The notes under the pieces were generated by a model. It saw nothing but the letters and a program-made list of their open reading frames with translations, had not been told where the DNA came from and searched no databases. Shown here piece after piece: positions 1 to 64,000 of a stretch of DNA of 64,000 nucleotides; position 1 is the first letter of the stretch, and each line of letters starts with the position of its first letter. The stretch comes from Maridesulfovibrio sp. (GTDB lineage: Bacteria; Desulfobacterota; Desulfovibrionia; Desulfovibrionales; Desulfovibrionaceae). A program made the position numbers and the translations under genes. The DNA is taken from NCBI RefSeq assembly GCF_963678865.1, contig NZ_OY787459.1, forward strand, positions 1,702,501 to 1,766,500. The letters run 5' to 3'.

Positions 1-1
1 C

Positions 2-970
2 AATGAATAACATGAAAGGTTCCCACTGCCCGGAGACAGGGGCTGTATCAAGGGTAAAATAAGGTTCAAGATATTTCTGCCGGACAAGGTGACGCATGGT
101 TGCCATTACCGGAACAATAAAAACAGTTGCTGCCGTGGCAAAGTAGACGTTCTTAGTGAATCCGGCATGAAGCATGCCGAATGTTGCCAGCAGTCCTACA
201 CAAAGCAGAACTGTGGCAGATAGGTTTCCACCCATGAATATGAGCATTACATCTCTGGGCAGGGCCAGCAGAAACCAGCAGCCCATCCCCACGTTCACAA
301 GTGTAGAACGCGAGAACCACTTCATGCCCGTACCTTCAATATCGGAATTACCTTTGCGCTTACCCACAAGAGCCACAAAAAGTCCGCCCACAGCCAGTGC
401 GGATACGGCAAAATGCATGAACCGGGGATAAAGCACCGGATCATGAAGATTGAGGACAAATCCGTGCGGATCATTGAAATACTCTGCCCAGACTTCGGGC
501 CGCAACATCAGGGTCATTTTATTGGAAAGCATGAAAGCGATGTAAGAAATCATTGCCAGCACAGCCAGCATCAGAATCTTGCGGCCACCTTCCCCAAGCT
601 TTTCGTAGCGGTAATTATGAATGTAAAGACCGTAATAACCACAGATAAGCGCAGCTATGACTGCCAGCCAGAAGACTGCCATAAGTATGGAAGAGACATA
701 GCTGAATTGACCATAGACCGCCTGCAAAAAAAGCAGAGGCGGCACTCCTGCATTGATGGCAAGAGCCAGCAGGGTCGGCAGTTTGCGGGAAATATTTCGC
801 GAAACCGGGGTGCCGCCGGAAAGTGAATGGATAAAAACAATGGTAGCCCCGCCGAAAAAAGCATTCATAAGCAGCAGGTGGGCAGAAAAAGTTATGATTG
901 AGAGCGTTACCGGCCAGATGGGATTTACAGAAATACCAATGGCAGCCGGAACCAGTGCAGACGGAGTCAT
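2..970 (-). CDS. Polytopic membrane protein, C-terminus cut by window edge
   Basis: An open frame of 323 codons runs from an ATG at 970 (preceded by GGAGAA, with an in-frame TAA just upstream) to the window edge without a stop. It is rich in hydrophobic segments, with about seven or eight likely membrane spans. Histidines sit in the first span (FSAHLLLMN) and in a later one (PRFMHFAVSALAVGG). The second pattern resembles the haem-ligand helix of cytochrome bd subunit I (CydA), and the first span also has that feel, so a quinol-oxidising b-type cytochrome relative is possible. I do not recognise the family with certainty. Partner genes, if any, lie left of the window. Confidence 0.8.
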   Translation of the reverse strand, partial: MTPSALVPAAIGISVNPIWPVTLSIITFSAHLLLMNAFFGGATIVFIHSLSGGTPVSRNISRKLPTLLALAINAGVPPLLFLQAVYGQFSYVSSILMAVFWLAVIAALICGYYGLYIHNYRYEKLGEGGRKILMLAVLAMISYIAFMLSNKMTLMLRPEVWAEYFNDPHGFVLNLHDPVLYPRFMHFAVSALAVGGLFVALVGKRKGNSDIEGTGMKWFSRSTLVNVGMGCWFLLALPRDVMLIFMGGNLSATVLLCVGLLATFGMLHAGFTKNVYFATAATVFIVPVMATMRHLVRQKYLEPYFTLDTAPVSGQWEPFMLFI

Positions 971-1191
971 GGGTTCTCCCTGATTAAATTTCAAGTTTTG
1001 CTCTATATAACAGGAGAAATCATCCTTAACAATTAGAAACCCCATTATGATCGGATTGAACCTCCCCCTCTTCTCTGCCTATATCCATGAACCGGAAACT
1101 GTTTTGCCACCATTTTACAATTTATTTACGATTTAACAAAAAAAGTGCTTGCCAAAGCCGGCTGAAATACATAAACATCTCTCTACCGAGT

Positions 1192-1278
1192 GCCGAAGTG
1201 GTGGAATTGGTAGACACGCTAGGTTCAGGGTCTAGTGGAGGTTTCTCCGTGGAAGTTCGAGTCTTCTCTTCGGCACCA
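1192..1278 (+). tRNA. tRNA-Leu (anticodon CAG)
   Basis: A seven-base acceptor stem GCCGAAG pairs with CTTCGGC, followed by discriminator A and an encoded CCA. The D arm is GGTGGAATTGGTAGACAC, the anticodon stem CTAGG/TCTAG holds the loop TTCAGGG with anticodon CAG, a long class II variable arm follows, and the T loop is GTTCGAGTC. Length, arm order and the long variable arm fit a bacterial leucine tRNA reading CTG codons. Confidence 0.97.
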
Positions 1279-1291
1279 CTCGTAAACAAAG

Positions 1292-1320
1292 AAAGCCGCA
1301 ACAAATGTTGCGGCTTTTTT
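1292..1320 (+). terminator. Rho-independent terminator after tRNA-Leu
   Basis: An 11-bp stem (AAAGCCGCAAC paired with GTTGCGGCTTT) with a short AAAT loop is followed by a T run. It starts 14 bases after the tRNA CCA end. Confidence 0.9.
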
Positions 1321-1438
1321 CGTTGTTACCCCTAAGCCCTTTTCCCATCTAAAAGTGAAGCCCTCTCTCCATATTTCTAATGGAAAGATTTCATCATTCA
1401 TGTATACTTCTCACCTAACCCCAAAAGGAGAAACCAAG

Positions 1439-2101
1439 ATGAAAAAACTCAGTTCCCAAAAGATAGTATTTTCCCTATTGATCGCAGCCTGCATACTTTT
1501 TCAGGTTCCTGCGGCTTCGGCCTTCAGCCTCAATGACCTTTCTTCTTCAGCTGAAACAGCAAAAAGCGCAGCGGAAGGAGCCAGCCTGCTTGACCGGGCC
1601 AAGAATGTTTATTCCGGCTTCTATGATTCCACAGAGAACCTCGTTGATGCACAGACCGTAACCATGAGCCTGCTTAACCCTGATGAAGGAGCCGCCCTCA
1701 CATCCAAACTGGGCGACATCAACTCCGGCTCAACCTTCACAAGGCTGGTCAATCTGGTTGGGTTATCCGAAAGTATGGATGCGGAAACCACCAGCGCCTC
1801 CCTGACTTCAAAACTGACCAAAATCATCACGACTCCTGACAGTTTCGGAAAAGCTAAAAAAGTCTACGACCACGCTTCCACAGCTTATACTTCAGGAAAC
1901 AACTCAGTAAGCGAAGCCAAGACCCTTTACACAGAAATCAAAGATTTTATCGCTTCCCCCTCATCCAAGGGGATCAGCGATACCTTGCTCTCCGGGCTGG
2001 GTAATTACTCTGACAAAATCCTGCCCTTTATCATTGAAAATGGTCCGGAAAGAGTAAAAGCCGCCGCCCAGATTGCCGAAGCTTTCAAAGGCTTTTTGTA
2101 G
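1439..2101 (+). CDS. Uncharacterised secreted protein
   Basis: This is a 220-residue protein starting at the ATG at 1439, placed by a strong AAAGGAGAAA site seven bases upstream; a longer frame begins at 1355 but has no ribosome site. A clear signal peptide (MKKL, a hydrophobic core, cleavage after AASA) directs export. The mature part is rich in Ser, Ala, Thr and Lys and predicted largely helical, with repeated short SSAETAKSA and TSASLTSKL type segments. There is one Cys, inside the signal peptide and not in a lipobox. I recognise no family. It stands alone between the tRNA terminator and a terminator shared with metF. Confidence 0.8.
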   Translation: MKKLSSQKIVFSLLIAACILFQVPAASAFSLNDLSSSAETAKSAAEGASLLDRAKNVYSGFYDSTENLVDAQTVTMSLLNPDEGAALTSKLGDINSGSTFTRLVNLVGLSESMDAETTSASLTSKLTKIITTPDSFGKAKKVYDHASTAYTSGNNSVSEAKTLYTEIKDFIASPSSKGISDTLLSGLGNYSDKILPFIIENGPERVKAAAQIAEAFKGFL

Positions 2102-2139
2102 AAAGCCCTAAGGCTCTTCAGAATCCCTATCAGTAAGTA

Positions 2140-2180
2140 AAACAGCCCTGTTTGCCATTTGGCAAACAGGGCTGTTTTTT
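2140..2180. terminator. Bidirectional terminator between secreted protein gene and metF
   Basis: A near-perfect 17-bp inverted repeat (AAACAGCCCTGTTTGCC, loop ATTT) has an A run on the left and a T run on the right. It can end transcripts arriving from either convergent gene. Confidence 0.92.
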
Positions 2181-2199
2181 AATATTTAATTCGCCAATT

Positions 2200-3081
2200 T
2201 TAATTAAAATATCCATCCCTTTTCAAATCAGTAATCAGCCTTTCACACATGGCTGCCCGGTTCAGACTGTATATATGTACTCCGGGTGCGCCCTTATCCA
2301 GCAAGCCGGCAATCTGTTTACGCGCAAACTCAAACCCGAAATCCATGACAGCTTCATCCCCGCCTTTTTCAAAAGCCTTCTCCACCCCGCAATAGAGATC
2401 ACCGGGGATGGACGCCCCGCACAGGGACATAATCCGGCGCAGGGAACTCAAGGACTGAATAGGCAACACGCCGGGAATAACCGGACGCTCAATACCCAGC
2501 GCTCCAAGCCGATCCACGTAATCGAAGTAGACTCTGTTATCAAAAAACAGTTGAGTCATGGTGAAATCAGCCCCTTTGGCAAGTTTGGCATGATGAAATT
2601 CCAAATCCCAAACCAGCGAAGGGGAATCAGGGTGCCCGCCGGGGTATCCGGCCACGCCGATGCCGACATCGGAAAATTTGCCGTCCACATACTCTACCAG
2701 ATCAGATGCATGAAAAAAACGGCTTTGGTCATCACCGGTTGAACCGGCCACCCCGTCTCCGCCAAGGGCGAGAATATCCGTAACCCCGGCATCCACCAGA
2801 TCGGACACAAAACCGTCAATGGATTTTTCGCTGGCTCCCACACAGGTCAGATGGGCCAGAATATCAATACCCATATCCTTTTTCAGCAGCGAACAGATAT
2901 CAAGTGAATTGTCGTGACTGGTGCCCCCCGCTCCGTAAGTGACTGAGGCAAAAAGGGGATTCAACCCGGCCAGCCTCTCTGCCCGTTCCAAGAACTTGGG
3001 CCATGTGGATTTATCCTTGGGAGGAAAAAATTCAAAAGAAAAAAACTGTTCTGCTTTATTGATATTCTGTGCCACCTGCAT
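2200..3081 (-). CDS. metF: Methylenetetrahydrofolate reductase
   Basis: MetF reduces 5,10-methylene-THF to 5-methyl-THF, the methyl donor for methionine synthesis. The 293-residue product matches the usual length. It carries the N-terminal FSFEFFPPK motif (catalytic Glu region), SVTYGAGGTS, HLTCVG, and the FAD-site segments LGGDG and FTMTQLFFD. The start at 3081 is chosen because GGAGAG lies just upstream; an upstream in-frame extension to 3126 lacks one and departs from the family. It lies 70 bases after metE on the same strand with no terminator between, so both probably answer to the B12 riboswitch upstream of metE. Confidence 0.95.
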   Translation of the reverse strand: MQVAQNINKAEQFFSFEFFPPKDKSTWPKFLERAERLAGLNPLFASVTYGAGGTSHDNSLDICSLLKKDMGIDILAHLTCVGASEKSIDGFVSDLVDAGVTDILALGGDGVAGSTGDDQSRFFHASDLVEYVDGKFSDVGIGVAGYPGGHPDSPSLVWDLEFHHAKLAKGADFTMTQLFFDNRVYFDYVDRLGALGIERPVIPGVLPIQSLSSLRRIMSLCGASIPGDLYCGVEKAFEKGGDEAVMDFGFEFARKQIAGLLDKGAPGVHIYSLNRAAMCERLITDLKRDGYFN

Positions 3082-3151
3082 TTTTACTCTCCATTTTAAT
3101 ATGCTTGCCTCCCGGACCGCAGGCACGGTCCAGGAGAATATTTATGTTAAT

Positions 3152-5425
3152 CTATTTAATCTTAAGGCGTACTGTTTCCGCAGCCTGAACCATATTTTTC
3201 AGGGCCGGAATAACCTCATCCCACTTGCGGGTCTTAAGTCCGCAATCCGGGTTTACCCAGAGCCTTTCCGCAGGGATGACTTCAAGCGCCTTTTCGAGCA
3301 GCAGAGCCATGTCGTCTGCTGCCGGAATTGCCGGGCTATGGATGTCATACACTCCGGGGCCGACCTCATTGGGATAGTGAAACTGCTTGAAGCTACCCAA
3401 AAGCTCCATACGGCTGCGGCTGGCTTCAATACTGATTACGTCGGCATCAAGCGCTGCAATTGACCCCATGATTTCGTCGAATTCGCAATAGCACATGTGG
3501 GTATGAATCTGGGTCGCATCATCCACGCAGGATGAAGAAAGACGAAAACACTCCTCTGCCCACTTCAGATATTCAGCCTGCTCCGACTTACGCAGGGGCA
3601 GACCTTCACGCAGGGCCGGTTCGTCAATCTGGATTACTTTCACCCCGCTCTTTTCAAGATCAGCCACCTCGTCACGGACAGCCAGTGCAATCTGGCGGCA
3701 GGTTTCACTGCGCGGCTGGTCATCACGGACAAAACTCCAACAAAGAATGGTCACCGGACCGGTGAGCATGCCCTTGACCTCACGCTCGGAAAGGGAACGG
3801 GCATAGTTGATCCACTCCACGGTAATGGGGCCGGGACGGGAAACATCCCCAAAAATGACCGGAGGCTTCACACAGCGGGAACCGTAACTCTGCACCCAGC
3901 CATTGGAAGTGAAGCAGTAACCGTCAAAATTCTCCCCGAAATACTCAACCATGTCGTTGCGTTCTGGTTCACCGTGGACCAGCACATCAAGACCGATCTC
4001 TTCCTGACGGCGGATGCAATCTTCAATGTAGCCGCGCATGAATTTTTCGTAATCAGCACGTTCAATGCGTCCGCTTTTAAATCCGCTTCTGGTGGAGCGC
4101 ACTTCCGAAGTCTGGGGAAAGGAACCTATGGTGGTTGTTGGCAGCAGGGGGAACCCAAGACTGCGCTGTATCTCTGCCCGTTGCTCATAAGCGGACTTGC
4201 GGTGGTAATCTTCAGGTTTCAACGCAGCCAATCTCTTGGCGACCTCGGGATTGTTCACCTTAGGACTGACTTTGCGGCTTTCAAGAATCCTGCGGTTCTC
4301 CATGAGTGCTTCTTCGACATCCTGACCGGAAACAGCATCAGCCACGGTTCTGACTTCCGCGCATTTCTGACGGGCAAAAGCCATCCAGCTTTTGATTTCC
4401 GCATCCAATTCTGTCTCCAGATCAAGATCAAAGGGGACATGCAGAAGTGAACAGGACGGAGCAACAAAAATCCGGTCCTCGCCAAGGGCAATGGCGGCTT
4501 TGTTCACAGCTGAAACGGCTTTATCAAGATCCGCACGCCAAATATTCCTGCCGTCCACTACGCCGAGGGAAAGACTCATGTTCCCGGCAATTTTTGCAAG
4601 CAAGGGTTCAAGATCCTGTCCGCCGCGCACAAGGTCCACATGCAACGCATCGACAGGCAAGGCGGCAACCGTTTCGAGATTCTCACCCAGCCCGCCAAAA
4701 TAGGAAGCAACCATAACCTTGGTACTTGCAGCCGCTTCCTTGAAAGTGCGGTAAACCGGTGCAAAGAGCCTGCGTACATTTTCGTCAAGATCAAGAGCCA
4801 GTACAGGCTCATCAAATTGAATCCATTCGCACTTGGCTGAAAGTTTTTCAATAAGTTCCACATAAACCGGGAGCAACCCTTCCAGCAGGTCCAAGCGGTC
4901 AAATTCCTGATCCGCACATTTACCGAGCAGTAGAAAAGTCAATGGTCCCGGCAGCACCGCCTTGATTCTGTGATCCTGCGAAGCCGCCTCATCCACCTGT
5001 TGCAACAGGGATTCATCGGCAAGAAAGAACTTCTGGTCACGACAGAACTCAGGGACAATATAGTGATAGTTTGTATCAAACCACTTGGTCATTTCCATGG
5101 CTGCAACACCGTTTTCCCCGGCTTCGCCACGGGCCATCCTGAAATAATCATCAAGTGATGCATTGCGGCCTGAAATATTATATCTTTTCGGAATAACGCC
5201 GAAGCGCACGGCATTATCAAGCATATGGTCATAGTAGGAAAAATCACCAACCGGAAGAATGTCCACTCCGGCTTTCTTCTGGTCTTGCCAGTGCAACGCG
5301 CGCAGTTTTTTGGCAGTCAGGGAAAGATCGTCCCTGCCGGCATCGCCTTTCCAGTAGGATTCCAGTTTCTTCTTTAATTCACGGTTACTACCCATTCTGG
5401 GATAACCCAAGGTGTGCGTCAGCAT
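3152..5425 (-). CDS. metE: Cobalamin-independent methionine synthase
   Basis: MetE transfers the methyl group from 5-methyl-THF (polyglutamate) to homocysteine without vitamin B12. The 757-residue product has the family's two halves: N-terminal MLTHTLGYPRMG and C-terminal catalytic barrel with TTTIGSFPQT, VHGEPERNDMVEYF, the zinc ligands in HTHMCYCEF and the late VNPDCGLKTR cysteine. The start at 5425 follows GGAGAAG; the frame stays open upstream only because it runs through the riboswitch leader. It is the first gene of a metE-metF unit. Repression by B12 is expected, letting a B12-dependent MetH take over when cobalamin is plentiful. Confidence 0.97.
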   Translation of the reverse strand: MLTHTLGYPRMGSNRELKKKLESYWKGDAGRDDLSLTAKKLRALHWQDQKKAGVDILPVGDFSYYDHMLDNAVRFGVIPKRYNISGRNASLDDYFRMARGEAGENGVAAMEMTKWFDTNYHYIVPEFCRDQKFFLADESLLQQVDEAASQDHRIKAVLPGPLTFLLLGKCADQEFDRLDLLEGLLPVYVELIEKLSAKCEWIQFDEPVLALDLDENVRRLFAPVYRTFKEAAASTKVMVASYFGGLGENLETVAALPVDALHVDLVRGGQDLEPLLAKIAGNMSLSLGVVDGRNIWRADLDKAVSAVNKAAIALGEDRIFVAPSCSLLHVPFDLDLETELDAEIKSWMAFARQKCAEVRTVADAVSGQDVEEALMENRRILESRKVSPKVNNPEVAKRLAALKPEDYHRKSAYEQRAEIQRSLGFPLLPTTTIGSFPQTSEVRSTRSGFKSGRIERADYEKFMRGYIEDCIRRQEEIGLDVLVHGEPERNDMVEYFGENFDGYCFTSNGWVQSYGSRCVKPPVIFGDVSRPGPITVEWINYARSLSEREVKGMLTGPVTILCWSFVRDDQPRSETCRQIALAVRDEVADLEKSGVKVIQIDEPALREGLPLRKSEQAEYLKWAEECFRLSSSCVDDATQIHTHMCYCEFDEIMGSIAALDADVISIEASRSRMELLGSFKQFHYPNEVGPGVYDIHSPAIPAADDMALLLEKALEVIPAERLWVNPDCGLKTRKWDEVIPALKNMVQAAETVRLKIK

Positions 5426-5460
5426 TATACTTCTCCATGTTTGCAGTGTCCGCTTTCTGC

Positions 5461-5477
5461 GGCGGGATGTGCCATCC
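5461..5477 (-). promoter_or_regulatory. Hairpin between riboswitch and metE, possible expression platform
   Basis: Between the aptamer and the metE ribosome site lies GGGATG-GCA-CATCCC, followed by a second weak hairpin (CCGC...GCGG) just before GGAGAAG. No T run follows, so B12 control may act on translation or through an alternative fold. This role is inferred from position only. Confidence 0.4.
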
Positions 5478-5517
5478 CTTTTTTCCGTACCTGTTCGCGA
5501 GGTCCGGCCACTAATTT

Positions 5518-5668
5518 CTGCAGGACGTCTTCTGGCTTCCGGGTCTCTTGGACGCACAGCATCAGATCTTCCCGTTAAGATAACAGTGGGCTGATACCAT
5601 TTCGATTGAATTACCCGGTTACAGCAGCGCGCCTGCGACGGATTTTCACCGTCTTCCGTTTCCTGCAG
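5518..5668 (-). promoter_or_regulatory. Cobalamin (adenosylcobalamin) riboswitch controlling metE-metF
   Basis: Read on the minus strand, this leader has the conserved landmarks of the cobalamin aptamer in order. These are a closing P1 stem CTGCAGG/CCTGCAG, the GACGGTGAAAATCCGTCGC block, GCTGCTGTAACCGG, the B12-box-like CAGCCCACTGTTA, then GGGAAGA and GAAGCCAGAAGAC. It ends about 90 bases before the metE ATG. Such switches repress the B12-independent synthase when cobalamin is present, which fits the downstream genes. Confidence 0.9.
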
Positions 5669-5844
5669 ATTTTCACAACTCAAGTTCAATATATAAAAAT
5701 ATTGTTATATAGTGATAAACAAATGACACTCTTCATCATCGAAGTCAAGCGCTAATGCAAACTTGATTAATCCAAATGAAACAAAACCCGGCAAGCGGAA
5801 AAGACTGAACCTGCTTGTTCTGAGAACATAGGCAAACGCACAAA

Positions 5845-5896
5845 ACAAAAAAACCGGAACCAGCGTATATCTAAATACGCTTAGTTCCGGCTTTTA
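5845..5896 (-). terminator. Terminator downstream of DUF4136 lipoprotein gene
   Basis: A two-part stem (CCGGAAC/GTTCCGG enclosing GCGTAT/ATACGC) is followed on the minus strand by a T run. It lies 110 bases after the DUF4136 stop and insulates the metE leader. The rest of the roughly 340 bases from 5669 to 6009 holds only the presumed metE promoter and no gene. Confidence 0.8.
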
Positions 5897-6009
5897 TTTC
5901 AGCAATGCCACAGTTGGTGCTTTATCGGCACCTGAAGCTGTGAGATAAAACTCAGAGCTGTAGATAAACAGCCAAACAGTCCGAAAGGTCTTTCCTCGAC
6001 TTGTTGGGA

Positions 6010-6582
6010 CTATTCGCAATCATTCACATTAAATTTTTCACGGAAACTGCCGTTGGCAGAAGGAAACTTAATCAAAGCTCCCTTAACCAGACAACGCCCG
6101 ACAACATCCAGTCCTTCGCGATCCTGGCTTACTGCCATTCCCCGCCAGAGGAAAGTTTTCATACCCTCGGATTCAGGGGTCATCAGATAGATGCGTACGG
6201 TATTGTCGACGCGGGGGGCATCAGCATCCTTGACCACACCGATTTCGGAATTGGTTTTGCTGATGTAATCATATTCATAGGCTTCCCTTTTGTAGGTAAC
6301 GCCTCTTTCCATAAAAGCTTTGGAGCCGAAATTGACCAGCACGACAAAATCAGGAGAAGCAGGATCATAACGGAAGCCCTTGGACTCCAGCTCAAGTTTG
6401 GCGGAGTTCAGAAGGATAGCTTCAAGATCCTTCTTTGATTCACTTTTCTGCTTGAAAGCAAAAGTTTTAAGCTTGCTGAAATCAGTCCCCTCAACGGGCT
6501 TGTTTTCAACATCCATATTCACATAAACACACCCGGAAAGCATCATCCCGAGCAAAGCAAAGACAACTAGTAACTTCCTCAC
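6010..6582 (-). CDS. DUF4136-type lipoprotein
   Basis: A 190-residue lipoprotein. MRKLLVVFALLGMMLSGC is a classic type II signal ending in the lipobox LSGC. The mature part has the DUF4136 hallmarks: an early DFSKLKTFAF segment (the short strand after a D-[FY] motif), a paired helix with AILLNSAKLELESKGFRY, and PDFVVLVNFGSK. The family is widespread in Gram-negatives and of unknown function, presumably periplasmic or outer-membrane facing. It stands alone, with its own terminator downstream. Confidence 0.85.
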   Translation of the reverse strand: MRKLLVVFALLGMMLSGCVYVNMDVENKPVEGTDFSKLKTFAFKQKSESKKDLEAILLNSAKLELESKGFRYDPASPDFVVLVNFGSKAFMERGVTYKREAYEYDYISKTNSEIGVVKDADAPRVDNTVRIYLMTPESEGMKTFLWRGMAVSQDREGLDVVGRCLVKGALIKFPSANGSFREKFNVNDCE

Positions 6583-6781
6583 CTCAATCTCCTGACTTTA
6601 TATGTTACGGCTTCCCCTGAAAAAACAGCCGTATTAAAATTTTTATTACAATTTCCTATAGCTTAAGCATTTAACTTTTTTAGCCGCTTTAGCCAAGAGT
6701 TAAAACAAATTCAACTACGGAAAAAATAATTCACTTGAATTAAATTCGATCATAGTGTCCTCTACCCATGGGGAGGTACTT

Positions 6782-7132
6782 ATGAATACACTATCAGACA
6801 GGCGTAAACATCCTCGTATTGAGCTTAGCTCAATCAACAATTTTTTCCGGCAATGTGATATTGCAGCGTCATCTGCAACAGGCGACTTTGATATTACCAT
6901 ACTGAATATTTCCACTGACGGTATGAAGTTCACCCTTAATTCCGGGAACGATACAGGAAAACTGCAACAGAATGACGAAATTTTTATCCGTGGATGTATT
7001 TTCAATAACAATATAGGCTTTCTGAGCAGCCAGAAAGCAGTGGCCGTCTGGCAGGAAGACAAGCTTTTCGGGGTAAAATTTACTCCGGCCCTTGATCTTG
7101 ATGAAACAAGCCTTACTGCTATGATGAAGTAA
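6782..7132 (+). CDS. PilZ-domain protein
   Basis: A 116-residue single-domain protein. The start at 6782 is set by GGGGAGG five bases upstream; an in-frame ATG nine codons earlier has no site. The N-terminus has DRRKHPRIEL, the RxxxR motif that binds cyclic di-GMP in PilZ domains, and ILNISTDGMKF is the matching (D/N)xSxxG motif. It probably acts as a c-di-GMP effector; a diguanylate cyclase homologue lies in the same window at 57-59.6 kb. The target cannot be read from the neighbours. Confidence 0.85.
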   Translation: MNTLSDRRKHPRIELSSINNFFRQCDIAASSATGDFDITILNISTDGMKFTLNSGNDTGKLQQNDEIFIRGCIFNNNIGFLSSQKAVAVWQEDKLFGVKFTPALDLDETSLTAMMK

Positions 7133-7197
7133 CCGCAATCAAGACTGCCACCCACCCTCTCTTTCAATAAATCCGATAAATTGGTATCCTCAACTTT

Positions 7198-8193
7198 GTG
7201 AGTAAGCACGAAAACAAAATAATCGCATGGGTCGGCAATATCTTCTTCCGCACCGGAATGGACAGGCTGGGTTACAAAACAGTCCCTATTCCTATTACGG
7301 GCCAGCAGGTATTAACCTGGCAGGATATTCTGGATAAAACAGTAACGGAACCATTTGCTGTGGTCTATGCTGACCGCTCAATCGCCCCTCCCCTTGCCGG
7401 GGTGGAAAACTTCCCCTGCCTGACAATTTTCCATTGCATTGATACCCATATCCATAGCTGGTACCCCATCTATGCACAGGGATTCGACATCTGTCTGGTC
7501 AGCTTGAAAGACCATCTTGACCGTTTCAAACCACGTCTGAAAGAATCACGCCTGCTCTGGTTCCCCCCCGTACCCACGGATTATGATGTCCCCTCTGAAA
7601 TGGAAAAAGAATGGGACCTGCTCTTCGTGGGCACCGTAGATGCCGAAATTACTCCGCAAAGAAAAAAATTCCTCGATGAAGCAGCCAAAAAAATTCCGGG
7701 ACTGCATATCACTAAAGGCAAGTTCCGACACCTCTTCCCCAAAGCAAAGGTGGTGCTCAACATAGCAGAGCGCGGCGATCTCAATTTCAGGGTATTCGAA
7801 GCACTGGCCTGCGGTGCCTGCCTGCTGACCCCAAGAATTGAACAGGGACTCTTTGACCTCTTTGAGGACGGGGTCCATCTGATGACTTACGAACCGAACA
7901 GCGTTGCAGATCTTGTGGAAAAACAGAATCTGTTGCTTGCAGACGACGATTTGCGGGAGCGCATTGCCCGGCAAGGCAACGAACTGATTGAAAGTTCGCA
8001 CCGAATCATTCACCGGGCCAGAACCCTGCACAATGTCATCTCTGAAATGAATGTTGAAGCAGCCGTCAGCAATCGCCTGAAAGCCGCCCCGGAGTTACGC
8101 CGCAACTTCCTGAAATCACTTTATCTGCACTGGGCCGCAGAGATATGTAACCCTGAACTTCAAAAAATTTATCTGGAAGCAGCTAAAAAATGA
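7198..8193 (+). CDS. CgeB-like glycosyltransferase family protein
   Basis: A 331-residue protein starting at GTG 7198 (no strong ribosome site; no better in-frame start is seen). The C-terminal half carries the signature of the Glyco_trans_1_2/CgeB group: LFPKAKVVLNIAERGDLNFRVFEALACGACLLTPR, then LFEDGVHLMTYE, with the Glu-rich donor-binding pattern. The N-terminal half looks like the matching acceptor Rossmann domain (PFAVVYADRS, CIDTHIHSWYPIY). Sugar donor and acceptor are unknown. It is a single gene with a bidirectional terminator after it. Confidence 0.75.
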   Translation: MSKHENKIIAWVGNIFFRTGMDRLGYKTVPIPITGQQVLTWQDILDKTVTEPFAVVYADRSIAPPLAGVENFPCLTIFHCIDTHIHSWYPIYAQGFDICLVSLKDHLDRFKPRLKESRLLWFPPVPTDYDVPSEMEKEWDLLFVGTVDAEITPQRKKFLDEAAKKIPGLHITKGKFRHLFPKAKVVLNIAERGDLNFRVFEALACGACLLTPRIEQGLFDLFEDGVHLMTYEPNSVADLVEKQNLLLADDDLRERIARQGNELIESSHRIIHRARTLHNVISEMNVEAAVSNRLKAAPELRRNFLKSLYLHWAAEICNPELQKIYLEAAKK

Positions 8194-8292
8194 GAGTTTT
8201 TTAAAGAAGATTCTGCAGGACTATAACCTTGCTGCCCATTCCGTTATGACGAGAAAAGAACAGGAAACCTCTCTGCCCGCTCTTGAAACAAT

Positions 8293-8336
8293 AAAAAAGA
8301 ACTCCCACGAAGCTTTTTCGGGGAGTTCTTTTTATT
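8293..8336. terminator. Bidirectional terminator between glycosyltransferase and metC
   Basis: The inverted repeat AAGAACTCCC / GGGGAGTTCTT is flanked by A and T runs between convergent genes. Confidence 0.88.
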
Positions 8337-8342
8337 TGTAAA

Positions 8343-9506
8343 TCAAACTTTCAACCTCTCCAGCCCCTGAGCTAGATCAGCCTTTAAATCTTCAACATCT
8401 TCCAGCCCGATATTGAGGCGGAATATGGTTTTGCCCTCGTAACCGAAAGGATTTGTGCGCCGGAATTTTCCTCCGGTAATCAAACTCTTATAACCTCCCC
8501 AGCTGTAACCGAGACCGAAGAGGGCCAGATTATCCACAAATAGAGAATGATCAATATTCTCGTACTCTTCCTTGAGAGTGAAAGCAAAAAGGCCGCTCGA
8601 ACCATTATAATACTTTTTCCAAAGCTCATGCTGGGGGTGACTTTCGAGAGCCGGATGGATGACCGATTCTACCATGTCATGCTTTTCAAGCCACTTGGCA
8701 ACCTCAAGAGCGGACTCTTCATGCGCCTTCAGCCGAACCTTCAGAGTCCGTAAACCGCGCAACCCTTGATAGCAATCTTCCTGCGCTGCATATACTTCAA
8801 AAAGACCGCAACACTTGTTAAAAGCCGCCCAGCTCTGTTCATTTGTGGAAACCGTGCCCAGCAGGATATCCGAATGCCCGGTTATATACTTGGTGCAGGA
8901 CTGGATGGATACATCCACACCGTGCTTAAAAGGATTGAAATACAAAGGGGTAGCCCATGTGTTATCAATTACCGAAACAACTCCTTTTGCACGGCATTCT
9001 GCTGTAATGGCAGAGATATCCTGAATCTCAAAAGTGTTGGATCCGGGGGATTCCATAAAAAGCAGCTTTGTGTTTTCGCGAATATATCCGGCAATCCCCA
9101 CGCCTGCGTCAGAAGATAAATATTCTGTTTCAACACCGTATTTTGCGAGAAAGCCATCACAGAAACGACGTGTCGGGCCATATACATTATCACAAATCAG
9201 GATATGGTCTCCCTGTTTTGTATAAGCCATAAGGACCATAGCGATTGCGGCAATTCCGGACTGAAATGCCCTGCAGCCGTGCGCCCCTTCCAGCTCCAAC
9301 ATGGCGACTTCAAAAGCCTTCTGTGCGCTTAGTCCGCAGGTTCCGTATTCTATGCCCTCAAACTCACCCTTATTCGCTTTCAGCATATCGGAATAGGAAT
9401 CAAAAATAACCGTGGAAGCCCGGTGCAGGGGAGGATTAATGGTATTTATAATTTGCAGCGCCTCAGCTTTACCTGCATTGACCAGCCTGGTGGAAATATC
9501 TTTCAT
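8343..9506 (-). CDS. metC: Cystathionine beta-lyase
   Basis: A PLP enzyme of the Cys/Met metabolism family, splitting cystathionine to homocysteine, pyruvate and ammonia. The 387-residue product begins MKDISTRLVNAG, right after AAGGAG; the frame's extra 23 upstream codons are part of the leader. The PLP-binding lysine is K206 in SIQSCTKYITGHSD, with DNTWATP before it. SPGSNTFEIQD, SGLFAF and the late YSWGGYKSL and RLNIGLEDVEDL segments follow the E. coli MetC pattern rather than MetB or MetZ. Together with metE and metF nearby, it completes the homocysteine-to-methionine steps. Confidence 0.88.
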   Translation of the reverse strand: MKDISTRLVNAGKAEALQIINTINPPLHRASTVIFDSYSDMLKANKGEFEGIEYGTCGLSAQKAFEVAMLELEGAHGCRAFQSGIAAIAMVLMAYTKQGDHILICDNVYGPTRRFCDGFLAKYGVETEYLSSDAGVGIAGYIRENTKLLFMESPGSNTFEIQDISAITAECRAKGVVSVIDNTWATPLYFNPFKHGVDVSIQSCTKYITGHSDILLGTVSTNEQSWAAFNKCCGLFEVYAAQEDCYQGLRGLRTLKVRLKAHEESALEVAKWLEKHDMVESVIHPALESHPQHELWKKYYNGSSGLFAFTLKEEYENIDHSLFVDNLALFGLGYSWGGYKSLITGGKFRRTNPFGYEGKTIFRLNIGLEDVEDLKADLAQGLERLKV

Positions 9507-9539
9507 GGGAACTCCTTGTTGTTTCTGGCCCAAAATATA

Positions 9540-9577
9540 AAACGGGGAACTGGAAAAACAACCAGTTCCCCGCAATT
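9540..9577 (-). terminator. Terminator after aroB
   Basis: The stem CGGGGAACTGG / CCAGTTCCCCG is followed on the minus strand by TTTTATATTTT. It separates the aroB operon from metC, which is read in the same direction. Confidence 0.82.
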
Positions 9578-9699
9578 TTTAATATTTATTCAGACAATTC
9601 CAATGGCGATGCGGCCATGCCCTGACAAAACCAGAGAATCTCCTGCTAAAGATCCTCCGGCTTTAGGAAAGGCCGTCGGTAAAACCACCGGTAAATTTC

Positions 9700-10788
9700 T
9701 TATTGCATTTTCTCAAGCTCCGCTTCAATCAACTCAAGCGGAAAATCCTCACGCACAACAGCTTTGCCCAACATATCAAGACCGACAATGACCACCGCAC
9801 CATGTTTGACCTTCTTGTCTTTCTTCATGAGTTCCATGATTCGGGCAGGCTCGATATTGAGTTTGCCGGTGGCAAGACCGAGCTTGTCCATGAGCTTCTC
9901 ATGAAACTCAAGGTCCCCGGCAGATAGCATTCCTGCTTTATGACAGGCCCGGGCCACGATACGCATACCCCAGCCGACGCACTCGCCATGGGAAATCTTG
10001 TACCCTGCAAAAGTCTCAATGGCATGGCCCACAGTGTGACCATAATTGAGAATACGGCGCACCCCGCCTTCCTTTTCGTCACGGATCACAACATCGGCCT
10101 TGATCTCACAGCATCTGGCCACGACTTTAGCCATGACATCGCTATCTAACCCCCGGACCTTTTCCGCATTGGCGGACAGGTATTCCACCAGATCACGGTC
10201 AGCGATAAATGCTGTCTTGACTACTTCGCCAAGCCCGCTGAGAATTTCCCGTTCAGGCAGAGAGTTAAGGGCTGAAATATTGGTATAAACCCGCTTGGGC
10301 TGGTAGAACATACCGCAATAATTCTTCCAGTGCCGGATATTCACCGCCACCTTTCCGCCAACAGAAGAATCCACCTGTGAAAGCAGAGTAGTTGGCACCT
10401 GCACGAAATTAATCCCGCGCATATAGCTCCCGGCAACATAACCGGAGAGATCACCGACTACGCCACCTCCAAGGGCGACGACTACATCCTGACGGGTAAT
10501 CCCTGCCTCAAGCATGGCTTCAAGCAACGATCCGAACACATCAAGCGATTTGCTGTTCTCCCCTGCTGGGACTGTCAGCAGCAGGGGGTCAACATCCGCA
10601 AGCGCAAGCTTTTCGACCAGATCATGGCCGAAAAGCTCGCGGGTATTTTCATCGCAGATAACTACCGGGGTATATCCGTATTTCCGTGTTTTAAGATCCG
10701 CTACAACTTCATCCATGACGGAGTAGCCCACGCTGATCTCATAGGAATTATCGAACTCCCCGCGCAGTTCAACTTTGACCTTCGGCAT
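9700..10788 (-). CDS. aroB: 3-Dehydroquinate synthase
   Basis: AroB is the NAD- and metal-dependent second step of the shikimate pathway, DAHP to 3-dehydroquinate. The 362-residue product shows VPAGENSKS, the glycine-rich ALGGGVVGDLSGYVA, the active-site QVPTTLLSQVDSSVGGKVAVN, and the metal ligands in NYGHTVGHAIE and SHGECVGWGM. The start codon at 10788 shares one base with the stop of the upstream DAHP synthase gene (TAATG), so translation is probably coupled. A terminator lies 120 bases downstream. Confidence 0.95.
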   Translation of the reverse strand: MPKVKVELRGEFDNSYEISVGYSVMDEVVADLKTRKYGYTPVVICDENTRELFGHDLVEKLALADVDPLLLTVPAGENSKSLDVFGSLLEAMLEAGITRQDVVVALGGGVVGDLSGYVAGSYMRGINFVQVPTTLLSQVDSSVGGKVAVNIRHWKNYCGMFYQPKRVYTNISALNSLPEREILSGLGEVVKTAFIADRDLVEYLSANAEKVRGLDSDVMAKVVARCCEIKADVVIRDEKEGGVRRILNYGHTVGHAIETFAGYKISHGECVGWGMRIVARACHKAGMLSAGDLEFHEKLMDKLGLATGKLNIEPARIMELMKKDKKVKHGAVVIVGLDMLGKAVVREDFPLELIEAELEKMQ

Positions 10789-11879
10789 TAATCTTCCCCG
10801 GCCAGCACGCATTCCTGCTGACGCAGGGATTCTTCGTGGATGTACTGGAATATACGGAGCATGAAGTGCTCATCCATGCCGCGGGCAACCCCTTCACGGG
10901 TACGTTTTTCAACAGTTTTTTTCCACTGAGCAGGCTGCAGGAGAGCGATGCCGCGCTCACATTTCATCTTACCGATCTTGCGGCCAAGAGCCATGCGCTC
11001 GGCAAGAAGCTCAACGATGGCATCATCAATTTCAACAAGACGGGTGCGTTTGCTTTCCATCTTCAGGGCAAATTCTTCATCTTCTGCAACAGCATGCTTA
11101 ACTTCAAGCCCGGCAAGCACTTTACCGAGATCTTCGGGTGTGAACTGCTGTTTGCTGTCACTAAGAGCTACATCCGGATTGATGTGGGATTCAATCATCA
11201 GGCCGTCAAAAAGAAGGTCAAGGGACTTCTGGGCCACAGCAGGAATCAATTCACGCTTGCCGCAAAGATGGCTGGGGTCACAGATGATAGGCATGCCTTC
11301 AGTACGGCGGCGCAGTTCAATAAAAATTCTCCAGTTGGGAGCGTTACGGTATTCACTGGGGCGGGCGGAAGAAAAACCGCGATGAATGGCACCGAGTTTC
11401 TTGACCCCGGCTTTGTTGATACGCTCCAGAGCACCAAGCCAGAGCTCCACGTCAGGGTTGATGGGGTTCTTGACCAGTACCGGGATATCGGTCCCCTGCA
11501 AGGCATCGGCCATGGCCTGTACAGCAAAGGGGTTTACTGTGGTTCTTGCACCGATCCAGATCAAATCCACACCGTACTTAAGGCAGAGTTCGATGTGTTC
11601 GGGGGTGGCTGTTTCACAGCAGATAGGCAGACCGGTTTCCTCTTTTGCTTCAACCAGCCATTTAAGACCTTCCTCGCCCATTCCCTCAAAACATCCTGGA
11701 CGGGTACGGGGTTTCCAGATTCCGGCGCGCAGGAGGTGAACACCCTTATCTTGAATTCCTCGCGCGGTTTCAAGAAGCTGCTCACGGGACTCGGCACTGC
11801 AAGGTCCGGCAATAATCAATGGTCCGTCGTTATTGAATCCCCAAGAATCCAAACCGGTTACATCAAGTTGTACGCTCAT
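10788..11879 (-). CDS. Bifunctional DAHP synthase / chorismate mutase (type II)
   Basis: A 363-residue fusion. Residues 1-265 form a KDO8P-like (type I beta) DAHP synthase with IAGPCSAES, RAGIWKPRTRP, WIGARTTVNP, LVKNPINPD, GAIHRGFSS and ICDPSHLCGKRE, joining PEP and erythrose-4-phosphate. The last 90 residues are an AroQ-type chorismate mutase helix bundle (RLVEIDDAIVELLAERMALG...IGKMK). Fusing first-step synthase to mutase usually lets prephenate or an aromatic end product feed back on the synthase. GGAGG precedes the ATG. It is the first gene of a two-gene operon with aroB. Confidence 0.93.
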   Translation of the reverse strand: MSVQLDVTGLDSWGFNNDGPLIIAGPCSAESREQLLETARGIQDKGVHLLRAGIWKPRTRPGCFEGMGEEGLKWLVEAKEETGLPICCETATPEHIELCLKYGVDLIWIGARTTVNPFAVQAMADALQGTDIPVLVKNPINPDVELWLGALERINKAGVKKLGAIHRGFSSARPSEYRNAPNWRIFIELRRRTEGMPIICDPSHLCGKRELIPAVAQKSLDLLFDGLMIESHINPDVALSDSKQQFTPEDLGKVLAGLEVKHAVAEDEEFALKMESKRTRLVEIDDAIVELLAERMALGRKIGKMKCERGIALLQPAQWKKTVEKRTREGVARGMDEHFMLRIFQYIHEESLRQQECVLAGED

Positions 11880-12093
11880 GGAAATAACCTCCGTAATATT
11901 TGAAGTTGATAAGAAATCCAGGCCGGTTTGATGGCGCTAAACGGGATAACTGCAAGATTGAAATCTGAATATAACAGACAATGCAGAAAACAGCAGAAAA
12001 AAAACGGCCGGAGTATAAGGTAAGTATAAAACACGGGAGAGACTAAAGTCCCACGTGATCTAAACAAGTTGTGAATGAAGTTGGACTATATAT

Positions 12094-12156
12094 CCTGCCG
12101 GGGAGGCAGGTTTCGGCAAGACCCGGTCGGCGTTTGCTGGCGCAAGCCGTCCGAAA
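12094..12156 (+). ncRNA. Candidate structured RNA element upstream of flavodoxin
   Basis: A compact set of helices within an AT-rich spacer. One hairpin is CCTGCC-GGGGA-GGCAGG (12094-12110). A second helix TTTCGG/CCGAAA (12111-12116 with 12151-12156) encloses an inner hairpin CGGC..TTGC-TGGC-GCAA.GCCG (12128-12149). It matches no riboswitch class I can name, and either strand could be the functional one. The orientation given assumes it is part of the flavodoxin leader. Confidence 0.35.
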
Positions 12157-12265
12157 TTTCCGATCAGTCTCGATATCCCATAACACCACTGGGGTACGGC
12201 GTAAATACTCAATTTAATCCAACCCGTTTTTTTCATACTATCTTAACAAAACCATTTATTGATAT

Positions 12266-12286
12266 TGACTTTGAATTTCATTGTCA
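12266..12286. promoter_or_regulatory. Fur-like operator within the flavodoxin promoter
   Basis: The imperfect palindrome TGACTTTGAA-T-TTCATTGTCA has 8 of 10 positions symmetric. It overlaps a TTGACT -35-like hexamer at 12265-12270 with TAAAAG 17 bases on. This resembles iron-regulator sites that switch on flavodoxin when ferredoxin cannot be made. Confidence 0.5.
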
Positions 12287-12341
12287 CTAAAAGTCTGGTT
12301 AACGGTTTCAAACCTGATTATACATCCAAAAGGAGAAAATT

Positions 12342-12782
12342 ATGCCCAAATCACTGATCGTTTACGGTTCAACCACTGGAAACACTGAAACAGCGGCAGA
12401 ATATGTAGCCGAAAGTTTAAAAAACAAGAATTTCGAAGTGGAACTGAAAAATGTAACCGACGTAAGTATTGCCGAACTCGGCAACGGCTACGACATTGTG
12501 ATCTTCGGTTGCTCCACCTGGGGTGACGATGAGATTGAGCTGCAGGATGACTTCATTCCCCTATTCGATTCTCTTGAAGACGCAGACCTTAAGGGCAAAA
12601 AAGTTTCCGTATTCGGCTGCGGGGACTCCAGCTATACCTTTTTTTGCGGTGCTGTAGATGCCATTGAAGAAAAACTGGAAAAAATAGGTGCGATAGTCAT
12701 CGGAGACAGCCTCAAAGTTGACGGTGATCCGGAACGAGCCGCAATAATTGAATGGGGTAGAGAAATAGCTGAGAAACTCTAA
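12342..12782 (+). CDS. Flavodoxin
   Basis: A 146-residue short-chain flavodoxin, an FMN electron carrier that can replace ferredoxin. The phosphate loop is GSTTGNTE (residues 9-16). The flavin is sandwiched by Trp60 in the STWGDDE loop and Tyr98 in the GCGDSSYTF loop, the same residue numbers as in D. vulgaris flavodoxin. The start follows AAAGGAGAAA. It is a single gene with a Fur-like site upstream and a terminator shared with the convergent HPt gene. Confidence 0.96.
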
Positions 12783-12805
12783 GTACTCCCTAGCAAAAAG
12801 AACCA

Positions 12806-12850
12806 AAAAACAAGCCCCCGGACCATAACGGTACGGGGGCTTGTAAAATA
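12806..12850. terminator. Bidirectional terminator between flavodoxin and HPt gene
   Basis: The stem ACAAGCCCCCG / CGGGGGCTTGT has an A run on the left and TAAAATATT on the right. Confidence 0.85.
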
Positions 12851-12869
12851 TTATCGCTAAATAGACGGT

Positions 12870-13271
12870 CTAATTTTCACCGGCCAATGCGCGCTGAACC
12901 GAGACTTCAAGCATGGTTTTCTGCAGACGGATACTTTTAGTATTGCTGTTGAGCACGTCTTCGGTCAAAGAGCGCAATTTATCCACAGATTCCAGAGAAG
13001 CTGTGATGATGAGTTCTGTGGGAATAAGACCTTCGGAACGGATCATCTCCAGAACGTTTTCCAGCTTGTGGGAAAGTTCTTCAATGACACTTAATTTGAG
13101 CAGGTTAGACCCTGCTTTAATGGAATGGGCGTCCCTGAAAATGGAATTGATCAGTTCCGGGGTCAAATCCGCGGTACTGTTTTCCAACTGCAAAAGACCG
13201 GTCTCGATATTATCGAGCCGTTCAAGGGTCTCATCCCGAAATATATCCAGTAATCTGTCGCCAGTACTCAT
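12870..13271 (-). CDS. Orphan histidine phosphotransfer (HPt) protein
   Basis: About 133 residues, a single four-helix HPt domain of the CheA P1 kind. The phospho-accepting histidine sits in FRDAHSIKAGSNLLKL, and the following helix SHKLENVLEMIRSEG is also typical. It would relay phosphate between a hybrid kinase and a response regulator. A hybrid kinase lies far off at 44.7 kb; none is adjacent. The start is uncertain: ATG 13271 (MSTGDRL) begins just before the domain, with alternatives at 13298 and 13415, none with a good ribosome site. Confidence 0.8.
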   Translation of the reverse strand: MSTGDRLLDIFRDETLERLDNIETGLLQLENSTADLTPELINSIFRDAHSIKAGSNLLKLSVIEELSHKLENVLEMIRSEGLIPTELIITASLESVDKLRSLTEDVLNSNTKSIRLQKTMLEVSVQRALAGEN

Positions 13272-13545
13272 TTTATATAAATAGGTTCCACTCGCCATCT
13301 GGCAAGGGTTAAAAATCTGCTTACAACTCCCAACAGGAGCACTGTACGGGTTCTGCCCTAACCCTGAGCTTTCGTCAACAAAATGTAACTTAAAACCCAA
13401 ATTCGTATCTCCCACGGTCGGGCTTTCCTTTTTTGCAGCAAAATTCTACACTGCCGCCCTCAACCTTGAGGCAGCAACAAAAAACAAGCTTCTATATCTT
13501 TCCTTATATGATATTTTTAATCAAGTATAGTGCGGAGTTAAACAA

Positions 13546-15471
13546 ATGGCTTTGATGAGTGTAAGCGACGTTTCCATGTCCTTCGGTGGTCCCCTGCTAC
13601 TGGACAAAGTCTCCTTCCAAGTGGAAGAAGGTCAACGAATCTGTATTGTGGGCCGTAACGGTGAAGGCAAATCCACCCTGCTCCGGCTTATGAGCGGCGA
13701 TCTCTTACCCGATAGCGGAAACATTTCTTATCAGAAAGGAGTCAGCGTTGCCCGCCTTTCACAAAAAGTCCCGGAAGTTTTAAAGGGTACCGTTTTTGAA
13801 GTCGTTGCCGGAGGCCTCGGTGAACTTGGCGAGGCTCTGACCAGTTACCATACAGTAAGCCTTGAGGTTGCCAATGGCGGCGATGTTGCCAAACTTTCCG
13901 AAGTGGAAGAAACCATGGAAAAACATGGAGGCTGGGAAGCCCTGACCACCATTGAAATGGTCATTTCCCGGCTCTCGCTCAGTGCGGAGATGCGCTTTGA
14001 GAATCTTTCCGGTGGTCTGAAAAGACGAGCCCTGCTTGCCCGTTCACTGGCCTCCAAACCGGACGTCCTGCTGCTGGACGAGCCTACCAACCATTTGGAT
14101 ATTGACTCTATCGCATGGCTGGAAGAATTTATCGTCAAGAACATCCGTACCCTGATTTTCATTACTCACGACCGTATGTTCCTGCGCAAAATAGCAACCC
14201 GCATAATTGAGCTTGACCGCGGCAACCTCGCGGACTGGTCCTGCGATTACGACACTTTCCTCAAACGCAAGGAAGACCTGCTTGCTGCCGAAGAAAAGAA
14301 CAGGTCTGAATTCGACAAAAAGCTGGCCCGTGAAGAAGTCTGGATCAGGCAGGGCATCAAAGCCCGCCGCACCCGTAACGAAGGCCGGGTACGTGCCCTG
14401 AAAAAACTGCGCGAAGAGCGCAGACAGCGGCGTGAGCGGACGGGAAAGGCCACAATTGAAATTCAGGAAGCTTCCCGCTCCGGTAAAGTAGTAGCCGAAA
14501 CGGTCAACGCTTCCTATTCATGGGACGACAAACCAATTTTCAAGGACCTCAACGCCACCATCATGCGCGGTGACCGCATCGGCATCATCGGGCCCAACGG
14601 TGCTGGCAAGACAACTCTGATTCAGGTACTGCTGGGCAACCTGAAACCGGATGCCGGCAGTGTAAAACTTGGCACCAAGCTTGAGATATCATATTTCGAC
14701 CAGCACCGCGAACAGCTTGACCCTGAAAAATCAGTTCGAGATTCAGTGGCCGACGGCAATGACACCGTTACCATCAACGGACGCAATAAACACGTCATGG
14801 GTTATCTCAAGGACTTCCTGTTTTCCCCGGACCGGGCCAACTCCCCGGTCAGTGTCCTTTCCGGCGGGGAGCGCAACCGTCTGCTTCTGGCAAGGCTTTT
14901 TACCAGACCATCCAACCTGCTGGTAATGGACGAACCCACTAACGACCTTGACGCCGAGACCCTTGAACTGCTTGAAGACCGAATCATGGAATATCCCGGC
15001 ACAGTAATTATCGTCAGCCATGACCGTGCATTCCTGAATAACGTGGTCAGCGGAACTCTGGCCTTTGAGGGGAATGCTCAGGTCAACGATTATGTCGGTG
15101 GATATGATGACTGGGTACGTCAGCGTCTGCAGCCGGTGGAGGAAACCAAATCCAAGGCTCCCAAACCCAAACCGAAAAAGACTCCGGACGCCCGGCCGGA
15201 AAAACTGAGCTACAAAGAGCAGCGAGAATTCGAAGCTCTTGAAGTGGAAACAGTAGAACTTCCTGCTAAAATTGAAGAACTCGAAACAACCATAGAAAAC
15301 ATGCAGTCCCAGATGGCTGATCCTGAATTCTACAAGAAATCCGGAGAAGAAATGGCCGCAGCCCAAGCCGAACTTGAAGCTCTCGAAGCCGAGCATGAAA
15401 CAACATTCGAACGCTGGGAAGAAGTGGAAGAGAAGTTGGAAGAATATCGTAAACGCACGGGACAGATTTAA
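13546..15471 (+). CDS. uup: ABC-F ATPase, Uup-like
   Basis: A soluble 641-residue protein with two ABC ATPase domains and no membrane part. ABC1 has GRNGEGKST (Walker A), LSGGLKRRALLARSL (signature) and LLLDEPTNHLD. A charged linker helix follows, then ABC2 with GPNGAGKTT, LSGGERNRLLLARLF and LVMDEPTNDLD. The Lys/Pro-rich stretch and Glu-rich coiled coil of the last 110 residues match the Uup C-terminal DNA-binding domain. ABC-F proteins act at the ribosome; Uup is also tied to DNA repair and ribosome assembly. GGAG sits nine bases before the ATG. Confidence 0.88.
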   Translation: MALMSVSDVSMSFGGPLLLDKVSFQVEEGQRICIVGRNGEGKSTLLRLMSGDLLPDSGNISYQKGVSVARLSQKVPEVLKGTVFEVVAGGLGELGEALTSYHTVSLEVANGGDVAKLSEVEETMEKHGGWEALTTIEMVISRLSLSAEMRFENLSGGLKRRALLARSLASKPDVLLLDEPTNHLDIDSIAWLEEFIVKNIRTLIFITHDRMFLRKIATRIIELDRGNLADWSCDYDTFLKRKEDLLAAEEKNRSEFDKKLAREEVWIRQGIKARRTRNEGRVRALKKLREERRQRRERTGKATIEIQEASRSGKVVAETVNASYSWDDKPIFKDLNATIMRGDRIGIIGPNGAGKTTLIQVLLGNLKPDAGSVKLGTKLEISYFDQHREQLDPEKSVRDSVADGNDTVTINGRNKHVMGYLKDFLFSPDRANSPVSVLSGGERNRLLLARLFTRPSNLLVMDEPTNDLDAETLELLEDRIMEYPGTVIIVSHDRAFLNNVVSGTLAFEGNAQVNDYVGGYDDWVRQRLQPVEETKSKAPKPKPKKTPDARPEKLSYKEQREFEALEVETVELPAKIEELETTIENMQSQMADPEFYKKSGEEMAAAQAELEALEAEHETTFERWEEVEEKLEEYRKRTGQI

Positions 15472-15577
15472 TTAAACTTCGCAATAGCTTTAAAACTGAG
15501 GGACTAAAGCAATTATAAAAGTTATTGTAAAAAGTCTCACACTTGCCATATTCAAACCCTAAGCGTAAATAAACCAT

Positions 15578-16939
15578 ATGAAATCCAAAGCGACTTCTCC
15601 TTTCTGGATGCCTGTTTATGCATTTCTTATGACTATTGTAGTCGGTGGATTGCTGCTTAAGCTTGATATATGCCATCCGGGAAGAGAAATTTCATTTATT
15701 GATGCCGTGTTCACTGCCACCTCTGCTGTTTGCGTTACCGGGCTGGCGGTGGTGGATACCGGTTCATTTTTCAGCCGAACGGGACAAAGTGTGATACTGG
15801 CCCTGATTCAGCTTGGCGGGCTGGGCATTATGACTTACGCCAGTCTGGTTATTTACCTGCTGGGCAAGAAAGTCAGTGCCTCGGACCGTATTGCGGTCAG
15901 CCAGACTCTGATCCACGATCCTTCGTTTAATATCGGAAAATTCATTGTCGGCGTGGTCACGGCGGTGCTCTCCATTGAAGCTCTTGGCGCACTGCTTTTG
16001 CACCACATGGACCCGATCGGTTTCTATCCCTTTTCGGCAGTATTTCATTCCATATCGGCATTCTGTAATGCCGGATTCTCACTCTATCCCGACAGCCTGA
16101 CCACGTGGAAGGATCATCTAGGCATCAATACAGTCTTCATGGTCCTGATCATTATGGGCGGACTGGGTTTTTACGTCATGACCGAACTGTGGCAGAAATT
16201 AATAAATTTCATACGCAGAAAAGAAAGCGAAATCACAGCCCACGCATTGAGCTGGCATACCCGCATTGTGCTGGAAACCACGGTTTTCCTGATCATAATC
16301 GGCGGGCTGTCCATATTTTTTGCCGAGAGCTTCAAAATCCACGTAATCGAGGGTGCGCAGGTCAACAAGCTAGCGGCCCTGTTCCAGTCCGTAACCTGCC
16401 GTACCGCAGGGTTCAACACTGTGAACATTTCCGGAGTGACCAATATTTCCCTGCTGGTCATGATCGGACTTATGCTCATCGGAGGGTCACCGGGATCATG
16501 TGCAGGTGGCTTGAAGACCACAACCTTCCGAACGTGGCTGGCATTCATCATTTCCAAGATCAAAGGGCATTCACAGGTCAAGGTAGGCTGGTACGCACTC
16601 TCCGAGGAGAGCGTCAACCGCGCATTGACTCTTTTAACCATTGCCAGTGTGATTCTCGGTTCTGCTATCATTCTGCTGAGCATCACTGAAGGAAGCCACC
16701 TGCCGCACAGCGAAGTTCGCGGGAACTTCATTGAAATAACCTTTGAAGCCATTTCTGCTTTCGCAACGGTAGGACTTTCCACAGGAGTAACCCCGGGCTT
16801 GAGCGGACCGGGAAAATCCATCATAATAATTCTGATGTTCGTAGGAAGACTTGGTCCGGTCTGGCTGCTGACAGCAATCAACAGCTGGCAGCGCGAGCCT
16901 CGCTACAAATTGCCTGAAGATGACTTACCGCTTGGATAA
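15578..16939 (+). CDS. ktrB: Potassium uptake channel subunit, TrkH/KtrB family
   Basis: A 453-residue membrane protein of the Trk/Ktr/HKT superfamily, with four M1-P-M2 repeats forming one pore. Filter-type glycines appear in SAVCVTGLAVVD, SISAFCNAGFSLYP, SVTCRTAGFNTVNIS and AISAFATVGLSTGVT. GGSPGSCAGGLKTTT is the intramembrane gate loop. It is shorter than E. coli TrkH and is followed 208 bases on by a single-RCK regulator, so the pair is better called KtrAB. No strong ribosome site precedes ATG 15578. Confidence 0.9.
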   Translation: MKSKATSPFWMPVYAFLMTIVVGGLLLKLDICHPGREISFIDAVFTATSAVCVTGLAVVDTGSFFSRTGQSVILALIQLGGLGIMTYASLVIYLLGKKVSASDRIAVSQTLIHDPSFNIGKFIVGVVTAVLSIEALGALLLHHMDPIGFYPFSAVFHSISAFCNAGFSLYPDSLTTWKDHLGINTVFMVLIIMGGLGFYVMTELWQKLINFIRRKESEITAHALSWHTRIVLETTVFLIIIGGLSIFFAESFKIHVIEGAQVNKLAALFQSVTCRTAGFNTVNISGVTNISLLVMIGLMLIGGSPGSCAGGLKTTTFRTWLAFIISKIKGHSQVKVGWYALSEESVNRALTLLTIASVILGSAIILLSITEGSHLPHSEVRGNFIEITFEAISAFATVGLSTGVTPGLSGPGKSIIIILMFVGRLGPVWLLTAINSWQREPRYKLPEDDLPLG

Positions 16940-17147
16940 CCTTCGACGGCCCTGCGGAATTGAATAAAGACCCGCAGCCTTCTGCACTCCCGAGTAGTAA
17001 TTTGCTGCCGGAGGCATTACATTAAAATATATTTAAAGAATGAACTTACCCATATTTGGGTGCGCGGGTACATCATAGATTCAAAACGGCGAAACCCAGA
17101 TATTTTTTTAGGGGTAAGTCCTCAGGGACCGCCGGAGGTATAAAGAT

Positions 17148-17810
17148 ATGACAGAAGAAAAAATAGAAGTAGGCGTTATCGGTCTTGGTAAATTCGGTCT
17201 TGAACTGGCTTTGAATCTTCGCAAGCTGGGTCATAATGTTGTTGGCATTGATTCCAGCGAAGAAAAGGTCAAGGCAGCCAAGCCATACATCGCGCAAGTT
17301 TTCCAAGCGGACGGAACAGACCAGAAAACTCTGGAACAGCTGAGCTTTCAGGATTTCAACTACGTGGTTGTTTCAACCGGCGATTCACTGGAGGCAAGCG
17401 TTCTGGTGGTCCTCAATCTGCAGGAAATCGGAGTCAACAAAATCTGGGTCAAAGCAATAAGTGTCGCACATAAAAAAATCCTCAATAAAATGGGCGTGGA
17501 TTATGTTGTATTCCCTGAACATTTCGCGGCCAAACAGCTGGCGCACAAGCTTGCCACTCCGGGGATGGTTGAGTACCTGTCCATGGGTAACGACATCCTG
17601 ATAAAAGAACGACAGGTCGCGGACTGGGCCGGAAAAAACCTCATAGACCTGAACCTGACCAACAATTATCAGGTGCAGGTAATTGCCATCCGCAAAAACG
17701 GTTCCGAAGAATTGAATTTCGTACCCAAGGCCAATGAACCGCTTGATGAAAATGATGTGTTGATCATGATCGGTTCCCGGGAACACCTATTGAAACTACC
17801 GAAACCTTAA
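17148..17810 (+). CDS. ktrA: Potassium channel regulatory subunit, TrkA/KtrA family
   Basis: A cytosolic 220-residue RCK protein. The nucleotide-binding Rossmann fold has VGVIGLGKFGLELALNL, the acidic VGIDSSEE and FQADGTDQKTL. The C-terminal TrkA-C part covers about residues 135-220 (WAGKNLIDLNLTNNYQVQVIAIRKNG...DENDVLIMIGS). One RCK module of this size is KtrA rather than the double-length TrkA. It gates KtrB in response to ATP/ADP or NAD(H) in known systems. GGAGG precedes the ATG. Its stop overlaps the stop of the convergent TPR gene by three bases. Confidence 0.92.
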   Translation: MTEEKIEVGVIGLGKFGLELALNLRKLGHNVVGIDSSEEKVKAAKPYIAQVFQADGTDQKTLEQLSFQDFNYVVVSTGDSLEASVLVVLNLQEIGVNKIWVKAISVAHKKILNKMGVDYVVFPEHFAAKQLAHKLATPGMVEYLSMGNDILIKERQVADWAGKNLIDLNLTNNYQVQVIAIRKNGSEELNFVPKANEPLDENDVLIMIGSREHLLKLPKP

Positions 17811-18790
17811 AAATCAGCATCAACATTGTAGATATCTTTTTCTATTTCCTTCATCTGCATATCCTCTTCCTCAAGGGCAATCATACGGTCACGTATTTCA
17901 TGGGTCTTTTCAATGGCATCATCAAGTTCCACCCCGGCTGCGACCTGCATCTTGCGCAATAGATTGAGGATGTCGCTACGCAGGGTATCGCCGTTCTCGC
18001 CGCCCCCCATTTCGCGGAGCATGGTTTCATCTTCTTCGGTCTTTTTGATCAGGTAACGACAGAATTTCTGAGCTTCCTGAACCCCGCGATTCTTTTCAAG
18101 ACACATGGTCAGATATCGGAAACAGTTCTCCCAGTCCCCGGACTCATAGTGGGTACGCGCGATGTTGAAAAATAAATTTTCATCGCTACTGTCAAGATCG
18201 ACACCGCGGTTGTAGTACTGCAGGGCCTCGCGATACATGCCGTTTTTGCGCATGGATATACCGAAATCATTGAACATATGCTTATGCTCGGTGGCAAAAG
18301 CTGACTTGAGCTGAAGAACTTTTGCAAACACTTCCTGCGCCCGCTCCACATCCCCTTTCTCAAGGTAAGTCATACCCAGCCCGAAAGTAGCCCGGACATT
18401 CTTCTCGTCAACAGCCAGCGCGTCTGCATATTCCATTTCCGCGCTGTAAAGTTCGCCCTGTTCCCGGTGGGATTCCCCCCGGCTCAACCGGGCATCCTGC
18501 TGTTCCATGGCCGGGCGCACATGTTGCTGGTAGTAATCAAGTTCAAGGGTATAATGCGCTGCAAATTCACCACTGCCGATAATACGGGGATCACCCGTAG
18601 GGACCCGATGTTCATTCAGGAGCAGCAATTCAAAACTGTCATCATCCACCTTTGTAGCCAGCCAGTATTTCTTGCCCTTTATTCTATGCGAGTCAGACCG
18701 CAAGGAAACGACTGTCACAAGAGCTGATTCCTCTTCGGTTTCCTGCTCGGCAGGAGGAGTATAGTCAAAGAATGATGAATCTCCGCTCAT
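17807..18790 (-). CDS. Tetratricopeptide-repeat protein
   Basis: A 327-residue cytoplasmic protein with no signal peptide. An N-terminal beta-rich part (residues 20-95, VTVVSLRSDSHRIKGKKYWLA) precedes at least three TPR units at about residues 105-230 (AEMEYADALAVDEKNVRATFGLGMTYLEKGD; REALQYYNRGVDLDSSDENLFFNIARTHYESGD) and a charged helical tail. TPRs mediate protein contacts; the partner is unknown. GGAGG precedes the start. The gene is convergent with ktrA, with no terminator between them. Confidence 0.8.
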   Translation of the reverse strand: MSGDSSFFDYTPPAEQETEEESALVTVVSLRSDSHRIKGKKYWLATKVDDDSFELLLLNEHRVPTGDPRIIGSGEFAAHYTLELDYYQQHVRPAMEQQDARLSRGESHREQGELYSAEMEYADALAVDEKNVRATFGLGMTYLEKGDVERAQEVFAKVLQLKSAFATEHKHMFNDFGISMRKNGMYREALQYYNRGVDLDSSDENLFFNIARTHYESGDWENCFRYLTMCLEKNRGVQEAQKFCRYLIKKTEEDETMLREMGGGENGDTLRSDILNLLRKMQVAAGVELDDAIEKTHEIRDRMIALEEEDMQMKEIEKDIYNVDADF

Positions 18791-18966
18791 TGTTTAAGCC
18801 TCCGGTGATCCTGCATAAAGAGGATCGGAGTTGGAATATGTTCAGACCCCTCACATAAATCCTATCGGCATTCTACCCCTTCCGGTATAGATTACCTATC
18901 TCCTAAATAAAGTTGTATCTTTCTTCATCTGGAACTTCTAAAAAAAATTAGCTAATCTTATTCTTG

Positions 18967-19770
18967 ATGAAAGCATACCGTTCAATTTTAATATTAATCA
19001 CCGCCGTCTTTATATTACACTTTTCCCGGCTGGAAAGCTATGCCCGGGAGAAACAAGCCACGCCGATTATCAAGGCCAGGCTTATTAACCAGTACCCGCA
19101 CGACGAGATGGCATTTACACAGGGGTTTCTCTATCATGCCGGTTTTTTATATGAAAGCACGGGCAAACACGGAAGATCTTCCCTGCGCAAGGTCGAGCTT
19201 GAAAACGGCATAGTCCGCACTCTGGTAAAAAATGAGGAAAAAATTTTCAGTGAAGGCATCTGTTACCTGAATAATGAAATATACCAGCTAACATGGCGTT
19301 CCGGTAAATGTCACGTATATGATGCCGCATCCCTTGCCCGCACAAGAATCTTCAAATACAACGGGCAGGGATGGGGCCTGACCAGCGATGGTAATTTTAT
19401 TTACCAAAGCAACGGTTCTTCGGTGATCACCTTCAGGGACCCATACGATTTTGCGCGAATTAAAAGATTGAGGGTTACTGATGGCATTGCCAACATCCAC
19501 AGATTAAATGAACTTGAATACGTAAACGGGCTTATTTTCAGCAATATCTGGAAAAAAGACCGTATAGCAGCGATCAACCCCAAGAATGGAAAAGTAAAAT
19601 TCTGGATTGATATATCAGCCCTGCGCCCCCTTGCCGGGGAAAAAGCCGAAGCAGCAAACGGCATTGCCTGGGATGCCGAAAAAAAACGACTTTTCGTGAC
19701 CGGAAAATTCTGGAACAAGGTTTTTGAAATTGAACTACCCACACTTGCAGACAAGACCGCCTCAAACTGA
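18967..19770 (+). CDS. Glutaminyl-peptide cyclotransferase (bacterial/plant type)
   Basis: A predicted 267-residue exported enzyme; residues 4-26 form a signal sequence or anchor. The mature part is a five-bladed propeller of the Glu_cyclase_2 family, with AFTQGFLYHAGFLYESTGKHGRSSLRKVEL, LTWRSGKCHVYD, GQGWGLTSDG and LNELEYVNGLIFSNIWKKDRIAAINP. It would turn N-terminal Gln of exported peptides into pyroglutamate. The start is ATG 18967, with a TTG just before it and no clear ribosome site. The next gene overlaps its 3' end. Confidence 0.85.
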   Translation: MKAYRSILILITAVFILHFSRLESYAREKQATPIIKARLINQYPHDEMAFTQGFLYHAGFLYESTGKHGRSSLRKVELENGIVRTLVKNEEKIFSEGICYLNNEIYQLTWRSGKCHVYDAASLARTRIFKYNGQGWGLTSDGNFIYQSNGSSVITFRDPYDFARIKRLRVTDGIANIHRLNELEYVNGLIFSNIWKKDRIAAINPKNGKVKFWIDISALRPLAGEKAEAANGIAWDAEKKRLFVTGKFWNKVFEIELPTLADKTASN

Positions 19771-22700
19771 TCAATTGACTCTATCACTGGGCATTTGTGC
19801 CGGAGCATCATCCATCAGCATGGTACTGACGGACAATGACCGCGGACAAATTAAAATCCTCAAATCAATTTCACTGAACCATGAAGGAAATCCGGCACAG
19901 ACCGCAATCAGAGGGCTGCGTGAACTGGGAGTTCCTCAGGGAACACCCACAGCAGTTACCGGGCGCAAATTCCGCCACCTGCTCGCTCTGCCCACCATTT
20001 CCGAACCGCAGGCTCTTGAAACTGCGCTGACCCATGACAATTTTATTAAAGAAGGCTACCGCACCGTGCTCAGCGCAGGCGGTGAGACTTTTATGGCCTA
20101 CCTGCTTGATGCCGACGGCAAGGTGGCAACCGTCCATACCGGAAACAAATGCGCATCCGGTACCGGTGAGTTTCTGGCACAGCAACTTGGCCGCATGGGT
20201 CTTACTTTAGACAAAATGTCTGCCATGCAGGAATGTGAGCCGCATAAAGTTTCCGGGCGCTGTTCCGTATTCTGTAAAAGTGATTGCACCCACGCACTGA
20301 ACAAGGGAATAAAAAAAGAAGCAGTTGTGGCCGGACTGGCCCGTATGATGGCAGGAAAATGCATTGAACTGCTGCGCAAACTGCCTTCCGAAAAAGTGGC
20401 CCTGATCGGCAATTGTTCACAGAACAAATTCATGGTCAATGAATTGCGCCGGGAAATACCTGACCTGCTTCTTCCGGAACACGGCCATTGTTTCGAAGCA
20501 CTTGGAGCGGCAATCTGGGCCCAGACGAACGGCAATCCTCTGCCGGAAGACTTCAGCACCATCATCCGCAAGGGCGATACGGCTTTCACCTTTCTGCCCC
20601 CGCTAAAAGAGTTCACAGCTTCCGTAAAATTTTACGAATCAACAGAAGCTGAATTCATACCCGGCAACAGACTGGCCCTCGGCCTTGATGTGGGCTCGAC
20701 CACAACCAAAGGGATACTGCTGGATCTGGACCGGACCGAAATCGTAGCCGCCTGCTATCTGCGTACGGACGGAGATCCCATCGGAGCTTCACGTAAAGTG
20801 TATGCTGATCTGGCTGCACAAGTTCCTGCCGGAACCACCGCCGAAGTCATGGGTGTAACCGGATCAGGACGCAACATCGCAGGGCTGCATGCGGGAACTG
20901 AAGGGATCATTAATGAAATTACCGCCCACGCCACAGCTGCAGTGCATTACGATCCGCAAGTTGACACAATTTTCGAAATCGGCGGGCAGGATGCCAAATA
21001 CACATGGCTGAAAAATTCCGTTCCCTGCGACTACGCCATGAACGAAGCCTGCAGTGCCGGAACCGGATCTTTCCTTGAGGAGAGCGCCAAGGAAACTCTG
21101 GGAATTGAAGTGACCGATATTGCCGGGATAGCATTTAAAGGCCGGAAACCACCTAATTTCAACGACCAGTGTGCGGCTTTCATCGGCTCAGACCTCAAGC
21201 TTGCCGCGCAGGAAGGCGTCCCCCTTGAGGATATGGTCGCCGGGCTGGTCTACTCCGTCTGCATCAACTACTCCAACCGGGTAAAAGGCAACCGCACCGT
21301 GGGGCAGAAAATTTTCATGCAGGGCGGGGTCTGTTACAATAAGGCTGTCCCCACAGCCATGGCGGCGCTCACCGGACAGGACATCATAGTACCTCCTCAT
21401 CCGGGGTTGACCGGGGCCTTTGGCGTGGCTCTTGAAGCAGCTAAACGGTCCGAACAGGGCAGTATCGCCAAAGGGGAATTCACTCCGGCAGAACTCGCTG
21501 AACGTGAAGTAAACTACAAATCTCCCTTCATCTGTAACGGGGCCGGTAGGAATTGTGATCTTGGTTGTTCAATTGCCCGTATTGAAGTTAAGGGGAAGAT
21601 CTTTCCCTTCGGCGGCATATGCAACCGTTTTGATAATTCAAAGGCGGCAACAAAAAACAAACCGGCTGAAGATCTCGTACTCTGGCGTGAAAAAAGGGTT
21701 TTCCGGGACCTGACCGAACCGGTTGAGGGTCAACCGGTGATCGGCATGAACCGCTCCCTGCTGATGAATACATGGTTTCCGCTTTTTAATACCTTTTTCA
21801 CAAAAATGGGTTTCGGGGTCCGATTACCGGCTAAAATTGATCCCGATGCCATAGAACAGAAAGGCGCGCCATTCTGCCATCCGGTAGAACTTGCTCACGG
21901 CGGGCTAGGCGAACTGCTGAAACTTGAGACCGACCATATTTTCCTGCCCCATCTGCGCTCCATGCCGCTCAAAAGCGGCGACCGTTCCTGCACCTGCGTG
22001 CTGGTTCAGGGCGAACCTTACTACTTGCGCTCCGCCTTCCCGGAGCTGGAAGAACGTTCCCTGCTGACCCCGCTCATCCACATGCAGGACGGAGAAGAAA
22101 AACTGCGCAAGTCCCTGCTCCAGACAGCGGCAAAGCTGCACGTTGGTGTTGAGCAGGCGGTGGATGCATTTGATGAGGCCGTTGTCGAACAGGAAAAATT
22201 CTTTACCGACCTGCGCCGCAAGGGCGAGAGCTTCATTTCCGGTCTGGATAAGGAAAGCAGGCCGGGAATGGTGCTTTTCGGCAGACCTTATAATGCATTC
22301 AGTTCATGGGGCAATAAATCGATCCCTGCCAAATTCGCCACCCGAGGTGTAAGCATTATCCCCTGCGACATGCTCCCGCGCAGCGAAAAATGCGGCGAAG
22401 ATCTGAATATGTACTGGGCCACCGGGGAACAGATCATGGACTCAGCGAAACTGGTTTCAGATTACCCCGCACTCTTCGGTACCTACATAACCAATTTCTC
22501 CTGCGGGCCGGACTCCTTTCTGCTCAGCCATTTCCGAAAGATCATGGGCCGCAAACCTTCGCTGACCCTTGAACTGGACAGTCACACCGCGGATGCCGGA
22601 ATCGAAACCCGCATTGAAGCATTTCTCGATATCGTGGACGGATTCAGCCGTCTGGAAGAACCGGAAGAAACAAACGCTTCCCTCTTCCGTCCGGCCCGTT

Positions 22701-23992
22701 GCCAAGTACGCAATGGGATTACCGGGATCACCGATTCCAAAGGGGAATGGCATGCGGTCAATTCCCCCGAAGTTACCCTGCTTATTCCCAGCCTCGGCGA
22801 GATAAGTACCGACTTTTTGGCTGCATCCATGCAGCGGGACAACATCCGCTACAAGGTGCTGGGACATGCCAGCGAAGCAGCTTTAAAAATGGGCCGCAAC
22901 AATTCATCATGCAAGGAATGCCTGCCCCTGCAATTGACCGCCGGGGCATTGCTTGAATATTTGGAAAACCGTCCTAAAAACGAAATGGCCCTTTTCCTGA
23001 TGCCTAAAGCCAAAGGTCCCTGCCGCTTCGGTCAGTATTCCGTATTCATGAACGACCTCATCGAACGGCTGGAAATCCCGAATCTTGCTATCTTCGCGCC
23101 CAGTTCCACTGACGGTTACGGAGGATTGAGCACCGCTGTAACCCTTGGCATGTGGCAGGGTATTGTCACAGGGTCCATTCTGGAAGATATTCACGCCACC
23201 ATCTCAACTGCTGCCCAGAACAAAGGTGCATCCCTGAAACTTTTCTGGAAGGTCAGGCAGGATTTACTGGACTCGATGGCTAGCTGGAAAGAGTTTTCCA
23301 CTGCCCTGCGAAAGGCAGCCTGCGATCTTTCCACCATCAAGCTGGAGAAACCCGTTCATGAATACCCGGTCATATCCCTGCTGGGGGAAATATACGTACG
23401 TCATGATCCACTGGCCCGGCGCAGCCTGCCGGAACGTCTGACCGAACAGGGGTTCATCGTCCGCGTGGCCCCGGTACTGGAATGGATGAAATATACCGAC
23501 TGGCTCAACCGCAACAATATTGAAGGTAAAGCCGGACTCAAAACCATGCTCACCCAAGGCGTGAAATCATACTTTGAACGACGCATACGGCGCATTCTGT
23601 CAAAAAGCGACCTGCTCCACTATCCCGCTCCGAATGTGCGTAAAGTAGTAAACTGCGGTAAACCGCACATTTCTGAACAGCTTACCGGTGAAGCAATCCT
23701 CACTGTGGGCGCGTCCCTGCATGAAATCATGTCTCCATCCTGCGGGGTTATCTCCATCGGGCCCTTCGGGTGCATGCCCTCACGGGTTGCCGAAGCTGTG
23801 CTGAGTGAAAAATTCAGGGCAATTTCAGCCGGGGAGAAAGCAACTTCCCTGCTGAATGAAGACGAACGCCTGCCTTTCCTTGCCATTGAAACAGACGGAA
23901 ATCCCTTTCCTCAACTTATTGAAGCCCGTCTGGAAGCTTTCTGCCTGCAGGCCAGAAGGTTGCATGCCCGAATGCTTTCCTATCGGGGTTAA
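19724..23992 (+). CDS. Giant acyl-CoA dehydratase activase-like protein (BcrAD/HgdC + DUF2229)
   Basis: A 1422-residue cytosolic protein. Two ASKHA ATPase domains occur in tandem: residues ~18-270 (NKCASGTGEFLAQQ, GRCSVFCKSDC) and ~335-590 (LGLDVGSTTTKG, GGQDAKYTW, NEACSAGTGSFLEE, DQCAAFIGSD). The paired Cys motifs are the 4Fe-4S ligands of HgdC/BcrA activases. A DUF2229 region (~600-960) and an HgdB-like C-terminal region with more cysteines (SSCKECLP, PSCGVISIGPFGCMPSR) follow. Relatives are widespread in anaerobes, with no settled function; a role in ATP-driven low-potential electron transfer is inferred. The start is uncertain: TTG 19724 (after AAGG) overlaps the cyclase gene, and TTG 19775 is the alternative. 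Confidence 0.85.
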   Translation: MKLNYPHLQTRPPQTDQLTLSLGICAGASSISMVLTDNDRGQIKILKSISLNHEGNPAQTAIRGLRELGVPQGTPTAVTGRKFRHLLALPTISEPQALETALTHDNFIKEGYRTVLSAGGETFMAYLLDADGKVATVHTGNKCASGTGEFLAQQLGRMGLTLDKMSAMQECEPHKVSGRCSVFCKSDCTHALNKGIKKEAVVAGLARMMAGKCIELLRKLPSEKVALIGNCSQNKFMVNELRREIPDLLLPEHGHCFEALGAAIWAQTNGNPLPEDFSTIIRKGDTAFTFLPPLKEFTASVKFYESTEAEFIPGNRLALGLDVGSTTTKGILLDLDRTEIVAACYLRTDGDPIGASRKVYADLAAQVPAGTTAEVMGVTGSGRNIAGLHAGTEGIINEITAHATAAVHYDPQVDTIFEIGGQDAKYTWLKNSVPCDYAMNEACSAGTGSFLEESAKETLGIEVTDIAGIAFKGRKPPNFNDQCAAFIGSDLKLAAQEGVPLEDMVAGLVYSVCINYSNRVKGNRTVGQKIFMQGGVCYNKAVPTAMAALTGQDIIVPPHPGLTGAFGVALEAAKRSEQGSIAKGEFTPAELAEREVNYKSPFICNGAGRNCDLGCSIARIEVKGKIFPFGGICNRFDNSKAATKNKPAEDLVLWREKRVFRDLTEPVEGQPVIGMNRSLLMNTWFPLFNTFFTKMGFGVRLPAKIDPDAIEQKGAPFCHPVELAHGGLGELLKLETDHIFLPHLRSMPLKSGDRSCTCVLVQGEPYYLRSAFPELEERSLLTPLIHMQDGEEKLRKSLLQTAAKLHVGVEQAVDAFDEAVVEQEKFFTDLRRKGESFISGLDKESRPGMVLFGRPYNAFSSWGNKSIPAKFATRGVSIIPCDMLPRSEKCGEDLNMYWATGEQIMDSAKLVSDYPALFGTYITNFSCGPDSFLLSHFRKIMGRKPSLTLELDSHTADAGIETRIEAFLDIVDGFSRLEEPEETNASLFRPARCQVRNGITGITDSKGEWHAVNSPEVTLLIPSLGEISTDFLAASMQRDNIRYKVLGHASEAALKMGRNNSSCKECLPLQLTAGALLEYLENRPKNEMALFLMPKAKGPCRFGQYSVFMNDLIERLEIPNLAIFAPSSTDGYGGLSTAVTLGMWQGIVTGSILEDIHATISTAAQNKGASLKLFWKVRQDLLDSMASWKEFSTALRKAACDLSTIKLEKPVHEYPVISLLGEIYVRHDPLARRSLPERLTEQGFIVRVAPVLEWMKYTDWLNRNNIEGKAGLKTMLTQGVKSYFERRIRRILSKSDLLHYPAPNVRKVVNCGKPHISEQLTGEAILTVGASLHEIMSPSCGVISIGPFGCMPSRVAEAVLSEKFRAISAGEKATSLLNEDERLPFLAIETDGNPFPQLIEARLEAFCLQARRLHARMLSYRG

Positions 23993-24096
23993 TCCTTAAT
24001 TAATGCTGACTTAGTTCTTCTTGATATAGCACAATCCATTATGATACCACCTCTCAGGATGGAATGAAGCGGAAACGCTTCCTTGGGGAGGATAAG

Positions 24097-26334
24097 TTGA
24101 GTAGAAGATTTATTGGGCTGGGCCTTTTAATCCTGCTGTTTACGATCTGCGGGTGCAGGGCAACACGATCCATAAAAACAAATATTAAAGAAGCTGTAAT
24201 TTCATCAGCTCCGGAAGATAGATTTGCCAGATCAGTGGATAGCAACGAGCTATCCCAAGCCGAACGGATATGGATCGACAATCGGGATTATTTTCTGGAA
24301 AAACCCAAGGCTCTGGAAGAAATAACTAAAGCGGCCTCAAACCTAAAAAAAAGCTACAAGCCCAAAATATCTGCGGCCACCACTAATGTCCTTTCCATCC
24401 ACTGGCCTGAAAAATCCGCAAAGTGGACCCTGATCCGCCTTAAGCTGGACAATGCCCGTGACCTTGTGGATGAAATTGAATCCTGCACAATCCTAAGCGA
24501 CCTCGGCCAGATTCCCCCCGGATTGGCAAAGCTGAAAAATAAGCTTCACGAAAAAGAAAATATAATCCGCTCCGATGCCCGGCCACAGTTTAAAAAATAT
24601 CCTTTGCAGACCGGACCGAACTTTTTTTCCATCTACCCCGTAAAATTGGACGAGGAAAAATTCCTCCAGTCTCAAGCCGCCCTGCTGGAACGCACTGTTG
24701 GCTCTGCCACCGGCGAAGGCGTACCACACATGATCAAGGAATACGGAGATGTTATCCCGGCCAAGACCATGCGCAATATGGAAGGGCAATACTTCCGGAA
24801 TCTGCTCAAAAAAGAATCTCAAGGCAGGGCCCCAACCTTCCGTACGGTAATCAGAACCATGAAAAAAGCCCAGAAAATGGGTTTCCCAGTCACAGAAGTA
24901 CCGAATTGCAAGATAGCCTTTGTGCGGGTTACCAGCAAAAGCCTGATGGCAGAGCACGGCATTGAATTCGGACTGGGATTTGATGTGGACCTGCCCATGG
25001 ATACGGAAACACTTGAAAAAACGTCCATGTTTAATGCCAACACAGCTAAGGACGCAGACGTTGTCATTCTAATCAACGAAGTCGTATCCAGGATTGACCG
25101 CAAGACTTTCCGGCCCAAGTCATACCGCAGTAGATATATCACCGGATACCATGAGGGGTACAACCATGCATACGATCAAGCCCAGTTACGGCTGGAACAA
25201 CTAAAGCTGAAACGGCAGGAACTTAACAACCGCAATAACTACCACATTCTGGGCTGGTTCGGTGCTAATGACATAACCTCCGCCGCACATCAGGCTGCAA
25301 TCGAAGAACAGAAATACGACGAAGCCGTGGCCAACGCCACCAACATTCCCCAAATGATAGATAAACCTATCTACGCCAAGTACGGCTATCGGGTTGTGCC
25401 AATCAGGACTACCAAGATTGCTTCTGTGCAATATATAATTATTGACCGCAAATCCCGAACCTACTTCACTGACTTCTTTGATATTGCTCAGGAAAAAAAT
25501 TTCAAAATAGCTTATGGTGTAGATCCCGACGATCCGGACAGACTAGCCCTGACCAAGCGTTTCAATACGGACAAAGAAGTTAGGGAATGGGAAAAAAAGG
25601 TTGTTCCCATCCGCCTTTCAGACATGCTCAACCATTACTTGGAGCATCAGGAAAAAGACAAAAAATACCGCAATATGGCCCGGATTCAGAAAACAATCAT
25701 GAACAACCGGAATAAGGCTCTTGCGGCATTCTACAGCGATAAATACGAGTCCGACACCGGAAATGATCCACGTTTTGATTCTACAGTTATGGTCTGGCGA
25801 CCGGACCGCATGGCACACGGCAGCGGCTTCTTTGTAACCAGCAACATCATCCTCACGAACCATCATGTGGTGGAAGGCGACAGTTTTGTAGAAATAAGAA
25901 TGCATAACAATCAGGAAGCATTCGGCAAAGTAATGGCCTTTGATCTTTACAGGGACCTTGCACTGGTAAAAATAAATGCCCACGGAAAACCTGTTCGCTT
26001 CTACACAAAAAACACCCTTCCTGCCGGGGTTACCCTTGAGGCTATCGGAGGCCCCGCAGAATTTCCCTTCACCATTACACGGGGAATTTTCAGTGCCTAT
26101 AGAAAAAGGTACAGCCACCACCTGCCGTCAAGGGATATTCAGATACGCTACATCCAGACCGATGCAGCCATCAACCCCGGCAACTCCGGCGGCCCATTGT
26201 TTTACAAAAACAAAGTGGTCGGCGTTAATTCATGTAAAATTGCCAACCAGGAAGTCGACAATCTCGCCTTTGCTGTCCATTACGCTGAAGTAATAGAATT
26301 TCTTGAGCAATACGGCATTAAATACCGCAAATAA
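24097..26334 (+). CDS. Trypsin-like serine protease lipoprotein with novel N-terminal region
   Basis: A 745-residue predicted lipoprotein. The chosen start is TTG 24097, five bases after GGGGAGG and directly before a lipoprotein signal ending ICGC; ATG 24064 adds a charged 11-residue leader. Residues ~30-540 match nothing I know and are Lys/Arg-rich with helical stretches (YDQAQLRLEQLKLKRQELNN). Residues ~560-745 are a chymotrypsin-fold protease: His590 (ILTNHHVVEG), Asp620 (YRDLALVKI), Ser697 (AINPGNSGGPLF). No PDZ domain is present, unlike DegP/HtrA. A TraT-like lipoprotein gene starts 12 bases downstream. Confidence 0.85.
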   Translation: MSRRFIGLGLLILLFTICGCRATRSIKTNIKEAVISSAPEDRFARSVDSNELSQAERIWIDNRDYFLEKPKALEEITKAASNLKKSYKPKISAATTNVLSIHWPEKSAKWTLIRLKLDNARDLVDEIESCTILSDLGQIPPGLAKLKNKLHEKENIIRSDARPQFKKYPLQTGPNFFSIYPVKLDEEKFLQSQAALLERTVGSATGEGVPHMIKEYGDVIPAKTMRNMEGQYFRNLLKKESQGRAPTFRTVIRTMKKAQKMGFPVTEVPNCKIAFVRVTSKSLMAEHGIEFGLGFDVDLPMDTETLEKTSMFNANTAKDADVVILINEVVSRIDRKTFRPKSYRSRYITGYHEGYNHAYDQAQLRLEQLKLKRQELNNRNNYHILGWFGANDITSAAHQAAIEEQKYDEAVANATNIPQMIDKPIYAKYGYRVVPIRTTKIASVQYIIIDRKSRTYFTDFFDIAQEKNFKIAYGVDPDDPDRLALTKRFNTDKEVREWEKKVVPIRLSDMLNHYLEHQEKDKKYRNMARIQKTIMNNRNKALAAFYSDKYESDTGNDPRFDSTVMVWRPDRMAHGSGFFVTSNIILTNHHVVEGDSFVEIRMHNNQEAFGKVMAFDLYRDLALVKINAHGKPVRFYTKNTLPAGVTLEAIGGPAEFPFTITRGIFSAYRKRYSHHLPSRDIQIRYIQTDAAINPGNSGGPLFYKNKVVGVNSCKIANQEVDNLAFAVHYAEVIEFLEQYGIKYRK

Positions 26335-26345
26335 GGAGCCTGAAA

Positions 26346-27089
26346 TTGAACCAAAAAAGAATTCTCGTCATTACCGCAGCGGTAATGCTCGCGGCACTGG
26401 TACTTATAAGCGGGTGCCGAAGCAAGCAGCGCATGGGCATGGTCCGCGACCAGAAAACCGGGCTGCTTTACGGCTCTATGACCAGTGGTAATTTTATGCT
26501 CGACCCTTCCCAGTTTGATACCCCGGTATTAAAGCTGACTATCCGCAACACTTCCGGTGACCCGGCGGTAAATCTCAAGGCCCTGCGCAAAACCATAGAA
26601 GAATCCTATATTTCCAAGGGCTACAAGGTTGTAAAAAATGGAAGGTACTCCATGCATCTGGATATCAATCTGCGTTATTCCGGCCAGATTTCGCAGAATA
26701 TGGTCGATGAGATCAGCCTCTGGGGTGGCACTGGCGGTGCTTACATGGGAGCACAACTGGGGCAGAACCTGAACTCCATTGTGCTTGGTTCCGCGTCTGG
26801 AGCAGCCCTCGGAGCCATCATCGGGCAATACATGACACAGGATACTTACATAATGGTCGCGGATGTAATCCTTGGAATCGTGGATAAATATGCCAAGAAA
26901 CGTAAAGCCATCGTCCAATTCGATGACACCCAGATAAAATGGGAGGATGAGAATGACGGATTCATTTCCTACCGTTCCCGCGAACGTTTGCAACTTGCGG
27001 TCTATGCCGGAGGGGACAACACCCCGCAAAGCAGAATCGTACGCGGGGTGACACTTAGATTTAAAAGGATTTTGCAGGATATAATCTAA
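26346..27089 (+). CDS. TraT-family outer-membrane lipoprotein
   Basis: A 247-residue lipoprotein beginning at TTG 26346 after AAGGAG, with a type II signal ending LISGC. It has the TraT complement-resistance family pattern: SMTSGNFMLDPS, LTIRNTSGDPAVNLKALRKTIEESYISKGYKVV, a Gly/Ala-rich hydrophobic middle (GASGAALGAIIGQY type), and DVILGIVDKYAKKRKAIVQF. In plasmids TraT gives surface exclusion and serum resistance; the chromosomal role here is unknown. It lies 12 bases after the lipoprotein protease and is probably co-transcribed with it. A terminator follows. Confidence 0.85.
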   Translation: MNQKRILVITAAVMLAALVLISGCRSKQRMGMVRDQKTGLLYGSMTSGNFMLDPSQFDTPVLKLTIRNTSGDPAVNLKALRKTIEESYISKGYKVVKNGRYSMHLDINLRYSGQISQNMVDEISLWGGTGGAYMGAQLGQNLNSIVLGSASGAALGAIIGQYMTQDTYIMVADVILGIVDKYAKKRKAIVQFDDTQIKWEDENDGFISYRSRERLQLAVYAGGDNTPQSRIVRGVTLRFKRILQDII

Positions 27090-27116
27090 CAGATCCCATC
27101 ACCAACCTGTTTTTAT

Positions 27117-27157
27117 ATAAAAACCCGTAATATCTATTTGATATTACGGGTTTTATT
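27117..27157. terminator. Bidirectional terminator after traT-like gene
   Basis: The stem AAAACCCGTAATATC / GATATTACGGGTTTT (loop TATTT) lies between convergent genes. Confidence 0.9.
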
Positions 27158-27268
27158 CTTGCAAAATTTATAACACAAAGCGGCTAAGCCCAGTAAAAGC
27201 TTTGGGTAAGTCCAGAGGACATTTTGTCCCCAAAAAAAGAGTTGGCCTTCGGAGAATCAGTGGAAACA

Positions 27269-27850
27269 TCACACATCATCAAATCTGCTGCGCACGTCAT
27301 TCAGTCCATCACGGTACCCCTCTGCATCTCCGTAGGGGAAAAAATGGCGATAGCGGCTGTGCACGGATTTAACCGGGCGGGCATGGCGGATCGGACACCA
27401 ATACTGTTCTGTACGGGCCGCGACCTCACGCACAAAACCGATCAAGCCATTAAAATACCCGCAATAATAGCAGTTCGCCTTCTCAATAAAGTTCAGGTAT
27501 TTCAGGGAGTGACGGTCAATTACCACGTAATCACGCCTGCGTACGCGTGGGATACCGTAAACCGGAAAACACATCAGCTGGTAAAGCCACGTGGAAAGAT
27601 CCAGCATCAAAGCCGGAATCAGCGGCATCCAGATAAAGGGAATGGTCAGTATAACCCAAATCCCGGAATCATAAACATAGTCGCTCCACTTAGCGGCCAG
27701 CTCACGATGCTTGGCACGTACATCCGCACTGAAGCGGACCTTTTTCTCCTGCACGGTATAAAGAAACTCGCTTTTCATATCGCGCAACTCGACACGCAGT
27801 TCCTTTTCAACCGCATCCATCCGGCCTAAGATTTCATCAATTTTGCTCAT
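27269..27850 (-). CDS. Conserved protein with two membrane spans and a Cys-rich segment
   Basis: A 193-residue protein. The N-terminal 50 residues form a charged coiled coil (MSKIDEILGRMDAVEKELRVELRDM). A hydrophobic hairpin follows (IWVILTIPFIWMPLIPALMLDLSTWLYQLM), then a soluble part with NCYYCGYFNGLIGFVREVAARTEQYWCPIRHA. The conserved-looking CYYCGY and YWCPI cysteines suggest a metal site. I recall similar proteins from other Gram-negatives but no assigned function. AAGGAAGG sits before the ATG. Confidence 0.75.
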   Translation of the reverse strand: MSKIDEILGRMDAVEKELRVELRDMKSEFLYTVQEKKVRFSADVRAKHRELAAKWSDYVYDSGIWVILTIPFIWMPLIPALMLDLSTWLYQLMCFPVYGIPRVRRRDYVVIDRHSLKYLNFIEKANCYYCGYFNGLIGFVREVAARTEQYWCPIRHARPVKSVHSRYRHFFPYGDAEGYRDGLNDVRSRFDDV

Positions 27851-27927
27851 GTGGCACCTTCCTTTTCAGTAACAGGTTCAATTACAGCTTCCGGGTATGG
27901 CCCGGTTTCAGGTGTCATTCATTACAG

Positions 27928-28125
27928 TTAGATAAATTTTATGAGTAATTGCAAGAAGAATCGGCATGAACAGGAAATTCCGCTTCCATTCGCATCATAA
28001 TAAAGTTCACCGTCAGAAATATCATATATGAACTGTGCCCCGAAACCGATTCCGGTTGAACATCATACCCGTCTATCGAGCCAAAGCTCCCTGCAGTATT
28101 AAATTCTGAACGGGAAAGCTTGAAC
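27928..28125 (-). pseudogene. Decayed C-terminal fragment of an RTX/haemolysin-type calcium-binding protein
   Basis: Minus-strand translation gives, in one frame, FKLSRSEFNTAGSFGSIDGYDVQ. After a one-base shift near 28053 it continues TGIGFGAQFIYDISDGELYYDANGSG, stopping at 27928. The second part is the hallmark C-terminal segment of RTX proteins (FIYD..TG.LYYDADGSG). No start codon, ribosome site or nonapeptide repeats lie upstream, so this looks like the eroded tail of a lost gene. Confidence 0.7.
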
Positions 28126-28269
28126 GAGAACCATGATGAATATTAGCCTATATTAATATGATAAGCCTGATATCCAATTTGACAAGGTGGGCACTTACTC
28201 AACACAAAAATATTAACAGCTTTTCAGAATTACAAATCAGAAATATAAATATCACTTTATTTAGTGCAT

Positions 28270-28310
28270 AAAAAAAACCCGTATGCCACTCTTCCGGCAT
28301 ACGGGATTCT
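28270..28310 (-). terminator. Terminator after lgt
   Basis: The stem CCCGTATGCC / GGCATACGGG is followed on the minus strand by TTTTTTT. Confidence 0.88.
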
Positions 28311-28337
28311 TCCATAATATATTCAGCGAATATCAAA

Positions 28338-29144
28338 TCAGTCAGCAGCAGGCGGAATAGGTCCTCTCTTCAATCCCCAGATGAAAAGAGCCAGCCCTGC
28401 CAGAATCATAGGAACACAAAGCAGTTGCCCCATGGTCAGCCAGCCGAAAGCGATAAAACCAAGCTGGGGATCAGGCTGGCGAAAAAATTCCACAAACGCC
28501 CGAAAAAAACCGTAGCCCATGAGGAATAATCCGGTGGTTGTTCCTCGCTGGCGGGGCTTGGAGGACCAAAACCAAAGAATCGTAAACAACAAAACTCCTT
28601 CAAGTGCGCCTTCATAGAGCTGTGAAGGATGCCTCGGCATATTTCCGGCCCGCTGGCTGGGAAAAACCATTCCCCAAGGAACATCGGTCACCCGGCCCCA
28701 AAGTTCACCGTTGATGAAATTGCCCATACGTCCACAAAGCAGCCCCAAAGGGGCCAGCGGAACAAGAAAGTCGCCGACATCAAGGGTTGTCCTCTGAGTG
28801 GATTTAGCAAATCTCCAAGCCACCACGGCCACCCCGACAGCCCCTCCGTGAAAGGACATGCCGCCCTTCCAGACAGCAAAGATATCCAGCGGATGGGCCA
28901 GAAAATAATCAGGTTCATAAATCAGGCAATAACCAAGTCGCGCTCCGACAACCAGACCGACCACCAACCATGTAATCAGGTCATCAACTTGTTGAGCGGT
29001 CCAGTTATTGGTCTTTTTTGAAGCCCGATAACGTCCCAGAATCCAGGCGATGGTGAAACCGATCATATACATCAGGCCGTACCAATTGGCCTTGAGAGGT
29101 CCTATCGTGAAAGCTGTAGTATCAAATTCCGGTAATACAATCAT
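28338..29144 (-). CDS. lgt: Prolipoprotein diacylglyceryl transferase
   Basis: Lgt attaches diacylglycerol from phosphatidylglycerol to the lipobox cysteine of prelipoproteins in the inner membrane. The 268-residue product has about seven spans and the family signatures KGGMSFHGGAVG (catalytic His region), CGRMGNFINGELWGRVT (the Lgt signature), PRHPSQLYEG and GYGFFRAFVEFFRQPD. ATG 29144 is preferred, with AGGT upstream and the family-like MIVLPEFDTTAFTIGPL beginning; TTG 29177 is in frame but unlikely. Several lipoprotein substrates are encoded in this window. It is a single gene, divergent from the next. Confidence 0.95.
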   Translation of the reverse strand: MIVLPEFDTTAFTIGPLKANWYGLMYMIGFTIAWILGRYRASKKTNNWTAQQVDDLITWLVVGLVVGARLGYCLIYEPDYFLAHPLDIFAVWKGGMSFHGGAVGVAVVAWRFAKSTQRTTLDVGDFLVPLAPLGLLCGRMGNFINGELWGRVTDVPWGMVFPSQRAGNMPRHPSQLYEGALEGVLLFTILWFWSSKPRQRGTTTGLFLMGYGFFRAFVEFFRQPDPQLGFIAFGWLTMGQLLCVPMILAGLALFIWGLKRGPIPPAAD

Positions 29145-29253
29145 ATTATGTACCTGGTTATAAGATTCCTTAAACAAAAAACTGTTCCGGGCGGACTATG
29201 TTTCCCGGACAAATTCAGTTACAATCTGTGCACAGGAAATACAAGGAAATCCC

Positions 29254-30000
29254 ATGGAAGAACAAAAAGATTTTGATATTTTAGAAATGCCTGCCGAAGG
29301 CCTCGCCGCTTACTGGCTGTCCATTAAAAAACTCATTGATGTAAAACGCAGCAAAAAAGTGCTTGAAGACGAGATACGCTATACTCGCGAACCTTACATC
29401 AAATTTTTATTGGAAACTGCATTTTCAGATCTGGATGAAACAACTGTGCGCCGCCTTACAGAAGCCAAAGCCAAAACTCTTGCAGAAGAATACGCACGCA
29501 AACTTTCCACAATGCAGATTGCCCTGCTGGCCATGTCTTCACAGGAAAATCCGCGTATCAGTTTCGTGCGCATGGCCTCGCAATTCCCTATCTCAATAAT
29601 TTCTGAAAAAAAAGCATTCGCTCTGGCCCACGGACTGGTTGACGGTCTGTTCGACAAACAATCTGACCCGACCCTGCTTCTTGAATTTGACCACAAGCTG
29701 CAGCCGGACCGTTTACTCGTCAAAATGCTTTTTCACATCATACTCAGCCGCAAGGAAGGCAAACAACAGCTTGAACAACTGGTTCCGCACATCAAAACCC
29801 CCTTCTATACCAATGGCATAACGCAGGTCATTGATGGGTTCGACCACCGAATCCTAAAGTCAAACCTCAAAATTCAGGCCGACCAGATTCTGGCTTATTC
29901 AAAAACAAAAATGGATATGGCCGCTGAAATGTGCCTCGGCATCAGAGCCAAGCAGACATACGACGATATTTTCCGCATAGCCCGCGCTTTTATGCCTTAA
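29254..30000 (+). CDS. Uncharacterised cytoplasmic protein
   Basis: A 248-residue protein with AAGGAA before the ATG and no signal peptide or membrane span. It is largely helical and rich in Lys, Glu and Leu (MPAEGLAAYWLSIKKLIDVKRSKKVLEDEI; LQPDRLLVKMLFHIILSRKEGKQQLEQL). I recognise no motif or family. It is divergent from lgt (about 110 bases between starts) and ends 50 bases before the convergent cbiA stop, with no evident terminator. It is probably a lineage-specific gene. Confidence 0.75.
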   Translation: MEEQKDFDILEMPAEGLAAYWLSIKKLIDVKRSKKVLEDEIRYTREPYIKFLLETAFSDLDETTVRRLTEAKAKTLAEEYARKLSTMQIALLAMSSQENPRISFVRMASQFPISIISEKKAFALAHGLVDGLFDKQSDPTLLLEFDHKLQPDRLLVKMLFHIILSRKEGKQQLEQLVPHIKTPFYTNGITQVIDGFDHRILKSNLKIQADQILAYSKTKMDMAAEMCLGIRAKQTYDDIFRIARAFMP

Positions 30001-30050
30001 TTATTGATACCTACAGAGGCAAACTTTTTCGCCATAAATGCGTTAAAGAT

Positions 30051-31442
30051 TCAAGCCTTCTTGTCTTTAAATTCAGCAGCGGCTTTAACGAAATTATTGG
30101 CCCAGCAGGGCATGCTCAGGGCGTGAATGTGGTTGTATCCGGCATAGATATTGTCACGGATTAGGCCGTCGTGTCCCTCAGCCATACCCTTTCCGCGAGA
30201 CATCTCGAGAGCATATTTGGGTGAGGGTTCTTTATTGTCTACACAGAGAGAATAATGAAACTCATGCCCGATAACTTCTGTTCCTACAGGAAAGAACGGA
30301 TTCTCGTAGACGATTTTACCGGACGTATATCCAAGACCCTGCGGACGCGGACAAAGCCGGGTGGAAAGATCGAGCACACCGGACATGTCATATTTATGCC
30401 CTTCATATTCAACATCCCGGCCAAGGTACATGAATCCTCCGCACTCAGCAAAAACAGGCAAGCCGGAATCAGCAAGACGGCGCACATGATTGCGGATGCC
30501 GGTATTCCGGGAAATTTCGTCAGCCAGTGTTTCGGGAAAACCTCCTCCGAGATAGAGACCGTGTATTTCCGGCCACGGTTCGGAAGAGATAAGGGAAATT
30601 TCTTTTACTACAGCCCCGGAGCGTCGCAAGGCTTCAAGGTTCTCTTCATAATAGAACCAAAGGGCTTCATCACGAACCACGCCGATTACCGGCTTTGATT
30701 CACTTGAAAGCTCTATTCCGCCCCATGCATCCTGAGCGGAACTCAAATCCGCAGATGCTTGAGCCGCAATTTGCGATATCGCTTCAAGATCAAGACAATC
30801 CTCGGCCATACAGCCGAGAGTATTCAGGGCCTTGTCCACCAGACTGTATTCCGTATTTGAAACCAGTCCCATGTGCCGTTCGGGAATGGGATTTTCTTTC
30901 AGCTTGGGCAGCATGCCCAGTACCGGAATATCAGTATAGGCTTCGATAGAATTTTTGAGAATACTGCGGTGACGTTCACCTGCAGTGCGATTGAGTATAA
31001 CACCGGCCAGGTTGAAACCATCTTCGAATGCTTTACACCCGGCAACAATGGCAGCAACAGTGCGGGTCATTTTGGTGCAGTCTATAGTCAGGATAACCGG
31101 CGCTTTGATAATTCGGGCAAGCTCGGAGGTTGAGCAGGAACCGTCCACGTCCTTGCCGTCGAAAAGCCCGCGGTTGCCTTCCACAATTGAAATATCCGCC
31201 CCCTGCCCCTTTTCAAGAAAAAGGGAAATAAGCTTGTCGTTGGACATCAGGAAGGGGTCGAGGTTAGTGGCATACTGGCCGGAGGCAAGTCCGAGCCAAC
31301 GGGCATCAATGTAATCGGGACCTTTTTTAAACGGCTTAACCACGAGCCCCTGATTTAGAAAGGCCCGGCAAAGCCCAAGAGTCACTATGGTCTTACCTGT
31401 ACCGCCGCTCAATCCGGCCAAAACAATTCTTGGAAAATTCAT
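30051..31442 (-). CDS. cbiA: Cobyrinate/sirohydrochlorin a,c-diamide synthase
   Basis: A 463-residue ATP- and glutamine-dependent amidase. The N-terminal P-loop domain has AGLSGGTGKTIVTLGL, KPFKKGPDYIDA and IVEGNRGLFDG. The C-terminal class I glutaminase domain has LYLGGGFPE, the nucleophile in FAECGGFMYLG, and GHEFHYS. In Desulfovibrio this gene sits beside dsrABD and is thought to amidate the siroheme of sulfite reductase, besides or instead of cobyrinate. ATG 31442 gives the family N-terminus (MNFPRIVLAG); ATG 31490 has no ribosome site. A terminator separates it from dsrD. Confidence 0.9.
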   Translation of the reverse strand: MNFPRIVLAGLSGGTGKTIVTLGLCRAFLNQGLVVKPFKKGPDYIDARWLGLASGQYATNLDPFLMSNDKLISLFLEKGQGADISIVEGNRGLFDGKDVDGSCSTSELARIIKAPVILTIDCTKMTRTVAAIVAGCKAFEDGFNLAGVILNRTAGERHRSILKNSIEAYTDIPVLGMLPKLKENPIPERHMGLVSNTEYSLVDKALNTLGCMAEDCLDLEAISQIAAQASADLSSAQDAWGGIELSSESKPVIGVVRDEALWFYYEENLEALRRSGAVVKEISLISSEPWPEIHGLYLGGGFPETLADEISRNTGIRNHVRRLADSGLPVFAECGGFMYLGRDVEYEGHKYDMSGVLDLSTRLCPRPQGLGYTSGKIVYENPFFPVGTEVIGHEFHYSLCVDNKEPSPKYALEMSRGKGMAEGHDGLIRDNIYAGYNHIHALSMPCWANNFVKAAAEFKDKKA

Positions 31443-31524
31443 CTGCTGCTCACGCCCTGAAAAATTCTTATCCGATACTTGCCTGCTCATTGGATTCAGT
31501 AGTGTCTATGCGTGGAAAAGACAA

Positions 31525-31560
31525 GAAAAAATGCCTTGTCCCAAGGGACAAGGCATTTAA
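31525..31560 (-). terminator. Terminator after dsrD
   Basis: The stem AAATGCCTTGTCCC / GGGACAAGGCATTT is followed on the minus strand by TTTTTTC. It starts 20 bases after the dsrD stop and lies before cbiA, so cbiA needs read-through or its own promoter. Confidence 0.9.
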
Positions 31561-31579
31561 GAGTCGAACCAAGTGAAGA

Positions 31580-31828
31580 CTAATCTTCGTGCTCAGCACC
31601 ACCCTGCTTACCAGCGCCGGTCAGGCCGTACATGGTAGTAGAGCCGGAGGACCAGTATTCAACTTTCTCTTCTTTAACAAGAGCAGTCAGAACTTTCTTG
31701 ACATCACGGCCTTTTTCTTCGGGGAAAAGTTTGGTGAAATCATTGAAGTAAAATTTGCTTTTAGCACCTGTTTTCTCTTCGAGAAACTTCAGGATTTCAG
31801 CTTTTGCGGATTCCATCTCGATCGCCAT
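31580..31828 (-). CDS. dsrD: Dissimilatory sulfite reductase-associated protein DsrD
   Basis: An 82-residue winged-helix protein. KAEILKFLEEKTGAKSKFYFNDFTKLFPEEKGRDVKKVLTALVKEEKVEYWSSGSTTMYGLTG is the full family fold. DsrD raises the activity of DsrAB in sulfite reduction in biochemical work and is a marker of reductive (not oxidative) sulfur metabolism. It is the last gene of dsrABD, 64 bases after dsrB, with a strong terminator 20 bases on. Confidence 0.96.
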   Translation of the reverse strand: MAIEMESAKAEILKFLEEKTGAKSKFYFNDFTKLFPEEKGRDVKKVLTALVKEEKVEYWSSGSTTMYGLTGAGKQGGAEHED

Positions 31829-31892
31829 AATAAGCCTCTTTCTTTTTAAAGGGGTGCGACGAAATGCCGCACCCCATATTTCTCAATTCTAA

Positions 31893-33038
31893 TTAGAACT
31901 TGAACTGAGTGGACTGACGCCAGGTGTAATAAGCGGGATCACGGAAATCATCGATCAGGTGAGGAGTAAACTCGATACCAGTCTTTTCGAAGAAACGTTC
32001 CCAGCCAATACGCTCTGCCCAGTCACCCAGACGCTCGTATTTGAGTGCGTCGTTCTTGTAAACATCCACGATTTTGCGGATAGTTTTGGTAAGTGTGGGC
32101 CAACGGGGAGGTTCGTTGGGGATAAATGCAACAACAACCTTGGAGAACTTAGGCATGGAGATACGGTTGGAAACCTTACCACCAACCATCAGTGCGATAC
32201 CGTCACCTTCCTTATCGGAAAGGGGCAGGGAGGGGCACATGGTGTAGCAGTTACCGCAGTACATGCAGCGTTCTTCCTTAATAGCAACAGTCTTGTACTG
32301 GGTACCGTCGATTTCGACCTTGGAAGGACGAACAGCACCGGTAGGACAAGCAGCTACTGCCAGAGGAATTTCGCAGAGGTTGTCGAGGTATTCGTGGTCA
32401 ATGATGGGGGGCTTACGGTGAACACCGACAACAGCGATGTCGGAGCAGTGGCAAGCACCACACATGTTCAGGCAGCAAGCAACAGCGATACGCACAGGTG
32501 CGGGCATGTTGTGGCCGGTGAACTCATCAAAGAGGTCATCCATGATGACTTTAACAGTACCGGAAGCATCGGTCGCAGGAGTGTGGCAGTGAACCCAACC
32601 CTGAGTGTGAACGATGTTGGAGATACCTGCACCGGTACCACCGACGGGGAACTTGTAGGAACCGCCAGCGAATTTACGGCTGAGCAGATCGTCTTTAAGG
32701 GCAGTCATTTTGTCCTTAGAGTCGGTCATGAACTCAACGTTGTTACGGGTGGTGAAGCGGAGGTAACCGTCGCAGTGTTTATCTGCGATTTCACACATTT
32801 CACGAATCAGAGAAACACTCATGAGGCGAGCGGTACCACAGCGGACTGTGTATACTTCATCTCCGGATTCTGCAACGTGAACCAGTACGCCCGGCTCAAG
32901 GATTTCGTGGTAGAGCCACTTGCCGTAGTTGTTCTTGATAACCGGGGGCAGGAACTCTCTGTAGTCGCGAGGTCCAATATCCGAGATCCGGTTTTCCATC
33001 GGTTTGTCTGGATTGTAGCCAGAAGAAACGAACGCCAT
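31893..33038 (-). CDS. dsrB: Dissimilatory sulfite reductase beta subunit
   Basis: The 381-residue catalytic subunit, forming the alpha2beta2 enzyme with DsrA and reducing sulfite in the cytoplasm with DsrC. Catalytic siroheme/4Fe-4S cysteines are C151, C188, C189 and C193 (CCLNMC), numbered as in D. vulgaris. The inserted ferredoxin domain has C231 and [11 protein letters not shown] (258-268). The ATG follows GGGAGG, 15 bases after the dsrA stop, implying coupling. Codon use is that of a highly expressed gene, as expected for a very abundant protein. Confidence 0.98.
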
Positions 33039-33053
33039 GTCTGTCCTCCCGTA

Positions 33054-34367
33054 TTATCTCTGGTGTCTTTTTCTGTATTCGTTAACGTCACGTTCCCAAG
33101 GACCATCAACATCTTCAGCTTTCCAGAAGATGTAGGGGTTGTGTCTGGGTTCCTGAACGTGTCTGGGATCAGCCTTGATGCCGGTAACTTCGAGAAGCTT
33201 CTGGAAGCCCATGCGACGCATGGTCTCACCGAGACGCTCACGGTTTTTACCTTCTTCCATCCACCAGTCCCAAATGTTTTCAACAACTTCTTTAACTTCG
33301 TCGAAAGGCTCTTCAACCTTGATGAAGGGAACTACGAGGGAGCTGAGCTGAGGACCGTCGAGGATCGGAGCTTTAGCACCACAGAGGATGGATGCACCGC
33401 GATCGTTACCGATCATCAGTGCGCGAGGCATGGTGTTGATGCAGTGCATGCAGTGCATACATTCTTTGTCGTTGATGGAGAGTTTACCATCTTCGTACTT
33501 CATGCATTTACCGGGGCAGCGATCAACAACTTCGGACTGGATGTCGAATGCACCCCAGTCACGACCGGAGTGAGCACCAGCGTTAGGCTGGAATTCGCCA
33601 CCAACGTAAGCTGCAACAGCTTCCTGGTCGATGCGGATTTCGTCTTTCCAGATACCTACAACAGAGAAGTCGGAACGTGCGAGAGCACATACGCAGCTGT
33701 TGGGGCAAGCATCAAATTTGAATTTGAACTTGTAAGGGAAAGCGGGACGGTGAAGTTCGTCCTGGAATTCCATGGTCATGTCGTAACACAGAGCCTGTGC
33801 ATCGTAACATGCGTATTCACAACGGGACATACCGAGGCAAGCTGCGGGGGTACGCAGGTTGGAGCCGGAGCCACCGAGGTCAACGTTTACATCATGAGTC
33901 AGTTCGTAGAAGATTTCTTCGAGCTGAGGAGTGGTGGTTCCGAGGAAGACGATGTCACCGGTAGAACCGTGCATGTTGGTCAGACCGGAGCCGCGCATGT
34001 CCCAGATATCCATTACCTGACGCAGGAATTCAGTGGTGTAGTACTTAGCGGTGGGCTGAGCAACACGAACAGTGTGAAAGTGTGCTACGCCGGGGAACAT
34101 TTCGGGCTGGTCACAGTAACGACCGATAACGCCGCCGCCGTAACCGAAAACGCCAACGATACCGCCGTGTTTCCAGTGAGTTTCACCGTCGTTGTAGGAC
34201 AGCTCGAGAATACCGAGAAGGTCATCACAAACTTCGACGGGAATCTGATAATTCACGCCCTTCTCGTTTTTAGCTCTAACTTCGGCTTCTTGTTTAACGT
34301 CGGACACAAAGCTAGGCCAAGGCCCGCTTTCAAGCTCGTCCAACAAGGGAGTTTTGTGTTTCGCCAT
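33054..34367 (-). CDS. dsrA: Dissimilatory sulfite reductase alpha subunit
   Basis: A 437-residue partner of DsrB. Siroheme-cluster cysteines C177, C183 (CLGMSRC), C221 and C225 (CPNSC), and ferredoxin-domain cysteines C284, C303, C306 and C309 (CMHCMHC), all match the Desulfovibrio numbering. Start is ATG 34367 after GGAGG. It is the first gene of dsrABD, transcribed from the 386-base divergent region that also faces a Cys-cluster protein gene. Strongly biased codon use leaves a long open frame on the opposite strand, which is not a gene. Confidence 0.98.
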   Translation of the reverse strand: MAKHKTPLLDELESGPWPSFVSDVKQEAEVRAKNEKGVNYQIPVEVCDDLLGILELSYNDGETHWKHGGIVGVFGYGGGVIGRYCDQPEMFPGVAHFHTVRVAQPTAKYYTTEFLRQVMDIWDMRGSGLTNMHGSTGDIVFLGTTTPQLEEIFYELTHDVNVDLGGSGSNLRTPAACLGMSRCEYACYDAQALCYDMTMEFQDELHRPAFPYKFKFKFDACPNSCVCALARSDFSVVGIWKDEIRIDQEAVAAYVGGEFQPNAGAHSGRDWGAFDIQSEVVDRCPGKCMKYEDGKLSINDKECMHCMHCINTMPRALMIGNDRGASILCGAKAPILDGPQLSSLVVPFIKVEEPFDEVKEVVENIWDWWMEEGKNRERLGETMRRMGFQKLLEVTGIKADPRHVQEPRHNPYIFWKAEDVDGPWERDVNEYRKRHQR

Positions 34368-34753
34368 TCCCTTAAACCTCCATAAAGTTTAATAAGATAT
34401 ACCTACCAATACAAATTAGGCATCCGGTACTTTTGTCGGTGAACCGACATTAGCCCGGTTGCTTTCCTCTCTTAGTGCGAGATCCCTGTCATCTTTTCGA
34501 TGCAAGGGATGGAAAGATACCCTTAAGTGAAAAAAAACACAACCTATAGTGCTGGATTATTAACTAACACGCTGCACACGCCCGTTGTCAATACATGATT
34601 CGGATTATCACATTTGAGAAAACTCGGACTTGCCAAGTGTGCCGTATTCAGCGTATTTACTCAACCCGAACACAAGGTGCGTTAGTAGCAGATATTTCCT
34701 ACAAAAAATTTTGATAACCAGCAACATAAACTTGAAAAAGTGATTCTTTAAAT
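34368..34753. promoter_or_regulatory. Divergent control region of dsrA and the Cys-cluster gene
   Basis: 386 bases without a gene. On the minus strand a consensus TTGACA lies at 34586-34591, about 220 bases before dsrA, but no good -10 sits at 16-18 bases. A small hairpin TGTCGGT-GA-ACCGACA lies at 34434-34449 in the dsrA leader. No recognisable regulator site was found. Confidence 0.4.
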
Positions 34754-35410
34754 ATGAATGAATGCAAGCAATGCGGTACCTGCTGCCGTAAAGGCGGCCC
34801 GGCGCTGCACACTCAGGACCTGCCTCTGCTTAAAGAGGCTAACGGCATAGACCTTACTGATATAGTAACCATACGCAAAGGCGAACTGGCCTACGACCAG
34901 CCTGCAGGCGCAGTCGTACCTCTTGAAGAAGAAATTCTCAAAATCAAAGGGTCAGGCGGAGAATGGACATGTAAATTCCTGGCTCTTTCAAGTCAGGTAT
35001 GCCGCATTTATAAAAACCGCCCTCTGGAATGCCAGAAACTTTTCTGTGGAGACCCGGAACCGTTGATGGAAATTTACAGCAAGGATAGAATTTCCAGAAA
35101 AGATGTTCTTCCGGGCGGGCATCCAGTTCTCGAACTTATCGTAGAACACGATAAAAAATGCGATCCCGCTAAAATGGCTGAAATAGCAGCTGCCGCCGTT
35201 GAAAACTGGGATAAAAGTGAAGAGCTTCAGGCCGACCTGCGCGAAATGCTCATTTTCGATGCAGCCGTCCGCGAGCTGGTGACCGCTAAAGCAGGTCTTC
35301 CTGAAGAATCCATGGACTTCTTCTTCGGCAGACCCATGACCATTATACTTAAGGGGTACGGCATTATCGCTACTCCCAGCGGGAAATCTTTTTCACTGCG
35401 TAAACTTTAA
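34754..35410 (+). CDS. YkgJ-type Cys-cluster protein
   Basis: A 218-residue cytosolic protein opening with CKQCGTCCRKGGP, the CxxCxxCC cluster of the YkgJ family (iron- or zinc-chelating). WTCKFL, QVCRIYKNRPLECQKLFC supplies the remaining conserved cysteines. The C-terminal 100 residues (ELQADLREMLIFDAAVRELVTAKAGLPEESMDFFFGRPM) look specific to this group. It is divergent from dsrA and leads a two-gene unit. A link to cluster or sulfite-reductase maturation is only suggested by position. Confidence 0.8.
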   Translation: MNECKQCGTCCRKGGPALHTQDLPLLKEANGIDLTDIVTIRKGELAYDQPAGAVVPLEEEILKIKGSGGEWTCKFLALSSQVCRIYKNRPLECQKLFCGDPEPLMEIYSKDRISRKDVLPGGHPVLELIVEHDKKCDPAKMAEIAAAAVENWDKSEELQADLREMLIFDAAVRELVTAKAGLPEESMDFFFGRPMTIILKGYGIIATPSGKSFSLRKL

Positions 35411-35421
35411 GGAATATTATA

Positions 35422-35691
35422 ATGAAAGACGAACGCGGACTTTACTACTACCCTTCCCTGCAGACACGTGACACCAAAATGTACGTACGCGAAAATGAAG
35501 GTTCCATCGAGTTCAGACTCTGGTCCAACGACAACCCTGTTATCTGGGATAAACATGAGTGGCTTCCGTATGACGTAATCATGGAAGCTGCAGAAGAATA
35601 CAAAAAACGTGGATCAGACCGTAATCCGCTGGCCCTTTACGACCTTAGTGTAGCCCAGCAGCTTCTCAAAGAAAACAAGATCACTCATTAA
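35422..35691 (+). CDS. Small conserved protein downstream of the Cys-cluster gene
   Basis: An 89-residue soluble protein with an AAGGA site, 11 bases after the previous stop and surely co-transcribed. It is rich in aromatic and charged residues (GLYYYPSLQTRDTKMYVRENEGSIEFRLWSNDNPVIWDKHEWLPYDVI). No Cys, no signal peptide, no family recognised. Its constant look and tight linkage to the dsr-divergent gene make a sulfur-metabolism accessory role possible but unproven. A terminator follows at 35803. Confidence 0.75.
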   Translation: MKDERGLYYYPSLQTRDTKMYVRENEGSIEFRLWSNDNPVIWDKHEWLPYDVIMEAAEEYKKRGSDRNPLALYDLSVAQQLLKENKITH

Positions 35692-35802
35692 AAAACAATG
35701 TCGATGCCCTGAAATTAGAAGCGAGGCTTCTTTGCTCAAGGCTAATGGAAATTGTAACTTTGTCAGCAAGGCTTCGCCCTATCATAACGGCTAACCCTGC
35801 TT

Positions 35803-35852
35803 ATAAAAAAATATCCCGAAAATCCAAAAAAGATTTTCGGGATATTTTTATT
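35803..35852. terminator. Bidirectional terminator
   Basis: The stem AATATCCCGAAAATC / GATTTTCGGGATATT is flanked by A and T runs, between convergent genes. Confidence 0.9.
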
Positions 35853-36252
35853 CTGTCTCCAGTTCAAAATTTTCTTTTCTGAGCAGAGCAGCAAAAAAAC
35901 CATCGCCATCAATCAGCTTACCGCTGAAAGTACCATCATATATTCTTCCAATACCACAGGACGGGGACCGGGCTTTAAGAATTGCTTTTTTGCTGCCCAC
36001 AAGCTTCGCAAGCTTCAGGGCTTCCTCCGCCCCGCGCGTAAATTTTTCCGTAACGTCATTCCCCTCATTGCTAAGGATTTTCCCGTTTACGATTTCACAT
36101 GGGGGACGCGGTGTAGCCAGTCCGCCTAATTGTTCCGGGCAGACAGGTATAGCCCTACCCTCGGCAACCAGCTTCATTACCCGCTCGTCTGCATTGTTCC
36201 CGCCGTCATAGCGGCAACAAAGACCGGCCAGACAGCCGCTAACTATATACAT
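35848..36252 (-). CDS. DUF523 family protein
   Basis: A 134-residue protein with the DUF523 pattern: VSGCLAGLCCRYDGGNN at the N-terminus, ICPEQLGG-type VCPEQLGGLATPRPPCEI, FTRGAEEAL and ILKARSPSCGIGRIYDGTF. The several conserved cysteines suggest a metal or cluster site; the function is unknown. ATG 36252 follows GGAGG; the longer frame to 36273 starts before the ribosome site. It is divergent from the serine dehydratase gene, about 95 bases between starts. Confidence 0.88.
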   Translation of the reverse strand: MYIVSGCLAGLCCRYDGGNNADERVMKLVAEGRAIPVCPEQLGGLATPRPPCEIVNGKILSNEGNDVTEKFTRGAEEALKLAKLVGSKKAILKARSPSCGIGRIYDGTFSGKLIDGDGFFAALLRKENFELETE

Positions 36253-36347
36253 ACCTGTAACCTCCGAAAACAATGCTACATTGTTTGGTTTGAATCGTTA
36301 TGATAAAGATAGATTTCATAAACAATTTGTACGGTCAAGGAGGAGTT

Positions 36348-37697
36348 ATGCCAGCCATCACTACATCAGTTTTCGAACTGTTCAAAATCGGTCCGGGACC
36401 TTCCAGTTCCCACACCATCGGTCCCATGAAGGCCGGATATAATTTCAACAAAACTGTGGCAGATCTGGAGCCTGCAGAACAGCCGGACAATATAGAAGTG
36501 AGACTTTACGGTAGTCTCAGTGCTACCGGAAAAGGACATGGAACAGACCGGGCTGTTGTTGCCGGGCTGCTCGGTTTTCGGCCTGATAATGTTGAGTGTG
36601 ATTTCCTTGATTCTCTTGCCGACGGTAAGCCGCAGCAATTTGAAAGCGGCAAAATTTCCCTGCCGCTGAGTATCAAAAACGTCGTCTATGCTGAAGTGGA
36701 AAATGATTTCCCTTATGCAAACACACTACTCATACGTCTTCGCAAAGGCGCAGAGATTCTCTTCGAACAAGAATATTATTCAATCGGTGGTGGTTTTATT
36801 AGATGGAAAGACCAACTGCCTGAAATTCAGCGCACTCCTCCTTACAAATATTCAAATATGGATGAGCTTAAATCAATCCTCGCCGAAGAAGGCATACGTA
36901 TGCATCAGGCCATTCTTGCCAATGAAACAGCCATAAGCGGGATTTCAGAGGATGAAGTATATGAAAAGCTGGATGTGATTCTTGATGCCATGAAACAGGC
37001 AGTACGCAACGGTCTTGCAGCAGAAGGAGCCCTTCCCGGTCCAATCGGCCTGCACCGCAAGGCCAAACGTCTTTTTGACAACAGTTCGCAGCCAAACGCT
37101 TCAGATAGTTTCCTGATTCGCCTGAATGCATACGGATTTGCCGCCTCTGAAGAAAACGCAGCTGGCCACATAGTGGTTACCGCACCTACTTCCGGATCTG
37201 CCGGAGTTATCCCTGCAGCAGTTTATGCACTTGAGGAAGATCTGGGCATTACTCGCGAAAAGATACGCGAAGGTATGCTAGTCTGCGCAGCTCTTGGTTT
37301 CATAGCCAAACACAATGCCAGTATCGCCGGGGCTGAGGTTGGGTGTCAGGGTGAAATCGGCGTAGCCTCCGCAATGGCCGCCGGTTTGATTGCCTACGCC
37401 AACGGACACCGGTTCTGGCGCACGGAAAATGCTGCAGAATCAGCCCTTGAACACCATCTCGGAATCACATGTGACCCTGTGGGCGGCTATGTACAAATCC
37501 CTTGTATCGAACGTAATGCCATGGGTGTAGTTCGGGCCTATAATTCCTACCTCATTGCTTCGGTAGAAAATGAAAAATTCCATAAGGTCAGCTTTGACGA
37601 GGTTGTCAAAGCCATGGCCGAGACCGGGAAAGACATGAACAGCAAATACAAAGAGACTTCTCTGGGCGGGCTCGCTGTTTCTGTACCTAATTGCTAG
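36348..37697 (+). CDS. sdaA: L-serine ammonia-lyase (iron-sulfur)
   Basis: A 449-residue enzyme converting L-serine to pyruvate and ammonia with a 4Fe-4S cluster. The N-terminal beta domain has FKIGPGPSSSHTIGPM. The alpha domain has APTSGSAGVIPAA, GAEVGCQGEIGVA and CDPVGGYVQIPCIERNAMG, which supply the three cluster cysteines. The chain ends VPNC; in the Legionella enzyme the C-terminal Cys folds into the active site as the fourth iron ligand. The start is placed by AGGAGG before ATG 36348. It is a single gene with its own terminator. Confidence 0.95.
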   Translation: MPAITTSVFELFKIGPGPSSSHTIGPMKAGYNFNKTVADLEPAEQPDNIEVRLYGSLSATGKGHGTDRAVVAGLLGFRPDNVECDFLDSLADGKPQQFESGKISLPLSIKNVVYAEVENDFPYANTLLIRLRKGAEILFEQEYYSIGGGFIRWKDQLPEIQRTPPYKYSNMDELKSILAEEGIRMHQAILANETAISGISEDEVYEKLDVILDAMKQAVRNGLAAEGALPGPIGLHRKAKRLFDNSSQPNASDSFLIRLNAYGFAASEENAAGHIVVTAPTSGSAGVIPAAVYALEEDLGITREKIREGMLVCAALGFIAKHNASIAGAEVGCQGEIGVASAMAAGLIAYANGHRFWRTENAAESALEHHLGITCDPVGGYVQIPCIERNAMGVVRAYNSYLIASVENEKFHKVSFDEVVKAMAETGKDMNSKYKETSLGGLAVSVPNC

Positions 37698-37760
37698 GGA
37701 GCATCCGGCGAGTCATTCCGAAGGCCGGATAAGCCTTTATCGGGCATCACCGCCTTAACG

Positions 37761-37805
37761 CAAATAACCGTAATATCTTCCCAGATATTACGGTTATTTC
37801 TTTGC
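37761..37805 (+). terminator. Terminator after sdaA
   Basis: The stem AAATAACCGTAATATCT / AGATATTACGGTTATTT (loop TCCC) is followed by CTTTG. Confidence 0.8.
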
Positions 37806-37859
37806 ATGTCGCTTAAGCTAGCGATATGTGGAGCAAACAAAATTTTAATATGATGTGGC

Positions 37860-37899
37860 TTGGGGAAGATAAACTTTCCCAAAAGTTTACCTTCCCCAA
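37860..37899. repeat. 18-bp inverted repeat at the 3' end of pckA
   Basis: Arms 37860-37877 and 37882-37899 match at 17 of 18 positions (TTGGGGAAG[A/G]TAAACTTT) around a CCCA loop. It begins 19 bases after the pckA stop. No T run follows on either strand, so it may stabilise the message end or act as a Rho-dependent or atypical terminator. Confidence 0.7.
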
Positions 37900-37917
37900 C
37901 CTCGGTAGGTATCTTAA

Positions 37918-39660
37918 TTAGAACCAGCCTTTAATGTGCAAAGCTTTGGTCAGCTTGGCAAGCAGCTCTGGTTTGCAATTGAGATCGTCGGTCTGCTCAA
38001 GGAAATGCCTGCGCTGGGCGAAGCGGTCCTTGAGAGTCTGGAAGTACTCGGCACGGTTTTCAACGTTAGTCGGATTGTAGGTATCGTAGAATCCCGGCAA
38101 AACTTTTTCCATGCAGTTACGTTTGGGAATCTGTGCTCCGGGCAGCAGTTCCCAGTCTTCCCATTCGAGCTTGTCGGTAAGAATCATGGTCTGCAGGGTC
38201 AAGGAAGTCTGCAGGGGGATGGCATTGAGATCTGTATCAGAAGAACGCCAGAAACCTACGGAGTTGAAGCTGTAACCGTGTGCGCCACAGTCAAAGACAT
38301 GTGCAAAGGCTTCAACATCTTTCCAGAGTTCATAAACACGGAATGGGTTGGCGTAGGGGATAAAGACCAGCTTCTTAAGTTCTTCTTCGGAAACGTTTTC
38401 CGCCAGATTACGCTTGGTCATCAACGCAGCACCCATTGCAACTGCGAGATATGTATCGGTAAAGCGGATAATCGGCGGCAGGCAGGTATCCTTCATGAGC
38501 CAGCAGAGGGAATCAGGGAAAGTGCAACGGTTGACGTGTTCACCGATAACATCGCGGTCGATAAGAGCACGACCATTGGGGTTACGGATATCTTGGCCAA
38601 TGGGCATGACTTTGCCGTCAATTTCCAGCATGGCATGGTTCATTACAGAAACCATATATTTCCAGTCCTGATGACCTAAGGGGCGGGAGTCTGTCTTATC
38701 GAAAAGGGTCGGCTCCCAGGCACGGCAGACACGGTTTTCCGTATCAATCTGAAAAGCGTCATCGTGTAGAACTTTCTTGGCAAATCCTTCAGGCAGCGTT
38801 CCGCCGTTATCGTGGGAGTTGGTATGGGAAGACTTCCCGGTGCCGGACAAGCCGAAAAAGGCGATGGACTTCTTGCCCAGCTTCTTGATTTCAGCATCGG
38901 AACATTCGGCAAAATCAATTTCCTTGATTCCACCATGACAGGCTGCCATGCCCACACGGATACCTGAAGTCCAGGCGAGGGTAAGGGTTCCCTTCTTGCG
39001 CTCACCGAAATAGCGCATACCGAAGTTGTAAATAACGTTGCATTCTTCATCCACAAGAGCCAACTGGGGGTTGCCCTGATTATGGTAGAAAGGATCTTCG
39101 TTGCGCCAGAGGTTATCACCGACAATAATGATATCCTGAATGGGCAGTTTAGCACTCTTGGCATACTCATCTGCAAGTTCATCAAAAGGAGTGAAGTTAA
39201 CCAGCCAGTTGAAAATATTAGCCGCATCGTCTTCACTGCCGAGAATTGTGGCTTTGATCATGAGATCCTGATCCAGTCCGACAACGGCTTCGGCCTTGAT
39301 GAGCGGACGTTCCTGCATATCGAAAATTGCTTCACGCAGGTCACCCAGCACCTTGCGCTGATCAGGACCGTTCAATCGGTTATAGAAACGGCGGGCCATA
39401 GCAGTACGGCCGACTATTTTTCCATGGCAGTGGTTGAGCAGATTTGCTCCCTCGGGCAGACCGAGTCTTTTTGCCGCCTTAGGATAAATGGGGTAATCTG
39501 TTTCCATTACATCCCACTGCTTAAGGGCAAGTTCATATGCTTCGGCCGCATTTACTTTTCGTACCCGTTTATCAGCAAGCAGAGTTTCCGCAATCGCCCG
39601 CAGAGGCGGAATCTTGGAAAGGTCATCTTTGTAAAATTCATAGGTTGACTGACTAGCCAC
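37918..39660 (-). CDS. pckA: Phosphoenolpyruvate carboxykinase (ATP)
   Basis: A 580-residue enzyme interconverting oxaloacetate + ATP with PEP + CO2 + ADP. The P-loop (kinase-1a) is FFGLSGTGKSSHTN. GNPQLALVDEEC, the AACHGG and DAFQIDTENRVCRAWEPT segments and the late VFIPYANPFRVYELW follow, somewhat divergent from the E. coli form. The start is GTG 39660, eight bases after GGAGG; an upstream ATG at 39696 lies before that site. It is downstream of the oxaloacetate decarboxylase operon on the same strand, so both draw on oxaloacetate. Confidence 0.9.
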   Translation of the reverse strand: MASQSTYEFYKDDLSKIPPLRAIAETLLADKRVRKVNAAEAYELALKQWDVMETDYPIYPKAAKRLGLPEGANLLNHCHGKIVGRTAMARRFYNRLNGPDQRKVLGDLREAIFDMQERPLIKAEAVVGLDQDLMIKATILGSEDDAANIFNWLVNFTPFDELADEYAKSAKLPIQDIIIVGDNLWRNEDPFYHNQGNPQLALVDEECNVIYNFGMRYFGERKKGTLTLAWTSGIRVGMAACHGGIKEIDFAECSDAEIKKLGKKSIAFFGLSGTGKSSHTNSHDNGGTLPEGFAKKVLHDDAFQIDTENRVCRAWEPTLFDKTDSRPLGHQDWKYMVSVMNHAMLEIDGKVMPIGQDIRNPNGRALIDRDVIGEHVNRCTFPDSLCWLMKDTCLPPIIRFTDTYLAVAMGAALMTKRNLAENVSEEELKKLVFIPYANPFRVYELWKDVEAFAHVFDCGAHGYSFNSVGFWRSSDTDLNAIPLQTSLTLQTMILTDKLEWEDWELLPGAQIPKRNCMEKVLPGFYDTYNPTNVENRAEYFQTLKDRFAQRRHFLEQTDDLNCKPELLAKLTKALHIKGWF

Positions 39661-39859
39661 TGTTTTTTCCTCCAAAGAAAATGTAAGTCTCAACAACTTC
39701 TGGAAAGGCCCATTAACGGTATTTGCGATAAAATGCCACTGTTCATTTACTCAAATTTAATAAGTTTTCCCTTATGAACAGCTTCCCTTTTCGGCTTCGC
39801 AAATATTCACGCAACAGGATCAATAACATTCACACTTCCCCCTGCCGGGGCATCATAAA

Positions 39860-39893
39860 TGAAAAGGCGCATTCCCTGCTAGAGAATGCGCCC
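39860..39893 (-). terminator. Terminator of the oad operon
   Basis: The stem GGCGCATTC / GAATGCGCC is followed on the minus strand by TTTTCATTT. It lies nine bases after the 39-residue ORF and before pckA. Confidence 0.82.
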
Positions 39894-39901
39894 TGGTTCA
39901 A

Positions 39902-40021
39902 TCAGTTACGGTCTGCTGCCGCCTGTTTGCTTTCCGTTTTTCCGGTATTGGCAGTCATAACCGCAGTCGCAATTGTGCGCTTGCGTTTAGTCATTACGGT
40001 TTGTCCGGAAAGCATATTCAT
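39902..40021 (-). CDS. Possible 39-residue protein at the end of the oad operon
   Basis: ATG 40021 lies 11 bases after the oadB stop and is preceded by AGGAGAAATCAGG, a strong ribosome site that overlaps the oadB TAG. The product is short, basic and polar: MNMLSGQTVMTKRKRTIATA, then 19 more residues to TGA at 39902. There is no membrane span. The operon terminator follows directly. Context and ribosome site favour a real gene, but composition alone gives no function and no homologue is known to me. Confidence 0.5.
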   Translation of the reverse strand: MNMLSGQTVMTKRKRTIATAVMTANTGKTESKQAAADRN

Positions 40022-40032
40022 CCTGATTTCTC

Positions 40033-41160
40033 CTAAAGAGCCAGAACAGACCAGAGAACACCTGCAGCAACAGCAGAACCGAGAACGCCGGCAACGTTCG
40101 GGGCCATGGCATGCATGAGCAGGAAGTTATGCGGATCTTCATCGCGGGCAACCGTCTGGACAACTCGCGCAGAGTCGGGAACAGCGGATACGCCGGCAGC
40201 TCCGACCAGCGGGTTGATCTTGTCTTTGGTGAACAGGTTCATGAATTTGGCAAAAGCCAGTCCGCTTGCAGTTGCAACGCAGAAGGATGCAGCACCCAGC
40301 CCGAAAATAAGCATACTGTCAGGAGTCAGAAATGTCTGAGCCTGAGTGGATGCGCCAACGGAAAAACCAAGCAAAATGGTTACCGAGTCAATAAGCGAGG
40401 TGCGTGCTGTCTCGGCCAGACGCTCGGTAACGCCGGATTCTTTGAGCAGGTTACCGAAAAAGAGCATCCCCACGAGGGCAAGTGAGCCCGGTGCAATAAG
40501 CGCGGTGATGATAAAGCCGCCGACCGGAAAAAGAATCTTTTCACGGGTGGAAACTTCACGGGGTGCGCTCATACGGATAAGACGCTCTTTTTTGGTGGTC
40601 ATCAGCTTCATGATAGGAGGCTGGATAACCGGGACCAATGCCATGTATGAATACGCGGCAATGGCGATTGCTCCCAGAAGATGCGGTGCCAGCTTGGAGG
40701 AGAGAAAGATGGCCGTAGGCCCGTCCGCCCCGCCGATAATACCGATAGCACCGGCCTCACTGGGAGTGAAGCCCATATACAAGGCTCCGATGAGGGTTGC
40801 AAAAATACCCATCTGGGCTGCTGCGCCGAGCAGCACAAGTCTCGGGCTTGAGAGCATGCACGAAAAATCGGTCATGGCCCCGATACCGAGAAAGATCAGG
40901 GGCGGGAAAATCCCTTTGCTGACCCCAAAGTAGATATAATAAAGCACACTGCCTTCGTCATAAACGCTGAGCGGCATCCCGGCTATGGAAGGGATGTTAC
41001 CAACGATTGCACCAAACCCGATGGGCAGGAGCAGCAGCGGCTCGTAGTCCTTAATAATAGCAAGGCCGATAAAAAACGCTCCGATGACAATCATAATGAA
41101 GTTGCCGGGAGTCATCTCTGCAAAGCCTGTAGTGCTTAGAAAGTGCAGAAGTATATCCAT
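40033..41160 (-). CDS. oadB: Na+-translocating decarboxylase beta subunit
   Basis: A 375-residue integral membrane sodium pump of the OadB/GcdB/MmdB family. It decarboxylates carboxybiotin and exports Na+. It has roughly nine or more spans, with the conserved re-entrant segments IGIIGGADGPTAIFLSSKLAP (functional Asp) and ITALIAPGSLALVGMLFFGNLLKESGV, and AGVSAVPDSARVVQ. It lies ten bases after oadG. The alpha subunit here has the oxaloacetate-type carboxyltransferase, hence Oad rather than Gcd or Mmd. Confidence 0.93.
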   Translation of the reverse strand: MDILLHFLSTTGFAEMTPGNFIMIVIGAFFIGLAIIKDYEPLLLLPIGFGAIVGNIPSIAGMPLSVYDEGSVLYYIYFGVSKGIFPPLIFLGIGAMTDFSCMLSSPRLVLLGAAAQMGIFATLIGALYMGFTPSEAGAIGIIGGADGPTAIFLSSKLAPHLLGAIAIAAYSYMALVPVIQPPIMKLMTTKKERLIRMSAPREVSTREKILFPVGGFIITALIAPGSLALVGMLFFGNLLKESGVTERLAETARTSLIDSVTILLGFSVGASTQAQTFLTPDSMLIFGLGAASFCVATASGLAFAKFMNLFTKDKINPLVGAAGVSAVPDSARVVQTVARDEDPHNFLLMHAMAPNVAGVLGSAVAAGVLWSVLAL

Positions 41161-41169
41161 AACGTCCGT

Positions 41170-41448
41170 CTAGCCCTTGTTTTTATGCAGATACGCCACT
41201 GCAGCGGCCACAACCTCCGCTTCCGAAGGACCGGTTTTAACCTGTGGAGCCGGGGCACCGGCTACAGGACCGCTGTGATGAGCCGCAGGCGGAATAATCT
41301 TATTGCAGAACGCGGCGATCTTGGGGAGCAGCGAAATATAGGCACTTACCAGAATCAGAGCCACGAACACTATGCTCATGCCTGTGATTGAAAGTGACAC
41401 GCCGTTACCCGCGACCACGTTGTCCCAACTGAACAACATTTGTTGCAT
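41170..41448 (-). CDS. oadG: Oxaloacetate decarboxylase gamma subunit
   Basis: A 92-residue single-span membrane protein. The helix VSLSITGMSIVFVALILVSAYISLL is the OadG family hallmark, followed by a Pro/Ala linker and a short C-terminal part with EAEVVAAAVAYLHKNKG. OadG anchors the alpha subunit to the beta pump and helps assembly. Start follows AAGGAG. It lies between oadA and oadB, an A-G-B order that differs from the common G-A-B. Confidence 0.9.
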   Translation of the reverse strand: MQQMLFSWDNVVAGNGVSLSITGMSIVFVALILVSAYISLLPKIAAFCNKIIPPAAHHSGPVAGAPAPQVKTGPSEAEVVAAAVAYLHKNKG

Positions 41449-41482
41449 TTTTTATCTCCTTATTCGCTTATCTGTCAGGAGA

Positions 41483-43309
41483 CTAGATCGTCATTTGGGC
41501 CAGAGGCTGCCCCTGCTGTACCTGATCACCCGCTGTTACGGAGTAGGAGGTCACAGTTCCGGGCTTGTGAGCCTTAACTTCCATTTCCATCTTCATGGCT
41601 TCCATGACGACGATGGTCTGTCCTTCCTGAACCTGAGTGCCGGGATCAACCGCCAACCTGATGATAAGGCCGGGCATGGGAGCCGCAACGGGTTCAGATG
41701 CTCCTGCCGGAGCTGCGGAAGCTGCCCCGCCTGCTGCCGGTGCATCGCCTGCACCAATATTGAAGGACTTGCCGTTGAGGGTCGCGGTGGAGCCGTCCAC
41801 ATTTACGGTGTAGGATTGGCCGTTAACAGTTACATTGACTGTTCCGGATCCGGAACCTCCGCCCACGGAAGCACCGAGCTTCTTGAGCTGTTCAGCCTCA
41901 ACATCCTTCTTGTAGCGGATACCGATACGGGCTTCGCCTTTAAGATAGCTGACACCTTTATCTTTACAGGTAGCCACGATGAAAATATTTTCATCGGAAA
42001 GCTCGAAACCTTCTTTTTCGCAGATCTCACGGGCAGGTTTGAGTCCTTTGGAAGGATCAGCGTCGTTGATTTCAAGCGGAGTCTTTTTGGTCGGTTCAAG
42101 TTCCATCTGCTCGGAAGCAAGCTTTACGATCTCCTGATCAGGTTCGACCGGAGTCTTGCCGAAATAGCCCAGAACCATTTTGCCGTAACCGTCGGCAAAT
42201 TTTTTCCAGGGACCGAACATTACGTTATTGAACGCCTGTTGGAAATAAAACTGGGAAACCGGGGTAACGGAAGTACCGAACCCACCCTTGCGTACAACTT
42301 CACTCATGGCCCGGATAATCTCGGGATATTTCTCCATGAGGCCGTTATCACGCAGCATCTGGGTATTTGCAGTGAGCGCACCGCCGGGCATGGGGCTGAA
42401 CGGGATCATGGGATCGACCTGAGTCGCTTCGGGCGGCAGGAAGTAATCCTTCATGCAGTCGCGGAAAACGTCTTCAGCCTTGATGATTTTATCAATGTCG
42501 ACATCAATGGTGTAATCAGTCCCGCGCAGGATATGCCACATGGTGATGATGTCGGTCTGGCAGGTGCCGCCGGAAGCGGGAGCCATGGACAGGTCAATGG
42601 CATCAGCACCGGCTTCGATAGCAGAGTGATAGCAGAGCCCGCCGATTCCTGCGGTCTCATGGGTATGGAAGTGGAGCATAACATCTTCGGGCAGCATCTT
42701 TTTGGCAGCCTTGATGGTCTCATAAACCTTGGCCGGCGTGGATGTGCCGGAAGCGTCTTTAAAACATACGGAATCAAAAGGAATATCCGCATCAAGAATC
42801 TGACGCAGGGTTTTCTCGTAAAAGGCAGCGTCATGTGCGCCGGAACATCCGGGCGGCAATTCCATCATGGAAACAACCACCTGATGTTTAAGGCCGGCAT
42901 CGGCAATACACTGGCCGCTGTAGATCAGGTTGTTGACGTCGTTGAGCGCGTCAAAGTTACGGATGGTGGTGATGCCGTGTTTGGCAAAGAGATCAGCATG
43001 AGCTTTGATGACGTCACTGGGCTGGGATTCAAGTCCGACAACGTTAACACCGCGAGCGAGTGTTTGAAGGTCGGCATCGGGACCTGCTGTCTCCCTAAAC
43101 CTGTCCATCATTTCAAAAGCGCATTCATTGGAATAAAAGTAGAGGGCCTGGAACCGTGCGCCCCCGCCAGCTTCGAACCAATTGATCCCCGCTTCTTTTG
43201 CCGCTTCAACAGCAGGCAGGAAATCATCGGTCTTGACTCTGGCTCCGTAAACGGACTGAAAGCCGTCACGAAAGGCAGTACACATGAACCTAATCTTCTT
43301 CTTGGCCAC
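41483..43309 (-). CDS. oadA: Oxaloacetate decarboxylase alpha subunit (biotin carrier)
   Basis: A 608-residue cytosolic subunit. The carboxyltransferase barrel (about 1-300) has FRDGFQSVYG, the metal-site HFHTHETAGIGG and SMAPASGGTCQTD. A conserved carboxylase region and Gly/Ala linker follow, then a biotinyl domain with biotinylated Lys573 in VVMEAMKMEME. It carries CO2 from oxaloacetate to biotin, passed to OadB for Na+ export. Start GTG 43309 follows GGAGGGG. One difference from OadA of Klebsiella is an unusual VNVTVNGQSYTVNVDG strand pair before the linker. Confidence 0.93.
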   Translation of the reverse strand: MAKKKIRFMCTAFRDGFQSVYGARVKTDDFLPAVEAAKEAGINWFEAGGGARFQALYFYSNECAFEMMDRFRETAGPDADLQTLARGVNVVGLESQPSDVIKAHADLFAKHGITTIRNFDALNDVNNLIYSGQCIADAGLKHQVVVSMMELPPGCSGAHDAAFYEKTLRQILDADIPFDSVCFKDASGTSTPAKVYETIKAAKKMLPEDVMLHFHTHETAGIGGLCYHSAIEAGADAIDLSMAPASGGTCQTDIITMWHILRGTDYTIDVDIDKIIKAEDVFRDCMKDYFLPPEATQVDPMIPFSPMPGGALTANTQMLRDNGLMEKYPEIIRAMSEVVRKGGFGTSVTPVSQFYFQQAFNNVMFGPWKKFADGYGKMVLGYFGKTPVEPDQEIVKLASEQMELEPTKKTPLEINDADPSKGLKPAREICEKEGFELSDENIFIVATCKDKGVSYLKGEARIGIRYKKDVEAEQLKKLGASVGGGSGSGTVNVTVNGQSYTVNVDGSTATLNGKSFNIGAGDAPAAGGAASAAPAGASEPVAAPMPGLIIRLAVDPGTQVQEGQTIVVMEAMKMEMEVKAHKPGTVTSYSVTAGDQVQQGQPLAQMTI

Positions 43310-44017
43310 TTCCCCTCCCTATGGTTTGAGAATGGAATAGAACTCCGCAGACGGGGAGCCTGCAGATACACATTCTTGTTAAACCCAAATTTTAAAAGGA
43401 AACCAGTAATTTACGAGAACATTTTCGTCTAGCCAGAATTAAGTGCGGCAACGAGACGAGCTGAAAGTAAAACTGACTTAACACAATCCTCTGACAATTT
43501 CAGCAAAAAAGAGTAGCTTAAAAAAATTTTAATGGATAAATTGTATATTTAATCTTTTTAACCTTCCGCAACACACCTGCAGCCGACATTAAGCCAACCA
43601 ACAATTCTAATAACATACTGTTTTTACAGTAAATAATACGCCATGTATAACATTTTAACCAAGAAAAGAATCTTTCAGAGTTTTTACCTCATCCCCCAGT
43701 AATCTGGCCTTGTCCCCGGCGACAGTTCATAATCGAACCTTATTTTGAACGAAAAACAACACATTTGGACTTTTTTTCACAACTATATTTACAATTTTGT
43801 TTTTAACTACGCAATTTGTTTTCACTCTGCAAAATACCTACCTGGTAAGTAGCTAATTATGGTAGAATATTCCCCGTTGGGGCTAAAAGCGCCAAGCATA
43901 AAAAAAGCCGCCCATTTACACAGGACGGCTTCGTCATAGCATTTCTTGATCACGCAATAGTCATCGCATGCTACCAACGCTTAAGCATCTTTAAAAACTA
44001 TAATTTTATTTTTTTTA
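43310..44017. other. 708-base intergenic region upstream of oadA
   Basis: AT-rich, with no gene seen in any frame. It holds the presumed oadA promoter on the minus strand and, at its right end, a terminator for the small Cys-rich membrane protein gene. I see no riboswitch or regulator site that I can name. Confidence 0.6.
43900..43932 (-). terminator. Terminator after the small Cys-rich membrane protein
   Basis: The stem AAGCCGtCC / GGgCGGCTT is followed on the minus strand by TTTTTTTATG. Confidence 0.78.
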
Positions 44018-44203
44018 CTACTTTTGTCGAAGATCATTTACGCAAGTTTCCGAGTCAGTGCTGCATCCGCCATTTTTAGACGCAGAGCAATCACAACCGC
44101 AATCACATCCGCAACCACAGGAGCCACCTCCCTTACCGAACCATTTTCTTACGAGATAAACTACGGCAATACCTACTGCGCCGAAAACAACTATATTTTC
44201 CAT
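44018..44203 (-). CDS. FeoB-associated Cys-rich membrane protein
   Basis: A 61-residue protein with one N-terminal membrane helix (IVVFGAVGIAVVYLVRKWF) and a Cys-rich tail (GGGSCGCGCDCGCDCSASKNGGCS). This is the layout of the FeoB-associated family, small proteins usually placed beside the ferrous iron transporter FeoB. GGAG sits six bases before ATG 44203. No feoA or feoB is in the window, so the usual partner must be elsewhere. The cysteines probably bind iron. Confidence 0.82.
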   Translation of the reverse strand: MENIVVFGAVGIAVVYLVRKWFGKGGGSCGCGCDCGCDCSASKNGGCSTDSETCVNDLRQK

Positions 44204-44311
44204 CAGGGACTCCGTTGATACAGGATTTCAATTTCATCTAACTCAATTGTAATCCCGTAAATCACGAAGTCAAGCTATGGATATTAAAACCTGCCATCTG
44301 AAAGGATAGAA

Positions 44312-44485
44312 TCAAACAATGAAGCTCTGCCAGAACCCCAAAAGTTTGTTCACTGGACCGGGAAACCGTTCCACAAGAGTCTTCCACGCGATATAGGTGG
44401 CTACCAAAAAAGCTGCGAAGCCGCCACAGACAATAACATCAAACAAAATTGGGATTGCTTTTTCGGATATTCTTTTTTTTGGCAT
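44312..44485 (-). CDS. Small single-span membrane protein (57 residues)
   Basis: The start at 44485 follows a full AAGGAGGTAAC site. The product begins MPKKRISEKAIPILFDVIVC, continues with a helix (GGFAAFLVATYIAW) and ends RFPGPVNKLLGFWQSFIV. The Arg/Lys-rich N-terminus suggests a cytoplasmic start with one membrane span. It lies 108 bases before the Cys-rich membrane protein gene on the same strand and may be co-transcribed. No family recognised. Confidence 0.72.
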   Translation of the reverse strand: MPKKRISEKAIPILFDVIVCGGFAAFLVATYIAWKTLVERFPGPVNKLLGFWQSFIV

Positions 44486-44714
44486 ATGTTACCTCCTTGC
44501 AATTAAGAAGCAACTTGCATACCAGTATAAATCAGGAAACATTTACGCTGCAACACACTAAAATAAATAGACTTCTAATCCAATCGGGCACTCGCCTACG
44601 ATGGTCATAAAATTGTCATAGGTAATTTTATCTATTATTATAATGCACCTTGAGCTTAAGAGCTTTATTGTGGCATTATCAAAAATGATTTTCACGTCAA
44701 CTCCGGGACGATAT

Positions 44715-46340
44715 ATGGACAAAAACACTGAAGAACTGATTGTTGAGCTCAGAAAAAAAGATAAACGGATTGCCGAACTTGAAGCAAGATTATACGGCAG
44801 CGACCAGCATCTTGAAGAAAGGTTTCACAAGCTGATAGATCATGTGGAAATGGTATCCGTACAAGGTTATGATCGGGACCGTAAGGTGGTATTCTGGAAT
44901 ATGGCCAGTGAAAAACTCTACGGCTATTCACGGCAAGAAGCATTAGGCAGGAAGCTTGAAGATCTCATTATCCCGGAACATATGCGTGAAGGTGTAATCA
45001 GCCACATAAAAGACTGGCACGAAAAGGGGATCCGCATCCCGGCCGGAGAACTTGAATTAAAGAGAAAAGACGGCAGTACTGTCCCGGTTTATTCAGCTCA
45101 CGTAATGCAAGATAATCCGGACGGCAGCAAATACATGTACTGTATTGACGTGGATTTGACCGAAATTAAAAAAGCCCACCATCAACTGATTAAGGCCAAA
45201 GAGCAGGCTGAATCCGCAAACCGGGCCAAAAGCGAATTCCTCGCCAACATGAGCCATGAGATACGCACTCCGCTAAACGGCATACTGGGCATGCTGCAAC
45301 TGCTGAAATCCACACCATTGAACATTGAGCAGCAGGAATACATAGACCTTGCCGTCATGGGAGCCAAACGGTTGACCAACCTCCTCTCAGATATCCTTGA
45401 TCTTTCAAGGGTGGAGGCTGGTAAGCTAAGTATGGAAGCTGCCCCTTTTGATCTTCCTGAACTCATGAGAAGTATCGTTGACCTTTACCGTCCGGTCATC
45501 CGCCAAAAGAACCTTGCAATGAATCTGGTCATTCATCCTGAAACACATATTCAATTAAAGGGTGACGGAGCACGGTTGCAGCAGGTACTGACAAACATTC
45601 TTGGCAATGCCATGAAATTTACTGATTCCGGCAAAATTGATATCGAAACATATCCCCTGCCGATAACAGACCCTGAAAAAGTAAAAATCCTGTTCAGCGT
45701 AAGTGACACCGGTTCCGGTATTCCGGACAGCAAGATGGATGAACTTTTTGCACCTTTCACTCAGTGCAGCGAAGGACTCAACCGCCCACATCAAGGAGCC
45801 GGACTGGGATTAACAATCTGCAGGCAACTCGTTCAGCTAATGGGAGGCAACATCGCCATTGAAAGTGAGCTGAACAAAGGGACAACTGTATATTTATGCA
45901 TTCCATTCGAAAGACCGCCCCAAGCATGCGCATGGGAACAAAAAGAGACCATGCCGCAGCCAACAACTCAAAAATTCAAAGTGCTTTTGGTCGAGGATGA
46001 AGCGATCAGCAGACTCTCGGCAGCCCGGCAAATGGAGCTGGCCGGATGTGAAGTTGTAACAGCTGAAAACGGACAGCAGGCACTTGAAAAAATTTCAGCT
46101 GAATCTTTCGATCTTATAATGATGGATATCCAGATGCCGGTCATGGACGGACTGAGCGCTACCGCAGCCATACGTAACGGAGATGCAGGTGAAATAGCGC
46201 AGGACACTCCAATCATCGCCATGACAGCCTACGCCATGAAAGGGGACCGGGACAAATTTCTTGCTGCCGGTATGGACGATTATCTTTCCAAACCTATCGA
46301 GAACAAAGACCTGCTTAAGTTGCTAGATAAATATCTATAA
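44715..46340 (+). CDS. PAS-domain hybrid histidine kinase
   Basis: A cytosolic 541-residue sensor kinase with no membrane span. Residues 1-35 form a coiled coil; a PAS domain (~36-150) follows, with the PAC-like ELKRKDGSTVPVYSAHV. HisKA has His181 in SHEIRTPLNG. HATPase has N297 (NILGNAMKF), DTGSGIP and GAGLGL. A receiver domain occupies ~421-541, with Asp471 in MMDIQMPVMDG and Lys526 in YLSKPI. Having a receiver but no HPt, it needs a separate HPt protein; an orphan one lies at 12.9 kb. ATG 44715 is preferred over 44643, though neither has a strong site. Confidence 0.88.
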   Translation: MDKNTEELIVELRKKDKRIAELEARLYGSDQHLEERFHKLIDHVEMVSVQGYDRDRKVVFWNMASEKLYGYSRQEALGRKLEDLIIPEHMREGVISHIKDWHEKGIRIPAGELELKRKDGSTVPVYSAHVMQDNPDGSKYMYCIDVDLTEIKKAHHQLIKAKEQAESANRAKSEFLANMSHEIRTPLNGILGMLQLLKSTPLNIEQQEYIDLAVMGAKRLTNLLSDILDLSRVEAGKLSMEAAPFDLPELMRSIVDLYRPVIRQKNLAMNLVIHPETHIQLKGDGARLQQVLTNILGNAMKFTDSGKIDIETYPLPITDPEKVKILFSVSDTGSGIPDSKMDELFAPFTQCSEGLNRPHQGAGLGLTICRQLVQLMGGNIAIESELNKGTTVYLCIPFERPPQACAWEQKETMPQPTTQKFKVLLVEDEAISRLSAARQMELAGCEVVTAENGQQALEKISAESFDLIMMDIQMPVMDGLSATAAIRNGDAGEIAQDTPIIAMTAYAMKGDRDKFLAAGMDDYLSKPIENKDLLKLLDKYL

Positions 46341-46389
46341 CTATTAAATATTTTTTACTTATACAAGAACACTTCATATCCCTGTCAGC

Positions 46390-46418
46390 TTGACACACCT
46401 TTTCCTGTGCTATACTTT
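46390..46418 (+). promoter_or_regulatory. Promoter upstream of cbiM
   Basis: TTGACA at 46390-46395 is followed by the extended -10 TGCTATACTTT (TATACT at 46411, spacing 15; TACTTT, spacing 17). It is the best sigma70-type match in the region. Confidence 0.6.
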
Positions 46419-46429
46419 TAAAAAAAGTA

Positions 46430-46452
46430 TGCAAATTAAGCCTTGCAAATTA
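46430..46452 (+). repeat. Direct repeat in the cbiM leader
   Basis: TGCAAATTA occurs at 46430-46438 and again at 46444-46452, a 14-base period, just downstream of the -10. The placement fits an operator for a metal regulator, but the sequence matches no site I know. Confidence 0.4.
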
Positions 46453-46501
46453 GAAAAAAGATCTGAGATTGCCCTACTCATTTACAAACAGGAACAAAAG
46501 T

Positions 46502-47104
46502 ATGCACATATCTGAAGGAGTTCTTTCGTTACCGGTTCTTGCCAGCGGAGGAGTTGTCACTGTCATCGGAACCACACTCGGTCTTAAAACGCTTGATTCT
46601 GAAAAACTTGTTTCCGTGGCCCTGCTTTCCTCGGTCTTTTTTATTGCGTCGCTGATCCATATTCCTATCGGCCCATCCAGTGCCCATCTTATCATGAGCG
46701 GCCTTATGGGCCTGATTTTGGGCTGGGCTGCTTTCCCGGCTATTTTGACAGGGCTGCTTTTACAGGCAGTACTCTTTCAATACGGGGGGTTGACCGTCAT
46801 CGGAGTCAATACGGCTACCATGGCCCTGCCCGCAGTTGCTTGTCACTATATGTTCCGCCCTCTGCTTAAAAAAAATTTCTTCAGCATGAGTCTCGGCGCC
46901 TTCCTCTGCGGAGCTGTTTCCATCGCCCTGTCCGCAATCCTGACCTCAGCGGCTCTCTCTTTTACTGATGAAAGTTTTACATCCGTTGCGAAGATGATTG
47001 TTTACGGACACATCCCGATCATGATCATCGAAGGTTTTATCTGCGCCTCCGCTTACGGATTCCTGCAAAAAGTCAAGCCGGAAATGCTGCTGGTAACTCA
47101 GTAA
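46502..47104 (+). CDS. cbiM: CbiM-family cobalt/nickel transport protein
   Basis: A 200-residue membrane protein with about seven spans. It begins MHISEGVLS: the Met-His N-terminus that chelates the metal in CbiM/NikM, so the start is ATG 46502 after AGGAAC rather than 46469. HIPIGPSSAHLIMSGLMGLILGW and QAVLFQYGGLTVIGVNTATMALP are family signatures. It is the substrate-binding component of ECF-type cobalt or nickel importers. No cbiN, cbiQ or cbiO follows; the next gene is convergent. Confidence 0.92.
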   Translation: MHISEGVLSLPVLASGGVVTVIGTTLGLKTLDSEKLVSVALLSSVFFIASLIHIPIGPSSAHLIMSGLMGLILGWAAFPAILTGLLLQAVLFQYGGLTVIGVNTATMALPAVACHYMFRPLLKKNFFSMSLGAFLCGAVSIALSAILTSAALSFTDESFTSVAKMIVYGHIPIMIIEGFICASAYGFLQKVKPEMLLVTQ

Positions 47105-47130
47105 GCATAAATCTGAAACTACATTATATA

Positions 47131-47172
47131 TAAAGGCCGGATCGGTTATGTTCGATCCGGCCTTTATTTTAT
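47131..47172. terminator. Bidirectional terminator between cbiM and MATE gene
   Basis: The stem AAAGGCCGGATCG / CGATCCGGCCTTT is followed by ATTTTATT. It overlaps the last bases of the MATE gene. Confidence 0.9.
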
Positions 47173-48539
47173 TCAATAACCCTCATATTCGCCCACTTCC
47201 CACCCCGGAAACGCCAGTAGAAAGCAGCTGCCAGCACAACCACATAGAGAGTAAAGACAGCCCACAAAAAATACGGTCCTGAAGGATATACTTCGACTGC
47301 CATATAGCAGGGGACAACCATAATAGCTATGCAGCACAGACCTACGCTTTTCATGACAAACACAACATCTCCGGCACCTTTCAGAGCACCTGAATAAACC
47401 AGTGCTGTACCGTCAAAAAGGATATAGGCCGCGGTAAAAAGCAAAAAATGTGTTCCATAATTCAGCACGTCAGCGAACACGGCATCTGTAATATTTTCCG
47501 GACGGAACAAAGATAAAAGCAACTCCGGGAAAAGCAGATATATCAGTCCCATAATAAGCATCCATACCGTAGTGATATGCAAAGCACACGTGGTTGCCCG
47601 TCTGGCATAATCCGGCCTGCCCTGCCCTATGGCCTGCCCCACCAGGGTACTGACCCCAACTGAAATTCCGTAGGCCGGAAAGAATGATATCCCGTCAATG
47701 GAAAGGACAATGTTACTGGCCGCAAGTATAAGCGTTCCTAATCGACCAACCATATAAACAAAAAAAGTTACGGCAAAAATGTCGAGAAAGAACTGAACTC
47801 CGTTGGAAAGACCGAACTGGATGAATCGTTTGAACAATTTAGGCTCAAAGCGGAAGTTGGTGCGGGTCTTGAAATTTATTTCATTATCACGGCTGAAAAT
47901 CAGCGGCACGTAAATGGAGACTATGACTGCCCCGGCTGTAATCGTGGCAATGGCCGCCCCACGGATGCCCATTTCCGGGAAAATCCATACCCCGTTGATG
48001 AGCGCATAATCGAGCGGGATATTCACAGCCGCACCTATCATATTGACCACCATGACCGTGCGGGTCAGCCCACGCCCGGCAAAAAAACCGGAAAGAGCGG
48101 TATCAAGAACCGGCAGCCCGGCCCCGAGCATGAGAATTCTGAAATACTGAATTTCCAGCTCCAGAACCTCAGGAGGATGTCCACCGCTTTCAAGTAGCGG
48201 AGTCAGCCAGAATCCCATGGCACCGAGAACCAGCCATGATCCCAGAGCAAAATATATCCCCTGCCAAAGGCTGGAAGCCACCCGCTCCGGCTTTGCTGCT
48301 CCGGTGTATTGGGCAATGAATACATTTATATAGCTGGCCACCCCCATAAAAAACGATATGAACAGGAAAGACAGAATCCCCGCAGGCAATGCGGCAGCAA
48401 TGGCTTCCATTGAATAACGTCCAAGAAAAATTCTATCTGTGACCTGCATTATTGTTGTGGAGGCCATGCTGACCGCAAGAGGCATACTTATATCGAGCAC
48501 ATGCTTGTACCCGAATGGCTTGTTCCATAAAGATTTCAT
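47169..48539 (-). CDS. MATE-family efflux transporter
   Basis: A 456-residue inner-membrane protein with about 12 spans in two six-helix halves. Family patterns include DISMPLAVSMASTTIMQVTDRIFLGRYS, the mid-chain GLTRTVMVVNMIGAAVNIPLDYALI and SVGVSTLVGQAIGQGRPDYARR. It exports drugs or metabolites in exchange for Na+ or H+; the substrate is unknown. GGGAG precedes ATG 48539. It stands alone between two terminators. Confidence 0.9.
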   Translation of the reverse strand: MKSLWNKPFGYKHVLDISMPLAVSMASTTIMQVTDRIFLGRYSMEAIAAALPAGILSFLFISFFMGVASYINVFIAQYTGAAKPERVASSLWQGIYFALGSWLVLGAMGFWLTPLLESGGHPPEVLELEIQYFRILMLGAGLPVLDTALSGFFAGRGLTRTVMVVNMIGAAVNIPLDYALINGVWIFPEMGIRGAAIATITAGAVIVSIYVPLIFSRDNEINFKTRTNFRFEPKLFKRFIQFGLSNGVQFFLDIFAVTFFVYMVGRLGTLILAASNIVLSIDGISFFPAYGISVGVSTLVGQAIGQGRPDYARRATTCALHITTVWMLIMGLIYLLFPELLLSLFRPENITDAVFADVLNYGTHFLLFTAAYILFDGTALVYSGALKGAGDVVFVMKSVGLCCIAIMVVPCYMAVEVYPSGPYFLWAVFTLYVVVLAAAFYWRFRGGKWANMRVIE

Positions 48540-48663
48540 AATTATCTCCCAAAGCTTGAAACTCAGCTAGACATATTTATTTGTAAGTGCATGACATTTT
48601 TTATCATGAATGCCCGGATCACAGCAGGATGAGAGGAAGCCATGGGTAATATCTCATATACAC

Positions 48664-48703
48664 AAAAAAAGCCGTTTCCGATGTTACCCGGAAACGGCTT
48701 TAA
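48664..48703 (-). terminator. Terminator after HU gene
   Basis: The stem AAAGCCGTTTCCG / CGGAAACGGCTTT is followed on the minus strand by TTTTTTTG. Confidence 0.92.
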
Positions 48704-48722
48704 AACTTCTTCAGAACCAGAA

Positions 48723-48995
48723 TTATTTAACTGCGTCCTTGAGGAATTTTCCGGGAGTGAATTTTACACCACGGGAAGCGGGAATCTGGATGGCTTCGCC
48801 GGTCTGGGGGTTGCGCCCGGTGCGTGCGGAGCGCTCAACAGTCTTGAAAGTACCGAAACCTGTAAGGGTAACATTGCCTTCTTCTTTGAGGCCGTCTTCG
48901 ATTGCGCTGAGAACGCCGTCCAGTGCGGCAGAAGCATCTTTTGCACTCAGCTCCAGTTTTTCCCGGATTTTCTTAACAAGAACAGTTTTACTCAT
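48723..48995 (-). CDS. hup: HU-family DNA-binding protein
   Basis: A 90-residue histone-like protein that dimerises and bends DNA. It has the alpha-helical N-terminus (KTVLVKKIREKLELSAKDASAALDGVLSAIEDGL), GNVTLTGFGTF, and the DNA-gripping arm RSARTGRNPQTGEAIQIPASRGVKFTPGK ending in LKDAVK. ATG 48995 follows AAGGAG; five extra codons in the open frame precede this site. Codon use suggests high expression. Confidence 0.96.
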   Translation of the reverse strand: MSKTVLVKKIREKLELSAKDASAALDGVLSAIEDGLKEEGNVTLTGFGTFKTVERSARTGRNPQTGEAIQIPASRGVKFTPGKFLKDAVK

Positions 48996-49463
48996 AGTTA
49001 ACTCCTTCAAAAATTATTTTTCCCGCGCTCAGGCGGCGGATGTCCGTACCCCTAAAAGCCCACTACACCAGATAGCTTAAAAAAGCCATAGTGAAAAGCA
49101 AATCTTAACTTCACATACATAAGAGCCATTAAATACAAAACCCCGCAGCAAGGAGCAGGGGCGGCGCTGAAAGGGCGGAAGAGGCGAATTACAAGGAAGG
49201 CCCCGCATATGTCAAGCGAATTAAATTTTATATCAACCTTTAGCGCAAAATTAATGCGGCTTCACATAATTCTCTAAAAAAAAGCGTGATTTTTTTTGAT
49301 TTACGGTGTTGACATATACACAGGCTGTCTTAATTTATGTCAGCTTCTGAGGAAGCATCCGGCCTGCTGAGATACGCAGGCTTTGAAATTTAAAAGTTTG
49401 ATCCACCATAATCACGTGGATTACTTATCTTATCTAAAAAAGTTTATTTATTTTGGAGGAAAC
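48996..49463. other. 467-base region between HU and groES
   Basis: Divergent promoter region with no gene. It has a GC-rich patch near 49142-49200 on the HU side and, on the groES side, a promoter flanked by a 7-base inverted repeat (49310-49342). No CIRCE element (TTAGCACTC-N9-GAGTGCTAA) was found. Confidence 0.65.
49309..49342 (+). promoter_or_regulatory. groESL promoter with flanking inverted repeat
   Basis: TTGACA (49309-49314) and TAATTT (49331-49336) are spaced 16 bases apart. The arms TGACATA (49310-49316) and TATGTCA (49336-49342) form an inverted repeat that covers the -35 and the end of the -10, a layout typical of a repressor site. Confidence 0.5.
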
Positions 49464-49736
49464 ATGAATCTCAAGCCGTTACAGGACCGTGTACTTATCA
49501 AGCGTCTGGAAACCGAGCAGAAAACAGCTGGCGGCATCATCATCCCCGATTCCGCAAAAGAAAAACCCATGAAAGGTGAAGTTGTTGCTGCAGGCCCCGG
49601 TAAAGACAACAACCCCATGACTGTCAAAGCTGGCGACGTTGTTCTCTTTGCCAAGTATGCTGGTAACGAACTGAAAATTGACGCAGACGAATTCATCATC
49701 ATGCGTGAAGACGAAATTCTCGCAATCGTCGAGTAA
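49464..49736 (+). CDS. groS: Co-chaperonin GroES
   Basis: A 90-residue cap of the GroEL chamber. [35 protein letters not shown] includes the mobile loop that docks to GroEL, and [23 protein letters not shown] and [14 protein letters not shown] complete the family pattern. The start is fixed by TTGGAGG before ATG 49464. groEL follows after 47 bases, forming the usual operon. Confidence 0.98.
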
Positions 49737-49750
49737 TACTCCCTTAATAA

Positions 49751-51370
<1,620 letters not shown>

Positions 51371-51393
51371 TTCTCTGATTCTTAGATGATTTT

Positions 51394-51430
51394 AAAGGCC
51401 CGGTAGCGTATGCTTCCGGGCCTTTTCTTA
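51394..51430 (+). terminator. Terminator after groEL
   Basis: The stem AAAGGCCCGG / CCGGGCCTTT is followed by TCTTATG. Confidence 0.9.
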
Positions 51431-51467
51431 TGCATCCTGCGACCCTTATGGGCGCCAGAGGTAAGAG

Positions 51468-53900
51468 TTATTGCATAGCTGATCTTTTGGACAAATCTTC
51501 ATACATGGTCCAGGTCTTTAGAAATTCAGCATCAAAAGATCGTTGTTCAGTGTAGGTCCGCGCACTCTTTTTCATGTACTGCAACAGCTCTGGGTGGTCG
51601 GCAAGGCGGACAATTGCTCTGCTTAGCGCGTCTGAATTTCCGGCTTCTACGATCAGCCCGGTAGTATCCTTAATAAGATTTTCGCAGGGCCCTCCGCAAT
51701 CAGTGACGATTACCGGAAGACCTGAAGCTTGGGCTTCCAGAACCACATTGCCGAAGGTATCGGTTGCGGAAGGAAATACAAAGACATCGGAACTGGCATA
51801 GCAGGAAGAGAGTTCTTCCCCGTCCAGATAGCCTGTGAACGTCACCGGGCACCCTTCCAGACGAAGTTTCATTTCATCAAGATATGGGCCTTCACCGACC
51901 ACGACAAGATGCAATTCCGGCCTGATGGCGGACACTGTCTTAAAGGCTTCGGTCAGCACATCAAGATTCTTTTCACGGGACACACGGCCCACATAGAGCA
52001 ATTTGACCGCTTCCTTGACTTTGAAGCGCTTGCTATAAAAACCATTGCGTTTCTCAGGAGTAAAGCGGCTGGTATCCACTCCACGGGGATAGACTTTGAT
52101 TTTGTGCGGCTTGACGCCTTTACCGGACAACTCGTCCCCGGTCGCTTCGGAAGGGACGAAAACCGTATCCATCTGGTTGTAAAACCAGATCATAAATTTC
52201 CATGAGATATCTTCCAGCCCGGTATCATCCGTGAAGGCCCGGACATACTGCGGAAAGGCCGTATGGTATGTTCCATGAACAGGAAGCTTGAGAAGGCGGG
52301 CTACAGCCAGCCCTGCCAGACCGACCGGGCCTGGAGTCGCCAGATGCAACAAAGTGTAATCGCTTTCCAGACAGTGGGCCAGCACTCGCAGAAACGGCGG
52401 GTATTTGAACGACAGTTCCGGATATTCGGGAAACTCAAATTCTCCGGCAGGGGAAAAATTTACTACCTGATCACTGGATCCTTCGGAACCGCAGGTAATT
52501 ACAGTAAGCTTTTTATCATGCTTACGGGCAACATCCAACTGACTTTGCAGTGTTAAGGCCACACCGTTCACGTCACTGAATGTATCGGTAAAATGGGCAA
52601 TTTTAGTTTCACCTGCATGCAGGTCCTTATGCCCGAAAGCGTACAGACAGTCCCGTGCAAATTCCCGTTCACTGGCAAAGAGTCCATATGAGACAAAATA
52701 AGGAGCAAGCAGAGTATACAGGGATCCGGCCGCACCGATGGTATGGAATACATCAAAAAGATTCGCACCCAAAGCGCTGTTGATAATTTTATCTCCCAAA
52801 CCGGAGAGGACTTTATCAGTAGCATTACCCACAAAACGAAACCATTCATCTTCCAGCTCTTCAGGACTGTATTTGAAACCGCAGCTTATATTACGGGCAC
52901 GGTCTTCACTTTCCACAATACGGTTGGCTTCCCGCAACAAGGCCGCCTGAACTGAATCAGAAGTCCTGAAATATTTTTTAGAGCGCTGACGGTAGATAAA
53001 ATTCTGAAGCTTATCCAGAATGGAAGGACTTACCTTGTCGCCGGGATCAAGCACATTGTCGATATATCCGAAGCATTCAACAGAACGTTTCAGCTTGGTA
53101 CAATCAAAATGGCTTTTGTAAAACTGGTAGGCAATTCCATAAAGATTATGGGCCATGGTATGCGGAGTAGCCGCCTTTCCCTGAACCATGCACCGCCCTT
53201 CGCTGACAGCTCCAAGCATTTCCTGCGGGGTCATGACATCAACAAACTCAGTATAAACCCTCGCGATATTGATACCGGAATGGTCATCTGATCCACCGGT
53301 CAGGCCCTTGACCCATGGGGTGTTACCGTAAGGCGCAATATCGTGCTTATTTGCAAGGCTGTCGATAATTTCAGGAGTCAGGTTGTCAACGATGGTACGC
53401 AGGGCCGAGTTCTGCATTTCATCACGGGTACCGTTCAGCTCGAGGGTATTGAAAAGCAGCAGGGCTTTTTCAAAATGCTCCGGGGTCAGTCGCTCATTGA
53501 CTGCGAAAAGAGGATGAGCCAGCACATGAACAATGCCCTGCTCTCGCAGATAAGGAACAAGGTCAAATACATTGTCGCGCAACTTCTGGAACTCGCGGTG
53601 GTGTTCTTCGGTGATATCATAAGCCAGAACGTGTAGCTTACAGCCGTCTTCCGGGAAATATGTCGTAATTTCTTCGCTGATGAACGCGTTTTTAAGATGG
53701 GCTATTTCCAGACTGCCGTTAATCGTGTTGTGATCGGTAATGGTGACCATGTTCATGGACCGTGCAAAAGCCCTGTCATAAATCTTCAACGGCTCGGTAA
53801 AGCTCTCCGGGCACCCCAGCTTCTGCAGAATCCACTGGGATGGGCGGGTTGAATATTTTGAGTGTACATGCAGGTCCACCCTCACATTAGAACCTTTCAT
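51468..53900 (-). CDS. PHP metallo-phosphoesterase domain fused to GT4 glycosyltransferase
   Basis: An 810-residue cytosolic protein. Residues ~1-260 form a PHP domain with metal-ligand motifs DLHVHSKYS, TITDHNTI, VLAHPLF and GGSDDHSG. A helical linker of about 150 residues follows. Residues ~420-800 are a GT4 (GT-B) glycosyltransferase: FTDTFSDVNGVALT, YHTAFPQYV, YPRGVDTSRF, LLYVGRVSREKNLDVL, and the donor-site PSATDTFGNVVLEAQASGLPVI. Linking a phosphoesterase to a sugar transferase suggests one lipid or polysaccharide step. AGGAGG precedes the ATG. It is downstream of the purL terminator. Confidence 0.9.
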   Translation of the reverse strand: MKGSNVRVDLHVHSKYSTRPSQWILQKLGCPESFTEPLKIYDRAFARSMNMVTITDHNTINGSLEIAHLKNAFISEEITTYFPEDGCKLHVLAYDITEEHHREFQKLRDNVFDLVPYLREQGIVHVLAHPLFAVNERLTPEHFEKALLLFNTLELNGTRDEMQNSALRTIVDNLTPEIIDSLANKHDIAPYGNTPWVKGLTGGSDDHSGINIARVYTEFVDVMTPQEMLGAVSEGRCMVQGKAATPHTMAHNLYGIAYQFYKSHFDCTKLKRSVECFGYIDNVLDPGDKVSPSILDKLQNFIYRQRSKKYFRTSDSVQAALLREANRIVESEDRARNISCGFKYSPEELEDEWFRFVGNATDKVLSGLGDKIINSALGANLFDVFHTIGAAGSLYTLLAPYFVSYGLFASEREFARDCLYAFGHKDLHAGETKIAHFTDTFSDVNGVALTLQSQLDVARKHDKKLTVITCGSEGSSDQVVNFSPAGEFEFPEYPELSFKYPPFLRVLAHCLESDYTLLHLATPGPVGLAGLAVARLLKLPVHGTYHTAFPQYVRAFTDDTGLEDISWKFMIWFYNQMDTVFVPSEATGDELSGKGVKPHKIKVYPRGVDTSRFTPEKRNGFYSKRFKVKEAVKLLYVGRVSREKNLDVLTEAFKTVSAIRPELHLVVVGEGPYLDEMKLRLEGCPVTFTGYLDGEELSSCYASSDVFVFPSATDTFGNVVLEAQASGLPVIVTDCGGPCENLIKDTTGLIVEAGNSDALSRAIVRLADHPELLQYMKKSARTYTEQRSFDAEFLKTWTMYEDLSKRSAMQ

Positions 53901-54032
53901 GGCTTAATCCTCCTGAAATTCACGCCTTGGCTGCATAAAGACGTGCAATTGATTTTCGCCCTTTTAATAAGAGCAGGAGGCTGTAACAGTCCCACGGTTC
54001 GGTTACGGTTCAGAGTTATTTCAGAGAAAACG

Positions 54033-54070
54033 AAAAAAGGCCGCAACTCTCAAGAGATGCGGCCTTTTGA
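54033..54070 (-). terminator. Terminator after purL
   Basis: The stem AAAAGGCCGCA / TGCGGCCTTTT with a CTCTC/GAGA inner pair is followed on the minus strand by a T run (TTTTTTCG). Confidence 0.85.
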
Positions 54071-54093
54071 ATATTGAATTCTATTCTGATTCT

Positions 54094-57072
54094 CTACCAG
54101 TTCAAGGTTTCCTTAAAAGCTGTGGCGAGATCTTCGGTCTTGCAGCGGACGATGCCTGCAGAGCCTTCCATGAGGCCGAAGGAGCTTCCGCCAACGGTCA
54201 TACCGATGCGCTTGCAGATCTGGCCTGCGAAGAGCTCTTCGAACTTACCGGCATTCTCGGGAGCCACGGTCACCGCGAAACGGGATGCGGACTCACTGTA
54301 AAGCACGGACAGAGTCGACATGCCGTACTCGGTAGGTACGGAACGAAGGTCGACTTCACAACCGATACGTCCGCCAAGGGACATCTCGGCAAGGGCCACA
54401 CCCAGACCGCCGTCGGAAAGGTCGTGGCAGGAAGTTACCAGCCTCTGACGCATGGCCTGATTAAGGGTCATGTAGCGGGCCTTGGCTGTGAGAGCCTCAA
54501 CATGAGGCACTTTGTCATGCACGAAGTTCAGCTGGGAGGCGATTTCAGAACCGCCCATTTCGTCACGGGTCATACCGAGCACGTAGATGAATTCACCCGG
54601 CTTCTTGAAATCGGAAGTCACGCACATGTTGATGTCCGGAACAATACCGACGGTGGAGAAGAGTACAGTCGGCGGGATGGATATTTTCACGCCGCCGCCT
54701 TTGTAGTCGTTCTTCATGGAGTCCTTACCGGAAATGCAGGGAACTCCGAAAGCACGGCAGAAGTGGGACAGGGCCTGATTAGCCCGGACCAGCTGCGCCA
54801 GTTTGTAATGACCGTCCGGGCTAGATTCGGACTGAACAGGGTCGCACCAGCAGAAGTTATCGATACCGGCCATGTGGGTGATATCTCCACCTACGGCAAC
54901 TGCGTTACGAATTGCTTCGTCAACGGCGTTAGCCATCATCCAGTATGTATCGAGATCAGAGAATTTGGGGCAGATACCGTGCGAAACGACCAGACCTTTG
55001 TCATCGTCAAAGTCGGGACGAAGCACACCGGCATCAGCAGGACCGTCCTCCTGCTCACCGACCAGAGGCTTGACCACACTGCGGCCCTGCACTTCATGGT
55101 CATACTGGCGGATGACATACTCCTTGCTGCAAATATTCAGACGCCCAAGCATATCCTTGAGCAGCGCTGTGTGGTCTGCAACTTCGGGTTCTCCGGTAAA
55201 TTCGATTTCAGGACGTTCCCAGACAGCCTTGAGCTGCATCTGGGGAACACCGTCATGAAGGAAGTCCATGCGCAGGCAGGCTACTGGCTTTTCTCCGTAG
55301 CGGATGTTGTAGAGGCCGCTGTCAGTATAAGTACCGAGGGCAGTAGCTTCCACGTCCATTTCATCCGCAAGGGCCATGAACTCGTCCAGTTTTTCAGGCG
55401 GGACAGCTATGGTCATTCTTTCCTGAGCTTCGGAAACGAGGATTTCCCATGGTTTGAGACCGTCATATTTGAGCGGTGCCTTGGCAAGGTCAAGATCACA
55501 ACCGCCGCTGTCCTCGGCCATTTCACCGACAGAGGAAGACAAGCCGCCCGCACCGTTATCGGTGATGGCGTTGTACAGGCCCAAGTCACGGGCACGCATC
55601 AGGCAGTCATACATCTTGCGCTGGGTAATCGGGTCACCGATCTGAACAGCTGTTGCCGGAGAACCTTCATGCAGTTCCTCGGAGGAAAAAGTCGCGCCGT
55701 GAATACCGTCTTTACCGATACGGCCACCGGTCATGACAATGATATCGCCGGGCAGGGCTTTCTTTTGGTGGCTGGGACGTCCTGCAGCTTCCACAGGCAT
55801 GGTCCCCACGGTACCACAGTAAACCAGCGGCTTGCCGAGATAACGTTCATCAAAAACAATAGACCCGTTCACTGTGGGAATACCGGATTTGTTACCGCCA
55901 TGCTCCACACCTTCGCGTACACCTTCGAACACCCGGCGGGGATGCAGCAGACGCGGGGGCAATTCACCTTCATGAAAGGGTGACGCAAAACAGAACACGT
56001 CTGTGTTACAGAGCAGGTTCGCGCCCAGCCCGGTACCCATGGGGTCACGGTTGACGCCTACAATACCGGTCAACGCTCCACCGTAAGGATCGAGCGCAGA
56101 GGGACTGTTGTGGGTCTCCATTTTAACGCAGACATTAAGCTTGTCATTGAACTTGATAACACCGGCATTATCTTTGAACACGGAAAGGCAGAAATCATCG
56201 TCGCCCTTTTCAGCGCGGATTTCCTTGGTGGTGTTCATGATGCAGGTTTTGTAAAGGCTGTCTACAGTAGAGGAAAACCCGGTTTCCTTATTTTCATAAG
56301 AAATCTTAGAGCTGAAAATCTTATGCTTGCAGTGTTCGGACCATGTCTGGGCCAGAGCTTCGAGTTCCGCATCAGTAGGCTGGGCGGTAAGTCCCATTTC
56401 CTCACGCTGCTTAACTACTTCAGGGTCGGCATAGTATCTACGGATGCAGTGGAATTCCTCAAGACTCAGGGCAAGGGTGTTCTCACGGCTGAAAGCCATC
56501 ATTTCGTCATCGGACATAGCCGCGAGGTCGATAACTGCAACTTCGTCACTGGCTTTACCGGTAACCCGTGCTGCCTTGGCTTCGAATCCCGGAGACTTCA
56601 CCCATTCCTCTGCGGAACGGATTTCGTAACGCTGGATAAGTTCGTTAGCCAGCAGGTCCTTTGCTATATGGCTGACCTGCTCCAGACCGAGATCCTTATC
56701 AAAAAGATACTGGGTGGAAGTATAGACTTTTACCGCTTCCACAGCTGCCGGTTCAGTAACCAGAATTACTGATTCCTTGGCAGTACGGCCTTCGTTGTCG
56801 GTAACGCCGGGACGGAAGCCCACTTCAAGGTTCCATGCGAAATCCTTGGCCAGCGGCTCAAGGGAAGGTGTATGCAGGACCGGGTCATGAAGTACGCCCA
56901 GTTCCAAAACCTTTTCAATTTCGTCTTTCTCAAGACCTTCAACAGTATATACCTTGATGGTCCGGACATCACCGGCCTCAATACCTAATTCTTCTTTGAT
57001 CTTATTGGAAACTTTATGGCCGTGAACATCACGGACATGGTCTTTAAGTGCGACCTCGACACGCCAGAGCAT
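54094..57072 (-). CDS. purL: Phosphoribosylformylglycinamidine synthase, PurS-PurL fusion
   Basis: A 992-residue enzyme of purine synthesis (FGAR + ATP + ammonia to FGAM). Residues ~1-190 carry a PurS-like part. The rest is PurL, with EALAQTWSEHCKHKIF, KMETHNSPSALDPYGGALTGIVGVNRD, GGRIGKDGIHGATFSS, ITDNGAGGLSSSVGEMAE and SCHDLSDGGLGVALAEM. It ends without the glutaminase domain that completes the ~1290-residue E. coli enzyme, so a separate PurQ must supply ammonia. It is the last gene of the 62.7-54 kb run. GAGGAG precedes the ATG. Confidence 0.95.
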   Translation of the reverse strand: MLWRVEVALKDHVRDVHGHKVSNKIKEELGIEAGDVRTIKVYTVEGLEKDEIEKVLELGVLHDPVLHTPSLEPLAKDFAWNLEVGFRPGVTDNEGRTAKESVILVTEPAAVEAVKVYTSTQYLFDKDLGLEQVSHIAKDLLANELIQRYEIRSAEEWVKSPGFEAKAARVTGKASDEVAVIDLAAMSDDEMMAFSRENTLALSLEEFHCIRRYYADPEVVKQREEMGLTAQPTDAELEALAQTWSEHCKHKIFSSKISYENKETGFSSTVDSLYKTCIMNTTKEIRAEKGDDDFCLSVFKDNAGVIKFNDKLNVCVKMETHNSPSALDPYGGALTGIVGVNRDPMGTGLGANLLCNTDVFCFASPFHEGELPPRLLHPRRVFEGVREGVEHGGNKSGIPTVNGSIVFDERYLGKPLVYCGTVGTMPVEAAGRPSHQKKALPGDIIVMTGGRIGKDGIHGATFSSEELHEGSPATAVQIGDPITQRKMYDCLMRARDLGLYNAITDNGAGGLSSSVGEMAEDSGGCDLDLAKAPLKYDGLKPWEILVSEAQERMTIAVPPEKLDEFMALADEMDVEATALGTYTDSGLYNIRYGEKPVACLRMDFLHDGVPQMQLKAVWERPEIEFTGEPEVADHTALLKDMLGRLNICSKEYVIRQYDHEVQGRSVVKPLVGEQEDGPADAGVLRPDFDDDKGLVVSHGICPKFSDLDTYWMMANAVDEAIRNAVAVGGDITHMAGIDNFCWCDPVQSESSPDGHYKLAQLVRANQALSHFCRAFGVPCISGKDSMKNDYKGGGVKISIPPTVLFSTVGIVPDINMCVTSDFKKPGEFIYVLGMTRDEMGGSEIASQLNFVHDKVPHVEALTAKARYMTLNQAMRQRLVTSCHDLSDGGLGVALAEMSLGGRIGCEVDLRSVPTEYGMSTLSVLYSESASRFAVTVAPENAGKFEELFAGQICKRIGMTVGGSSFGLMEGSAGIVRCKTEDLATAFKETLNW

Positions 57073-57105
57073 GGCTATCTCCTCTTAATAATTAAGGTCC
57101 GGCCC

Positions 57106-59598
57106 TTATTCGGCCCAGACCAGTACATTTCCGCCCAAATTTTTGGCTTCATAGGTCGCTTTATCAGCGCGGTTCAGCATGACATCGGAAGTATCACCTT
57201 CCTTGAGCACTGTTAGCCCACCGCTGATGGTGACCTTGCCGGAAAATTTTTTCTCCACCCGAAGCCTGATCCTGTTGCCGATCTTTTCAAGAGTCTCGGC
57301 ACGTACTTCAGTCACAATAATACCGAACTCATCCCCCCCGTAACGGCAAGGGAAATCCATTCCGGACCTGAGTTCATTACGCAAAATATCGCCGACGCCC
57401 CTAAGCACCTCATCACCGACCTGATGGCCCTCAGTATCATTTACTGTCTTGAAGCCGTCCAGATCAAAAAAAAGCAGGCCCACAGGACGTCCGGTCCGCT
57501 TGCTGCGATTGATTTCACGGGCCAGCAGAGTATTGAACTGGGTATGGTTGAAAAGGTCAGTCAAGCCGTCAAACACTGCCTGCCGTTTAAGCCTGTCCTC
57601 AAGCCTGCGGATGGCGGTAAGATCACGGGCTACGATCAGACTCTTTTCGCCCGGTCCAGCCAATTTACTGATTACAAACTCAAAAGGACGCCCGGATGTC
57701 TCAGTCCTTTTCAAAAGAACTTCAACCACGGTTTTCTCCCGCCCAAACATATCCGGTCCCCAATGGCCGGTATAGGTTTCACTGGGGCTGGCGATTTCAA
57801 AAATATTCCGCCCAAGAAAAATCTTGGAAAAACGGGATGATGCATAGGTAATATGTCCCCGTTTATCCACGGTGAGCACCACATCGCGCATGGAATCAAC
57901 CAGTCCCTCAAGAAAATCTCGTTGTTTGAGAGCCTGAATCTGACTCTCGGACATTTCCCGGATATCCTCCATGACTACCGAAACCAGCTTTTCTCCGCCA
58001 CGTTCCTGTTTATAGGCTGAGACATAAAGGCAGGCATCACGGGGCATGCCTCCCGTACGCAGGCTGACACAAACAATCTTACTGAAAGATTTTCGGGACT
58101 CATCACTGAGAAAAGCAGCCCAGCTTGCTCCCATCCCGGAACCGAGCCCCAGCTTAAAAAGTTCGTTAAAATTCTTTGTACCTGAAATGGATGCACCGCC
58201 CAACAGCCGGACCATCTCTTCGTTCATGTCAATGAGATCGCCCTGCGAGTCCAGACTGGCAACACCTAAAGGCAAGGTTTCGAGAATTTCTGCCCGGTCC
58301 TCAAGAAGATGCTGTTTAGCGCAGTAATGTTCATAGGCCTGGCCTATGAACCGGAAATAAAGCTTTAAGCTTTTGCGGTCTGCTGCGGGCAGGAGTTTGG
58401 GGTCAAAACGAAATCTGCCGAACAGGACATTTCTGCTGAAAATATCCTCAGCATTACCGCTGCCGCGGCGCTGCCATGGTATTTCATCCATAGGGCAATT
58501 GCTGACTACAACCTCCAGGTCTTCTCCGTCTGCAACCCGGTAAAATCTGTATTTATCAGTATGCGGAGACTTCAGGGCCAGTTCCCAGCCGGTAATATCC
58601 CAGCTGAGTTTCAGATGCCTGCCGATGATCCGGGCGATAGAGTCGACACCACCTTCAGCTGTGAGCAGCTCAAGACTCAGGAAATAGCTGGATTGCAGAC
58701 TCTTAATGGAATAATTGTAAAAATGGGCATCGCCTCCACTTTCGGATATACCCAATATTTTGAGCATTGACTGAAACTTTGTCCTGCAGACTTCGCGGAA
58801 TCCTTCAATCGCCTCTTCATCCATATCAAGAGAGCGTTGCAGTTGTACCTCAAACTGGAGAACATTAAATGGAGTGGTGCTGTTGCCCAGTTCCATTTCA
58901 GCCCATCTTGTTGCCAGAATCATGGCCTGAGTGGGAGAATCAAAAGAGTCAATTTCATCAAGGGCATGATGATGCTGCAAAGCCGGGCAATCGAGATTGT
59001 TCATCTTCCACCGGGTCAGCAGCAGTTGACTGAGCGCGCCGTGGTTCATTCCCCAGATATCATTTTCAGCTTCAGTCTGTCCGGGACTGGAACGGGTAAC
59101 CGAATCTTTTGAAATTTCATCAGGAAGTTCCCCGGGGGCGGCGCACCGCAAAAAAAGCAGAGAAATATCTTTCAGCAGACAGCAAAGGTATACCTTATCC
59201 GCCTGCTCAGGACATATACGGGAAGCTATAAGTTGGGCCGAAATTGCCCCCCAGACTGTCAGCATCCAATCATGATAAACCTTGTAGTCATCGTTTTGCA
59301 GATTAGCACAGATATGCTTCTGATAGGTTACTGTGACCGCCAGATTAAGCAGTTCACGGGTCCCCAGTACAACAGCAGCCCGCTTGAAATCCGTAATCTC
59401 CTGCGAAAGGCCGTAAAAAGGGGAATTAACAAGATTAAGAATTGTGGTGGAAAGAGCCGGGTCCATGCTGATAATTTTTCCCAGCACAGCGAAATCAGGT
59501 TCCGGCTTGCAGGCTTCCTCCATGAGTTGGAGCATGACCGGAGGAAAGCTGAGTTTCATCATCAATCGTGGTGATTCAAGAACATCATCCAGACTCAT
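57106..59598 (-). CDS. HDOD-PAS-GGDEF signalling protein
   Basis: An 830-residue cytosolic protein. An N-terminal HDOD domain (~15-215) has FPPVMLQLMEEAC, MDPALSTTILNLVNSPFYG and FKRAAVVLGTRELLNLAV. One or two PAS domains (~450-650) follow (LPLGVASLDSQGDLIDMNEEMVRLLG; DVVLTVDKRGHITYASSRF). A C-terminal GGDEF domain (~670-830) has DGLTDLFNHTQF, FFDLDGFKTVND and the intact RYGGDEFGI. It is probably an active diguanylate cyclase; the RxxD product-inhibition site reads SGMD and lacks the Arg. The gene lies between the prenyl synthase and purL with gaps of about 30 bases. Confidence 0.9.
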   Translation of the reverse strand: MSLDDVLESPRLMMKLSFPPVMLQLMEEACKPEPDFAVLGKIISMDPALSTTILNLVNSPFYGLSQEITDFKRAAVVLGTRELLNLAVTVTYQKHICANLQNDDYKVYHDWMLTVWGAISAQLIASRICPEQADKVYLCCLLKDISLLFLRCAAPGELPDEISKDSVTRSSPGQTEAENDIWGMNHGALSQLLLTRWKMNNLDCPALQHHHALDEIDSFDSPTQAMILATRWAEMELGNSTTPFNVLQFEVQLQRSLDMDEEAIEGFREVCRTKFQSMLKILGISESGGDAHFYNYSIKSLQSSYFLSLELLTAEGGVDSIARIIGRHLKLSWDITGWELALKSPHTDKYRFYRVADGEDLEVVVSNCPMDEIPWQRRGSGNAEDIFSRNVLFGRFRFDPKLLPAADRKSLKLYFRFIGQAYEHYCAKQHLLEDRAEILETLPLGVASLDSQGDLIDMNEEMVRLLGGASISGTKNFNELFKLGLGSGMGASWAAFLSDESRKSFSKIVCVSLRTGGMPRDACLYVSAYKQERGGEKLVSVVMEDIREMSESQIQALKQRDFLEGLVDSMRDVVLTVDKRGHITYASSRFSKIFLGRNIFEIASPSETYTGHWGPDMFGREKTVVEVLLKRTETSGRPFEFVISKLAGPGEKSLIVARDLTAIRRLEDRLKRQAVFDGLTDLFNHTQFNTLLAREINRSKRTGRPVGLLFFDLDGFKTVNDTEGHQVGDEVLRGVGDILRNELRSGMDFPCRYGGDEFGIIVTEVRAETLEKIGNRIRLRVEKKFSGKVTISGGLTVLKEGDTSDVMLNRADKATYEAKNLGGNVLVWAE

Positions 59599-59626
59599 AG
59601 CTACAGCTCCTCTATTTAAATCCCAT

Positions 59627-60595
59627 CTATTTTTTTCGGGTCAAAACAAAATCCGCAGCTTGTTTGAGTACCCGCTTTTCTTCACTTTCAGGCAGCAAAT
59701 CCAGACAGGTCTTAGCCTTCTCCACATATTCTGCTGCATAGGTTCTGGTTCTATCGCCCAGCCCGTGCTTTCTTATTTCAGCAAGCACCTGATTGCGCTT
59801 TGCTTCCGGCAGGGTGCGGTTCTTGATCTCGGCAAGCAACTGCTCTGCCTCTTTTTCTTGTAGCATTTCAAGATAAATAATCAAAGGTAAAGTGATTTTA
59901 CCTTCCTTGAGGTCTCCGCCTTCAGGTTTTCCCATATCATCCGAAGGGGACTCGTAATCAAGGGCATCGTCAACAAGCTGAAAGGCAATGCCCATATTCA
60001 GCCCGAAATCACCGACCGCATCTTCCATGGCCCTGTCATCCGAAGCGAGAATGGCACCCAGACGGCAGGACGTTTCAATCAGACGGGCAGTCTTGCCGAT
60101 GATAATCTCCATGTATGTATCGCGATCCATGAGCGGTTCGGAAATATGGGCAATCTCAAGAATTTCACCCTCGACAGTTGCCATGATACCGGAGGCTAAA
60201 ACCGAGCTGATCCGCGGCTTGCCGTAATCCGCGCCAATCCGGTTGGCCAGAGCCAACAGCACGTCGCCGGCGAGAATTGTCTCGGTGGAGCCGAAAACTA
60301 GATGTGAAGCCTTTACTCCCCGGCGCAGATCGGCATCATCCAGAATATCGTCATGCAACAAAGTTGCAGCATGAAGAAGTTCCAGAGAACCGGCCAAGGG
60401 GTAGAGATCATCTTTCCGGTAGCCCAGCCCTCGAGCGGAAAGGATAGTAAGTACAGGGCGAATTCTCTTGCCGGGAGCAAGCAGAACATGCCTTGCAACA
60501 TCTTTGACCAATCCCTCAAGTTTCCCGGTTTCCTGCTCCAGAAAACCGTTGATAAGAGGCAATTCCTTTTCAAAATATGTTAATAACTCAATCAT
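59627..60595 (-). CDS. All-trans polyprenyl diphosphate synthase
   Basis: A 322-residue trans-prenyltransferase adding isopentenyl units to build the quinone side chain. The first Asp-rich motif is LLHDDILDDADLRRG and the second is QLVDDALDYES, with GKRIRPVLT before them. Small residues ahead of the first motif (ELLHAATLLHDD) fit a long-chain enzyme (hepta- or octaprenyl) rather than farnesyl synthase. Next to mqnB, it most likely serves menaquinone. It lies 51 bases after mqnB on the same strand. Confidence 0.9.
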   Translation of the reverse strand: MIELLTYFEKELPLINGFLEQETGKLEGLVKDVARHVLLAPGKRIRPVLTILSARGLGYRKDDLYPLAGSLELLHAATLLHDDILDDADLRRGVKASHLVFGSTETILAGDVLLALANRIGADYGKPRISSVLASGIMATVEGEILEIAHISEPLMDRDTYMEIIIGKTARLIETSCRLGAILASDDRAMEDAVGDFGLNMGIAFQLVDDALDYESPSDDMGKPEGGDLKEGKITLPLIIYLEMLQEKEAEQLLAEIKNRTLPEAKRNQVLAEIRKHGLGDRTRTYAAEYVEKAKTCLDLLPESEEKRVLKQAADFVLTRKK

Positions 60596-60646
60596 CCGCG
60601 TATGAATTATCCCGGTTGCGAGAGAACAAGAACAGTTTTTGGAAAA

Positions 60647-61345
60647 TCATTTCATAATCGCCCGGCAGACCCGCCCCAATTCAGCAAGGGCACCGCGCAA
60701 ATCCCAATCTTTACTGTCTCTTGATCCCACAAGGTTTGAAACAGTCCGCACCTGACATAGCCCCACCCCGACAAGGGCGCACACATACGCAGCCGCAAAA
60801 CCTTCCATATTTTCTAAATCAGCCCCATACTCTTCAATATATGCAGCAGCCCCTTCAGCCGTAGCCGTTACCCCGCTCACAGTCAATGATACAGCTTCGG
60901 GCAGATTCTCAAATCGGTCAAGTCCTGAATCAACAAGACTTTTTCCGAAACAAAGATCAACTTCGTTCCAGACCTGTTTCCCGTCAATCTCCGCGAGACT
61001 GAAACCCAGTCCTTTTGGATCGACAAGACCGTCTTTTTTCAGCCCGTATTCGGGCCAGATTTCCCTTTTTACCACGCACGCAGAGCAGAGGGGGAAGTCT
61101 TTTGCATTGAATGTCCCGGCAACCCCGGCCAGCAAAACCATGCTTACTTCACTCCCGGCCAGGGCCCGGCCGAGAGCGAAAGCAGTATTGATTACCCCGA
61201 TTCCGGTTACCAGCAACAGCCCGGGACGATCACCGAACATGAACTCCACAGGCCTGCCCTGCTCCAAAGGAGGAAGTTTGCAGACCCCGCCCAGCGCGGC
61301 TTTCATTTCCTTGGCTGTTGCCGTAACAAAAAGAATCGGTTTCAA
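60647..61345 (-). CDS. mqnB: Futalosine hydrolase
   Basis: A 232-residue nucleosidase-fold enzyme of the futalosine menaquinone route, releasing hypoxanthine from futalosine. It has FVTATAKEMKA, LLVTGIGVINTAFALGRAL, LAGVAGTF, NMEGFAAAYVC (the active-site Met-Glu) and SNLVGSRDSKDWDLRGAL, the last being diagnostic of MqnB against MTAN. The start is TTG 61345, three bases after the upstream stop; its GGAG site overlaps the end of that gene, implying coupling. Confidence 0.92.
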   Translation of the reverse strand: MKPILFVTATAKEMKAALGGVCKLPPLEQGRPVEFMFGDRPGLLLVTGIGVINTAFALGRALAGSEVSMVLLAGVAGTFNAKDFPLCSACVVKREIWPEYGLKKDGLVDPKGLGFSLAEIDGKQVWNEVDLCFGKSLVDSGLDRFENLPEAVSLTVSGVTATAEGAAAYIEEYGADLENMEGFAAAYVCALVGVGLCQVRTVSNLVGSRDSKDWDLRGALAELGRVCRAIMK

Positions 61346-61348
61346 AAA

Positions 61349-62659
61349 CTAAAGTCTCCAGTGCCTGATGCCTGCTTCTTCAAGTTCTTCACGGTCAAAG
61401 AAGCATTTCACATCAATGATCAGGGCGTTCTCAGGATCTCTGAACCAGCTCTTGATGGTATCAAGGCTGAGTTCACGGTATTTATCATGAGAGACAGCCA
61501 GCACGAGGGCTTCAAGCTCCTTGAATTCATCAAAGGAAGAAGTCTTGATGTTGTATTCTTCAACAGCTTCTTCAGGATCGGCATAGGCATCGTGAACAAG
61601 CACGTCCACACCGAAAGAGCGCAGCTCATCAATAACATCAACAACCTTGGTGTTGCGCAGATCGGGAACGTTTTCTTTAAAGGTCAGACCGAGGATACCG
61701 ACCTTGGCTCCTTTCACTCTGCTGTCACCGTTGATCATCTGTTTGACAGTGGTGTCAGCTATAAATTTTCCTACTGAGTCATTGATCTTACGTCCGGCAA
61801 GAATGACCTGAGGATGATGGCCGATCTCCTCCGCCTTGGTGGTCAGGTAGTAAGGGTCGACACCGATGCAGTGTCCACCGACCAGGCCGGGGCGGAAAGG
61901 CAGGAAGTTCCATTTGGTACCCGAGGCTTCCAGCACGTCAAGAGTATCGATGCCCATCTTATCAAAGATCATGGAAAGCTCATTCATGAGCGCGATATTC
62001 AGATCTCGCTGGGTATTTTCAATAACTTTGGCTGATTCTGCAACCTTGATGCTGGAGGCACGGTGGGTTCCGGCTGTGATAATGGAAGAATAAAGATTAT
62101 CAAGCAGTTCGACAACCTCGTCATCATTGCCGGCAACGACTTTGACTATAGTCTGCAGGGTATGTTCACGATCACCGGGGTTGATACGCTCGGGAGAGTA
62201 ACCTACACCGAAATCTTCCCCATATTTAAGACCGGATTTTCCCTCTAAGATGGGTACGCAAATATCCTCGGTCAGTCCGGGATAAACTGTTGATTCATAC
62301 ACCACCACAGAACCTGCTGCCATATTTTCACCGACCATGGTGGAAGCGCTAACGACAGGACGAAGGTCCGGATTACGGGCTTCGTCAATAGGAGTGGGGA
62401 CAGCAACGATGATAAACCCGCATTCCTTGATTCGGGAAGCATCTGTGCTGAATTCCACATAGTTGTGAAAATCATTTTCCAGCACTTCATTGGTTCGATC
62501 GTAGCCTTCGCTCAGTTCCTTTATGCGCTGGGCTGAAATATCAATCCCCAGCACCTTAAACTTTCGGCCAAGGGCAACTGCAAGAGGCAGGCCCACATAA
62601 CCAAGGCCGACCACCGCAACTGTTGTTTTCTTTTCTTCAATGTCAGAGAATTTAATCAT
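61349..62659 (-). CDS. Nucleotide-sugar dehydrogenase (UDP-GlcNAc/ManNAc type)
   Basis: A 436-residue NAD-dependent enzyme oxidising the C6 hydroxyl of a UDP-sugar to a uronic acid for surface polysaccharide. The Rossmann motif is VAVVGLGYVGLPLAVALG. The family has IIVAVPTPIDE, VYESTVYPG, GYSPERINPGD and the catalytic cysteine in GGHCIGVDPYYLT. It is closest in style to TviB/WbpA (UDP-N-acetylhexosamine dehydrogenases) rather than UDP-glucose dehydrogenase. It heads the run wbpA-like, mqnB, prenyl synthase, HDOD/GGDEF and purL. Confidence 0.9.
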   Translation of the reverse strand: MIKFSDIEEKKTTVAVVGLGYVGLPLAVALGRKFKVLGIDISAQRIKELSEGYDRTNEVLENDFHNYVEFSTDASRIKECGFIIVAVPTPIDEARNPDLRPVVSASTMVGENMAAGSVVVYESTVYPGLTEDICVPILEGKSGLKYGEDFGVGYSPERINPGDREHTLQTIVKVVAGNDDEVVELLDNLYSSIITAGTHRASSIKVAESAKVIENTQRDLNIALMNELSMIFDKMGIDTLDVLEASGTKWNFLPFRPGLVGGHCIGVDPYYLTTKAEEIGHHPQVILAGRKINDSVGKFIADTTVKQMINGDSRVKGAKVGILGLTFKENVPDLRNTKVVDVIDELRSFGVDVLVHDAYADPEEAVEEYNIKTSSFDEFKELEALVLAVSHDKYRELSLDTIKSWFRDPENALIIDVKCFFDREELEEAGIRHWRL

Positions 62660-62800
62660 AACCTGTTGTCCTTTATTTCTTGGATAACAAAATAAACCCT
62701 TAAGAAACTTACATATAATTCAGGCCTTAAAATTTAATAGAGCAACTCAGCTCCGAAGGGGGTAGACAGAATCAACCGGCGCATATACATAGCAACTATT

Positions 62801-63010
62801 ATGCATATCGATTGGTCCTTTCTACTGTCCGCCCTTGGTCTGGCCTTCATTATTGAAGGGATTCCTTATTTTGTTTTTTCTGAGCGCATGCCCAGAATTC
62901 TTATTTCTATTATTGAGCGCGGTCCGCGTCAGCTACGCATACTCGGACTCATCGCCATGATTTTCGGCCTGCTGCTGATCTCTTTCGGCCAGTCACTGTC
63001 AGACCTCTAG
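62801..63010 (+). CDS. DUF2065 small membrane protein
   Basis: A 69-residue protein with two membrane helices (FLLSALGLAFIIEGIPYFVF; LRILGLIAMIFGLLLISFG) joined by a basic loop. The pattern (L.LAL.EG.P and LR..G....GL) is that of DUF2065/YjeT proteins, inner-membrane proteins of unknown role often near hflKC or purA in other bacteria. No clear ribosome site precedes ATG 62801. Its stop is five bases from the convergent ubiE stop. Confidence 0.85.
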   Translation: MHIDWSFLLSALGLAFIIEGIPYFVFSERMPRILISIIERGPRQLRILGLIAMIFGLLLISFGQSLSDL

Positions 63011-63015
63011 CCCTG

Positions 63016-63747
63016 CTACTCTCCGGTTTTCTCAGCCACATGGATGTATACAATCCCTGAAAGCAGGGGAATAAACATCACACGACCGAAACCAGACTCA
63101 CGCAATTCCTCTGCCAGAGCCTGTTCATTCGGGAAAGCGCGGATGGTGTCCGCCAGATAAGAATAAGCCCCGGAATCACCAGAAACAACCTTACCCAACA
63201 GGGGCAAAACCTTGTTGAGGTAAAAATTATAAACACCTTTCCAGATTTTTTTGCTTCCGGACCCGAATTCCAAAATACAAAATCTTGCACCGGGCTTAAG
63301 GGTGCGCAAAACTTCCTTATAGCAAGCCTCGCGCGGAAGGATGTTCCTGATGCCGAAAGAAATAGTAGCCCCGTCAAGGCAATTATCCGGGAGAGGCAGC
63401 ACTCTGCCGTCAGCCTGAACAGACGCAATACTTGCGCTGCGGACAGCATGTTTGCCCTCCAGCTTTTTCGCCTTACCGCAAGCCAGCATCTGATGGGTAA
63501 AGTCCATAGCCAGAACTTTCACATCCGGGTACTGACGCAACAGTTCAACGGAAACATCAAGAGTTCCGGCAGCGAGATCAAGCACCTGCCCGTCTTTGCC
63601 CGGACGAACCAGCTTAACCAGACGGTAGCGCCAATAAATATCCTGACCGGCACTTAAAAAATGGTTTAGGAAATCATACCACCCGGCAATTCTTCCGAAC
63701 ATGTCCCGGACCTTTTTGCCGTGCTCCTGATGTGATACCTGCGCCAT
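63016..63747 (-). CDS. ubiE: Demethylmenaquinone methyltransferase
   Basis: A 243-residue SAM-dependent C-methyltransferase finishing menaquinone (MenG/UbiE). It has VRDMFGRIAGWYDFLNHFLS, the SAM-site VLDLAAGTLDVSVEL, ADGRVLPLPDNCLDGATISFGIRNI (family signature FGIRN) and LEFGSG. With mqnB and the prenyl synthase upstream, it gives three menaquinone steps in this window. The ATG directly follows the TAA of the small upstream gene (TAAATG). Confidence 0.93.
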   Translation of the reverse strand: MAQVSHQEHGKKVRDMFGRIAGWYDFLNHFLSAGQDIYWRYRLVKLVRPGKDGQVLDLAAGTLDVSVELLRQYPDVKVLAMDFTHQMLACGKAKKLEGKHAVRSASIASVQADGRVLPLPDNCLDGATISFGIRNILPREACYKEVLRTLKPGARFCILEFGSGSKKIWKGVYNFYLNKVLPLLGKVVSGDSGAYSYLADTIRAFPNEQALAEELRESGFGRVMFIPLLSGIVYIHVAEKTGE

Positions 63748-63933
63748 TTACTGAGCATCTCCCTTGCCGTCAGCGGCAAGCTTCTCTTCCTGCTCCATGA
63801 CAGAGGCAACAACATCAGCATGAATAGCGCTGAAGTGTTCAGAAAAATTGGAAGGAGAAATTCTTCCAACTTCAATAAATTTAACTACTATTTCCTTGGC
63901 AACCTGCAAAGCCTGCTTCTGAATTTTATCCAT
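63748..63933 (-). CDS. Small conserved protein coupled to ubiE
   Basis: A 61-residue soluble helical protein (MDKIQKQALQVAKEIVVKFI, then an acidic C-terminus), with AAGGA before ATG 63933. No Cys, no membrane span and no family name known to me. The stop abuts the ubiE start, so translation is coupled and a link with menaquinone methylation or a shared regulator is possible. The 67 bases to the window edge contain CCCACCGGGCGGGGTTTTT on the minus strand, perhaps the end of a terminator for an upstream gene. Confidence 0.75.
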   Translation of the reverse strand: MDKIQKQALQVAKEIVVKFIEVGRISPSNFSEHFSAIHADVVASVMEQEEKLAADGKGDAQ

Positions 63934-64000
63934 GGTATATATCCTTGATTAGGCTTGAAAAACCCCGCCCGGTGGGAAATGGCCACGACCTCCACAGGTA

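Follow-up and report, generated by a model that had tools for sequence, protein, structure and literature searches.

What might a protein do that carries a PHP phosphoesterase and a GT4 glycosyltransferase on one chain? The gene in question lies in a 64,000-nucleotide stretch of a Maridesulfovibrio genome (the window). We put a probability of roughly 0.6 on its product being a bifunctional lipid-remodelling enzyme that acts under phosphate limitation, a one-chain analogue of the two-gene PlcP-Agt module.

The original prediction, which named no strand, of a single 810-residue fusion at 51468-53900 has held up: the minus strand is coding, with the ends of the open reading frame matching these coordinates exactly, and the plus strand has many stops in the same frame. 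Orthologues from 21 other genomes align with the protein over almost its full length at 44-92% identity (22-row alignment), so this is no chance reading frame. The features of the locus are collected in Table 1.

Table 1. Features of the fusion gene and its upstream region, in window coordinates.
Feature	Coordinates	Strand	Basis
PHP-GT4 fusion CDS (810 aa, ATG start, stop included)	51468..53900	-	ORF list and orthologues
PHP phosphoesterase domain, residues 1-243	53172..53900	-	AlphaFold model; Foldseek and VIA-align matches to PHP proteins
PHP motif I HVHS 11-14 (H11, H13)	53859..53870	-	H11, H13 invariant in 22 + 26 aligned rows
PHP motif II TDHN 55-58 (D56, H57)	53727..53738	-	D56, H57 invariant in 22 + 26 rows
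E77, presumed metal-bridging acid	53670..53672	-	invariant in 22 + 26 rows
H90, presumed metal ligand	53631..53633	-	invariant in 22 + 26 rows
PHP motif AHP 128-130 (H129)	53511..53519	-	A128, H129 invariant in 22 + 26 rows
PHP motif GGSDDHSG 202-209 (D205, D206, H207)	53274..53297	-	D205, D206, H207 invariant in 22 + 26 rows
Helical linker, residues 244-430	52611..53171	-	DSSP of models; alignment; hydropathy of 22 family members
GT4 (GT-B) glycosyltransferase half, residues 431-810	51471..52610	-	Pfam; Agt2 identity; tree
GT4 catalytic D714-x7-E722 (DTFGNVVLE)	51735..51761	-	D714, E722 invariant in 22 rows
Ribosome-binding site AGGAGG	53909..53914	-	direct reading of sequence
Block CCGTAAC-N-GTTACAG, possible operator	53981..54010	-	8-row upstream alignment, mostly kept within genus
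Intrinsic purL terminator between purL and fusion gene	54035..54068	-	RNA fold -21.9 kcal/mol, z -6.0

The terminator expected behind purL is confirmed as a stable hairpin followed by a T run, and is absent from the list of a consensus terminator scanner. Between it and the gene, the possible operator has lost its second half in two of the aligned loci (L043 and L044). Control by a Pho box was also considered. A consensus scan, which used 87 of the 102 upstream regions in our survey, found sites with at most three mismatches in seven of them, against 7 of 870 shuffled sequences, and the window's best site has five mismatches; given this small excess and the lack of a site in the window, we make no claim. 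The neighbours in the window are purL, groESL (both named by eye from ORF translations) and an HDOD-GGDEF-like gene, none of them a lipid gene.

The N-terminal half clearly belongs to the PHP superfamily, although as a divergent member recognised by modelled fold and by motifs, with a distorted beta/alpha barrel. Pfam scores fall under their cut-offs (PHP_C 18.3 of 21.3 bits; PHP 11.3 of 26.4 bits). For the AlphaFold model of residues 1-430 (pLDDT 87.7), rows 1-9 of the Foldseek result are all PHP proteins or domains with probability 1.00, and VIA-align matches the PHP half to 3e38 (Z 17.9, 195 residues, 2.8 Å), 2anu (Z 17.0, 189 residues, 2.8 Å), 2yb1 (Z 14.8, 178 residues, 3.1 Å) and 7ug9 (Z 14.4, 181 residues, 3.1 Å). 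Every predicted metal motif (HVHS, TDHN, AHP and GGSDDHSG) is present. Residues H11, H13, D56, H57, E77, H90, H129, D205, D206 and H207, which we take to be metal ligands by analogy with PHP structures, are invariant in 22/22 rows and again in 26/26 rows that span deep branches; the degenerate sites among relatives that would have refuted the original prediction were not seen in these rows. The fold matches are mainly nucleases, polymerase domains and small-phosphate phosphatases. RNase AM, 2yb1, PsfC, TM0559 and 3e38 share the fold and the metal-site motifs, and to our knowledge no lipid substrate and no fusion to a glycosyltransferase has been described for any of them. PlcP has a calcineurin-like sequence (PF00149/PF12850); the phosphoesterase half of the fusion is PHP and, though it may work like PlcP, is not a PlcP.

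The C-terminal half is the complete GT4 transferase that had been proposed, with both Pfam domains above cut-off (PF13439, Glyco_transf_4, E 1.1e-24, 87.8 bits; PF00534, Glycos_transf_1, E 7.5e-38, 130.2 bits). Its D714-x7-E722 fits the E/D-x7-E motif of the class, and SAR11 GTcp likewise has Asp at the first place (PMC8231724). The best characterised match is Pseudomonas aeruginosa Agt2 (PA0842), which makes GADG (PMC8528852) and which we recognised by the gene order cerN-plcH-plcR-GT. Identity is 30% over 365 columns, the whole of the GT half; Agt2 differs in being a single domain encoded after plcH-plcR. With Agt2 as query, the fusion gene was the best match in 20/20 carrier genomes tested, and in the window's own genome it scored E 5.5e-45 against 4.2e-12 for the runner-up. 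An Agt1 query found the fusion first in 16/20 (E<=1e-20). It was outscored by a separate Agt1-like gene in G038 and G042, and G077 and G078 gave no match to E 1e-20. Such an additional Agt1-like gene occurs in G038, G042, G046 and G050, without PlcP. A 44-row tree, built with 16 of the 22 alignment rows and with five other GT4 loci from the window's genome, gathers 25 fused transferases into one clade (97/95) beside a clade of 10 rows that contains Agt1 and Agt2 (96/90), and sets the fused clade apart from those five; the tree has long outgroup branches and includes one fragment (F_L126_6). Identity and tree together mark the GT half as a relative of the Agt1/Agt2 diacylglycerol glycosyltransferases.

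In the PlcP-Agt module (P. aeruginosa PA3219-PA3218, SAR11 and roseobacters), which is tied to phosphate limitation, a diacylglycerol-yielding phosphoesterase is paired with a GT4 diacylglycerol glycosyltransferase homologous to the fusion's GT half. The module is encoded by two genes rather than one chain, and its phosphoesterase is the calcineurin-like PlcP, not a PHP domain, whose activity here is predicted. The fusion would work as that module does, with an unrelated phosphoesterase fused in PlcP's place. Its PHP half would take the phosphorylated head group off a phospholipid in the manner of a phospholipase C, or the phosphate off phosphatidate, to give diacylglycerol; the GT4 half would then use a UDP-sugar to add glucose or glucuronic acid to it, and the resulting MGDG or GADG would replace phospholipids under phosphate limitation. 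Two steps, as originally predicted, are thus still the best reading, with the favoured order the reverse of the first example then given. Under the original order the GT4 half would glycosylate an acceptor that carries a phosphate (phosphatidate, PG-phosphate or a sugar phosphate), after which the PHP half would dephosphorylate the product, like sucrose-phosphate synthase and its phosphatase. Fused or paired enzymes in which the transferase acts first are known, and searches with the GT half, by sequence and by structure, bring up sucrose-phosphate synthase among their matches. However, unphosphorylated diacylglycerol is the acceptor of Agt1, Agt2 and GTcp, the nearest relatives by function, and PlcP acts upstream of Agt-type transferases, making a transferase-first order unlikely.

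The linker between the halves is indeed helical, from residue 246 to residue 421 by DSSP of the models, as had been proposed. It includes a conserved apolar helix at about residues 378-410, in which P400 is invariant in 22 rows. As a membrane span this helix is too weakly hydrophobic, with a best 19-residue mean of 0.9-1.5 among 22 members; the fusion is probably cytosolic and, at a guess, membrane-associated. We give slightly better than even odds to a PHP half that acts as phospholipase C or phosphatidate phosphatase and hands its diacylglycerol along the apolar linker to the GT4 half, one polypeptide thereby turning phospholipid into glycolipid; lipid remodelling in sulfate-reducing bacteria would then be driven by the fusion rather than by PlcP.

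Gene context was surveyed at 102 loci, a non-random set picked for taxonomic spread and deviant members. We counted ORFs within 4.5 kb, dropping those that overlapped the target by >30% and pairs whose alignment covered under half of the longer ORF, and named neighbour families by Pfam/NCBIfam on representatives. An OlsF-type acyltransferase+GNAT gene occurs at 21/102 loci, 19 of which, from 8 taxonomic families, have the PHP half; in 10/21 it is codirectional and within 350 bases. A PS decarboxylase gene lies directly upstream in 13/102. The original prediction held that context does not show the substrate, which stands for the window's own neighbours and not for these relatives, from other taxonomic families, with their lipid-gene neighbourhoods. 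Scattered or rarer neighbours (EAL/GGDEF at 7 loci, PIN-PhoH at 10, radical SAM at 8 and ABC ATPases at 11) were not used as evidence.

The fusion was matched in 105/206 genomes of the window's bacterial family. An OlsF-type gene, for ornithine lipids, is present in 101/105 carriers against 23/101 non-carriers; carriers are related species, so these counts are not independent. PlcP was found in 0/105 carriers and in 3/101 non-carriers of this family. In those three PlcP adjoins OlsF, and in the one examined further an MGDG_synth GT28 gene follows. With PlcP matched in only 3/206 family genomes, the origin of diacylglycerol becomes a question that the fusion could answer. Weak PlcP-like matches in 5/43 other carriers (E 1.7e-8 to 5.5e-16, where real PlcP gives about 1e-36) were treated, by these E-values, as other calcineurin-like enzymes.

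Most of the unfused relatives of the transferase that we examined also keep company with lipid phosphatases. A PAP2-like lipid phosphatase lies near four of five (L116-L119 and L121), confirmed by Pfam in L117 and L121, and another is close by the nearest Acinetobacter baumannii transferase. These pairs place the same kind of transferase beside a lipid phosphatase, although PAP2 is a membrane phosphatase on a separate gene. Eight Agt2-like loci of the plasmid collection were examined: a phospholipase or lipid phosphatase adjoins the transferase in four and is missing beside it in the other four. In the collection's 72,556 records no match covered 80% of the fusion protein, the matches being to the GT half.

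The PHP half might instead be a nucleotidase that acts on UMP or UDP released by the transferase, or on RNA fragments; it would thereby draw the reaction forward and regain phosphate, and diacylglycerol would come from elsewhere. Such a role would suit phosphate-starved cells, and the fold neighbours include RNase AM and 2yb1, solved with AMP. Yet it sits poorly with the absence of PlcP from the family's carriers, with the lipid phosphatases near most of the unfused relatives examined, and with PHP halves that have survived the loss of the GT donor half intact; we think it improbable.

With matches in 105/206 genomes and PHP ligands invariant in 26/26 rows, the PHP-GT4 fusion is an old family. 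A scan of named genomes with patterns from a single sequence found one locus. Four relatives have lost the sugar-donor half of the GT and kept all PHP ligands. The next gene in one of them is of Agt1 type (50%, E 5.4e-101); G323 and G456, which lack the donor half, have no clear replacement Agt1. PHP domains of polymerase III are often inactive. If this one were likewise a structural or regulatory relic, the GT4 half alone would do the work, and Bosak et al. do ascribe the Dde_3613 mutant's phenotype to the glycosyltransferase alone. Ligands that are invariant across deep branches, and that outlast the donor half, make a relic very improbable indeed.

A different glycolipid is possible, since among curated families the GT half comes closest to the GpgS GlcNAc-PG synthase (NF053787) and deacetylases lie beside some relatives. 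In gpgSDF (PMC12713373) a related GT4 takes part in glucosaminyl-PG synthesis. The fusion could similarly make an amino-sugar lipid such as GlcNAc-phosphatidylglycerol, to be deacetylated by a GpgD-type enzyme, its PHP half making PG from PG-phosphate or trimming the product. Among curated families NF053787 matches best for the window protein and likewise for the two further fused members that were scored, and DUF2334 (NF053788, GpgD-type) deacetylases lie near 11/102 loci. But the scores are far under cut-off (138.3 of 480 bits for GpgS; 89 and 64 of 280 bits for deacetylases), and GpgSDF has no PHP. A second GT4, found near 12/102 loci, accompanies the deacetylase at 9 of those 11 loci and could do that step; one scored beside a fusion matches GpgS better than the fusion does (205 vs 124 bits). 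No deacetylase gene adjoins the window's fusion gene. An amino-sugar product is thus quite improbable, and conversion of phospholipid to MGDG or GADG is still the reading we prefer.

We take the window's bacterial family to be that of Desulfovibrio alaskensis. In strain G20, mutants of Dde_3613 (agt) and of olsF have been studied, and Dde_3613, an Agt homologue with >50 relatives at E<1e-100, is needed for MGDG and GADG, all the glycolipid made under phosphate limitation (PMC5193443). Judged by this Agt homology, which the fusion's GT half shares, Dde_3613 is probably, even very likely, the fusion's orthologue. G20 is not among the 288 family genomes searched, a G20 rnfF primer having matched 0/288. 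The GT role has thus probably been shown already by the Dde_3613 mutants, and to that extent the fusion would already be characterised. The PHP half was not: Dde_3613 was published as a plain glycosyltransferase, and the text of PMC5193443 mentions no PHP, phospholipase, PlcP, phosphoesterase, phosphodiesterase or histidinol. The lipid role of the PHP half is accordingly offered as a new prediction.

When phosphate is scarce, D. alaskensis replaces >90% of its phospholipid with MGDG, GADG and ornithine lipids (PMC5193443). MGDG in anoxic environments is taken as a signal of phosphate limitation (PMC5193443), so knowing the enzyme that makes it, matched in 105 of the family's genomes, would help to interpret that signal. 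If our reading is true, the membranes of sulfate-reducing bacteria could be built with sugar-capped, phosphorus-free lipids when phosphorus runs short. Lipids would then join the substrates of the PHP superfamily. We know of no lipid-acting member so far, and this would be the first.

The PHP-GT4 fusion gene looks like a single-gene unit, because a terminator closes purL upstream and groES-groEL converge on it from the other side (gene names read by eye from translations). This agrees with the original prediction that it stands alone behind the purL terminator. A ribosome-binding site, AGGAGG, lies upstream of the gene. So does a minus-strand block, CCGTAAC...GTTACAG (53981-54010), which is largely kept within the genus (8-row alignment) and looks like a putative operator. 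It does not fit a standard Pho box. Upstream of purL on the minus strand (57106-59598) is an 830-residue protein with an HDOD-like N-terminus and a GGDEF domain, both recognised by eye; of the 8 loci taken from the genus, 7 have a homologue in the same position.

Coordinates of the fusion, its surroundings and the relatives lacking a donor half
Feature	Position	Strand	Remarks
PHP-GT4 fusion gene	51468-53900	minus	810 codons, ATG start
PHP domain	residues 1-243 of fusion		
Helical linker	residues 244-430 of fusion		
GT4 transferase	residues 431-810 of fusion		
Intrinsic terminator at purL end	54035-54068		between purL and fusion gene
purL	54094-57072	minus	upstream of fusion gene; name by eye from translation
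L120_10	9358-11187		PHP ligands intact, GT donor half lost
L121_4	4961-6805		PHP ligands intact, GT donor half lost
L122_2	3057-4886		PHP ligands intact, GT donor half lost
L133_7	8975-10825		PHP ligands intact, GT donor half lost

Pfam left no doubt about the GT; its PHP match stayed below threshold. Structure models were obtained for the whole chain (pLDDT 86.7) and for residues 1-430 (pLDDT 87.7), and the top Foldseek and VIA-align matches of the modelled N-terminal part were PHP proteins. The modelled fold thus settles the N-terminus as PHP despite the sub-threshold Pfam result. The complete PHP metal site proposed originally was confirmed: all presumed ligands are invariant in a 22-row alignment of family members and, deep branches included, in 26 aligned rows covering PHP and linker. 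Neither alignment contained a degenerate site. For the GT half, NCBIfam ranked GlcNAc-PG synthase first, at a score far under the cut-off (for the GpgSDF system, see PMC12713373).

The fusion is a family and no isolated oddity. A profile from an alignment of 22 members had matches in 125 of the 247 class genomes and in 72 of 395 in a phylum sample (E<=1e-60), and in 105 of 206 genomes of the taxonomic family (E<=1e-100; genomes at least 90% complete). Class and family matches were mostly in one piece at near-full profile length; contig ends or long inserts split or truncate some of them. The phylum-sample matches included GT-only and PHP-only proteins. Of 16 genomes (at least 90% complete) in the window's genus, 11 have the fusion; the gene has thus been lost or gained on occasion.

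Two characterised P. aeruginosa enzymes were located by tblastn of plasmid-collection records and recognised via gene order: the GT after cerN-plcH-plcR as PA0842/Agt2, and the metallophosphoesterase-GT pair before cyaB as PA3219-PA3218/PlcP-Agt1. This assignment uses the PA numbers of the genes flanking them. In P. aeruginosa, Agt1 produces MGDG and Agt2 GADG, and MGDG and most GADG require PlcP (PMC8528852). With Agt2 as query, the fusion was the best match in all 20 hand-chosen carriers (genomes with a fusion match). With Agt1 it was best in 16 of the same 20 (E<=1e-20); a separate Agt1-like gene outscored it in G038 and G042, and G077 and G078 gave no match at that threshold. A maximum-likelihood GT tree (44 rows) places the 25 fused GTs in one clade (97/95) adjoining a clade of Agt1, Agt2 and unfused relatives (96/90), which makes a single origin of the fusion probable.

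Genetics in D. alaskensis G20 bears on function. Under phosphate limitation, >90% of its phospholipids give way to MGDG, GADG and ornithine lipids; a Dde_3613 (agt) mutant is without any glycolipid and a Dde_3661 (olsF) mutant without ornithine lipids (PMC5193443). That study classed Dde_3613 as an Agt homologue and gave >50 other species and strains in which it has homologues (E<1e-100); its text mentions no PHP, phospholipase, PlcP or phosphoesterase. By Agt homology, Dde_3613 is probably an orthologue of the fusion, because Agt2's best match is the fusion in every carrier tested. The two-gene PlcP-Agt-type system is described in PMC8231724 and PMC4796936, and neither text uses the words fused or fusion. 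Among the open-licence PMC papers listed by searches for the architecture, none was seen to describe a PHP-GT4 fusion; evidence of an earlier characterisation would have counted against the original prediction.

That prediction also held that context does not show the substrate, which stands for the window, with its purL and groES-groEL neighbours. In relatives, the recurrent neighbours are lipid genes and point to a substrate. The survey covered 102 loci of up to 20 kb, including the window and one named locus; ORFs within 4.5 kb were clustered and Pfam was run on representatives. An Acyltransf_2+Acetyltransf_5 protein, taken to be of OlsF type, occurs in 21 loci, in 10 of them codirectional and within 350 bases. 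A PS decarboxylase lies immediately upstream in 13, a second GT4 occurs in 12 and a DUF2334 deacetylase in 11. Methyltransf_24 is found farther upstream in 13, 12 of these also with PS decarboxylase; loci with either or both are L134, L135, L138, L139, L143, L148-L151, L154, L157, L160, L161 and L163. Downstream of the fusion, L057 (11191-13086) encodes a VTT (DedA-type) membrane domain and a sulfotransferase in one protein, and L058 has a matching ORF there; with the DUF2334 deacetylase upstream, this arrangement hints at a sulfated glycolipid and a flippase. Eight loci (L055, L056, L131, L141, L142, L146, L147, L192) carry, after the fusion and in its orientation, a gene for a radical SAM protein of 470 residues; in five of them it overlaps the fusion or lies within 30 bases of it.

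The most economical model is that the fusion would act as a cis version of PlcP-Agt. Its PHP half would supply diacylglycerol, from phosphatidate or by cutting a phospholipid head group, and its GT4 half would then glycosylate it. PlcP-Agt comprises two genes, whereas the fusion would hold both activities in one chain. PHP enzymes include monoesterases and diesterases, so the PHP half could be either a phosphatidate phosphatase or a phospholipase C. PlcP partners argue for the phospholipase C role, and PAP2 partners for the phosphatase. Among five loci with an unfused GT relative (L116-L119, L121), four have a PAP2-like ORF (Pfam-confirmed in L117 and L121) and two a DAG kinase (L116, L117). 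The closest GT in A. baumannii ends 24 bases ahead of a PAP2 gene. Among eight loci of such GTs examined in the plasmid collection, a phospholipase or lipid phosphatase adjoins the GT in four (one by annotation only) and not in the other four.

Four relatives of ~610 residues retain PHP, linker and GT acceptor half, and their GT catalytic residues are gone (Table). The next gene after L133_7, 88 bases away on the same strand, is an Agt1-type GT (50% identity, E 5.4e-101), and a GT-PAP2 pair shares the locus of L121_4. A search of the L120 and L122 genomes for a replacement Agt1-type GT found no clear one.

Across the 206 family genomes, 101 of the 105 carriers have OlsF, vs 23 of the 101 non-carriers (Fisher p 2e-30, though the species are related). 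PlcP matched in three, all non-carriers with OlsF alongside; in 43 carriers outside the family, it gave weak matches only, in five. In the one of the three PlcP loci examined further, L208 (8005-12399), the order is OlsF-PlcP-MGDG_synth(GT28). It is an alternative phosphorus-free lipid cassette within the same bacterial family. Since PlcP lies beside OlsF in genomes lacking the fusion, with GT28 next in L208, PlcP and an unrelated GT seem to take over the job of the fusion there.
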